From a bacterium (GTDB lineage Bacteria > Sysuimicrobiota > Sysuimicrobiia > Sysuimicrobiales > Segetimicrobiaceae), in the NCBI GenBank assembly GCA_035703895.1, contig DASSXJ010000008.1:1-36784 (forward strand): a stretch of DNA of 36,784 nucleotides, given 5' to 3'. Position numbers and translations under genes: made by a program. Shown here in pieces: positions 1 through 36,784 of the stretch. The notes below the pieces were generated by a model. That model made no database searches. It was not told the origin of the DNA and saw nothing but the letters and a program-made list of their open reading frames with translations. How positions within the stretch are numbered: position 1 is the first letter of the stretch; each line of letters opens with the position of its first letter.

Positions 1-593
1 CCGGAAAGGACCGGCTTCTGGGGCCGGATCAGTTTGGCCGAAGGCGTCGCGGGAGGCGGGAGTTTCCCCCCGGGAGTGACCGCGGGCGGCACACTGACAT
101 CGCTGGGGGCCCTGAGAGCACGGGCGGTGGGCTTGCTGGGACCCTCGATCTCCCGGTCCGCCTGCAGGATTGCGGCGAGCACCGCCTGCATGGCCTGCGG
201 CGTGTAATGCTCCCCTGTGTCAACTCCTCGCCTGATGGCGTCCCAATACTCCGCCGCTTGTCTCCGCAGGACACTTGGATTGTCGCCCGCCATGTACCGC
301 CGGACGACCACCAATCCGTGCAGGGCATCCTGATCCAGAGGATTGATGGACAAGATCTCCAGGAAACCATCCTGGGCCTCTCGCAAGTGACCACCTTGCA
401 ATGATTTCCATGCCTTCGCAGGCGGCCCCTGAAGCAGAGCTGGCCCGGTCGGAGCTGGCCAAGAGCTTAGCGTGCGGGGTCCCAACGCTTCGCGGGGGAC
501 ATGCAGCCGTTCCGTGAGGGCAGATTTGTAGATGACGAGAGCCACCGTACCCACCAAAAGAACGGCAAGCGCCGGCACGAGGATTTTCCGCAT
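1..593 (-). CDS. Membrane-anchored or secreted protein with a TPR-like segment, 3' end cut by window edge
   Basis: The frame is open from an ATG at 593 to the window edge (197 complete codons, no stop), so the C-terminus is missing. A GAGGTGG ribosome-binding site lies just upstream of the ATG. The N-terminus has two basic residues followed by a hydrophobic stretch at about residues 4-22 and no clear cleavage site, so it is a signal anchor or signal peptide. Residues about 65-105 (alternating Ala/Leu with a NPLDQDALHGL-type turn) look like one tetratricopeptide-type helical pair. After about residue 150 the chain becomes rich in Pro, Ala and Lys, like an extracytoplasmic linker. It follows tRNA-Ala on the same strand, separated by about 250 bases. 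I do not recognise a named family and the function is unknown. LytR-type genes often sit near rsfS, but no such motif is visible here. Confidence 0.72.
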   Translation of the reverse strand, partial: MRKILVPALAVLLVGTVALVIYKSALTERLHVPREALGPRTLSSWPAPTGPALLQGPPAKAWKSLQGGHLREAQDGFLEILSINPLDQDALHGLVVVRRYMAGDNPSVLRRQAAEYWDAIRRGVDTGEHYTPQAMQAVLAAILQADREIEGPSKPTARALRAPSDVSVPPAVTPGGKLPPPATPSAKLIRPQKPVLS

Positions 594-845
594 GGCCACC
601 TCAGGCGAAGGGGAGCGACGTTTCTGCGGTGCGGCGAGTCACGGCACCTTCCTGTTGATGCCAAGAATCCTCATCGTGGATATGCCCACCCGCACCCGCT
701 CCTAGACACTCCATCAAGTTGGAACAACGCGATAGCGCCCAATATGCCCACGAACGCTGGGACGCGGACGAGCGATCTTTGTTCTTACATTCGGGAGAAA
801 GGCAAATTAGAAACAGCGGTTACAGGCGGACACCATTGTCAGGCT
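594..845. other. Intergenic stretch without a supported gene
   Basis: About 250 bases separate tRNA-Ala from the leftmost gene. I find no convincing coding frame on either strand and no clear hairpin with a T-run. A 14-codon GTG frame preceded by AGGAAGG ends just before the ribosome-binding site of the downstream gene, but it is too short to call. The promoter of the leftmost gene probably lies here; I could not pick one hexamer pair with confidence. Confidence 0.5.
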
Positions 846-920
846 TGGTGGAGCTGGAGGGAATTGAACCCTCGACCTCCTCTACGCCAAAGAGGCGCTC
901 TCCCGCTGAGCTACAGCCCC
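846..920 (-). tRNA. tRNA-Ala, anticodon GGC
   Basis: The minus strand folds as a complete tRNA. The acceptor stem starts GGGGCTG and pairs with CAGCTCC, followed by discriminator A and an encoded CCA. The D arm is GCTC-AGCGGGA-GAGC. The anticodon stem CCTCT/AGAGG encloses the loop TTGGCGT, giving anticodon GGC, which reads the alanine codon GCC. The T arm is GAGGG-TTCAATT-CCCTC. Length is 75 nt with CCA. An extended -10 promoter lies about 22 bases upstream. Confidence 0.97.
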
Positions 921-941
921 ATAGAACCCGGGACGTCGAGT

Positions 942-952
942 ATTATAGCACA
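942..952 (-). promoter_or_regulatory. Extended -10 promoter of tRNA-Ala
   Basis: The minus strand reads TGTGC-TATAAT, a perfect -10 hexamer with the TGn extension and no recognisable -35. The predicted start is near 935, giving a leader of about 15 nt before the tRNA. It lies just past the rsfS stop codon, so the tRNA probably has its own promoter. Nearly the same string (TGTGC-TATACT) precedes tgt. Confidence 0.75.
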
Positions 953-966
953 CCAACCGCCGCGCC

Positions 967-1305
967 CTACCGCTCGACGATCGCCGCGTCGCCCCAGAGG
1001 CGTTCGAGATTGTAGTACTCGCGCTCGAACGGCGCGAAGAGGTGCACGACCACGTCGCCAAAATCGAGCAGGACCCAGCGCCCGCCCTCGCGCCCTTCGG
1101 CGCGGGCAGGCCGCTCGCCCTCCGCCCGCAGGGCCTCCTCGACCGCCTCGGTAATGGCCCTGATCTGGAGGCGGTTGGTGCCGCTGGCGATCACGAAGTA
1201 ATCGGTCACGGGCGTGTGCTCCTGCACGTCCAGCACCACGACCCGTTCCGCGAGCTTTACCTCTGCGGCAGCCGCCGCCAGGAGCGCTTTGCTTCTCGCC
1301 TCCAC
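967..1305 (-). CDS. rsfS: Ribosomal silencing factor RsfS (RsfA/DUF143)
   Basis: A 112-residue protein of the RsfS/Iojap family. The family binds uL14 on the large ribosomal subunit and blocks 30S joining when nutrients are low. The hallmark core is visible: VVLDV at about residues 22-26, then a TDYFVIASGTN-like block, a QIRAI helix, and a C-terminal GRWVLLDFGDVVVHLF block ending in EREYYNLERLW. Length is normal. The GTG start overlaps the TAG stop of nadD by one base (TAGTG), so translation is probably coupled; a GAGCAGGAG ribosome-binding site lies inside the end of nadD. The order obgE-nadD-rsfS is a common bacterial arrangement. Confidence 0.93.
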   Translation of the reverse strand: MEARSKALLAAAAAEVKLAERVVVLDVQEHTPVTDYFVIASGTNRLQIRAITEAVEEALRAEGERPARAEGREGGRWVLLDFGDVVVHLFAPFEREYYNLERLWGDAAIVER

Positions 1306-1949
1306 TATCGCTCCTGCTCGCGGGCACCGGCCGGTGTGGCCACGTACAGCTGGTGCTTGGCGATATACTCTTCGACCGACTCCGGCACAAGGTACTTGAT
1401 GGGCCGGCCGTTCGCGACCCGATCTCGGACGTCGGTGCTGCTGATCGCAAGCGCGGGGATTTCCATGGTGTGCACGTTGCGCAGCCGCTCCCCCAGCCGG
1501 TGATTGGCAGAGATCCACACGGAGGAATCGACGTGGTAGCCGGGACGGCTTGCCGCGATGAACTGGCACAACCCCAGCAGCTGTTCGGTCTCGCGCCACT
1601 CTCCATGCAGAATTTGGCGGAGCGCGTCGGCGCCCGTGATATAGTACAGGTCATCGTCCGGGCGCGTACGGCGCAGTTCGCGCATCGTGTCGATCGTGTA
1701 CGACGGACCCGGCCGGTCGATCTCAATCCGGGACACTGTAAAATGGATGTTGGTGACCGTCGCGAGGAGCGTCATCAGGTACCGATGCTCTGGGTCGGAG
1801 ACTTCGCGGGGATCCTTGAGGGGCGGATGACGGTTGGGGACGAAGATCACCTGGGAGAGCCCAAACTGCCAGCGCGCTTCGCCGGCGGTCACGAGATGGC
1901 CATAGTGGATGGGATCGAACGTCCCCCCCATGATGCCGATCTTACGCAC
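1305..1949 (-). CDS. nadD: Nicotinate-nucleotide adenylyltransferase
   Basis: A 214-residue cytoplasmic enzyme that adenylylates nicotinate mononucleotide to deamido-NAD in NAD synthesis. The nucleotidyltransferase signature GGTFDPIHYGHL is at residues 8-19, with the (H/T)xGH nucleotide-binding motif. The C-terminal ISSTDVR block matches the family ISSTxIR motif that contacts the triphosphate. The frame is open further upstream, but the GTG at 1949 is preferred: it is preceded by GGAGG at 5 bases and gives the usual VRKIGIMGGTFDP beginning. It overlaps the end of obgE by 8 bases. Confidence 0.94.
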   Translation of the reverse strand: MRKIGIMGGTFDPIHYGHLVTAGEARWQFGLSQVIFVPNRHPPLKDPREVSDPEHRYLMTLLATVTNIHFTVSRIEIDRPGPSYTIDTMRELRRTRPDDDLYYITGADALRQILHGEWRETEQLLGLCQFIAASRPGYHVDSSVWISANHRLGERLRNVHTMEIPALAISSTDVRDRVANGRPIKYLVPESVEEYIAKHQLYVATPAGAREQER

Positions 1950-3021
1950 GCCGGCCTCCGGAATCGGGCGCCTCGGGCGCCGTCCCCACGCTCGTCTTCT
2001 CCCCGCCGGAAGGGTCCTCCTCCGGTCCGCCCGGAGAGGCGCGCAGGAGGTTCTGGACCGCGGCGAGGAGCGCCGGGACGCCGTCGCCCGTGGCGGCGGA
2101 GATGGGGACCACCGTCCGACCCTGCGCGCGGAGGCGCGCCGCGAATCCCGCCCACCGCGCTCGGGCCTCGGGAAGGTCCAGCTTGTTGGCCGCCACGATC
2201 GTCGGACGGCCATCGAGGCGCGGGGCGTGCATTGCGAGTTCTCCCTCGACCGTCGCGAGTTGCGTCTCGGGGTCGTCTGCGGAGAGGTCGAGGACGTGCA
2301 CCAGCACCCGCGTCCGCTCGATGTGCCGGAGAAACTCATGCCCGAGCCCGGCGCCCCGATGGGCGCCCTCGATCAACCCCGGGATATCGGCCACGACGAT
2401 CCCCGGCGCACCCCCGAGCGACACCACCCCCAGCACGGGCTCGGTGGTCGTGAACGGATACTCTGCCACTTTCGGGCGCGCGGCCGAGATGCGTCTCAGC
2501 AACGACGATTTGCCGGCATTGGGGAGCCCAACCAATCCAACGTCGGCGAGCAGGCGGAGTTCCAGACGCAGGCGGCGGTCCTCCCCTACCCCGCCCGGCT
2601 CCGCCTCACGGGGCGCCCGATGGGTGGGCGTCGCGAAGTGCGCGTTCCCTCGCCCGCCGCGTCCCCCCTTTGCCACCGTCACACGCTGGCCGGGCACCAC
2701 CAGATCGGCCACCGGCCCGCCCGTTCCATCGTCGAGCACGGTGGTCCCCACCGGCACGGCGATGACCAGGTCTGCTGCGGAGCGCCCGGACCGGTCGCTG
2801 CCCTCGCCATGCGCGCCGCGGCCGGCGGCGAACCGCTGGCGATACCGAAAGGCGAGCAGGGTATTCACATCGGGATCGGCCGCGAGGATGACGTCGCCCC
2901 CCCGTCCGCCGTCCCCCCCCGACGGTCCTCCCTTCGGGACAAACTTCTCCCGCCGGAACGCGACGCAGCCGTTCCCCCCGTTCCCAGCCTTGACGTGGAT
3001 GCGCGCGCGGTCGATGAACAT
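1942..3021 (-). CDS. obgE: GTPase Obg (ObgE/CgtA)
   Basis: A 359-residue Obg GTPase, involved in late 50S assembly and stress control. The glycine-rich OBG fold occupies about residues 1-155, with many GxGG turns. The G domain follows: G1 GLPNAGKSS (about 165), switch region YPFTT, G3 DIPGL, G4 NKLD and a final SAATG G5-like element. The C-terminal tail is Pro/Gly/Glu-rich and lacks the TGS-type domain of Bacillus-like proteins. I start at the ATG at 3021 because family members begin MFIDRARIHVKAG; a TTG 15 bases upstream is possible. A strong terminator ends only 13 bases before the ATG, leaving almost no room for a separate leader. Confidence 0.94.
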   Translation of the reverse strand: MFIDRARIHVKAGNGGNGCVAFRREKFVPKGGPSGGDGGRGGDVILAADPDVNTLLAFRYRQRFAAGRGAHGEGSDRSGRSAADLVIAVPVGTTVLDDGTGGPVADLVVPGQRVTVAKGGRGGRGNAHFATPTHRAPREAEPGGVGEDRRLRLELRLLADVGLVGLPNAGKSSLLRRISAARPKVAEYPFTTTEPVLGVVSLGGAPGIVVADIPGLIEGAHRGAGLGHEFLRHIERTRVLVHVLDLSADDPETQLATVEGELAMHAPRLDGRPTIVAANKLDLPEARARWAGFAARLRAQGRTVVPISAATGDGVPALLAAVQNLLRASPGGPEEDPSGGEKTSVGTAPEAPDSGGRRA

Positions 3022-3034
3022 CGCGGCTCGAATC

Positions 3035-3063
3035 AAAAAACCCCGGGCTCGAAGAGCCCGGGG
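3035..3063 (-). terminator. Rho-independent terminator after rpmA
   Basis: On the minus strand a perfect 10-bp GC-rich stem (CCCCGGGCTC, loop TTC, GAGCCCGGGG) is followed directly by TTTTTT. It lies 15 bases past the rpmA stop and 13 bases before the obgE start codon. It should end most rplU-rpmA transcripts. No separate promoter for obgE is visible between this element and the obgE start. Confidence 0.9.
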
Positions 3064-3078
3064 CGGCGCATCGAGGGG

Positions 3079-3339
3079 CTACGCTCCGACCGGCTGGACC
3101 GAGATCTGACGACGGTCGCGGCCGCGCCGCTCGAATCGCACGACGCCGGCGGTCAGCGCAAACAAGGTGTCGTCTCGCCCGAGCCCGACGTTCACCCCCG
3201 GCAGATACCGGGTTCCCCGCTGCCGGACGAGCACGGATCCGGCGAGCACCTGCTGCCCGGCGAACCGTTTGATCCCCAGCCGCTGGGCATTGCTGTCGCG
3301 GTTGTTCCGTGAACTGCTGCCACCTTTCTTATGCGCCAT
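3079..3339 (-). CDS. rpmA: 50S ribosomal protein L27 (bL27)
   Basis: An 86-residue bL27, a component near the peptidyl-transferase centre. It has the conserved start [16 protein letters not shown], followed by [11 protein letters not shown] and a [15 protein letters not shown] block. The N-terminus is the plain form, without the cleavable extension of many Firmicutes bL27 proteins. The ATG lies inside the end of rplU (11-base overlap). The product should be made in step with L21. Confidence 0.96.
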
Positions 3340-3661
3340 GCGACCCGCCCTCCACTTCGATCCGATCGACCCGGACCCGGCTCAGGGGCTGACGATGCCC
3401 CACGCGCCGTCGGTAGCGCTTTTTGGGGCGAAACTTTCCGACGATGATCTTGCGACTTCTCGAGTGCGCCAGCACCGTCGCGCTCACACGGGCGCCGGGG
3501 ACCGTCGGGGTGCCCGTCGTGACCTGCACGCCATCCACGACCATCAGCACCCGCCCGAACGTGATCGCCGATCCGCTGGCGTCGGGCAGGCGATCGACTT
3601 CGACGACCTGCCCCGGTTCAACGCGCAGTTGCTTGCCCTGAGCTTCGATCACTGCGTACAT
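3329..3661 (-). CDS. rplU: 50S ribosomal protein L21 (bL21)
   Basis: A 110-residue bL21 that binds 23S rRNA. The start [17 protein letters not shown] is the family signature. The C-terminal part has [22 protein letters not shown], matching the basic KKRYRxxxGHRQ segment. An AGGGGTGAG ribosome-binding site precedes the ATG. A well-formed promoter lies about 30 bases upstream. It is the first gene of a short rplU-rpmA transcript. Confidence 0.96.
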
Positions 3662-3690
3662 GATGGCTCACCCCTGCTCTGGCTCACGAA

Positions 3691-3719
3691 ATGTTAGCAC
3701 GGGACCGGAGGGGTGTCAA
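3691..3719 (-). promoter_or_regulatory. Sigma-70-type promoter of rplU-rpmA
   Basis: The minus strand has TTGACA (3719-3714), a 17-base spacer, then TAACAT (3696-3691) preceded by TGC, which is an extended -10. This is the best complete -35/-10 promoter in the window. The -35 overlaps the TGA stop of rng, so the promoter starts exactly where the upstream gene ends. The predicted start is near 3684 and gives a leader of about 23 nt. Confidence 0.8.
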
Positions 3720-5443
3720 CGACCGCCGGCGTGCGTGCCCTCACGCCGGAACGCCATCCGCCGGGAGGCGGACCGGCCCGCCCACCATGATCGGAGCCGC
3801 CCAAGCACGCCGCGGGAGCGCGAGGTCCCGGCGGACGCGGTGGCCCGGTCCTCCCCATCGTCCTCCTCCGGCCCGCCGATCTCGGCGTGCACCGGCTCGA
3901 GCCAGACGAGCGCGCTGCCCTTGCCGTTTTGCGTGGCCGCGGTCTCCTGCTCGGCCGCTTCGACCGAATCGCTGGCGAGCACGCTCACCCGCTCGAGGTG
4001 GACGCCCGGGCGGGCACGGACGAGAATCGTCTTTCCGGACTCTTTCGCGACCGCGTCGGTCCACCGGGCGTCCGCGGCGAGCACCGCCGCGACTTCGGGA
4101 TGCACCTGCGCGACGAGACACCGTCCCCGAGACGTTTGGGCGAGGCGGCCGAGTTCCCTCCGCACGCGCGCCGCCACGCTTTGCGGGGACAAGACCCGAC
4201 CGCGGCCTTCGCAGTACGGGCAGGGAATCCGCATGATCTCATCCAGGTTCTGGTAGACCCGCTTCCGGGTGAGCTCGACCAGCCCCAGCCCCGTGAGGTC
4301 GACGATGTGCGTCTTGGTCCGGTCCGCCGTCACCGCCTCTTGCAGCGCGGCGACGACACGGCGACGGTGCTTGTCGGACTCCATGTCGATGAAATCCACG
4401 AGGATCATGCCGCCGATGTCCCGGAGCCGGACCTGCCGCGCCACCTCCGCGGCCGCCTCGAGGTTCGTCCGAAGAATGGTACTGGGTTGATCGGTTTTTC
4501 CGACGTACTTGCCCGTGTTGACATCGATGACCGTCGCGGCCTCGGTCCGGTCGAATACCAGATAGCCGCCGCTGCGGAGCCAGACCTTCCGGTGAAGGGC
4601 TCGTTCAATCTCGCGTTCCACCCCGAAGGATTCGAACAACGGCCGGGCGCCGTTGTGCAGCTCGAGACGGTCGAGCAAGTCTTTCGGAAACGAGACCAGC
4701 AACTCCCGGATTCGCTCGAGTTCCGGGCCGGAGTCGACGATGAACCGGTCCACCTCGCCGGTAAACAGATCCCGCACGACGCGGCCCACCAGACCCAGAT
4801 CCTGATAGAGCAACGCGGGAGCCCGCGCGGCGCGTGCCCGCTCCGTCACCCCTTCCCAGAGTTGGATCAGATAGCGCACGTCATCGGCCAGGTCCCGTTC
4901 GGCGATTCCGTCGGCCGCCGTTCGCACGATGAGGCCCATGCGCTCTCCTCGGCCGGCCCGGGGAGGCCGGAGCCGCTCCGCGAGGCCCCGAAGCCGCCTG
5001 CGCTCGTGTTCGTTGTCGATCCGCCGGCTCACCCCGACCCCGTTCACGGTGGGCATCAGGACAATGTAGTGTCCCGGCAGGGCGACGTACGTGGTCGCGC
5101 GTGCGCCCTTGCTGCCGCGTGGCTCTTTGGTGACCTGCAGGAGGATCTCTTGCCCAACGCGCAACCGCTCGGCGATGCGGCCCCGGCCGATCGGGTCCTC
5201 CAGTTCCTCCCCGCCAATCCGTTCCGACCGGATGTCGGCGAGAGGGAGGAACGCGTTGCGCTCCAGGCCCACGTCGACGAACGCCGCTTCCATCCCCGGG
5301 AGGACGCTGGCGACCCGGCCTTTGTAGATGTTGCCCGCGAGCGGCTCGCCCCGCTCGACCATGATCCCGGAGAGCACCCCATTTTCGAGCACGGCGACGC
5401 GGACCTCGAACGGGTCCACGCTGGCTAAGATCTCTCTGCCCAT
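3716..5443 (-). CDS. rng: Ribonuclease G / RNase E family endoribonuclease
   Basis: A 575-residue RNase E/G catalytic protein for 5'-end-dependent processing of rRNA and decay of mRNA. An S1-type RNA-binding domain (AGNIYKGRVASVLPGMEAAFVDVG) occupies about residues 35-120. The metal-binding aspartates are at D307 (VIDVNTGKYVGK) and D350 in LVDFIDME. The Zn-link CPYC is at about 408-411, so the enzyme should dimerise through zinc. There is no long RNase E-type scaffold; the last 70 residues are acidic then Arg-rich. I chose the ATG at 5443 because it gives the usual MxxEI start and has GAGGAG at 10 bases; the ATG at 5461 is an alternative. The order mre-mrdA-rodA-rng-rplU-rpmA-obg is a familiar bacterial cluster. 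Confidence 0.92.
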   Translation of the reverse strand: MGREILASVDPFEVRVAVLENGVLSGIMVERGEPLAGNIYKGRVASVLPGMEAAFVDVGLERNAFLPLADIRSERIGGEELEDPIGRGRIAERLRVGQEILLQVTKEPRGSKGARATTYVALPGHYIVLMPTVNGVGVSRRIDNEHERRRLRGLAERLRPPRAGRGERMGLIVRTAADGIAERDLADDVRYLIQLWEGVTERARAARAPALLYQDLGLVGRVVRDLFTGEVDRFIVDSGPELERIRELLVSFPKDLLDRLELHNGARPLFESFGVEREIERALHRKVWLRSGGYLVFDRTEAATVIDVNTGKYVGKTDQPSTILRTNLEAAAEVARQVRLRDIGGMILVDFIDMESDKHRRRVVAALQEAVTADRTKTHIVDLTGLGLVELTRKRVYQNLDEIMRIPCPYCEGRGRVLSPQSVAARVRRELGRLAQTSRGRCLVAQVHPEVAAVLAADARWTDAVAKESGKTILVRARPGVHLERVSVLASDSVEAAEQETAATQNGKGSALVWLEPVHAEIGGPEEDDGEDRATASAGTSRSRGVLGRLRSWWAGRSASRRMAFRREGTHAGGR

Positions 5444-5450
5444 CCTCGAG

Positions 5451-6662
5451 TCACTCCTCATGCCGCTCCGGCCCTCGCATCGAGCGGATCAGATGCGCAG
5501 GGGCCGGGGAGGCGTCAAATCCAATCCCCACCCGTTGGTGGCGCATGCCGATGCTCAAGAGCAGCGCCGTCGCCCACACCATCGCCATGAGCGCGCTCCC
5601 GCCGTAGCTGATGAACGGCAGGGGGATGCCGGTGATCGGCATGATCCCGACGGTCATCCCTACGTTCACGAAGACGTGGAAGGCGACCATGGACACGATC
5701 CCCACCGCCGCAAGCGCGCCGAACCGATCGCGGGCCACTGCGGCGATGCGGAGACCCCGGTAGACCCACAGCAGAAAGAGGCTCAGGAGCACCACGGCCC
5801 CCACGAATCCGAGCTCTTCACCGATCACCGAGAAGATGAAATCGGTGTGGTGCTCAGGAACGAAGCGCAGCACGCCTTGGGTACCCGCGAACAATCCCTT
5901 GCCCCATTCCAGGCCGCTTCCCACCGCGATCTTCGACTGAATGATCCCGTACCCCGAGCCCAGCGGATCCAAGGTTGGGTGCACGAACGCCAGGAGCCGG
6001 CGCCGCTGATATTCTTTCAGGAGCCGCCAGAAGATCGGGACCAGAACCAGCCCGGCGGCCCCCAGCGTGGCGAGATCCCGCCGGCGTGCGCCGGCGGCGT
6101 AGAGCATCCCGATGAAAATCGCGCCGTAGACCAACGCGGTTCCGAGATCGGGCTGCTTGAAGATCAGCAGCATCGGGATCGCCACATGGCCGAGAAAGGG
6201 CGCGAGATCCCATACCGATTGATACGGGCCTGGGCGGTCCGTGAGGTATTTGGCGAGCGTGATAATGATCACGAACTTGGCGATCTCGGAGGGCTGAAAT
6301 TGTCCGAGCGGGCCGAGAGGGATCCAGCGCTGTGCGCCGAGGCTCGACCGCCCGATGTGCGGGACCAGGACCGCGCCGAGCAGCAGCGCGTTCACGACGT
6401 AGAGGATCCGCGCGCTCGACGCGAACGCGCGATAATCGATCGCCAGGATCAGCCCGCCGACAATCAGACCCACGGCCAGGTGCAACGCCTGGCTGCGGAG
6501 GTAGAGAAACGGTCGAGTGGAGACGTGGGTGCTGCTGTAGACCATGACGAGACCGAATCCGATGAGCCCGAGCGTCGACAGCAGCAGCAGGATGTCGACG
6601 TTCCTGAACAGCCGGGCCGGCCCGCCCGGCTGCGGGAGCGGAGGCCCCGCGAGCGCGCTCAT
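5451..6662 (-). CDS. rodA: Rod-shape SEDS peptidoglycan glycosyltransferase RodA
   Basis: A 403-residue polytopic SEDS protein that polymerises lipid II during cell elongation, in complex with the PBP2 encoded just upstream. About ten membrane segments are visible from residue 22 on. Family landmarks include the GLVMVYSSTH segment in the first helix, a QPSEIAKFVIIITLAKYL motif, KQPDLGTALVYGAIF with the catalytic-region Asp, and the C-terminal NVGMTVGIMPITGIPLPFISYGGSA block. The ATG at 6662 overlaps the mrdA stop by 4 bases (ATGA), and it places the start just before the first hydrophobic segment. The frame is open far upstream, but that part overlaps mrdA. Confidence 0.95.
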   Translation of the reverse strand: MSALAGPPLPQPGGPARLFRNVDILLLLSTLGLIGFGLVMVYSSTHVSTRPFLYLRSQALHLAVGLIVGGLILAIDYRAFASSARILYVVNALLLGAVLVPHIGRSSLGAQRWIPLGPLGQFQPSEIAKFVIIITLAKYLTDRPGPYQSVWDLAPFLGHVAIPMLLIFKQPDLGTALVYGAIFIGMLYAAGARRRDLATLGAAGLVLVPIFWRLLKEYQRRRLLAFVHPTLDPLGSGYGIIQSKIAVGSGLEWGKGLFAGTQGVLRFVPEHHTDFIFSVIGEELGFVGAVVLLSLFLLWVYRGLRIAAVARDRFGALAAVGIVSMVAFHVFVNVGMTVGIMPITGIPLPFISYGGSALMAMVWATALLLSIGMRHQRVGIGFDASPAPAHLIRSMRGPERHEE

Positions 6663-8413
6663 GGATGCGGCGCCGGTCGGACGTCGAAGGCCACCTGCAG
6701 CACCCGCTGGACGATCGGCGCCGCGAACTCCGCGCCGAAGCCCACGTTTTCGACCAGGGCGACGACGACCAGCCGCGGCGAGTCCGTGGGTGCGTATCCG
6801 GCAAACCACGCGTGCGGCTTCCCGTGTGGGTTCTCCGCGGTTCCCGTCTTGCCGGCGACCGCGAGCCCGGGGATTTGGATCGATGCCGCGGTGCCGCGTG
6901 TGACTACCGCCGCGAGGCCCGCCCGGAGCACCGCGATCGTCTGCGGGTTCAGGCGCACTTCCCCGGTCGCGGGAGGCGCCACGCGCCGCACCAGCTGTCC
7001 CTGAGGGGTGGTGATCTGCGTGACGAGATGCGGAGTGACGAGGCGGCCCCCGTTCGCGACGGCGGCGAGCAGCCGCGCGACTTGAATCGGCGTGGCAAGC
7101 GTGTAACCTTGGCCGACCGCGCTGTTGAGGGTGTCTCCGGCATACCACGGCTCCTTCCACACCCGGGCTTTCCACGACGGATCGGGAATGACGCCGGCGC
7201 TCTCCTGGACCAGGTCGACCCCCGTGGTCTGTCCCAGCCCGTACATCCGCGCGTACTTCGCCAAATTGTCGGGACCCACCGGACGGGCCAGCGTCCAAAA
7301 CACCACGTTGCACGATTGGGCGATCCCTTCGAGGAAGTTGAGGTTCCCGTGGGCCTCATGATCGTGAAAGATATGGCCGCCGAGATTGTAGAACCCGGGA
7401 CAGTAGAATCGAGTGTCGGTGTTGACCAACCCGAGATCCAGCGCCGCGGTGGCGGTGACGATCTTGAACACCGATCCCATCGGGTATCCGCCTTGGGTCG
7501 CCCGGTCGAGGAGCGGCTGGAGCGGATCCCGTAGCAGCCGGGTCCACGCGGTCGTCGTGATCCCGGTCGCGAAGAGGTTAGGGTCGAACGCCGGATGGCT
7601 GGCGAGCGCCACGATGGCCCCGTCGTTCGGATCCATTGCCACGACGGCACCCACACGGGAGCCGAGCGCGTCCTCGGCGGCCTTTTGCACGTCCAGATCG
7701 ATCCCGAGGGTCAACGTGTCTCCGGTGGTGGGCGGGATCTTCGCGATCACCCGCAGCGGCCGGCCTTGGGCATCGACCTCGGCCTGGATCTGTCCGTGGC
7801 GCCCCTTTACAAAGCGGTCGTAGATCCGCTCGATTCCGTCCTTGCCGATCAATTCCCCGGCTTCGTATCCCTGCGTGCGCAGGGCCGCAAGATCGCGATC
7901 GTTGATCTCCCCGAGGTAGCCGAGGAGGTGCGCGGCGAGGGTGCCGTAGAGATAATCCCGGACCGGCTCCACCTGCACGAGCACGCCGGGGAGGTCCATA
8001 CGGTCTTCCTCGAGCGCGGCGATGGCCTCCTTGGGAACGTCGCGCCGCAGCCGGACCGGCTCGAACGGCCGGTCCCCGGCCGCGTCGATCTTGGCGATGA
8101 TCTCCGGCACCGGCATGCCGAGCTTGCGGGCCACCTCGGGGAGCACCTGCTCGGGATGCCGCAACTCCGTCGGGAGAATGGACACGGTGAACGCCGGGCG
8201 GTTGAGGGTCAGGGGGCGGCCCCGACGATCCTTGATCAGCCCCCGTGGGGGCACGACGCTGGTGATTCGAAGCCGGTTCTCGTCGGCCAGGCGGAGGAAG
8301 TACTCGCCCTGGACGATCTGGATCTGCCAGAGCCGGACCGCCAGCACCAGAAACAAGCCGGCGATGACCGCCAGCAGCGTGGTGAGGCGGCGCTCAAAAA
8401 CCTCGCGATCCAT
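6659..8413 (-). CDS. mrdA: Penicillin-binding protein 2 (elongation transpeptidase)
   Basis: A 584-residue class B PBP that crosslinks peptidoglycan during elongation, paired with RodA. There is one N-terminal membrane segment (about residues 12-32), then the dimerisation domain with RGLIKDRRGRPL, and a transpeptidase domain. The active-site serine is S314 in MGSVFK (SxxK), with SCN at 367-369 and KTGT at 522. All three penicillin-binding motifs are intact. The ATG at 8413 is chosen because GGAGGA lies 9 bases upstream; a GTG 18 bases earlier would bury this site. The gene is followed by rodA with a 4-base overlap. Confidence 0.95.
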   Translation of the reverse strand: MDREVFERRLTTLLAVIAGLFLVLAVRLWQIQIVQGEYFLRLADENRLRITSVVPPRGLIKDRRGRPLTLNRPAFTVSILPTELRHPEQVLPEVARKLGMPVPEIIAKIDAAGDRPFEPVRLRRDVPKEAIAALEEDRMDLPGVLVQVEPVRDYLYGTLAAHLLGYLGEINDRDLAALRTQGYEAGELIGKDGIERIYDRFVKGRHGQIQAEVDAQGRPLRVIAKIPPTTGDTLTLGIDLDVQKAAEDALGSRVGAVVAMDPNDGAIVALASHPAFDPNLFATGITTTAWTRLLRDPLQPLLDRATQGGYPMGSVFKIVTATAALDLGLVNTDTRFYCPGFYNLGGHIFHDHEAHGNLNFLEGIAQSCNVVFWTLARPVGPDNLAKYARMYGLGQTTGVDLVQESAGVIPDPSWKARVWKEPWYAGDTLNSAVGQGYTLATPIQVARLLAAVANGGRLVTPHLVTQITTPQGQLVRRVAPPATGEVRLNPQTIAVLRAGLAAVVTRGTAASIQIPGLAVAGKTGTAENPHGKPHAWFAGYAPTDSPRLVVVALVENVGFGAEFAAPIVQRVLQVAFDVRPAPHP

Positions 8414-8466
8414 CGAGGCCGATCCTCCCACGGTGGGGGGGCTGGCGGAAAAACGGAGGGTGAGCC

Positions 8467-8973
8467 TTATCGGGATGCTTCACGAAACCGAACGAGCGCC
8501 CCGTCCAGGTAGCGGAATCCATGAAAGATGGGAATAGCAATGATGCCATTATAGCATGCGGCCGCGACGACGACCCGCGCGACCTCGGGAATCGGCCCTT
8601 GCAGCAGGCCGACGAGGTGCGCCGCCAACGCCCATACGCTTACTCGCAAGCCGCTGAGCGCGAAGGCCCCCACGACCGGAAGCCAGGTGCTTTCTATATA
8701 AATGAAGCGCTCCCCGAGCCCGGCAGCAAACCCCACACACATGTTGGCCAACATCGCCAGGCCCAGCGGGACGCCGGTGGTGATGTCTTGGAGCAATCCG
8801 ACCCCCGCTCCCACGAGGGCCCCTTCCTCGGACCCGTGGAGGACCCCCACAGCCATCACGAAGAGCAGCAGGGGATCTGGAACGGCGCCGGCGATCGACG
8901 TGCGCGCGAGCCAGGTCATCTCAAACCCAAGCCCCGCCACGACAAGGAGGAGATACACCAGGTACCTGATCAT
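8467..8973 (-). CDS. mreD: Rod shape-determining protein MreD
   Basis: A 168-residue, very hydrophobic protein with about five membrane segments, in the usual place between mreC and mrdA. The central GAGVGLLQDITTGVPLGL stretch matches the conserved GLxxD motif of MreD. It belongs to the elongasome and links MreC and MreB to the synthases. The ATG overlaps the end of mreC by 4 bases. MreD proteins are poorly conserved, so the call rests on hydropathy, the LQD motif and synteny. Confidence 0.88.
   Translation of the reverse strand: MIRYLVYLLLVVAGLGFEMTWLARTSIAGAVPDPLLLFVMAVGVLHGSEEGALVGAGVGLLQDITTGVPLGLAMLANMCVGFAAGLGERFIYIESTWLPVVGAFALSGLRVSVWALAAHLVGLLQGPIPEVARVVVAAACYNGIIAIPIFHGFRYLDGALVRFREASR
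8548..8556 (-). promoter_or_regulatory. Possible internal extended -10 promoter inside mreD
   Basis: The minus strand reads TGC-TATAAT within the last part of mreD. It is an exact -10 with the TGn extension and resembles the tRNA and tgt promoters. It points to mrdA, whose ATG is about 135 bases further. There is no -35. Coding constraint (Cys-Tyr-Asn) could explain it, so it is only a candidate. Confidence 0.35.
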
Positions 8974-9809
8974 GGGGCGGCCTGCGATCCCCCGCCGACC
9001 AGGATCAGCATCTCCTCGAGGTGGTTGAGGTCCGCTCCCGGCCGGACGAGCGCTTCCTGGAACAAATCGCCTTCGGTCCGAGAGACCCCCACGACGGTGC
9101 CCACAGGCAGGCCGCGGGGGTAGATCTCGCCGAGCCCGGCGGTGACCACCTGATCTCCCGGAAGGATCTCCGCGTCACGGGACAGGTACTTGACGTGGAG
9201 GACCGGCTGGCCTTGCCCTTCCGCCACGCCGGCATCCCGTGACCGACCGACGAGCACGCCGGCCGCGCTTCGGGGATCCAGGATGAGGAGCACCCTCGCC
9301 CAGGTGCCGGAGGCCTCGATCACGCGGCCCACCAGGCCGTCGCTCGTGATCACAGGGTCGTTGCGGCGAACGCCGTCCGCCGTCCCCCGATCCACGAGCA
9401 GGGAGTTGAACCAGTGGCTCGGATCCCGGCCGATGACGCGGGCCGCGACCGTGTGGTAGGGTTGGTCCTTGATCCCGACGAGACTACGGAGGCGCGCAAC
9501 TTCCAGCCCCGCTTCGTGGAGTCGGGCGTTTTCCTCGCGAAGCCGGGCGACCTCGGCCGTGAGGCGCGCGTTCTCCGTCCGGAGGCGACCGATCTCCGCC
9601 ACGAACGCCCACTCCCGGTCCACCACGTCGCTGATCCGCGAGAGGCCGGTCGCGAGCGGCGCGACCGCCGCCTCTACGGCCACACCGATCCAGCCGATGC
9701 GGCGCTTGTCGGGAGACCGCACCTGGTCGGTGAGCACGCCGAGCGCGAGAATGCACAACATGGCGAAGACCACAAACCGCCGGCGGCGGACAACCGTATC
9801 AAGGAACAC
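8970..9809 (-). CDS. mreC: Rod shape-determining protein MreC
   Basis: A 279-residue bitopic elongasome protein. It has one N-terminal membrane segment at about residues 10-28. A coiled coil at about 65-105 (RLRTENARLTAEVARLREENARL, heptads of Leu/Ala) is followed by the beta-rich periplasmic domain with GRDPSHWFNSLLVDRGTADGV, a typical MreC block. A GTG start is preceded by AGAGGT at 7 bases. It lies 8 bases past mreB and overlaps mreD, as in most bacteria. Confidence 0.94.
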   Translation of the reverse strand: MFLDTVVRRRRFVVFAMLCILALGVLTDQVRSPDKRRIGWIGVAVEAAVAPLATGLSRISDVVDREWAFVAEIGRLRTENARLTAEVARLREENARLHEAGLEVARLRSLVGIKDQPYHTVAARVIGRDPSHWFNSLLVDRGTADGVRRNDPVITSDGLVGRVIEASGTWARVLLILDPRSAAGVLVGRSRDAGVAEGQGQPVLHVKYLSRDAEILPGDQVVTAGLGEIYPRGLPVGTVVGVSRTEGDLFQEALVRPGADLNHLEEMLILVGGGSQAAP

Positions 9810-9817
9810 AACGACCT

Positions 9818-10855
9818 CTAGGACTTCTTGCTCGTAATGAGCACCTTCTTCAAGGTCTCGATCTCCTCGAGGGCCCGCCCGGTCCCCAACACCACGCTGC
9901 TCAGGGGGTCGTCCGTGAGCGTCACCGGCATCCCCGTTTCCTCGGCGAGGAGCCGGTCGAGACCCCGCAGCAGCGACCCACCACCGGCCATCACGATTCC
10001 GCGATCAACGATGTCGGCGGCCAGCTCCGGCGGCGTCCGCTCAAGGGTCATTTTCACCGCTTCCACGATGCCGGCGATCGGTTCGGCCATCGCCTCGCGA
10101 ATCTCGGTGCTGGTCATCCGCACGGTTCGCGGCAGCCCCGACACGAGGTCGCGGCCGCGGACCTCGATCGTCTGCTCCTCCCGCTGCGGGAACGCGGAGC
10201 CGACCGCGATCTTGATATCCTCCGAGGTCCGTTCGCCGATCAGGAGGTTGTACGCCTTCCGCGCATACTGAATGATCGCTTCGTCCATTTCGTCTCCCGC
10301 GATCCGAAGGCTGCGCGCGGTCACAATCCCACCAAGCGCGATGACGGCGACTTCTGTGGTTCCTCCGCCGATGTCCACGACCATGCTTCCGATGGGCTCC
10401 GAGACCGGCAGGCCGGCCCCGATCGCGGCAGCCATCGGTTGCTCGATCAGGTACGCCTCGCGGGCGCCGGCCTGCAGCGTCGCATCGATGACGGCGCGCT
10501 TTTCCACCTCGGTCACCCCGCTGGGAATCCCGACGACCACCCGCGGTCGGATCAGCGTCCGGCCCCGCAGGCCATTGCGAATGAAGTAGGTCAGCATCGA
10601 GGCCGTCGTGTCGAAATCGGCGATCACCCCGTCCCGTAACGGCCGGGTGGCGACAATGTCTCCGGGGGTCCGGCCGATCATCTTTTTCGCTTCGTTCCCC
10701 ACCGCCAGGATTTCCCCGCCATCCACCCGCTTGGCCACGACCGAGGGCTCGCGCAGGACGATCCCCTCGCGCCGAACGTATACCAGCGTGTTGGCGGTCC
10801 CGAGATCCACGCCCATATCCCGAGTGAACCGGCTCAACAGCCCATTGAAAATCAT
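9818..10855 (-). CDS. mreB: Actin-like cell-shape protein MreB
   Basis: A 345-residue bacterial actin that positions elongation enzymes. Phosphate-1 motif [10 protein letters not shown] (about residues 17-26), [11 protein letters not shown] for phosphate 2, and [14 protein letters not shown] near the C-terminus for the adenosine site are intact. The N-terminal [13 protein letters not shown] start resembles the membrane-binding leader of the family. The ATG overlaps the radC stop by 4 bases. Length and sequence are standard. Confidence 0.97.
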
Positions 10856-11616
10856 CCGTCCACGCTCCTCTCCTCCTCTCGCGCCCCGTCAAACCGTGCG
10901 CCCTGCTCCCGGAGACTGACGAAGCGGCGGTCCCCAATGATGATGTGGTCAATGATAGGAATACCCATTACACCCCCGGCCCGGCCAAGCCTGGCGGTGA
11001 CCGCCAAGTCGGCCTGGCTGGGAGTCGGGTCCCCGGAGGGATGATTGTGAACCAGGATCACGCCCGCGGCGCCGTGCCGGACCGCGGCCTTGAACACCTC
11101 GCGGGGGTGGACCGGAGAGCTGGCCAGCCCGCCCCGGGAGACCTCGATCCGTTCTGTGACCTCATTCTTCGTGTTCAACAGGAGCACCCAGAAGCACTCG
11201 GTGTCCTGAAACCGGAGATCGGGCGCCATGAGCGCGACGGCGTCCGCAGGGGCCCGCACGGCAGGGCGGACGCGGGCCGGGAAGGTGGCAAGGCGGCGTC
11301 CGAGTTCGAACGCCGCGAGAAGATGGAGGGCCTTCACCTCCCCGATCCCTACGGTCCGGCGCAACTCCCGCGCACTCGCCCCCGCGAGCCGGTCCAAGCT
11401 CCCGTACCCGCACAAGAGATCGGTCGCGACCTGAAGGGCGCTTCGCGTACGTGCTCCCGTTCGCAGGAGCACGGCGAGGAGTTCAGCGGGGCTGAGCGCA
11501 GCGGGTCCCTCCGCGAGCATTCGCTCGCGAGGCCGAAGCTCCGCAGGAAGGTCCTTCATCCGAGGCGGCCGGCCGGGGGCGAGCACCTTCGACTCCCGTT
11601 CGCGAGCGGGACGCAC
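10852..11616 (-). CDS. radC: RadC family protein (JAB/MPN domain)
   Basis: A 254-residue RadC homologue. An N-terminal UPF0758/helix-hairpin-helix part (residues about 20-105, with [20 protein letters not shown]) precedes a JAB1/MPN domain with the metal-binding motif [14 protein letters not shown]. The actual role of RadC proteins is uncertain; the original link to DNA repair was withdrawn. The frame is open to 11667, but the GTG at 11616 has TGGAGGA 9 bases upstream. An ATG at 11559 ([15 protein letters not shown]) matches where many homologues begin but has no ribosome-binding site. Its place directly before mreB is the common one. Confidence 0.9.
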
Positions 11617-11739
11617 CGGGAGGTTCCTCCAGGGGCGGGCCGAGTGCCTCAAGGGTGAGACAAGCACACGAAGGGGGGTGAAACCGGCGCCCGCCGACGA
11701 GGTGCGCCGCCCCCACCCCCACGTCCAGCCACGCCCGAT

Positions 11740-12009
11740 CTATAGCATGCGGAACACGTAGGCCGCCACGAGTATACCAAGGAGCACCGCGAGGTTCAAC
11801 CGAAGGGTGAATCCCAACGTCAGCGTGAGCACGTGTAGATCGATCGTGACGGGGGGAGCCAGACCCATGGTCAGGGAACGACCCAGCCACGAGAGGTACG
11901 TAAACTGACCGACGGCGTTGGCTAGGACGCTCCCCAGCATGGCCCCCGAGATGACGATGATGACAAGCACCCACCACGGATTGCGGCCTCGCTTTGGAAT
12001 CTTGGCCAC
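11740..12009 (-). CDS. DUF4321 family small membrane protein
   Basis: An 89-residue protein with a basic N-terminus and two to three hydrophobic segments (about 13-35, 58-70 and 72-88). The pattern GAMLGSVLAN, then LAPPVTIDLHVLTLTLGFTLRLNLAVLLGILVAAYVF, fits DUF4321 (LDL-x-VL-x-LTFGF-x-LxxN), found near mreB/radC in Clostridia and relatives. Its function is not known. The GTG start has GGGGGTGA upstream. It lies between tatA and radC; a possible terminator separates it from tatA. Confidence 0.82.
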   Translation of the reverse strand: MAKIPKRGRNPWWVLVIIVISGAMLGSVLANAVGQFTYLSWLGRSLTMGLAPPVTIDLHVLTLTLGFTLRLNLAVLLGILVAAYVFRML

Positions 12010-12083
12010 CCGTCACCCCCCGAGGATGGTCAGGGCCGACCGGCGCGGGCCACCACCCATGGAGGTGGCGGTCAGGCAAGCAA

Positions 12084-12108
12084 AAGGAGCGGCATCTCAC
12101 CGCCCCTT
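12084..12108 (-). terminator. Possible terminator after tatA
   Basis: The minus strand forms a 9-bp stem AAGGGGCGG / CCGCTCCTT (one G-T pair, 7-base loop) continuing into TTGC. The T-run is short, so it may be weak or partial. It lies 44 bases past the tatA stop and about 75 bases before the DUF4321 start. Confidence 0.5.
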
Positions 12109-12152
12109 CGTATGCGCTCGGGCCGGTCCCGACGCGAGGGAGCCTGAATCGG

Positions 12153-12335
12153 TCAGCTCTTCTCTCCGCTGCCCTTGTCCGGGGCTGCGCCCTTGGGCTC
12201 GTCAGGTTTTGTGGCGTCGCGAAACTCTCGCATGGCTTTACCAACAGCCCCGCCCAGGCCCGCCAAGCGACTCGGTCCGAACAGCAGGATGACAATCACT
12301 AGGACAATGATGAGTTCCCAGAACTTCTGGCCCAT
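12153..12335 (-). CDS. tatA: Sec-independent translocase subunit TatA
   Basis: A 60-residue TatA/E protein: a short N-terminus MGQKFWE, one membrane helix (LIIVLVIVILLFG), the FGPSRL hinge, an amphipathic helix GLGGAVGKAMREFRDAT, and a charged tail. It forms the pore part of the twin-arginine pathway, which exports folded cofactor-containing proteins. The Rieske protein of this cluster has an N-terminal RRR followed by a hydrophobic stretch, so it is a likely client. The ATG at 12335 is chosen for GGAGGTG 5 bases upstream; the open frame extends 10 codons further. It has its own -10 element. No tatC is present in the window. Confidence 0.92.
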   Translation of the reverse strand: MGQKFWELIIVLVIVILLFGPSRLAGLGGAVGKAMREFRDATKPDEPKGAAPDKGSGEKS

Positions 12336-12363
12336 ACCGCACCTCCGGCCCTTTCCGGCCCTC

Positions 12364-12369
12364 ATTATA
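12364..12369 (-). promoter_or_regulatory. -10 element of a probable tatA promoter
   Basis: TATAAT on the minus strand between the prenyl synthase stop and tatA, preceded by GTG. The predicted start is near 12357, which leaves a leader of about 22 nt with a good ribosome-binding site. No -35 is evident at 16-18 bases. Confidence 0.55.
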
Positions 12370-12405
12370 CACGCCAGCGACCTGGGACGCCACCAAGTTC
12401 CAGGC

Positions 12406-13422
12406 CTAGCGGCTCCGGATGGTCACGAACTCCACCAGGGCCGCCAGGCTGTCCCGGGCCGGAGAGCGGCGGATCCGGCCAAGGCTCGCGGCCGCGCGCT
12501 CGGCGCGGGCCTTCGCCACATCCAGGGCATGCGCGATCGCGCCACACCGGGAGAGAATCTCCCCCACTTCTTCGGACGCGCCTGGGGGACCGTCTTCCCC
12601 CGTGGGGCCTTCCCCCGAGCCGGAGTCGGAAAGCCCGGCGCCGTCGATGAGCTCCCTGAGGCGCCGGCGGTCGGGGGCCGGCGCGGTCGCGAGTGCGAAG
12701 ATGATTGGGAGCGTCACCTTGCCCGTCTGGATGTCGCTCCCGATGGGTTTGCCCACTTGGTCGGGGGTCGCCGTGAGATCGAGCGCGTCGTCGGTGATCT
12801 GAAACGCCATTCCCCACTCGAGGCCGAACTCAGAGAGCGCCGCCGCCTCGCGCTCGCGGGCGCCCGCGGTGAGGGCGCCACACCGGCACGCGGCGCTGAA
12901 GAGTTGGGCTGTCTTGCCCTCGATGATGTCGAAGTAGATCGCTTCGTCCGTGTGCGGGGTGTTGCCGTGCTTGATCTGCTTGATCTCGGCCTGACTCATC
13001 TTCACGGTCGCGCCCGCCACGGCCGCGGCGAGGTCCGCGCTGTGGAGACGCGCGAGCATGTGGAACGCCTTGCTGAACAGATAGTCCCCCAGCAGCACCG
13101 CGACCTGGTTCCCCCAGATCGCGTTGACCGACGCCTGCCCGCGTCGCACGGCCGCCGCATCGATCACGTCGTCGTGGATCAGCGACGCGACGTGGATCAA
13201 TTCCACGGCGCCGGCCACGTCCATCCGCGCCCCGCTGCCCCCTCCACACGCTTGGGCGCTCAGGCAGACGAGGGCGGGCCGCACGAGTTTCCCTTTCGTA
13301 TGCAGGACATGCGCGACCAGCTGGCCGATGAAGGGATCGTCCGCAGAGAGCTCATCGTGCAGCAGCCGACTCACGACGTCAAGGTCCTCGCGGACGGGAT
13401 CGTAGATCCTGGCGAGGTCCAT
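12406..13422 (-). CDS. Trans-polyprenyl diphosphate synthase (quinone side chain)
   Basis: A 338-residue all-helical E-type prenyl diphosphate synthase that condenses isopentenyl units. First aspartate-rich motif LIHDDVID (D84, D85, D88), second DDALD (D211, D212, D215), with GKPIGSDIQTGK after it. The residues 4-5 before the first motif are small (Ser, Ala). In this family that favours long products, in keeping with a hepta- to nonaprenyl chain for menaquinone (inference). An acidic Gly/Ser/Pro-rich insert at about residues 268-290 is unusual. No ribosome-binding site is obvious; translation may be coupled to the 45-codon gene 16 bases upstream. Its place after the quinol-oxidising complex is apt. 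Confidence 0.9.
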   Translation of the reverse strand: MDLARIYDPVREDLDVVSRLLHDELSADDPFIGQLVAHVLHTKGKLVRPALVCLSAQACGGGSGARMDVAGAVELIHVASLIHDDVIDAAAVRRGQASVNAIWGNQVAVLLGDYLFSKAFHMLARLHSADLAAAVAGATVKMSQAEIKQIKHGNTPHTDEAIYFDIIEGKTAQLFSAACRCGALTAGAREREAAALSEFGLEWGMAFQITDDALDLTATPDQVGKPIGSDIQTGKVTLPIIFALATAPAPDRRRLRELIDGAGLSDSGSGEGPTGEDGPPGASEEVGEILSRCGAIAHALDVAKARAERAAASLGRIRRSPARDSLAALVEFVTIRSR

Positions 13423-13438
13423 GACGCGGGCGACGGGC

Positions 13439-13576
13439 CTACGCCTCCGCTACCAAGCCGAAGAGGGCGACAAAGAAGACCAGGCCGAGGAACAGCAGCC
13501 AAAAAATCATGTACCGCCAGAAGACGGTGGTCGCGCTGGGGCCCGCCGCCGGCGTCCCGGGGCTGCGCTGCGCCAC
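13439..13576 (-). CDS. 45-residue single-span membrane protein
   Basis: A GTG at 13576 lies directly against the TAG stop of the upstream MvhD-like gene, with GGGGGG 7 bases upstream of it. The frame runs 45 codons to a TAG. The product has a polar Pro/Ala/Gly N-terminus of about 20 residues, then one strong membrane helix (residues about 22-41, FWRYMIFWLLFLGLVFFVALFG in outline), and ends AEA. It resembles the tiny helper subunits of respiratory complexes (for example PetN/PetG-like or CcoQ-like peptides) in size and topology only; no sequence family is recognised. Context suggests it belongs to the cytochrome b / iron-sulfur complex. Confidence 0.6.
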   Translation of the reverse strand: MAQRSPGTPAAGPSATTVFWRYMIFWLLFLGLVFFVALFGLVAEA

Positions 13577-14149
13577 CTACGATCCCCCCTGCCCCGGGGG
13601 TGCGCCCGGTGGTGTCTCGCCGGCGCCCCCTTCGGTGGGACCCGGCCTACTCGGGCCGCCGGGGGCAGGCGCGCCTGCGGCAGCCGGGGTCGCTGGGGCG
13701 GCGGCGGCCTTACGCGCCGCCGGCGGTGGAGGGGCCGGCAACTTCGCGACCCGGTCGCTGAACTCGCGGACCGCGGCGACGAACTCCGCCTGTTCGTGCA
13801 GACCGTGAAAGATCGTGCCGACGCGATCGGGCTGGATCTTCTGACGCTCCAACCGCCGCCGCATCTGGACCACGCGGTCCGCGATGAGGTTGTTGCCGAG
13901 ACGGTTAAAACAATCGCCCAACGGACACCCGCACACGAACGCGCCGTCGGCGCCGTTTTTGAGCGCGAACTCGAGCCACGAGGGACGGATGAACCCGGAG
14001 CACGGCACTTTAATGAGGGTCACGCCGGGGAGATCGCGCATCGTCCCGTCCTCACGCACCAGCCCTTCGCTGCTGACGGCCCAATCGCACAGAAATCCGA
14101 CGATGCGGGGGCGGCGATCCGCGGCCGCGGACGGCTTCACGTCCGACAT
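13577..14149 (-). CDS. MvhD-like hydrogenase/heterodisulfide-reductase-associated iron-sulfur protein
   Basis: A 190-residue protein whose first 135 residues match the MvhD (FlpD) family: C21, then VPCSGFI (C50), GADGAFVCGCPLGDCFNRLGN (C73, C75, C80), followed by a helical stretch. In methanogens MvhD is a [2Fe-2S] adaptor that passes electrons between a hydrogenase or other donor and HdrA. Here the usual CxxC near the N-terminus is CDWA (second Cys missing), so the cluster may be altered. Residues 138-190 are a Pro/Ala/Gly-rich tail without predicted fold. The gene overlaps the 3' end of the cytochrome b-ferredoxin gene by 13 bases, so its partner is probably that protein. No HdrA or hydrogenase is in the window. 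Confidence 0.82.
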   Translation of the reverse strand: MSDVKPSAAADRRPRIVGFLCDWAVSSEGLVREDGTMRDLPGVTLIKVPCSGFIRPSWLEFALKNGADGAFVCGCPLGDCFNRLGNNLIADRVVQMRRRLERQKIQPDRVGTIFHGLHEQAEFVAAVREFSDRVAKLPAPPPPAARKAAAAPATPAAAGAPAPGGPSRPGPTEGGAGETPPGAPPGQGGS

Positions 14150-15294
14150 GCGTCCAGCACCTTCCCTTGGATGTCGCTTTCGAGAAACCGGGGGAGCTCC
14201 AGCGCCTCAAATGGGCACGCGCCGATGCAGATCCCGCATTCCACGCACCGGGACTCCAGCACGATCGCGAGCTCCTTCCTGGCCTGGGCGGCTCTGGTCA
14301 CCCCGGGGTGAGGGCTCGGGACCATCACAATGGCATCGTACGGACAGTCATAGTAGCAGAGCTCGCACCCCGTGCAATTCGCATCCACCACTTGGGCGAT
14401 CCCCGCGTCCCGGATGCCCATCTCCGCGGGTGTCTCGGGGAGCTGATAGGGAATGTAGAGGCCGTACACGACGAGCACGACGGCCAGGGCCACGAGCCAG
14501 GCCGGCGTGATGTACTTCAGAGCCACGTAGGGGAGCAGGAAGAACCAGTCGACGGCCAGCCTGTCCGGCGCGGCTCCGGTCGAGGCGAGGGGTTGGCTCG
14601 CCGCCGGGATCACGGCGGACAAGAGAAACACCGCCCCGAGCGAGAACAGCGTCCACACGGCGGGCGGCCAGACCTTGGGGTGGCGGACGCGGACGTAGTG
14701 CCACCACAGCAGCACGTAGAGCGCGGTGGCGGGGCCCACGTGGAGGAACAACATCCGCGGCAGCAGGAGGTTGGTCGTGCCCGCCCCGCCGAAGAGGGCG
14801 GACCGGAGCGCGCCGCCAACGATCGGGATCGCGGCGAGCGAGTTCCCCGTCATCGCGACCAGCAGTTGGGCGCGCTGGTCCCAGACGAGCATATACCCGT
14901 TCACCCCGATGAAGCCCGCGAACACCAGCAGCATCATGCCGCTGATCCAGGGCTCGTCCCTGCTGAACCGGAACCGTTCCGTGAACCAGTTCCGAAAGAA
15001 ATGCAGCAGGATGGCGACGATGAACCCGTCGGCGGCATACCGGTGAATCCCGCGAATGATCTGTCCGTACGGCACGCCGTCCAGGATGTAATCCACAGAC
15101 GTGTAGGCGTCGTTGAACGACGGGACGTAGTACAGGAAGAGAAAGATCCCGGACAACACGAGGACCGTCAGAAAGAGGTTGGACAGCCCGCCCGTGTAGT
15201 AGAGCGGATTGAAGTCCGCCGGATAGATCCGGTTGATCCAGACATCGAGGCTCAAGGTCCATCGGAGGAGCCCGTTGAGCAGGCGCTTATACAC
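14137..15294 (-). CDS. Dihaem cytochrome b fused to a 2x[4Fe-4S] ferredoxin domain
   Basis: 385 residues. The first part is a cytochrome b core with all four haem ligands: H84 and H98 in helix B, H185 and H199 in helix D (both 14 apart). A further helix ends in DWFFLLPY (249-256), a degenerate counterpart of the PEWY quinone-site motif, and one more helix follows. From residue 300 there is a cytoplasmic bacterial-type ferredoxin with two cluster motifs: C307, C310, C313, C317 and C350, C353, C356, C360. Haem b and two [4Fe-4S] clusters in one chain suggest electron transfer between quinone and a cytoplasmic acceptor. It is the second cytochrome b of this operon. The GTG start overlaps the upstream small gene by 8 bases. 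Confidence 0.88.
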   Translation of the reverse strand: MYKRLLNGLLRWTLSLDVWINRIYPADFNPLYYTGGLSNLFLTVLVLSGIFLFLYYVPSFNDAYTSVDYILDGVPYGQIIRGIHRYAADGFIVAILLHFFRNWFTERFRFSRDEPWISGMMLLVFAGFIGVNGYMLVWDQRAQLLVAMTGNSLAAIPIVGGALRSALFGGAGTTNLLLPRMLFLHVGPATALYVLLWWHYVRVRHPKVWPPAVWTLFSLGAVFLLSAVIPAASQPLASTGAAPDRLAVDWFFLLPYVALKYITPAWLVALAVVLVVYGLYIPYQLPETPAEMGIRDAGIAQVVDANCTGCELCYYDCPYDAIVMVPSPHPGVTRAAQARKELAIVLESRCVECGICIGACPFEALELPRFLESDIQGKVLDACRT

Positions 15295-15481
15295 CGGTCA
15301 GCCCTCCCTTACGCAGGAGGAGGAGGATGAACGAGTACGCGATCAGCACGACCCCGATGAACCCGCCGGTCCACAGCCGGTGGTTTGTCAACTCCCCCCA
15401 AAACATCCCGATCACGCTGACCAGGCTCACCAACGCGAGGAGCACGATCCAGACGCCGTAGGGCACGGACTCGTCCTGCAC
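15287..15481 (-). CDS. 64-residue two-span membrane protein of the cytochrome cluster
   Basis: A GTG start is preceded by GGAGGGGG about 6-9 bases upstream. Two hydrophobic segments (about residues 9-30 and 38-57) flank a short polar loop NHRLWTG; the C-terminus is RKGGLTGV. No family is recognised. It lies between the two cytochrome b genes and overlaps the downstream one by 8 bases, so a small structural subunit is plausible. That role is inference from position. Confidence 0.65.
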   Translation of the reverse strand: MQDESVPYGVWIVLLALVSLVSVIGMFWGELTNHRLWTGGFIGVVLIAYSFILLLLRKGGLTGV

Positions 15482-15484
15482 GCC

Positions 15485-15820
15485 CTACCCCCTCCCTCGT
15501 CCCGGTGAGACCGCCGCCGGCGGGCCGCCGCCTAGCGGCCCTCGCCGGAGCCCGGGGCGGGACCCGGCGACGCGCCGTGCCAGGATCCACTCGTAGAGCC
15601 TAATCGGCCGGCGAACCCGGCCGGCTGCGCGGTCGACCTCATAGAGGAGGAACCCCAGCCACAATCCGACGATGAGCAGGCCGCATCCGAGCACGGCCAC
15701 CTGGACGGCGTGTTGCATCCCAGGCGCCGTGCGCCACATCCTCCAGGCGGCGAGGAACTCGCTCAGGCCCGCGATCGCCGTCCCCAGGAGCACGTAGAAC
15801 AGCCCTTTGCGGAAGACCAT
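15485..15820 (-). CDS. 111-residue membrane protein of the cytochrome cluster
   Basis: The ATG lies one base past the stop of the Rieske-associated cytochrome b, with no separate ribosome-binding site, so translation is probably coupled. Two hydrophobic segments are visible (about residues 6-24 and 40-61), then LLYEVDRAAGRVRRPIRLYEWILARR and a Gly/Arg/Pro-rich tail from residue 88 on. I do not recognise a family. Position suggests an accessory subunit of the complex. Confidence 0.62.
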   Translation of the reverse strand: MVFRKGLFYVLLGTAIAGLSEFLAAWRMWRTAPGMQHAVQVAVLGCGLLIVGLWLGFLLYEVDRAAGRVRRPIRLYEWILARRVAGSRPGLRRGPLGGGPPAAVSPGRGRG

Positions 15821-15821
15821 G

Positions 15822-16982
15822 CTACGACGCCGCCGCCGTCGCCCTCGGAGCGGGGGGCGCGGGACGGGCCGGCGGGGTTTGCGCCTGGCGCGCCTTCCGC
15901 CGGCGGTGGACGAGCTCCCACATGAACGCCGCCACCATCACCACAGCGGTGACCGCCATGATGATCGGCGGATCACGGCTGATGACCGCGATGTTCAGCA
16001 TGATAAGCGCCGTGAACGCGATGAAATACACGAGGGCCAGCATCCCCACCGTGAAGAACAGCGGGCGTTCCAGGGGGCGCGTCTCCTTGGTCCGGTCGAG
16101 GAACGGCACCAGCATCCCGTACCCGATCAACAACGCCGGTGCGATCCCCGCCCACAGCGGCGGCATGTACTTCACCAGCTGGTACAGCGCGAGGAAGTAC
16201 CAGTCCGAGAGGATCGGCAGCGGCGTCCGGTTGGGGTTCGCCCAGCGGCCCATGTCCGTCAACCGCTCGAAGCTCAACCACCCCAGGAACGCCAGGACCA
16301 GGACGATCACAAATGGGGACAGGTTGAGCCGCCTCCGGCGCGTCCGGTAGAAAAACACCTCGGCGAGGATCACGAACACCACCGAGATGCCGAAGTGGAT
16401 CGCATAGAACCGGGTGATGGTGGCCTGCCCGACGGCCGGGCCCCCCAGGAAGATGTACGTGATCGCGTGTCCCAGCCCCGTGTTCCCGAGCAGGGGGATC
16501 TCGTCATAATAGGTCGGCACGGTGAGCACGGTCTTGGCCGCCCAGAACGCCCGCTGGTTCCAGATCAGGAGATAGCCGGTGATCCCCGAGATCATCCCCA
16601 GCACGAGGGATGCGAACAGGATCATCCAGGAGAGCTCTCCTGGCTTCTTGTACTCGCCGGCGAAGTACATGCGGTAGATGCGGAGGGTGATGCAGATGAT
16701 GAGCATGTCCGCCGCGTACTTGTGCATCCCCCGGACCAACCAGCCGAACGGGATGTCGTAGGTGATGTGCTCGATCGACCGGTACGCGCCCGTCGTCGTC
16801 GGGATGTACCACAGCATCAGGATGACGCCGGAGACGATCACCACCATCCACGAGAGCCACACCAGGCTGCCGATGATGTACAAGGGGTTGTCCTGCTTGG
16901 CGGTCTTGGTCTCATCGAAGAGATCCAGGTGCTGCTTGCGGTCCTGGAGCCATTCCTTGAGATTGGCGAGCATCGCGTCCAC
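15822..16982 (-). CDS. Rieske-associated cytochrome b lacking one bis-His haem pair
   Basis: 386 residues with about eight membrane helices, so it covers both the b6-like and subunit IV-like halves. The b6-type block GMHKYAADM...YRMYFAGEYKKPGELSW is clear. H87 (helix B) and H196 (helix D) are the ligands of the haem near the Qo site. The positions of the second pair are R101 (14 after H87) and F210/F211 (14-15 after H196), and neither helix has another histidine, so only one b-type haem can be bound in the usual way. The quinone-site motif is SDWY (259-262) in place of PEWY. It follows the Rieske gene directly. The GTG at 16982 has a G-run upstream; an ATG at 16973 with AGGTGG is an alternative start. 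The C-terminal tail is rich in Arg, Ala and Pro. Confidence 0.9.
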   Translation of the reverse strand: MDAMLANLKEWLQDRKQHLDLFDETKTAKQDNPLYIIGSLVWLSWMVVIVSGVILMLWYIPTTTGAYRSIEHITYDIPFGWLVRGMHKYAADMLIICITLRIYRMYFAGEYKKPGELSWMILFASLVLGMISGITGYLLIWNQRAFWAAKTVLTVPTYYDEIPLLGNTGLGHAITYIFLGGPAVGQATITRFYAIHFGISVVFVILAEVFFYRTRRRRLNLSPFVIVLVLAFLGWLSFERLTDMGRWANPNRTPLPILSDWYFLALYQLVKYMPPLWAGIAPALLIGYGMLVPFLDRTKETRPLERPLFFTVGMLALVYFIAFTALIMLNIAVISRDPPIIMAVTAVVMVAAFMWELVHRRRKARQAQTPPARPAPPAPRATAAAS

Positions 16983-17618
16983 CTAGGCGATCCCCCCCAG
17001 TTCGGCCCCGGTGACGACGATGTCTTCGCCGCGGATCTCGAATTCGAAGTAGCGGGCGCCCCGCGGGGCGGGACCGGAGATGACGTTCCCCGGGTCGTTC
17101 GGGAACGCCGGATCGTAGATGCTGAGGTGACACGGACACCCCATCAGCGCGTGCTTCTCAAACTCGGGAGGCACATACCCTCCGTACCCCGCCGTGATCT
17201 CGTGGAAGTCGGGGATGAAATTGAAGATGCACCCAAGGTGCGGACAGATCCGCTGGAACAGGGCGATGTCAGTCTCGCCCTTGTACCCGACGAACCCCGA
17301 CGCGTTCTCAAACTTCACCTTTTTAGGAAGGCGCACCGCCACCCCGGCGATGTTGGCGGCTTTGTACCCCGTCGGATCGTACTGGACGAATTTCTGGACG
17401 TACGTGAAGTAGAAGAAGTCCCACGGCTTTGCCAGCGCCGTCGTCTTCCCCACGACCTGGGCCCCGCCTTTGGGGAGGTCCGGTTTGATGGTGAAGATCT
17501 GCCAAGGGCCGTCGTTCGGCTTGAGGAACCGGAATAACGGCGACAGCACCGCCACGAGCCCCCCGAGCACCGGGATGGCCGTCAATACCTTCAAGAGCCT
17601 GCGCCTGCCTACCGTCAT
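16983..17618 (-). CDS. Rieske [2Fe-2S] protein of a cytochrome bc-type complex
   Basis: 211 residues. The N-terminus RRRLLKVLTAIPVLGGLVAVLSP is an uncleaved Tat-type signal anchor. The cluster motifs are CPHLGC (C125, H127, C130) and CPCHLS (C161, C163, H164): C125/H127 and C161/H164 bind the cluster, and C130-C163 form the stabilising disulfide. About 30 residues separate the two motifs, including a Tyr/Gly-rich stretch. It takes one electron from quinol at the cytochrome b Qo site and passes it to a cytochrome c. The stop abuts the start of the cytochrome b gene. Confidence 0.95.
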   Translation of the reverse strand: MTVGRRRLLKVLTAIPVLGGLVAVLSPLFRFLKPNDGPWQIFTIKPDLPKGGAQVVGKTTALAKPWDFFYFTYVQKFVQYDPTGYKAANIAGVAVRLPKKVKFENASGFVGYKGETDIALFQRICPHLGCIFNFIPDFHEITAGYGGYVPPEFEKHALMGCPCHLSIYDPAFPNDPGNVISGPAPRGARYFEFEIRGEDIVVTGAELGGIA

Positions 17619-17678
17619 ACGGCCCGCGTCCCCCCTATCGAACGGCGTTCGTATCGCATGGGGCCCCGCCCCTCTATT

Positions 17679-18548
17679 TTACTTAATCGGCGGGTGCTTG
17701 TAGAAGAACGTGTAGATGTAATCCACCAAACCATTGAGTTGGTCCGCCGACAGCTTGCCCCGGTACGACGGCATCAGCCCATGCCCGTCCAGGATCGCAT
17801 TGGTCAGCTCACTCGGGTTGCGCTGGACGATGTAGTTGATATCCGTGAAGATCCCCGGCCCCTCGCCGCGCGACCACGACCACAGCTGGCCGGCCATCTC
17901 GGGACCTCGAGGGCCTTTCCCATCGCCGTTCGCCCCGTGGCACACCGCACACTGTTCATCGTAGAGATGCTTGGCGGCGCTGAGTTCCTCGGGCGACGTC
18001 CGGAACATCATCTCGTAGGCGTTGGCGTCCCAGCGCTGTTGGTTGGTGATCGTCGGATACTTGTTGGCGCCGAACGATGCTTCCGGCCCGAACGCCGGCA
18101 TCGCGGTGTGGGGACGGCCGAGGGTGACGGTCTCGTAGAGGATCGCCGGGGTGATCACGTTTTCCAGATCCCGGTTGTGGAAATTGACCGGCTTGCTCGG
18201 AAGCGGTTCCCGGTTCAGTTCGATATGAAACACGCCGAGGAGCGCGGTCAGGACATCCTTATCGGGGGCCTTCAATGTGGCCGCCATCGGGCCGTTCCCG
18301 TCACCGTTCATGCCGTGGCACACCGCGCAGTTGGCCTCGAAGACCTGCTTGCCCGTGATCGCGTCGGGGACGATGGGCTGTTCGTTCTCGTCGATGACGA
18401 GGGGGATCTCCACTTCCTGGGGAGGGGGCAGCGCCCGGTCCACCTTGGCCCGAGACACATCGACCGACGGCTGGCACGCGGTGAGGGCCAGCACCGCCAC
18501 GAGGGCTGGGACGGCGCTCGGCCAGGCTTCGGGGTTCCTCAACCACAT
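17679..18548 (-). CDS. Dihaem cytochrome c lipoprotein
   Basis: 289 residues. The signal peptide ends in the lipobox LTAC (C25), so the protein is lipid-anchored on the outside. Two cytochrome c domains each have the motif CAVCHG (C74/C77/H78 and C200/C203/H204); possible distal Met ligands are M150 (HTAMPAF) and M259 (GLMPSY). The second domain ends with an ALDY-like LSADQLNGLVDYIYTF helix. It should accept electrons from the Rieske cluster. The start at 18548 is set by GGGAGGA 9 bases upstream; the frame is open 59 codons further without a signal peptide. Maturation would use the ccm genes upstream. Confidence 0.92.
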   Translation of the reverse strand: MWLRNPEAWPSAVPALVAVLALTACQPSVDVSRAKVDRALPPPQEVEIPLVIDENEQPIVPDAITGKQVFEANCAVCHGMNGDGNGPMAATLKAPDKDVLTALLGVFHIELNREPLPSKPVNFHNRDLENVITPAILYETVTLGRPHTAMPAFGPEASFGANKYPTITNQQRWDANAYEMMFRTSPEELSAAKHLYDEQCAVCHGANGDGKGPRGPEMAGQLWSWSRGEGPGIFTDINYIVQRNPSELTNAILDGHGLMPSYRGKLSADQLNGLVDYIYTFFYKHPPIK

Positions 18549-18594
18549 GCCGGTCTGTCCTCCCTCTGCATCCGGCGCGCACCACACCCCCGCA

Positions 18595-18768
18595 TCAAAC
18601 CGCCGAGTCCGGGCTGCCCCGTGCACGCCGACGGCAGCCCGCGAAAAAGCAACGATCGGTGAAGGCTCCGCTTGTATCGGTTCGGAGACACCCCGAGGCG
18701 ATGACGCAGATCTGACACGGGCCATGCTTCTTCCACGAGATCGTTCCGGTCTCCTCCACCCACGGCAC
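18595..18768 (-). CDS. Doubtful 57-residue cysteine-rich reading frame
   Basis: The interval between the carboxypeptidase-regulatory-like gene and the cytochrome c gene (18549-18803) holds this frame. From a GTG at 18768 it reads 57 codons, with cysteines spaced CxxC-x6-C-x12-C-x3-C (outline: PCQIC, SGC, DRC, AGC) and a basic tail. The ribosome-binding site is weak and third-position GC is lower than in neighbours, so it may be chance. If real, the five cysteines suggest a metal or cluster site. Confidence 0.25.
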   Translation of the reverse strand: MPWVEETGTISWKKHGPCQICVIASGCLRTDTSGAFTDRCFFAGCRRRARGSPDSAV

Positions 18769-18803
18769 GCGCGCCGGGCGTTCCGGACCGACCTCGCTCG
18801 GCG

Positions 18804-19904
18804 TTAGGTGGGGCCCCTCCGGAACCGTCTGAGCGCGATCGTCAATCCACCGGCGAGCACCACCCCGAGCCCCGCAGCCACCGCGCCCGGCCAGGGGTCC
18901 CGGGCGGACGGCATCCCGCGCAGGCGCACCACCACCTGTCCGCCGGCAGGGAGCGGGCCGCCGGTCAATCGCTGATACCGCCCCCTGGGTCCGGTCACCG
19001 TGCCTTGTGCGGTGAGACCATCCGCCTCGGCGCGAACGCCGACGTCGGCAACGAGCACCTCCACGTCCTTTGCCCCGTATGGGAGCGACCACGCGAGGCG
19101 GAGTGCGGATTCCCCGGCGCCGAGCTCGTACGAATAGGCCACCTGGGCGGTCCCTGGAGTGAGGGGAAAGACATCCGTGATGCGACCGGCGGCGATGTGT
19201 GGATCCCGCCATCCCGCGAGCGCGCTCACGGTTTCCGCACCCGACGGCAGCGGGAACACGAGCGGATCCCGAGGGCTCACCACCACGGTCCGATCGGTGG
19301 CGTTGGCCAACCCCTGCACCACGCTCACCCGCACCGCCCCCCTCGCTACGTCGAGCACGGCCAACGCGACCGTCCCGCGCACCGCTCCCCGGTCAGATGA
19401 CGGCTCGTACACTGGGAGATCTATATCGCGAACAGGGGCGTCGGCGGAGAGCACCACGCGATCGCTTGCGTATCGAACCCCGCGGTACTCGGTGCTGAGC
19501 ACGAACACGCGAATGCCCCCGAGGGGGAGACTTGGGAACTGAAACCGGCCCGCGGCATCCGAGCTCACCGCCTGATCGGACGATGCGCCCCGTTCGACGA
19601 TCGTGAGCCGGACGGGCTGATGGGCCACCGGGTGTTGTGGCGCAGTGCGATCGATGACCCGGCCCCGAATCTTGCCGTCGCCGGAGGCGCTGAGATCCGC
19701 GGGTCCCCCGAAGACACACGCAGCGACGGCGGCCCCGAAGATGGGCCACAGGACGCGCGTTAGCGTTCGCCCCCCGGCGTTCGTTCGATCGTGTCGCCGG
19801 GCCCAGCGCCCCCGGCCTGCTGCCGAGCCGTCGCGTCGCGCGCTCCGCCCCGTGCGCGCAGATGTATAGAATTGGTGGCGTTGCGAAGCGGAGCGAGCAC
19901 CCAC
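18804..19904 (-). CDS. Exported C-terminally anchored protein with a carboxypeptidase-regulatory-like domain; start unresolved
   Basis: From about residue 48 the product has an export-type sequence (TRVLWPIFGAAVAACVFGG), then a beta-rich domain GKIRGRVIDRTAPQHPVAHQPVRLTIV...SSDAAGRFQFPSLPLG typical of carboxypeptidase-regulatory-like folds, a second beta-rich region, and a C-terminal membrane helix (GAVAAGLGVVLAGGLTIAL) followed by RRFRR. The only in-frame ATG/GTG/TTG before the export sequence is GTG at 19904, which overlaps the upstream small gene by 145 bases and adds 47 Arg/Gly-rich residues that look non-coding. The true start may be a CTG at 19751 or a re-initiation at the CTAA junction (19763-19760). 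Its role near the cytochrome maturation genes is unknown. Confidence 0.68.
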   Translation of the reverse strand: MGARSASQRHQFYTSARTGRSARRDGSAAGRGRWARRHDRTNAGGRTLTRVLWPIFGAAVAACVFGGPADLSASGDGKIRGRVIDRTAPQHPVAHQPVRLTIVERGASSDQAVSSDAAGRFQFPSLPLGGIRVFVLSTEYRGVRYASDRVVLSADAPVRDIDLPVYEPSSDRGAVRGTVALAVLDVARGAVRVSVVQGLANATDRTVVVSPRDPLVFPLPSGAETVSALAGWRDPHIAAGRITDVFPLTPGTAQVAYSYELGAGESALRLAWSLPYGAKDVEVLVADVGVRAEADGLTAQGTVTGPRGRYQRLTGGPLPAGGQVVVRLRGMPSARDPWPGAVAAGLGVVLAGGLTIALRRFRRGPT

Positions 19905-19948
19905 GCCGCGACCGCCGCGGCGAAGATGACCATCACCACGGCCGTCAC
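19760..19948 (-). CDS. 62-residue membrane protein of the cytochrome maturation operon
   Basis: A GTG overlaps the ccmF stop by 4 bases (GTGA), with GAGGGG just upstream. One hydrophobic segment (residues 2-20, ending in VLAPLR) is followed by a polar Arg/Gly/Ala-rich tail. The design resembles the N-terminal anchor of CcmI/CcmH-type proteins, which follow ccmF in many genomes, but no TPR or thiol-reductase domain is present. It may be a remnant or a small partner of CcmF. Family not assigned. Confidence 0.58.
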   Translation of the reverse strand: MTAVVMVIFAAAVAAWVLAPLRNATNSIHLRARGGARDATARQQAGGAGPGDTIERTPGGER

Positions 19949-21933
19949 GGCCCCTCTGACGTCAAAGCGCCCGCGGGCGCACCCGCGAGCGCGGTGGCGG
20001 GACGACGCTCAGGGAGCATCGCGATCACCGCTCCGGCGGTCAGCACGAGGCCGCCGGCCCAGATCCACATCACGAGCGGGTTCACGAGCAGGCGTAGGGT
20101 CGCCTCCCCTTCCCGCGTCCACGCCGCTAGGATCACGTACAGATCATTCGCCGGCGTGCTCCGAAGAGCGACGTCCGTGGTAGCTTCCGAGCTCGTGAGG
20201 AAGAGATTCCGGCTGGCGTCGAGCGGCCCGAGATCCCGCGCCCCCGCGAACGCGTGGAGCCGGGCGGTCACCACCAGCGCACCGTTGCGCGTCGCCTCTG
20301 AGATCCCCTCGTACCTGATCCGATACCGAGCCACTTGGACGGAGTCGCCCGGCCGGAGGGTCGCCACGCGCTGAGTGCTGAACACCGAGGATCCGGTGAT
20401 CCCGGCAAAGACCAGCAGGATCCCGAGATGCACGACGTATCCGCCGTACCGCCTCCGATTCCCCATGACGAGCGCCCACAGCGCCGCCACGCCGCCGGTG
20501 TCCCCGTGGGTCCGGCGGAGCCGGATCCCTCGAATGAACTCGAGCGTGATGGTCGCGGCGACGAACCCGCACAGGGCGAATGCCAGCACCGCGCCGGGGG
20601 CCCGGACGCCGGCGGCGAGCAGCGCGAGCCCGAGGGACACGCCGGACGCGCCCGGGGCGAGGAAGTCGCGTCGAAGGTCCGACGCCGTCGCCCGCCGCCA
20701 CGCCAATAGCGGTCCTACGCCCATCAACAGCAAGAGGAGCAGCGCCAGTGGTGAGATGACGTGATCGAAGAAGGGCGGCCCCACGTTCACCCGCCGTCCC
20801 GTGAGGGCCTCAGAGACCACCGGGAACACTGTTCCCAGAAACACGGCGAACGCGGTGGTGAGAAAGACCACGTTGTTCAAGAGAAACGCGCTCTCCCGAG
20901 AGAGCACTGCGTCCAGGTGGTTCCGGCTGCGGAGCGCTTCCCACCTCCACGCCAGCAGGGCGAACGCCGCGACCATGGCGAGCGCGAGGAACCCGAGGAA
21001 ATACGCGCCCAGCGGCGATTGGGTAAACGAGTGGATGCTGCTGAGCACGCCGCTGCGTGTTAGGAACGTGCCGAAGATCGACAGCCCGAACGCAAGCACG
21101 ACCAGGAGCGCGGTCCACTGGCCGAGCATCGCCCGGCGTTCCTGGATCATCACCGAGTGGAGAAACGCGGTGGCCACCAGCCACGGCATCAGCGCCGCGT
21201 TCTCCACGGGATCCCAGGCCCAATACCCCCCCCATCCCAACACGACGTAGGACCACTTCGCTCCGAACATCAGACCCATGCTCAGGCAGTACCATGCCCA
21301 CAGCATCCAGCGGCGCGCCAGGAGCACTCCCGCCTCCTCGATCGCTCCGTCCGCCAGCGCCGCGACCACGATCGCAAAGGGCACGGTCAGGCCGACGAAC
21401 CCGAGGTACAGCGTGGGCGGATGGATCGCCATCCATGGGTTGAGCAGCAGGGGGTTCATCCCCCGTCCATCCGCGGGCGGGAACGGCACCGTAACGAACG
21501 GCGAGGCCACCGCGACCAGCATGAAGAGGAAAAATGCCGAGACGGCAGCGCATACCCCGACCACCCCGGGGAGGAGCCGCGGTCGGTCCCGCCCGACGCT
21601 CCGGATGATCGCCAACGAGTACCCCGAGAGGATCAGCGCCCACAGCAACAGCGACCCTTCCATGCCGCCCCAGAACGAGGTGAGATCATACACCACGGCC
21701 TGGGCGTTGCTGACGTGGCTCGTCACGTACGCAAACGAATAGTCGCGCGCAAGGAGCGCGCCCGCCAGCACGACACCGGCGAGGGCCTCGAGCGCCGCGA
21801 CCATCCAGACGGCTCGGACCGCACTCGTCACGAGCTCCGGCCGCCGGGATCGCGCCCCCAACCAGGCGGCCGCGAGAGCGTAGACGGCAAGAACGAGGGC
21901 GGAGGCGAGACCAAACCTGCCGAGATCAGCCAC
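19945..21933 (-). CDS. ccmF: Cytochrome c haem lyase subunit CcmF
   Basis: 662 residues with about 14-15 membrane helices. The tryptophan-rich WWD haem-handling domain GWGGYWAWDPVENAALMPW is at residues 233-251, preceded by the conserved HPPTLYLGFVG (171-181) with a candidate haem-ligand His. The C-terminal CcmF_C part has an external beta-rich loop (about 520-620) and a last helix. It joins haem delivered by CcmE to the CxxCH thiols of apocytochrome c on the outer face of the membrane. The GTG start is preceded by AGAGGT within the end of ccmE. Transcribed after ccmABCDE. Confidence 0.96.
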   Translation of the reverse strand: MADLGRFGLASALVLAVYALAAAWLGARSRRPELVTSAVRAVWMVAALEALAGVVLAGALLARDYSFAYVTSHVSNAQAVVYDLTSFWGGMEGSLLLWALILSGYSLAIIRSVGRDRPRLLPGVVGVCAAVSAFFLFMLVAVASPFVTVPFPPADGRGMNPLLLNPWMAIHPPTLYLGFVGLTVPFAIVVAALADGAIEEAGVLLARRWMLWAWYCLSMGLMFGAKWSYVVLGWGGYWAWDPVENAALMPWLVATAFLHSVMIQERRAMLGQWTALLVVLAFGLSIFGTFLTRSGVLSSIHSFTQSPLGAYFLGFLALAMVAAFALLAWRWEALRSRNHLDAVLSRESAFLLNNVVFLTTAFAVFLGTVFPVVSEALTGRRVNVGPPFFDHVISPLALLLLLLMGVGPLLAWRRATASDLRRDFLAPGASGVSLGLALLAAGVRAPGAVLAFALCGFVAATITLEFIRGIRLRRTHGDTGGVAALWALVMGNRRRYGGYVVHLGILLVFAGITGSSVFSTQRVATLRPGDSVQVARYRIRYEGISEATRNGALVVTARLHAFAGARDLGPLDASRNLFLTSSEATTDVALRSTPANDLYVILAAWTREGEATLRLLVNPLVMWIWAGGLVLTAGAVIAMLPERRPATALAGAPAGALTSEGP

Positions 21934-21938
21934 GCCGA

Positions 21939-22352
21939 TTACCTCTGGCTCTGTGGATCAGCCGGGGAATACTTCGTCGGACATTTCGCCAGGAGCGTTG
22001 TGGCGGTAAAGGATCCATCGGAGAGGAGCGCGCCCTCGACCACGACCTGGCGGCCCGCGCTGAAGATGTCAGGAATGACCCCGCTGTAGTGAACCGGAAT
22101 GGCATCCGTCCCGTCGGTGACGCTGAAGCGGAGGTGCTGGTGCGAGGGGTCCCATGCGATCGACCCCGGGACCACCGTGCCGCCAAGGCGCACCCGCGCC
22201 TGCGCGGCGGCCCCCGTCCTCCCCCGCAGCTCTCCCACGGTCACCCAGTAGGTGGCCCCCTGCTGGATCCCCCCGTAGACGAGGTAGGCGAGCGCGAAGA
22301 CGAACACGGCGACCCCCGCGACAAAGACCACGGGCCTGCGCCGGAATGTCAT
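21939..22352 (-). CDS. ccmE: Cytochrome c maturation haem chaperone CcmE, CxxxY variant
   Basis: 137 residues: an N-terminal membrane anchor (residues 7-27), then an OB-fold periplasmic domain with VTVGEL, VRLGGTVVPGS, HYSGVIPDIFSAGRQVVVEG and the C-terminal haem-binding motif. In most CcmE proteins that motif is HxxxY; here it is C124-P-T-K-Y128. CxxxY is the hallmark of the variant System I found in archaea and some bacteria such as sulfate reducers, where haem is bound through Cys. That variant is also reported to lack CcmH, and none is seen here. The ATG at 22352 overlaps ccmD by 4 bases. Confidence 0.95.
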   Translation of the reverse strand: MTFRRRPVVFVAGVAVFVFALAYLVYGGIQQGATYWVTVGELRGRTGAAAQARVRLGGTVVPGSIAWDPSHQHLRFSVTDGTDAIPVHYSGVIPDIFSAGRQVVVEGALLSDGSFTATTLLAKCPTKYSPADPQSQR

Positions 22353-22528
22353 GGACGCCCCGCGCGAGAATGGCCCGAGGCCGACGGAGACGGCGGCGCG
22401 GTCTTCTGTAACCTCTCGCGCAGCGTGTGCACTTCGCGGGCCAGCGCTTGGCTCCTTCGACCCAGGGCGTAGAGGTACAGAAAGATGCCGATCCACACCG
22501 CGGCAAAGGCCCAAAACAAGTAGGTCAT
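22349..22528 (-). CDS. ccmD: Haem exporter protein CcmD
   Basis: A 59-residue protein between ccmC and ccmE, overlapping both by 4 bases (ATGA). One membrane helix (TYLFWAFAAVWIGIFLYLYAL, in outline residues 2-22) is followed by a basic, amphipathic segment GRRSQALAREVHTLRERLQ and a Pro/Ser-rich tail. This topology and position are those of CcmD, which holds CcmC and CcmE together and helps release haem-loaded CcmE. Confidence 0.85.
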   Translation of the reverse strand: MTYLFWAFAAVWIGIFLYLYALGRRSQALAREVHTLRERLQKTAPPSPSASGHSRAGRP

Positions 22529-23202
22529 GGAGGGACTTCGCCGGCGGCCAGCGCCGCGACCTCAGCCTCCAACAGCCCGATCGCAAGGCGCGCGCGAAAC
22601 AGAGTCCAGTAGAACAAGCTCCACGCGACGAGCCCAGCAGCAAGCGCCCACACCATCGAGGGCGCCAGGCCGATGCTGCGCGATGTGAAGATCACCGGGG
22701 ACAAGGCGCGGAGATACCGGGCCGAGAGCCATACCAGCGGCACATCGACAAACCCCACGATCGCGAACACGGCGGCGAAGCGGGCGCGCCGCACGTCCTC
22801 TCCGGCGGCGCCCCGCAGCACCAGATACCCCACGTAGACGAGCCACAAGATCAGGTAAGTCACCAGCTGGGGATCCCACGTCCACCACGTGCCCCACACG
22901 GGACGCGCCCACAGCGAACCGGTCACGATCACCAGGGTGCTGAACAGGACTCCGATCTCCGCGGCCGCCGCCCCCACCTCGTCCCACTCGCGCCGGGCGG
23001 TCCTGAGATACTGGATCCCAGCCCAACACGCGTGCCCGAACGCGACGAACCCGATCCACGCCAGGGGAAGGTGGACGTAAAAAATGCGCTGGATGTCCCC
23101 CATGACCGCCTCGGGTTGGGCGAACACAAATGCGCCGTAGAGGGCGATGAGCATCGTGCCACCCGTGATCGACGCGAGCGCGGTGTCGCGGGACCGGATC
23201 AC
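22525..23202 (-). CDS. ccmC: Haem exporter / CcmE haem-loading protein CcmC
   Basis: 225 residues, six membrane helices. The WWD domain reads RPVWGTWWTWDPQL at about residues 99-112, flanked by conserved His residues (YVHLPLAWIGF at about 42-52; the second expected His falls in the region about residue 180). CcmC loads haem onto CcmE at the outer membrane face. A GTG start directly follows the ccmB stop. Confidence 0.95.
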   Translation of the reverse strand: MIRSRDTALASITGGTMLIALYGAFVFAQPEAVMGDIQRIFYVHLPLAWIGFVAFGHACWAGIQYLRTARREWDEVGAAAAEIGVLFSTLVIVTGSLWARPVWGTWWTWDPQLVTYLILWLVYVGYLVLRGAAGEDVRRARFAAVFAIVGFVDVPLVWLSARYLRALSPVIFTSRSIGLAPSMVWALAAGLVAWSLFYWTLFRARLAIGLLEAEVAALAAGEVPP

Positions 23203-23871
23203 TTACTCCTCCACCACGTAGGCAAACAGCCACATGCCGAGCATCCCAAAAATGATATCAACCGCCCCCAGCAGTTTCAACGAACGTAAGAGTTCGGTAA
23301 GTCCACGATCGTCGAGCACTGCCCCGATCCCGGCGAGCGAGAGCATGATCACCGGGAGCGCGACTGGCAGCAGCAAGATCGGGAGCAGCACTTCCCGCAG
23401 CCGGGTCGCCGACGTCATCGCCCCAAGCAGCGTTCCGATCGCCGTGAACCCGACCGCGCCGAGCACCAGCGGGAGGGAGAGCCACATGAGGTGCCGACCG
23501 ACGTCGGCGGTGAACAAGACGGCGGTCGCCACGACCACAACGATCTGAAGAATGAGCACCACGACCAGGTTCGCCCCGCATTTGCCGAGGTAGAGGAGGC
23601 TCCGACTGACCGGGGTCATCAACAGCCCTTGGAGGGCCTGCCCCTCCTGTTCGATGGCGTGCGCGCGCGCCAGCCCCAGCGTCGCCGCAAACGACACCGT
23701 CACCCACACCACGGCGGGGGCGGCGGCCGTCCCGAGACGGGAAGACGGGCCCAGGGCAAGGTTCTGGATCACGAGCGCCAGAAACGCGACGAGGCCCATC
23801 GACGTGACCAGTTCTCTGGTGCGGGCTTCGATCACCAGGTCTTTCCAGATCAGAGCGCCGAGGGTCCTCAC
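23203..23871 (-). CDS. ccmB: Haem exporter membrane subunit CcmB
   Basis: 222 residues with six membrane helices. The start TLGALIWKDLVIEARTRE is the typical cytoplasmic segment of CcmB (KDLxxExR). EQEGQALQGLLMTPVSRSLLYLGK matches the next conserved loop. With CcmA it forms the ABC complex that uses ATP to release haem-CcmE from CcmC. The GTG overlaps the ccmA stop by 4 bases. Confidence 0.94.
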   Translation of the reverse strand: MRTLGALIWKDLVIEARTRELVTSMGLVAFLALVIQNLALGPSSRLGTAAAPAVVWVTVSFAATLGLARAHAIEQEGQALQGLLMTPVSRSLLYLGKCGANLVVVLILQIVVVVATAVLFTADVGRHLMWLSLPLVLGAVGFTAIGTLLGAMTSATRLREVLLPILLLPVALPVIMLSLAGIGAVLDDRGLTELLRSLKLLGAVDIIFGMLGMWLFAYVVEE

Positions 23872-24587
23872 CGATGATCCCCGGCGATCGCCTCACCGTA
23901 CCACGCGCGCAACGCCTCCGGATCCATCCCCGCAAGCGCGCTCGGGGCGGTGAGGCGGCCCCCCGCGAGGACGGCAGCATCGTCGGCGACGCGGAGCGCT
24001 TCGGCCGCGCTGTGGGTGGTCATGACCGTCGCCCCCCCATCCCGGCAAAACTCCCGGAGCGTCCGGCTGAGGTCCTCGGCACCCCCGGGGTCCAGGCCGG
24101 TGAAGGGCTCGTCGAGCAGCAGGACCGCCGGACGATGCAGGAGCGCGCGGGCGAGGGCGGCCCGTTGCTGGCTCCCTCGGGATAAGCTACGAACGAGGGC
24201 TGCCGGCTGGTCGATCCCCATCAGGTCGCAGACGCCGGCGGCCCGTTCGTATCCATCAGGTAGGTTGTACAAGATGGCAAGAAGGCGCAGGTTCTCGCCC
24301 ACGCTGAGCCCGCCGTACAGCATCGGTTCGTGGCCAACGAATCCGATCCGGCGCCGGACGGAGGGATCTGTGAATGGATCATCTCCGTGGATCCGGACCC
24401 GCCCCCGGCGCGGACGCAACGCCGCCCCGAGCACGCGGAGAAGGGTCGATTTCCCTGAGCCGTTGGGACCGAGAATCGCGAGGCACCGTCCAGCGGGCAC
24501 CTTGAGGGTCACGCTGCGGAGCACCGGCGCGCGCCCGTAACTCCGCCAAAGGTCTTCGGCGTACACCGCGTCCCGGTCGCCGGCCAC
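23868..24587 (-). CDS. ccmA: ABC transporter ATP-binding protein CcmA
   Basis: 239 residues. Walker A GPNGSGKST (about 38-46), Q-loop replaced by GFVGHEPMLYGGLSV (typical of CcmA), signature LSRGSQQRAALARAL, Walker B VLLLDEPFTGLD, and switch His in TTHS. The GTG at 24587 overlaps the stop of the bshC-like gene by a few bases; no strong ribosome-binding site, so translation is probably coupled. First gene of ccmABCDEF. Confidence 0.93.
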   Translation of the reverse strand: MAGDRDAVYAEDLWRSYGRAPVLRSVTLKVPAGRCLAILGPNGSGKSTLLRVLGAALRPRRGRVRIHGDDPFTDPSVRRRIGFVGHEPMLYGGLSVGENLRLLAILYNLPDGYERAAGVCDLMGIDQPAALVRSLSRGSQQRAALARALLHRPAVLLLDEPFTGLDPGGAEDLSRTLREFCRDGGATVMTTHSAAEALRVADDAAVLAGGRLTAPSALAGMDPEALRAWYGEAIAGDHR

Positions 24588-24588
24588 C

Positions 24589-26154
24589 TCAGGCCGGTGC
24601 GGTCGAAGCGGCGGCCAACGCGCTGAGGCGGGCGGGGTCGAACAAGAAGAATGGATACCCCCGATAGGTCGCCGCCACTTCCGCCGAGGATCGGCCGAGG
24701 GTCGCCTGCTTCGTCTGCAGCCGGTGGATCTCGTCCGCAAGGCCCTGCGCAAGCTGCGCGTTGATCTCGCGGATCTGGTGCGTGGCCGCCCGGCGCTCGG
24801 CCCCCGGGCGCATCTGCTCGACCGCCCGGATCAGCGACCATTTCTGGTCGATCAGCCGGCGCTGGGCTTCCGACGGGGAGGCGAGCGACCGCTCGGGATT
24901 GTGCTGCAGATCCATCAACCGGCGTTCGAGCGCCCGTCCGTCCTCGACGGCGCCGCCGGTGCCCGCGAGCGGCAGCATGAGGGTCGCGGTCGCAACGACG
25001 TAGGGTGGTGGCGCGCACCCGAACACCTCGCCGATCACCGCATTGGTCGCGCGGTCGTAGCGGGCTCCGCCAACGCCGTGGATGAACAGATCCGCGAGAC
25101 ACAGCCGGGCGAACATCGTGAACGTGAGCGCTTTGGGCCGGATGCGTACGCCGGACGCGCGCAGCGCCTCCACCCCCGCCCGGCCCGCCGGCAGGTCCAG
25201 TAATGTGTCGGCCGGCGTCCGCAGCTGCAGCCGATCGCTATCCCGGTGGACAAAGAGACTGACCCGCCTCCCCCCGCGCACGATCCAAAACGGCGCCTCT
25301 TCGTACCCGTCCGCCGACTCGAGGTTCGGGAACGGGTTGGCGGCCGACCGCAGGCGATGGAGGCGACGGTACTCGTCTAGGCTCGCGTTATACCGCCTTC
25401 GGAATCCAGAGGGATCCTGCAACAGATGCAGGGCAAAGGCGGCAAACTCCGGGGTCTCGGAGAGGGCGGAGACGGCCACCTCTGCGTAGCCGGGGGGGGC
25501 CGCGGTGGCCTCATACATCCGCCGCGCGCCGGCGAGGAACTGGCCGAGGGTGCCGGCATGCGTCCGCGCCCGCGCGGCCCCCGCGACGAAGGTCTCGAAG
25601 CACGCGCGCATCTCGCCCGCCGCGACGGTGCCGAGGTGGCGGCGCACCCGGCCGCAAAACGTTTGCCACTGTCCCTCCGTTGGGGCGGGCGCCGCCTCGA
25701 GCGACACGTCGCCCGGCAGATCGAGGAGCGTCTCGGTGTGCCGCGTGAGCTGGTCTCCTTGGGAGGGGATCTCCGCGGTGATCGGCCCGGGGGCGTCGTT
25801 GTCGACGAGCAGGTAGAGCCCGCTCATGTCCAAATGTTGGCATAGGCGAGTGAGGAGAAAAAACTTGAACCAGACGCCGGGGTGGAAGAACACCGGCTGG
25901 TGTCCCATGACGACGAGCCGAGCGGCGGACGACAGCGCATCCGGCGGGACCCCCGCGATCGACAACGCGCGCGCCCGCACCTGTTCGCGGAACTCCCCGA
26001 GCGGGGTTCCGAGAATCTCGGCGCCCCCCCAGCCCCCGCGCAGCGCCTGGTCCAGAATCGCCGGCAGGCGTTCCACCGGCGGATCGATGAGCACCTCGCC
26101 CGAGCGCTCCGGCACCTTGTACGCGGTCGGGGCCGGCGACGCCCGCTGGATCAC
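24589..26154 (-). CDS. BshC-like protein (putative cysteine-adding enzyme of bacillithiol-type thiol synthesis)
   Basis: 521 residues, close to BshC length. The N-terminal Rossmann part has VVMGHQPVFFHPGVWFKFFLL where BshC has VVTGQQPGLFTGPLYTIYK, and VDNDAP where BshC has the EDHDF region. At about residues 345-390, LFIHGVGGARYDRATNAVIGEVFG fits the BshC block with GGPGEIAYW...F. A coiled-coil C-terminal segment (about 430-500) is also as in BshC. The match is distant, so the exact substrate is open. The gene overlaps bshB1 by 4 bases, which strongly supports a shared pathway. No bshA is visible in the window. Confidence 0.68.
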   Translation of the reverse strand: MIQRASPAPTAYKVPERSGEVLIDPPVERLPAILDQALRGGWGGAEILGTPLGEFREQVRARALSIAGVPPDALSSAARLVVMGHQPVFFHPGVWFKFFLLTRLCQHLDMSGLYLLVDNDAPGPITAEIPSQGDQLTRHTETLLDLPGDVSLEAAPAPTEGQWQTFCGRVRRHLGTVAAGEMRACFETFVAGAARARTHAGTLGQFLAGARRMYEATAAPPGYAEVAVSALSETPEFAAFALHLLQDPSGFRRRYNASLDEYRRLHRLRSAANPFPNLESADGYEEAPFWIVRGGRRVSLFVHRDSDRLQLRTPADTLLDLPAGRAGVEALRASGVRIRPKALTFTMFARLCLADLFIHGVGGARYDRATNAVIGEVFGCAPPPYVVATATLMLPLAGTGGAVEDGRALERRLMDLQHNPERSLASPSEAQRRLIDQKWSLIRAVEQMRPGAERRAATHQIREINAQLAQGLADEIHRLQTKQATLGRSSAEVAATYRGYPFFLFDPARLSALAAASTAPA

Positions 26155-26834
26155 AGCAGATCCTCGAGACTGCGGAGGCCGAGCGCTTCCTTGCTGGCGA
26201 ACGGTTCCCCGTACGGCCGGCGGATGCGTGTGCCCCAGTACCCGGCCACGGTGCGGATCGCGTCGAGGACGGCGGCGTTGCCGCGCTCCTCGTTAAACTG
26301 TGAGCGGTAGCAGGCGATGGCGTCCATCTTCTGTTGAATCTGGTCGGAGATGTCGAGGACAAACGCGGGGGCGACGTGGAGCCGGTAGTGCGTACAGAAA
26401 AAGTGCAGGATCCGCCGTGGGTAGTGGGGATCGCCCCGCATCTCGGTCTTCGTGAGCTTCGCGTAGAACCGGGCCGCTTCGCCGAGGTGTTCCGCGGCGA
26501 TGTGGTCGGGGTGCGCGTCCACACCGTAAGGGAGGAACACGATCTCGGGGCGCACCTCGCGGATGACCTCCGCGACGGCGACGCGGTTCTCCACGGTATC
26601 CATGAGATACCGGTTCGGCAACGGAAGAGTGATCCGGCGCTCCACACCCAGCGTCTGCGCCGCGGCCTCGCTCTCGGTCCGCCGAATATCCGGCGAGCCC
26701 ATCGGGGTTGGCTCGCCGTCGGTGAGATCGAGGATGGTGACGCGATGCCCCCGCTGCACGAACGCCCCGATCGCACCACCCATTCCAATCTCGACATCAT
26801 CGGGATGCGCGCCGATCACGAGGAATTCCGCCAT
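26151..26834 (-). CDS. bshB1: BshB1-type N-acetylglucosaminyl-malate deacetylase (PIG-L/LmbE family)
   Basis: 227 residues of the zinc-dependent LmbE family. Metal motif AHPDD at residues 9-13, followed by EIGMGG; the third ligand is in DAHPDHIAAEH. The later part FFCTHYRLHVAPAFVLDIS and KMDAIACYRSQF matches the BshB1 subgroup rather than mycothiol or GPI enzymes. It would remove acetate from GlcNAc-malate, the second step of bacillithiol synthesis. The ATG at 26834 has GGGAGGTGA 5-6 bases upstream and overlaps the glycosyltransferase gene by 19 bases. Confidence 0.88.
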   Translation of the reverse strand: MAEFLVIGAHPDDVEIGMGGAIGAFVQRGHRVTILDLTDGEPTPMGSPDIRRTESEAAAQTLGVERRITLPLPNRYLMDTVENRVAVAEVIREVRPEIVFLPYGVDAHPDHIAAEHLGEAARFYAKLTKTEMRGDPHYPRRILHFFCTHYRLHVAPAFVLDISDQIQQKMDAIACYRSQFNEERGNAAVLDAIRTVAGYWGTRIRRPYGEPFASKEALGLRSLEDLL

Positions 26835-27526
26835 CGGCTCACCTCCCGGTCGATGATGGACAAGTAATAGGTCCGGCGCGTCGCCGGATCGTCCAGGCCG
26901 CCCCAGAATCGGCGGTCGGGGTTCTTGTAGATGCGCGGAACTGGGATCTCCTTCACCGTCAGCCCGAGCCGGGCCGCCTGCAGCCACACCTGCAGGGGGA
27001 GGCCGTAGGACCGTTCGTCGAGTTGCATCCGCGCGAGGCCCGCGACGCGGTACGCCTTGAACCCGCACCACGCATCGGTCAGATGATACCCGGTGAGGTC
27101 GTTGACGATCCGGGTCACCTCGGCATTGAGTTGCTGCCGATCGGGGGGCGCCGGGTCCTGCACGAACGACGCATCAGGATGGTAGCGGCTCCCCGAGACG
27201 ATGTCAACGGCCCGGGCCGCCTCCACAAACTCGGGGATCAGCCGGGGCTCGTGCTGCAGGTCGCAGTCGATCGTCACCGCGACATCGTACCCCGCCCGCA
27301 CCGCGTACCCGAATCCATCGATCAATGACTGGCCGTACCCCTCGTTCTGCGCGTGGGTCATCACCAGGACACCGGGCCGGCTCCGCTCGAGGATGCGGGC
27401 GGACCCATCGGTGGATCCGTCGTTCACGACGAGGATCTCCGCGGTCGTGCGACGCCGGACCTCTCCCAGCACCTCCGCGAGGGTCTCCTCCTCATTGAAC
27501 AACGGCATGATGACGATCGAACGCAT
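26816..27526 (-). CDS. GT2 family glycosyltransferase (dolichyl-phosphate-mannose-synthase-like)
   Basis: 236 residues, a soluble GT-A fold. IVIMPLFNEEETL at the start, VVNDGSTDGS (nucleotide site), TIDCDLQHEP (metal-binding D-x-D type), and GSRYHP are typical of polyprenol-phosphate sugar synthases. There is no C-terminal membrane domain. The donor and acceptor are not evident. It is not a GT4 enzyme, so it is not BshA, though it sits before bshB1. The ATG at 27526 is preferred to a TTG two codons upstream; neither has a clear ribosome-binding site. Confidence 0.85.
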   Translation of the reverse strand: MRSIVIMPLFNEEETLAEVLGEVRRRTTAEILVVNDGSTDGSARILERSRPGVLVMTHAQNEGYGQSLIDGFGYAVRAGYDVAVTIDCDLQHEPRLIPEFVEAARAVDIVSGSRYHPDASFVQDPAPPDRQQLNAEVTRIVNDLTGYHLTDAWCGFKAYRVAGLARMQLDERSYGLPLQVWLQAARLGLTVKEIPVPRIYKNPDRRFWGGLDDPATRRTYYLSIIDREVSRWRNSS

Positions 27527-27613
27527 TACCAAGACAACGCCGGTGCCCCCGGCGGTATGCCCCGCCAGAGGCTTACCGGAGGGCCTCGGATCGAAGGGAC
27601 CCCTGGGGGCGCC

Positions 27614-28597
27614 TCACCCGTGCCGGAGGCGCTCCGCGGCCGCGCGCGCGAAATACGTGAGGATGAGATCAGCTCCGGCGCGGCGGATCGCGAAGAGCAC
27701 CTCCATCATCGCCGCCTGCTCGTCGATCCAGCCGCGAGCGGCAGCGGCCCGCAGCATCGCGTATTCCCCGCTGACGTTGTAGGCCGCCGTCGGCAGGCCG
27801 AACGTCGTCTTCACCCGTGCGAGGACGTCGAGGTAGAGGAGTGCCGGCTTTACCATGACGATGTCGGCGCCCTCTTCGATATCCGCCCGTACCTCGCGGA
27901 GCGCTTCGTCGACGTTGCCGGGATCCACCTGGTAGCCGCGGCGATCGCCAGACTGGGGTCGAGATTCCGCCGCCTGCCGGAACGGCCCGTAGAACGCCGA
28001 CGCGTACTTGACCGCGTACGCCATGATGGCGACGTTCTGATGCCCGTGCTCGTCGAGGGCCCGCCGGACCGCGCCCACCTGGCCGTCCATCATCCCCGAC
28101 GGTGCAACAAAATCCACCCCCGCGTCGGCGTACGAGACCGCAATGCGCGCGTAGGCCTCAAGCGTGGTGTCGTTGTCGACCGCCCCACCCTTGAGGAGAC
28201 CGCAGTGTCCGTGATCGGTGTACTCGCACAGACAGAGGTCCCCCATCAGGACGAGCCGATCCCCGAACTCGGCCCGCACTGCCCGCATCGCCTGCTGGAC
28301 GATCCCATCCGGGTCCCACGCGGCGGTGCCCTCGGCATCCTTGCGCGCGGGGATCCCAAACAAAAGGACCGCCGGCACGCCGAGCTCGGCGTGCACGCCG
28401 CAGGTCTCGACGAGGCTCGACACCGTGTGCTGGTGTTGCCCCGGCATCGCCTCGATGTCCACCGGCCGCGACACACCCTCCTTCACGAAGAGGGGGGCAA
28501 TGAGGTGGTGTGGCGCAAGCGTGGTCTCGCGGACCATGGCGCGGATCGGCTCGGTCCGCCGAAGCCGGCGCGGACGGCTATACGGGAAGGATGTCAT
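27614..28597 (-). CDS. hemB: Porphobilinogen synthase (delta-aminolevulinate dehydratase)
   Basis: 327 residues, the enzyme that condenses two 5-aminolevulinate to porphobilinogen. The catalytic zinc site DLCLCEYTDHGHC has its three cysteines, so this is a zinc-type enzyme. The two active lysines lie in AYAVKYASAFYGPFR and VMVKPALLYLDV. The RPRRLRR and LIAPLFVKEG segments of the N-terminus are standard. TAGGAG precedes the ATG at 7 bases. It follows hemD by 10 bases. Confidence 0.97.
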   Translation of the reverse strand: MTSFPYSRPRRLRRTEPIRAMVRETTLAPHHLIAPLFVKEGVSRPVDIEAMPGQHQHTVSSLVETCGVHAELGVPAVLLFGIPARKDAEGTAAWDPDGIVQQAMRAVRAEFGDRLVLMGDLCLCEYTDHGHCGLLKGGAVDNDTTLEAYARIAVSYADAGVDFVAPSGMMDGQVGAVRRALDEHGHQNVAIMAYAVKYASAFYGPFRQAAESRPQSGDRRGYQVDPGNVDEALREVRADIEEGADIVMVKPALLYLDVLARVKTTFGLPTAAYNVSGEYAMLRAAAARGWIDEQAAMMEVLFAIRRAGADLILTYFARAAAERLRHG

Positions 28598-28607
28598 GTC
28601 TCTACTC

Positions 28608-29417
28608 CTATCGGTCGACGGCGGTGACCGCGCGGCCCAACCGCCCGCGCAGGGCGTCCACCAACCCCGGAATCGTGTAGACCTCTGCGATGAGACCCAC
28701 GGACAAACCGCACTCCTGCGCGGCGGCCGCGGTGACCGGCCCGATGCAGGCGATGATCGCATCCCCAAGCACGCGCGATCCCTCTGCGCCGGCGAGTTCG
28801 ACGAAGTGTCGGACCGTCGAAGGGCTGGTGAACGTCACGGCGTCGATGGTCCCGTGGAGCAACCGCGTCCGCGCCCCGGGGTCCTGCGCGCGCTCCAACT
28901 CGACCCGGTAGACGGGGACGACATCAACCACGGCGCCGAGCGCCCTCAATCCGTCAGGCAGCACCGCGCGCGCGGCGGCCGCGCGCGGCAGCAATATCCG
29001 GGCCCCGCGCACCTCCTGCGCGCGCTCGCCAAATGCCTCGAGCAACGCCTCGGCGACGAACCTGGCCGGCGCCACCGACGGTCGGAGCCCATGCGCGAGC
29101 AGGGCCTGTGCTGTGGCAGGCCCGATCGAGGCGATGCGGAGCCGGCCGAGCAGCGACGCGTCTCCGCCGCGTATCCTGAGGCGATCGGCGAATTGCGTGA
29201 CCGCGTTTTGGCTCGTGAACACCGCCCACTGATACCCGGCAAGCCGGTCGATCGCCCGATCGACGGGGCCGTAGTCGTCCGGGGGCACGATCCGGATCGC
29301 GGGGACCTCGATGACCTCGGCGCCGTCCGCCTCGAGCAGCGCGCTGAGGCGGTGCGCCTGCGCGCGGGCGCGAGTCACGACGATCCGGCGCCCGGACAGC
29401 AGGCCGTTCCCGGTCAC
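28608..29417 (-). CDS. hemD: Uroporphyrinogen-III synthase
   Basis: 269 residues. The two-lobed HemD fold is visible: GRRIVVTRARAQAHRLSALLEADGAEVIEVPAIRI at the start, YQWAVFTSQNAV, IASIGPATAQAL, then the second lobe with ARILLPRAAAAR, VYRVELER and FTSPSTVRHFVELAG, IACIGPVTAAAA. It closes hydroxymethylbilane into uroporphyrinogen III. The GTG at 29417 overlaps the hemC stop by 4 bases. The family is weakly conserved, but synteny makes the call firm. Confidence 0.93.
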   Translation of the reverse strand: MTGNGLLSGRRIVVTRARAQAHRLSALLEADGAEVIEVPAIRIVPPDDYGPVDRAIDRLAGYQWAVFTSQNAVTQFADRLRIRGGDASLLGRLRIASIGPATAQALLAHGLRPSVAPARFVAEALLEAFGERAQEVRGARILLPRAAAARAVLPDGLRALGAVVDVVPVYRVELERAQDPGARTRLLHGTIDAVTFTSPSTVRHFVELAGAEGSRVLGDAIIACIGPVTAAAAQECGLSVGLIAEVYTIPGLVDALRGRLGRAVTAVDR

Positions 29418-30373
29418 AAGACTTCCCTTCGCGTTCCCGCCACCGCGCCCACAGCGCGGATGCCGTCCAACACGCTCCCTGCGTGCATGAGAAGAGTCTC
29501 GGCCACTGCTGCGCCGAGTTGCGCGGGCGCCTCGACGGGCCCGCTCGCGCGATGCCGGTGGACGGTGGTGCCGTCGATCGACGCCACCAGCCCTTCGAGG
29601 ACCATCACCCCGCCATCGACCGTGGCGAGCGCGGCGGCCGGCGCCCGGCACCCGCTCCCCAGGCGCGCGACAAACGCCCGCTCCGCTTCCACCGCCGCCT
29701 GAGTCGGTGGATGATTGATGCGGCGCACCAGATCGATCAGGGGTTGATCTGAGCGGCGCACTTCGACGGCGATCGCCCCCTGAGCGGGTGCCGGCAGCAT
29801 CACCTCGGAGGACAGCCACTCGCTGACCCGGCTCTCCCACCCCATGCGAATCAGCCCGGCGCCTGCTAGGCACAGGGCATCGCACGCTCCGCGATCGAGT
29901 TTGGCGAGGCGCGTATCGATGTTTCCGCGGATGGACACCGGCTCCAGATCCGGACGCCGATGAAGGATCTGCGCGCTTCGCCGGACGCTGCTCGTGGCCA
30001 CGCGGGCGTCTGCCGGCAGGGTCGCAAGCCGGTACCCGGCGCGGGCGATCAGGACGTCCCTCGGGTCGGTCCGCGGAGGACATGCGGCGAGGCAGAGATC
30101 CCCGTGTACCTCGGTTGGCAGATCTTTGGCGCTGTGCACGGCCAGATCGCATCGGCCGTCGAGGAGCGCCGCCTCGAGCTCCTTGGCGAAAAAGCCAATC
30201 CCCTCCATCTGCTCGAGCGGAACACCAGGGGCGCGATCGCCCGCCGTCTGAATCACGACCACCTCGAGGACGACGCCGGGCACGCGTGCGCGCAGCGCCT
30301 GGATGACGAGCTCGGTCTGCCGCAGGCTCAGGCGGCTGCCGCGCGTGCCGACACGCAGCCGCCTCTCGCTCAC
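29414..30373 (-). CDS. hemC: Hydroxymethylbilane synthase (porphobilinogen deaminase)
   Basis: 319 residues. RVGTRGSRLSLRQ at the start, HSAKDLPTE, RGNIDTRLAKLD, and the dipyrromethane-cofactor cysteine in LGSGCRAP are intact. It polymerises four porphobilinogens. The GTG start overlaps the regulator upstream by 4 bases (GTGA) with a GGGGGA run as ribosome-binding site. hemA, often next to hemC, is not in the window; 5-aminolevulinate must come from elsewhere. Confidence 0.96.
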   Translation of the reverse strand: MSERRLRVGTRGSRLSLRQTELVIQALRARVPGVVLEVVVIQTAGDRAPGVPLEQMEGIGFFAKELEAALLDGRCDLAVHSAKDLPTEVHGDLCLAACPPRTDPRDVLIARAGYRLATLPADARVATSSVRRSAQILHRRPDLEPVSIRGNIDTRLAKLDRGACDALCLAGAGLIRMGWESRVSEWLSSEVMLPAPAQGAIAVEVRRSDQPLIDLVRRINHPPTQAAVEAERAFVARLGSGCRAPAAALATVDGGVMVLEGLVASIDGTTVHRHRASGPVEAPAQLGAAVAETLLMHAGSVLDGIRAVGAVAGTRREVL

Positions 30374-31008
30374 CCCCGTCCCCCACGCGGGCCGCTCACC
30401 ATCCGAGTACGCGACGCTTCGGAGGCTTCCATCATCGATTGGAGGGCGCTCTCGAGGAACGCATCGGTATCCCGCATGGCTCGGACTCGATCGCTCCCGC
30501 CTTCGCGCGAGCCTGCCAGCGCCTCGGTCACGTGCATTTTGAAACGCAGGAATACCTCGGTCGATTGCGCGGGGGTGATCCCCCACGCAGCCACGGTCCG
30601 CCCGAGCGCCGCACCGGCACGACGCGCAGCGGCGAGGTGACGTGGCCGCGCGGGCCGGCCCGCGATATACGATGCCACGATCTGCATCAACTCCGCGCAG
30701 TACCCTCGCACGCGGGCCCGGGACGACTCAGGGATTCCGTCATACCAGGGGCGGGTCGCCAGCCACTGCCGCGGGCCCATTGTCCGCCCGGCGGGTGTGC
30801 CGGAGAGGACCGCGGCCGGAGGCGCGTTCTCCTGGACGAGCGCATCGAGGTCCCCGAGATCAAAGCGCCGGTGGCCGCCCGGAGTCCGAAAGACGCGCAC
30901 CTTCCCGGCGTCGGCCCATCCGCGCAACGTTGTGACGTCGACGCCGAGGAACTCCGCCGCTTCCCCAAGGGTCAGCCAGCGGGCGCGGCCCGCCTTGACG
31001 GTGGTCAC
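30370..31008 (-). CDS. BldC/MerR-like DNA-binding regulator with a C-terminal helical sensor-like domain
   Basis: 212 residues. Residues 10-60 form a single winged HTH of the MerR/BldC/excisionase type (LTLGEAAEFLGVDVTTLRGWADAGKVRVFRTPGGHRRF). Residues about 85-190 are all-helical; GITPAQSTEVFLRFKMHVTEAL resembles the RsbRD-N/PucR-type helical sensor module (inference from pattern). There is no coiled-coil dimerisation helix of classical MerR proteins. It is the first gene of the hemCDB run and overlaps hemC by 4 bases, so it could control tetrapyrrole supply. Four 10-bp direct repeats abut its GTG start. Confidence 0.82.
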   Translation of the reverse strand: MTTVKAGRARWLTLGEAAEFLGVDVTTLRGWADAGKVRVFRTPGGHRRFDLGDLDALVQENAPPAAVLSGTPAGRTMGPRQWLATRPWYDGIPESSRARVRGYCAELMQIVASYIAGRPARPRHLAAARRAGAALGRTVAAWGITPAQSTEVFLRFKMHVTEALAGSREGGSDRVRAMRDTDAFLESALQSMMEASEASRTRMVSGPRGGRG

Positions 31009-31042
31009 ATTCTAGGTGATTCTAGGGAATTCTATGGAATCC
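31009..31042 (-). repeat. Four 10-bp direct repeats, probable operator
   Basis: On the minus strand the units GGATTCCATA, GAATTCCCTA, GAATCACCTA and GAAT (fourth, partial, followed by the start codon) follow one another without gaps at exactly 10-bp spacing. The array runs into the GTG start of the BldC-like gene. Ten-base phasing puts each unit on the same helix face, as expected for head-to-tail binding of BldC-type proteins. Confidence 0.7.
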
Positions 31043-31070
31043 CCCTGGAAGGAGGCGTCAGGGTGATCGC

Positions 31071-31352
31071 TTATCGCCGCTTGCGTGCCGGTCGAGCGGC
31101 TTTCCTGGCCGCCGTCCGCCGAGAGCCGCGTGCAGGCGCCCGCCGACGCCCCGCTGCAGCGCGCTGCACACGGGCGCGGCCGCGCAGTCGGAGGGTCGGA
31201 GACTTGGTCTCGCCGGGGGCGGAGAAACTGGACGGCTCGTACCACCCCCACTCACGGCAGGCGACGCAGCGAAGGTACACCACACCTCCAGGCCGCTGCG
31301 CCGCCGTCTGCGTCTGGCCACAGGATACGCACAGGTACTGCCACGAAGCCAT
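31071..31352 (-). CDS. Small zinc-ribbon protein with an Arg/Ala-rich basic tail
   Basis: 93 residues. Residues 8-32 hold two CxxC pairs (CVSC and CVAC, 17 residues between them), a zinc-ribbon. The segment WYEPSSFSAPG follows, then from about residue 50 the chain is strongly basic (Arg, Ala, Lys, with RRTAARKAARPARKRR at the end), which looks histone H1-like or nucleic-acid binding. GGGGGG lies about 8 bases upstream of the ATG. No named family is recognised. It lies between the HD-domain gene and the regulator, on the same strand. Confidence 0.7.
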   Translation of the reverse strand: MASWQYLCVSCGQTQTAAQRPGGVVYLRCVACREWGWYEPSSFSAPGETKSPTLRLRGRARVQRAAAGRRRAPARGSRRTAARKAARPARKRR

Positions 31353-31364
31353 CGTTGACCCCCC

Positions 31365-32069
31365 CTAGAGCAGTTTCGTCCCGTTGATCTGCAGCTTGAA
31401 CGCGCACCCGAGCAATTTCGCCGCGTGCCGGCACATCACCATACGCGGCAGGAAGATCTCAAAGTACTCCATCACTTGGGACGTATCGATGGTCAGTTCC
31501 AGCGTGATCGTGCGGGCCCCCTCGTCCACGCGGAGGAACGAGTGCTCGACCGCATAGTTCACCCGGTCGTGGATGTCGAAGGTGACCGGGTCGGGGTTGC
31601 GGACTCGCGTGCGATGCACATCGGACTTGTCGGAGATGATCAGCGCGGCGCCCACGTCGCTCACCGGTTCGCCGGTCTGCTCCTCGTGATTGCCGATCGC
31701 GCCCATCACGATCGCCTGCTCGACCGGATCCATCCCGAGGCGGTTGAGGATATCCCTCGCGAGAATCGCGCCGGTGTGCTCATGGCTTACCCGCCCCACG
31801 AGGTTGCCGATATCGTGGAGATACCCCGCGATTCCACCCAGCTGAACGGTCCGCTCGTCGCGTCCCAGCCTGCGGAGCACGTTCCCGGAAATACTGGCGA
31901 CAAGATTGGCGTGGCGGACGCCGTGCTCGGTGTACCCGATGGCGCGCGTGTACTCGTCGGCCTTCACGATGTACGCCTCGACCTCTCGATCTCGCTTGAC
32001 CTCGTCGAGGGTCAGCGGGCGGCCCGCCGCGCGCGGCGTCTCCGGTCCGGCCGTGCGGCCGCCGCTCAC
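31365..32069 (-). CDS. HD-domain (metal-dependent phosphohydrolase-like) protein
   Basis: 234 residues. Metal-site residues of the HD superfamily are visible: H in YTEHGVRHA, LHDIGN (HD), SHEHTGAIL, IGNHEEQTG, and SDKSDVHRTRVRNPD with a downstream Asp. A C-terminal beta-rich part follows. Similar proteins occur beside yajC/secD in Clostridia-type genomes. The substrate is not known. The GTG overlaps the yajC stop by 4 bases; homologues usually begin near residue 18 (LTLDEVKRD), so the first residues may be an extension. Confidence 0.83.
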   Translation of the reverse strand: MSGGRTAGPETPRAAGRPLTLDEVKRDREVEAYIVKADEYTRAIGYTEHGVRHANLVASISGNVLRRLGRDERTVQLGGIAGYLHDIGNLVGRVSHEHTGAILARDILNRLGMDPVEQAIVMGAIGNHEEQTGEPVSDVGAALIISDKSDVHRTRVRNPDPVTFDIHDRVNYAVEHSFLRVDEGARTITLELTIDTSQVMEYFEIFLPRMVMCRHAAKLLGCAFKLQINGTKLL

Positions 32070-32359
32070 GAGGCGGCGCCCCCGCGCTTCACCAAAGATT
32101 GCACGGCGGCGCGATCTGCCCGAACCCGCACGTTCTGCGCGAGCTCCAGCGTGATGTCGTTGTCCTTCACGTCGAGGATAATGCCGTACAGGCCGCCGCG
32201 GGTCAACACCCGGTCGCCCTTCTTAAGACGTCCCAGCATCTCGCGGTGCCGTTTCTGCTGGGCCTGCTGCGGCCGGATGAAGAGAAAATAGAAAACCAGG
32301 AAGACGCCGATCAGAGGGAAGAGCCCCACAATTTGGGCCAGCGCCTGCTGGGCGTTCAC
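32066..32359 (-). CDS. yajC: Sec translocase accessory protein YajC
   Basis: 97 residues: one N-terminal membrane helix (LFPLIGVFLVFYFLFIRPQ) ending in the family FIRPQQ motif, then KRHREMLGRLKKGDRVLTRGGLYGIILDVKDNDITLELA, the standard soluble part. It is a partner of SecDF. The GTG at 32359 is chosen for GGAGGGGT 6 bases upstream and because it starts just before the membrane helix. It follows tgt by one base. No secD or secF is found downstream here. Confidence 0.94.
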   Translation of the reverse strand: MNAQQALAQIVGLFPLIGVFLVFYFLFIRPQQAQQKRHREMLGRLKKGDRVLTRGGLYGIILDVKDNDITLELAQNVRVRADRAAVQSLVKRGGAAS

Positions 32360-32360
32360 G

Positions 32361-33536
32361 TCACCCCTCCGACCGTGACAGAGTTCCGGGGGGTTCTGCG
32401 ACATCGGGGGGATTCCCTCTCGCGCGGCCCGGTGCGTAACGGGCCAGCGCCTCGCGGCTCCAGGCGCCGAACCGATCTTCGCAGATCGCCTGCCTGATCG
32501 CCTCCTCCAGCCGCCCCATGAACACGAGGTTGTGGAGGCTGACCAAGCGCGGGCCCAGCATCTCCCCGGCCTTCACCAAGTGCCTCAGGTAGGCGCGCGA
32601 GTAGTGCCGGCAGGCCGGGCACGGGCATTCGCGTTCGATGGGCGAGAGGTCCTCGGTGTACTGCGCCTGCCGCAAATTCATCGGGCCCAACGCGGTGAGC
32701 GCCGTTCCAGTCCGCCCGACCCGGGTCGGTAAGACGCAGTCGAACATGTCCACACCCCGCCGTACGGCCTCGAGCACGCTCGGGGGCGATCCCACGCCCA
32801 TGAGATACCGCGGGGTGGCGACGGGGAGGCGCTCTGTGACCGCCGCGACTAGGTCGTACATGTCCCCCTTGGCTTCGCCGACGGAGAGCCCACCGATAGC
32901 GTAGCCGGGAAAGTCGAGCGCGGCTATCTCATCGGCGGCCCGGCGGCGAAGCGCCACATCGAATCCACCCTGGACGATGCCGAAGAGGGCCTGATCTTCC
33001 CTCCGGCGGGCGGCCTTGGCCCGGCGGGCCCAGAGGACGGTGCGGCGGTGGGCTTCGAACACATCCATCGTGTCGGCCGGAAAGCCGAGGCACACGTCGA
33101 GCGGCATGATGATGTCCGCGCCTAGATGCTCTTCGATCTCGATCACGCGTTCCGGCGTGAACGTCACCTCCCGGCCATCGATCGGAGACCGAAACCGGAC
33201 GCCCTCGTCGGATACCTTGCGCAGGTGGGGAAGGCTGAACACCTGATAGCCGCCGCTATCGGTGAGCAGGGGACGCTCCCAGTGCATGAACACGTGCAGT
33301 CCACCGGCGCGGGCGATCAGCTCGGCGCCTGGGCGGAGCGAGAGGTGAAACGTGTTCGCCAGCACGATCTGGGCGCCCGCGTCCCGGACTTCTTCCGGGG
33401 TGAGCGCCCGCACGGTCCCATGGGTCCCGACCGGCATGAACACCGGCGTCCTGACGGTCCCGTGGGGAGTGTGGAGGACGCCTGCCCGGGCGCCCGTCTC
33501 TCGATCGGTATGGATGAGTTCGAAGCGAAACGGCAT
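32361..33536 (-). CDS. tgt: tRNA-guanine transglycosylase
   Basis: 391 residues, the enzyme that exchanges G34 for preQ1 in GUN-anticodon tRNAs. Base-binding block LLTDSGGYQVFSL (D93), nucleophile D266 in FDCVLPTRVGRTG, and zinc ligands C304, C306, C309 and H335 are intact. The usual FDEC motif is LDVC (D147), a small departure. The Pro/Glu/Ser-rich C-terminus is slightly longer than usual. The ATG has no ribosome-binding site, and the -10 box ends only 8 bases upstream, so the mRNA is probably leaderless or nearly so. Confidence 0.96.
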   Translation of the reverse strand: MPFRFELIHTDRETGARAGVLHTPHGTVRTPVFMPVGTHGTVRALTPEEVRDAGAQIVLANTFHLSLRPGAELIARAGGLHVFMHWERPLLTDSGGYQVFSLPHLRKVSDEGVRFRSPIDGREVTFTPERVIEIEEHLGADIIMPLDVCLGFPADTMDVFEAHRRTVLWARRAKAARRREDQALFGIVQGGFDVALRRRAADEIAALDFPGYAIGGLSVGEAKGDMYDLVAAVTERLPVATPRYLMGVGSPPSVLEAVRRGVDMFDCVLPTRVGRTGTALTALGPMNLRQAQYTEDLSPIERECPCPACRHYSRAYLRHLVKAGEMLGPRLVSLHNLVFMGRLEEAIRQAICEDRFGAWSREALARYAPGRARGNPPDVAEPPGTLSRSEG

Positions 33537-33544
33537 GGGTCAAG

Positions 33545-33555
33545 AGTATAGCACA
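33545..33555 (-). promoter_or_regulatory. Extended -10 promoter of tgt, giving a near-leaderless mRNA
   Basis: The minus strand reads TGTGC-TATACT with no -35. The last base of the -10 is 8 bases from the ATG, so transcription should begin 0-2 bases before the start codon. It matches the tRNA-Ala promoter in 10 of 11 bases. Confidence 0.72.
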
Positions 33556-33653
33556 CGAGGTTCGTTCGGCGGCCGGCGGCGCCCCTCGCTCATCGGCGGC
33601 GCGGCGGCCCCGACGCGCTATGAACGGAGACAATTGGGCATCTGGGAATTTGG

Positions 33654-34448
33654 ATGCAGCTCTCCGTCGTCGTGCCCGCGCACAATGAGGGTGATCGAAT
33701 CTTCGAGGATCTCCTCGAGATTGCCGATACCCTGAGATCATTTTCCACCTCCTGGGAGATCATCCTCGTGGACGACGGAAGCCGCGACGCGACCCGCGGG
33801 CAGGCTATCAAGGCCCGGGCGCATATCCCGGGGCTGCGGATCTTCTCGTACCAGGAAAACCGGGGCAAGGGATACGCGCTGCGGCATGGCGCCGGTCACG
33901 CTCGGGGCGACCTCGTCGCATTCCTGGATGCGGACCTCGAGCTTCACCCCAAACAGCTACCCGTGTTCTTAGACATCCTGCATCGAGACCGCGCGGATCT
34001 TGTCGTCGGGTCGAAGAGACATCCGGAGTCTCCCCCTCCGGCGGCGAGCCAGTCGTTTCCGTTGTCCCGGCGGATCTTAAGCGCATGTTACTTCCTGCTC
34101 GTAAAGCAGATGTTTCATCTGCCGGTCCGGGACACTCAGGCGGGGCTCAAGCTGTTTCGACGACACGTGCTGCAGGACGTGTTGCCGAAGGTTCGGACGA
34201 CCCGGTTCACGTTTGATCTCGACGTGCTCGTCAACGCGCACCGAGCCGGCTACCAAGTGGCCGAGGCTCCGGTCGTCGCTCGATTTCTGCGGGCGTCGAG
34301 TCGGCTGACGCTGCGCGATGTGGTGCGCATGTGGGTCGATACGCTGGCGTTGTATTCCCGTGTGCACATGCGTGGCGTGCACCACCACCGAGAGACCCGT
34401 CCCGGCGTTGACAAATCTCTTTGGGCGCGCGCGTCCAAGCACCGATAG
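33654..34448 (+). CDS. GT2 family glycosyltransferase (polyprenol-phosphate sugar synthase-like)
   Basis: 264 residues. VVVPAHNEGDRI, LVDDGSRDAT, FLDADLELHP (DxD) and GSKRHP are typical of dolichyl-phosphate mannose/glucose synthases. SRRILSACYFLLVKQMF-type and DTQAGLKLFRR segments match the family middle region (Q-x-G-x-K). No membrane domain. It is transcribed away from tgt and is followed by a polytopic protein 46 bases downstream. The likely job is to make a lipid-linked sugar that the membrane protein transfers (inference). The ribosome-binding site is weak. Confidence 0.88.
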   Translation: MQLSVVVPAHNEGDRIFEDLLEIADTLRSFSTSWEIILVDDGSRDATRGQAIKARAHIPGLRIFSYQENRGKGYALRHGAGHARGDLVAFLDADLELHPKQLPVFLDILHRDRADLVVGSKRHPESPPPAASQSFPLSRRILSACYFLLVKQMFHLPVRDTQAGLKLFRRHVLQDVLPKVRTTRFTFDLDVLVNAHRAGYQVAEAPVVARFLRASSRLTLRDVVRMWVDTLALYSRVHMRGVHHHRETRPGVDKSLWARASKHR

Positions 34449-34494
34449 GCCCGCGGGCCCCGCGGGAGACACGTCTCGGCCACCAGGTGTTCCC

Positions 34495-36627
34495 ATGAAC
34501 GAATGCGGCGGCAGAGCGCGGCGGACGGGCGGGATGCGCGCCGTGCTCGCCGCGCTCGGGATGTATCTAGGCCTGTCCTTGGCGTTCTTCGGATGGCCGG
34601 TCCTGGGTCACCTCTCCCGCGCGTATGTCGGATCCGGGATCGATCCGTCCCTCGCGATGTGGGCGCTGGTCTGGTGGCCTTACGCCGTGCGGCATGGGCT
34701 CAATCCATTCTTCACGGACCGGCTCTGGGCGCCGCAGGGCGCCAACCTGGCGTGGATGACCGGAGTGCCCGGCGCGAGCCTGCTGGCCGCCCCGATCACG
34801 CTGTGGGCGGGCCCGGTGGCGGCCTACAACGTCCTGGCCTTGCTGGCCCCGGCGCTCGCCGCCCTGGCGACGTTCTTAGTCTGCCGGCACCTCACCAAGG
34901 ATTTCTGGCCCTCGGTTGTGGCCGGGTGTCTCTTTGGGTTCTCTCCCTACGAGATGGGCCACCTCCGAGGCCATCTGAACCTCATGCTCATCTTCTTGAT
35001 TCCCCTCGCCGTCTATCTCGTGCTCCTCCGGCTCGACAAGGTCATCAAGCCGTGGGCATTTGTCGCGCTCCTCGGGTTGGTGCTGTGGATGCAGTTCCTG
35101 CTCTCCAACGAAGTCTTCGCTACCTTGAGCGGCTTCGGCCTGGCCGCCTTGGGCCTGGCGTACCTGCTCCTGGCCCCGGATCTCAGGCCACGGCTCCGAT
35201 CGCTGGGCGTCTTGATCCTGGGCGCCTACGGCATCGCGGTGGTCGCGTTGAGCCCGTATCTCCATGCCATCGTCGTCCGGGGGATTCCGCGGATTCCGGT
35301 GAGCGACCCCGAAGCCTATCCATCGGATTTGCTGAACTTTCTGATCCCGACTCCCCTCACGCTCGTCGGAGGGTCTGCGCTTGAACCCATCACGCGAGCG
35401 TTCAGCGGCAACTACGGGGAAGAAGGCGCGTACCTGGGCGTCCCGCTCCTGCTGGTGATCGCGCTGTTCGCCCGGTCCCACTGGCGGCGACGGGAAGGAA
35501 AGTTCTTGGTCTTCACCCTGGGGCTCGTCGCGCTGGCGTCGCTGGGGCCCACCCTGCATGTCGCCGGTCAACGCCTCGTCGCGCTTCCCTGGAGGCTCGT
35601 CCTCTTTGTACCGGTCATCAATAATGCCCTGCCGGGACGTTTCTCCGCCTACATCTCCTTCGTCGTCGCCGTCATCGTGGCGACCTGGTTGAGCACCGCC
35701 GGAGCCGTCGCGCGGAAGAAATGGGCGCTCGTCTCCCTCGGGGCGATCTGCCTCCTGCCGAACCTGGGGTATCCCGGCTGGGCCACCCCCGCCGCGACCC
35801 CGTCGTTCATCACCGACGGACTGTACCGAGCGTACCTCCACGAAGGGGAGACCGTCCTGGTCATCCCGTACGGAGCGAACGGCAACAGCATGCTCTGGCA
35901 GGCCGACGCGGCGATGTATTTCCGCATGGCCGAAGGCACGGGCACGGGAAGCTTGTCGCGAGATTTCTTCCGGTGGCCCATCAACTACACGTTTTATTCT
36001 GGACGCCTCATTCCCGGCTACGCCGCTCAGGTGAAGGCCTATCTCGCGGCGCACGGTGTCCAAAAAGTCATGGTCGTTGACGGAACCCCCGGCCCCTGGC
36101 GGCAGTTGTTCGCGAGCCTCGGGACGGCACCTGTGAGGATCGGGGGCGTCTCGCTCTACCAGGTGCCGCCGCAAGTCCTGGCCACGGTCGGACCATTGAC
36201 GCCGCTGGAAATAGAGAAGCAATCCAACCTGGCGCTTGCCGCATTGTTGATCGAGGCCGCCGACTATTACCTCTCTCGCGGCATCCCGCTCGCCGAACTC
36301 ACCCCGCTCGATGCGGAGCGGCGGGGGTTGCTTCCGGCGTACTGGGGAGGGTATGCGGCATCCGAGGTCAATACCCGCCAAGGGTTGGAGTTCTCGACCC
36401 GGACCGGCCTCCGGCTCGGGCCATGGGAAGACGACACGGTCGGCGTTGGTCTCATCGCTTCCGGCCAGACGATCGGACCGCTCGTCGCACGCTACGAGTC
36501 CGTCGCCGAGCGGATCTACTTCCCGTATCCGCAACCGTTTCGAGGGGATCTCGCGCGCGGGCAGGGCGTGCTGTTAATGGTGTTCAGCCGTCACGGCATC
36601 CGAGAAGCGGCCGCCGCGCCACACTGA
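34495..36627 (+). CDS. Polytopic membrane protein, GT-C glycosyltransferase-like
   Basis: 710 residues. About ten to twelve membrane helices occupy residues 14-450, followed by a soluble C-terminal domain of about 260 residues. Between helix 1 and 2 lies an external loop with GSGIDPSLAMW, where the Asp could be the catalytic base of GT-C enzymes that use lipid-linked sugars. WAPQGANLAWMTGVPGAS also resembles GT-C loops. I do not recognise a named family. AGGTG lies about 6 bases before the ATG at 34495. Pairing with a GT2 polyprenol-phosphate synthase supports the sugar-transfer idea. Confidence 0.75.
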   Translation: MNECGGRARRTGGMRAVLAALGMYLGLSLAFFGWPVLGHLSRAYVGSGIDPSLAMWALVWWPYAVRHGLNPFFTDRLWAPQGANLAWMTGVPGASLLAAPITLWAGPVAAYNVLALLAPALAALATFLVCRHLTKDFWPSVVAGCLFGFSPYEMGHLRGHLNLMLIFLIPLAVYLVLLRLDKVIKPWAFVALLGLVLWMQFLLSNEVFATLSGFGLAALGLAYLLLAPDLRPRLRSLGVLILGAYGIAVVALSPYLHAIVVRGIPRIPVSDPEAYPSDLLNFLIPTPLTLVGGSALEPITRAFSGNYGEEGAYLGVPLLLVIALFARSHWRRREGKFLVFTLGLVALASLGPTLHVAGQRLVALPWRLVLFVPVINNALPGRFSAYISFVVAVIVATWLSTAGAVARKKWALVSLGAICLLPNLGYPGWATPAATPSFITDGLYRAYLHEGETVLVIPYGANGNSMLWQADAAMYFRMAEGTGTGSLSRDFFRWPINYTFYSGRLIPGYAAQVKAYLAAHGVQKVMVVDGTPGPWRQLFASLGTAPVRIGGVSLYQVPPQVLATVGPLTPLEIEKQSNLALAALLIEAADYYLSRGIPLAELTPLDAERRGLLPAYWGGYAASEVNTRQGLEFSTRTGLRLGPWEDDTVGVGLIASGQTIGPLVARYESVAERIYFPYPQPFRGDLARGQGVLLMVFSRHGIREAAAAPH

Positions 36628-36664
36628 TCCGGGCGAGATCGTTCGATTCGACCACTCCGATGGG

Positions 36665-36784
36665 TCAGAGGATCAGCATCGCGTCCCCGAAGCTGTAGAA
36701 GCGGTAGTGTTCCCGGATCGCCTCCGCGTACGCGCGGAGGAGGCGCTCCCGACCGGCAAACGCGCTCGCCAGCATCACGAGCGT
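36665..36784 (-). CDS. queA: S-adenosylmethionine:tRNA ribosyltransferase-isomerase, C-terminal end only
   Basis: The last 39 codons of queA, running off the right edge. The residues [13 protein letters not shown], a [11 protein letters not shown] segment and SFGDAMLIL are the strongly conserved QueA C-terminus. The enzyme makes epoxyqueuosine from preQ1-tRNA, the step after Tgt. It ends 37 bases from the stop of the convergent membrane-protein gene. Confidence 0.93.

Follow-up and report, generated by a model that had tools for sequence, protein, structure and literature searches.

The window analysed herein is a stretch of 36,784 nucleotides (contig DASSXJ010000008.1 of assembly GCA_035703895.1) from a member of the bacterial phylum Sysuimicrobiota, which is the same as CSP1-3 (naming: PMC11604079). 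Its minus strand carries an operon that begins with a diheme c-type cytochrome (17679-18725; 348 residues, two CxxCH motifs) and a Rieske protein (16983-17618; 211 residues). These are followed by a cytochrome b, termed A (15822-16982; 386 residues), and a small protein with two apparent transmembrane stretches (15485-15820; 111 residues). Two genes downstream of A lies another cytochrome b, termed B (14137-15294; 385 residues), and the last gene encodes an iron-sulphur electron-transfer subunit of the FlpD/MvhD type (13577-14149; 190 residues), whose start overlaps the end of B. The Rieske protein has a Tat-like anchor (RRRLLK), and its cluster boxes, CPHLGC and CPCH, are intact. It has an insertion of about 25 residues between these boxes and gives no Pfam Rieske match; hence, automatic annotation may overlook it.

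The gene of A comprises 386 codons, and its GTG start (16980-16982) lies directly 3' of the Rieske stop codon. A is a full-length cytochrome b that has kept the ligand pair of haem bL and lacks both ligands of haem bH. The bL pair is formed by H87 (CAC, 16722-16724) and H196 (CAC, 16395-16397). In place of the helix-B ligand of haem bH stands R101 (CGC, 16680-16682), and in place of the helix-D ligand stand F210 and F211 (16350-16355). Helices B and D contain no histidine other than H87 and H196, and conserved Cys or Met residues are also absent near the site. These readings, taken from the codons on the minus strand, bear out what a first-pass annotation had noticed, namely, that the two lost ligands belong to one and the same haem. 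It had also described A as complete and as retaining its quinone-site motif and its Rieske partner, which holds as well. Both halves of the protein are matched in Pfam (Cytochrome_B PF00033, 4.7e-34; Cytochrom_B_C PF00032, 4e-07), and the Qo motif S259-D-W-Y262 is encoded at 16197-16208. Among solved structures, the top HMMER match is cytochrome b6 (8.8e-35). The predicted structure, a model of moderate quality (pLDDT 62), is matched by Foldseek along its entire length to a bc1 cytochrome b, with a TM score of 0.53.

Since CAC and CGC are only one transition apart, a local sequence error at R101 had to be excluded, for which a single genome is insufficient. Across 43 Sysuimicrobiota genomes, full or partial orthologues of A are found in 39, the exceptions being four genomes of one genus (g9). 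H87, R101, and H196 are constant in 30/30 orthologues from seven families, with F, Y, W, or L at position 210, and SDWY is likewise present in all 30. Close homologues with four histidines are therefore missing among the orthologues read, and the shared H-to-R and H-to-F changes that the first-pass annotation had proposed to look for are a property of the family, with F being one of several residues at the latter position.

Ligand spacing was counted in raw sequences with both helices complete, that is, in 23 A proteins, 32 canonical cytochromes b from other phyla, and 41 B-type proteins. A second histidine in helices B and D occurs in none of the 23 A proteins; there is accordingly no replacement histidine for a second haem in these helices. 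Both are present in all 41 B-type proteins, and the canonical proteins have histidines at +14 (helix B) and +15 (helix D) in 32/32 cases. At column 101, Arg in 23/23 A proteins stands against His in all 73 others. Helix C shows a matching change: Gly at column 122 is kept in 73/73 other cytochromes b and is replaced by L, A, F, or S in 20/23 A proteins (L122 in the window, 16617-16619); in the tree and in this helix-C count, a small number of canonical sequences were automatically labelled as B-class, by which A is unaffected. This glycine presumably provides the space for haem bH.

Sequence error as the cause of R101 and F210 is ruled out by the recurrence of the pattern in 23 to 30 orthologues. 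Decay of A is ruled out by dN/dS values of 0.06-0.18 (close pairs) together with the invariant Rieske boxes and Qo motif. The Rieske protein of the operon is itself intact and under selection, its CxHxGC and CPCH boxes being complete wherever the gene is present. As far as sequences can tell, A is a genuine and selected mono-haem (bL-only) cytochrome b, and the loss is coherent, as had been claimed, rather than a product of chance or error. Judged in the same way, A falls short of the four histidines needed for two haems b in one subunit, having two in 23/23 cases. The A proteins form one clade in the tree (ultrafast bootstrap 91); hence, the bH ligands were probably lost in a single event.

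A is not restricted to Sysuimicrobiota. A wider sample of 386 genomes, mostly one per family, contains a clear orthologue (43% identity) in a genome, G151, of a second phylum represented by four genomes, and the gene order of the operon is the same there. Divergent orthologues (29% identity) occur in two further genomes of that phylum, G386 and G387. R101, both bL histidines, and D260-W261-Y262 are constant in all 15 aligned A sequences, the second phylum included. In a profile search of 385 genomes, most of them from this sample, A proteins score at least 450 bits and all others at most 215, and the non-A cytochromes b inspected from this search are canonical. The loci of G386 and G387 (L112, 1-6700; L111, 1-5200) contain cbb3-like oxidase subunits, a diheme cytochrome c, A, B with its [4Fe-4S] domain, and FlpD. 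Their A proteins show the ligand patterns H..R and H..W with DWY retained. Neither Pfam nor a profile of the operon's own Rieske protein detects a Rieske gene in either genome.

The first-pass annotation had treated A alone and overlooked its partner. B has kept all four ligands (H84, H98, H185, H199) and carries a C-terminal 2x[4Fe-4S] ferredoxin domain, in which both Cys sets are invariant. Its Qo motif, VDWF in the window, is degenerate; VDWF, LDVF, LDLF, LDFL, and VAWF are found, with Asp alone nearly constant, and the cd1 stretch of A (FWAAK) is not retained. The single-chain structure prediction of B is poor (pLDDT 48). The order diheme cytochrome c, Rieske, A, small protein, B, and FlpD is followed in the 20 loci that were read, within the limits of their contigs; the small protein varies so strongly that a match is not obtained in each of them, and a similar small ORF is seen in L088. 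A and B either co-occur or are both missing, contig-edge cases aside. In two genomes with A and no full B (G040, G041), A lies at a contig end.

Together with FlpD, the iron-sulphur domain of B corresponds to the C-terminal part of HdrA2 (NF040770). A body of the HdrA flavoprotein is found in none of the genomes G000, G002, G026, G014, and G151, and, being absent from the genome of the window, HdrA is ruled out as the partner of FlpD. In the g9 genus that lacks the A/B operon (G016, G029, G035, G037), the two genomes tested (G016, G029) instead have several proteins of the HdrA type and, separate from them, FlpD-like ones. Relatives of B in other families and phyla (L114-L127) are one-chain fusions of cytochrome b and two [4Fe-4S] motifs, most of them including FlpD in the chain, with A and the Rieske protein absent. 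Several of these fusions adjoin coxA, coxB, or SCO-like oxidase genes.

Taken side by side, the two cytochromes b are complementary: A has a Qo site and a Rieske partner without haem bH, and B has haem bH and iron-sulphur clusters without a good Qo site. In the bc1 dimer, the two bL haems are near enough to each other for electron transfer. An engineered bc1 in which bH is knocked out in one half and the Qo site in the other still turns over, the electron having to pass from bL to bL and on to bH (PMC4330944). This turnover and the matching pattern of A and B are the grounds on which an A:B pair is proposed. With slightly better than even confidence, A is the mono-haem half of an asymmetric A:B pair, from which its electron crosses to B and leaves by the iron-sulphur/FlpD route or by a quinone site of B. 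Quinol oxidation would take place in the Qo site of A, with one electron passing via the Rieske cluster and the diheme cytochrome c to an oxidase and the other to the bL haem of this subunit. With no haem bH available in A, the latter electron would have to cross from bL of A to bL of B and on to bH of B. From there, it might exit on the cytoplasmic side through the two [4Fe-4S] clusters of B to FlpD or, alternatively, reduce quinone at a Qi site on the side of B. Putative elements of this scheme are the heterodimer, the bL-bL transfer, the direction in which electrons flow, and their final acceptor; a cytoplasmic location of the iron-sulphur path is suggested by the helix count.

The earlier statement that a normal Q-cycle cannot run through this subunit is right for A but incomplete, the partner having been left out. 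A di-haem B with a ferredoxin domain accompanies every intact copy, so that a Q-cycle-like or bifurcating path can be drawn through the A:B pair and might be used. A more specific version, in which bifurcation drives an obligatory bL-bL transfer toward a low-potential cytoplasmic acceptor and many members of the phylum have the pair as their sole complex III, is a tentative reading. The A-B-FlpD set without a detectable Rieske protein in G386 and G387 stands against the scheme, as Rieske-dependent bifurcation is not universal in the family.

The distribution of cytochromes b bears on the role as complex III. In eleven genomes, each at least 93% complete (G026, G023, G032, G014, G019, G022, G025, G031, G028, G018, G030), no cytochrome b matches other than A and B occur, yet heme-copper oxidases are present in the three of them that were tested (G026, G014, G022). 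Therefore, the A:B pair is probably the only complex III of these genomes. The genome of the window has an additional canonical complex on another contig (C177) with a COX1 gene close by. An MqnA-type domain of the futalosine route to menaquinone was not found in G000. Complete aerobic respiration has been reported for CSP1-3/Sysuimicrobiota, in a paper that mentions neither Rieske nor complex III nor bc1 in its main text (PMC11604079).

Other readings assign different tasks to the same genes. Electrons might flow inward, from a cytoplasmic low-potential donor via FlpD, the [4Fe-4S] clusters, bH, and bL of B to A, to the quinone pool, or directly to the periplasmic cytochrome c and oxidase, with A being mainly an electron port on the P side. 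Room for this direction is given by G386 and G387, which retain A, B, FlpD, and the diheme cytochrome c without a Rieske protein, and by the stand-alone fusions of B and FlpD next to cox and SCO-like genes, from which it also follows that B can work without A. The resemblance of the B domain and FlpD to the C-terminal part of HdrA2 points the same way, this part being the electron-entry end of HdrA2. However, the Rieske protein and the DWY motif, which are typical of quinol oxidation, are invariant in Sysuimicrobiota, and a reversed Qo site costs energy without a proton-motive force, which makes the input direction rather unlikely. An A:A homodimer containing bL only, which would hand both quinol electrons successively to the Rieske protein without a Q-cycle, would make B and FlpD an independent ferredoxin:quinone module whose only link to A is the common operon. 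B does have relatives without A, and a bc1 complex that lacks bH or is blocked by antimycin still passes electrons linearly (discussed in PMC10715153). Against this, the bL ligands of A are invariant although they would serve no purpose at a dead end, A is never separated from B within Sysuimicrobiota, and a linear enzyme would waste energy and be expected to produce superoxide; such a division of labour is doubtful.

Two further explanations concern A itself. The haem could still be bound through R101, E208, Cys, or Met, or sit in a new place. R101 is indeed invariant, and so is E208 within Sysuimicrobiota, but E208 is not retained in G386 and G387, conserved Cys, Met, and His are absent near the site, and the helix-C glycine has given way to Leu, Ala, Phe, or Ser in most A proteins; a second haem in A is very improbable. 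A could also be a decaying subunit that is retained for structural reasons. The same ligands are lost in the deranged bc1 of the acidophilic Acetobacteraceae (PMC10715153), yet here the whole phylum has kept the Rieske boxes, the Qo motif, and the bL ligands intact, R101 is invariant in two phyla, and the dN/dS values are low, which leaves this explanation scarcely credible.

The proposed asymmetric A:B pair can be compared with several known systems. Canonical bc1, b6f, and menaquinol bcc complexes have in common with the operon the fold, both Pfam halves, the bL ligands, the Qo motif, a Rieske protein, and a c-type cytochrome. In contrast to them, A is devoid of bH ligands, and the operon adds a paralogous di-haem cytochrome b, iron-sulphur clusters, and FlpD. 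The Rieske/cytochrome b complexes with NAD(P) oxidoreductase of Kuenenia stuttgartiensis (PMC12954380) resemble it in their proposed quinol bifurcation and cytoplasmic iron-sulphur exit. A candidate for such a path is given by the 2x[4Fe-4S] domain of B and FlpD, which would lie on the cytoplasmic side judging by the helix count. The Kuenenia complexes are, however, modelled as homodimers with both haems b, c_N, and an FAD/NAD(P) subunit (PMC12954380), whereas the operon has two different b subunits and no gene for an NAD(P) oxidoreductase subunit among its genes. HdrA2 and Mvh share the succession of 2x[4Fe-4S] and FlpD (MvhD) with the operon (C-terminal part of NF040770), which, unlike them, lacks the HdrA flavin body and has the iron-sulphur module attached to a membrane cytochrome b.

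The first-pass annotation had known of no complex with such a loss. The sole published precedent found for the loss of both bH ligands is the deranged bc1 of Acidiphilium and Acidocella, in which the Rieske protein is missing or without ligands, the reason for calling it deranged, and whose function is doubted (PMC10715153); the A operon differs from it in that the Rieske ligands are intact and the Qo site is conserved, as is the second cytochrome b that accompanies A. In open-licence papers, no natural Rieske/cytochrome b complex of a mono-haem and a di-haem cytochrome b was found described. A close likeness is the engineered Rhodobacter bc1 whose two halves carry H212N and G158W, respectively (PMC4330944), and which also joins a Qo half without a working bH to a bH half with a disabled Qo site. 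That system is a laboratory fusion of near-identical halves, whereas A and B are natural, divergent genes with an iron-sulphur exit, whose pairing we infer. Whether electrons pass from one bc1 half to the other during normal turnover has been disputed for years, and most tests have relied on engineered asymmetric dimers. Should A and B indeed pair, they would be a naturally evolved dimer of this kind, retained throughout a phylum, and bL-bL transfer in it would be obligatory rather than optional. The pair would then also be a second architecture, besides that of anammox, for bringing quinol electrons to the cytoplasmic side.

The surroundings of the operon and the length of A show some variation. 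In one family (f4), the gene immediately after FlpD encodes a divergent homologue of COX1 (L070, L071; G014:C9:52085-53323 and G022:C2:313456-314694), which suggests that the oxidase is part of the same unit there. In the window, the stretch from 18804 to 31000, upstream of and in the same direction as the operon, contains genes for cytochrome c maturation (CcmE is identified, and CcmF, C, B, and A are assigned by reading) and the haem synthesis genes ALAD, porphobilinogen deaminase, and HemD. The A protein of G038 (L033) contains 12 inserted residues, which lie between helices A and B, and those of L046-L048 and L051 are perhaps alike, as judged by their length.
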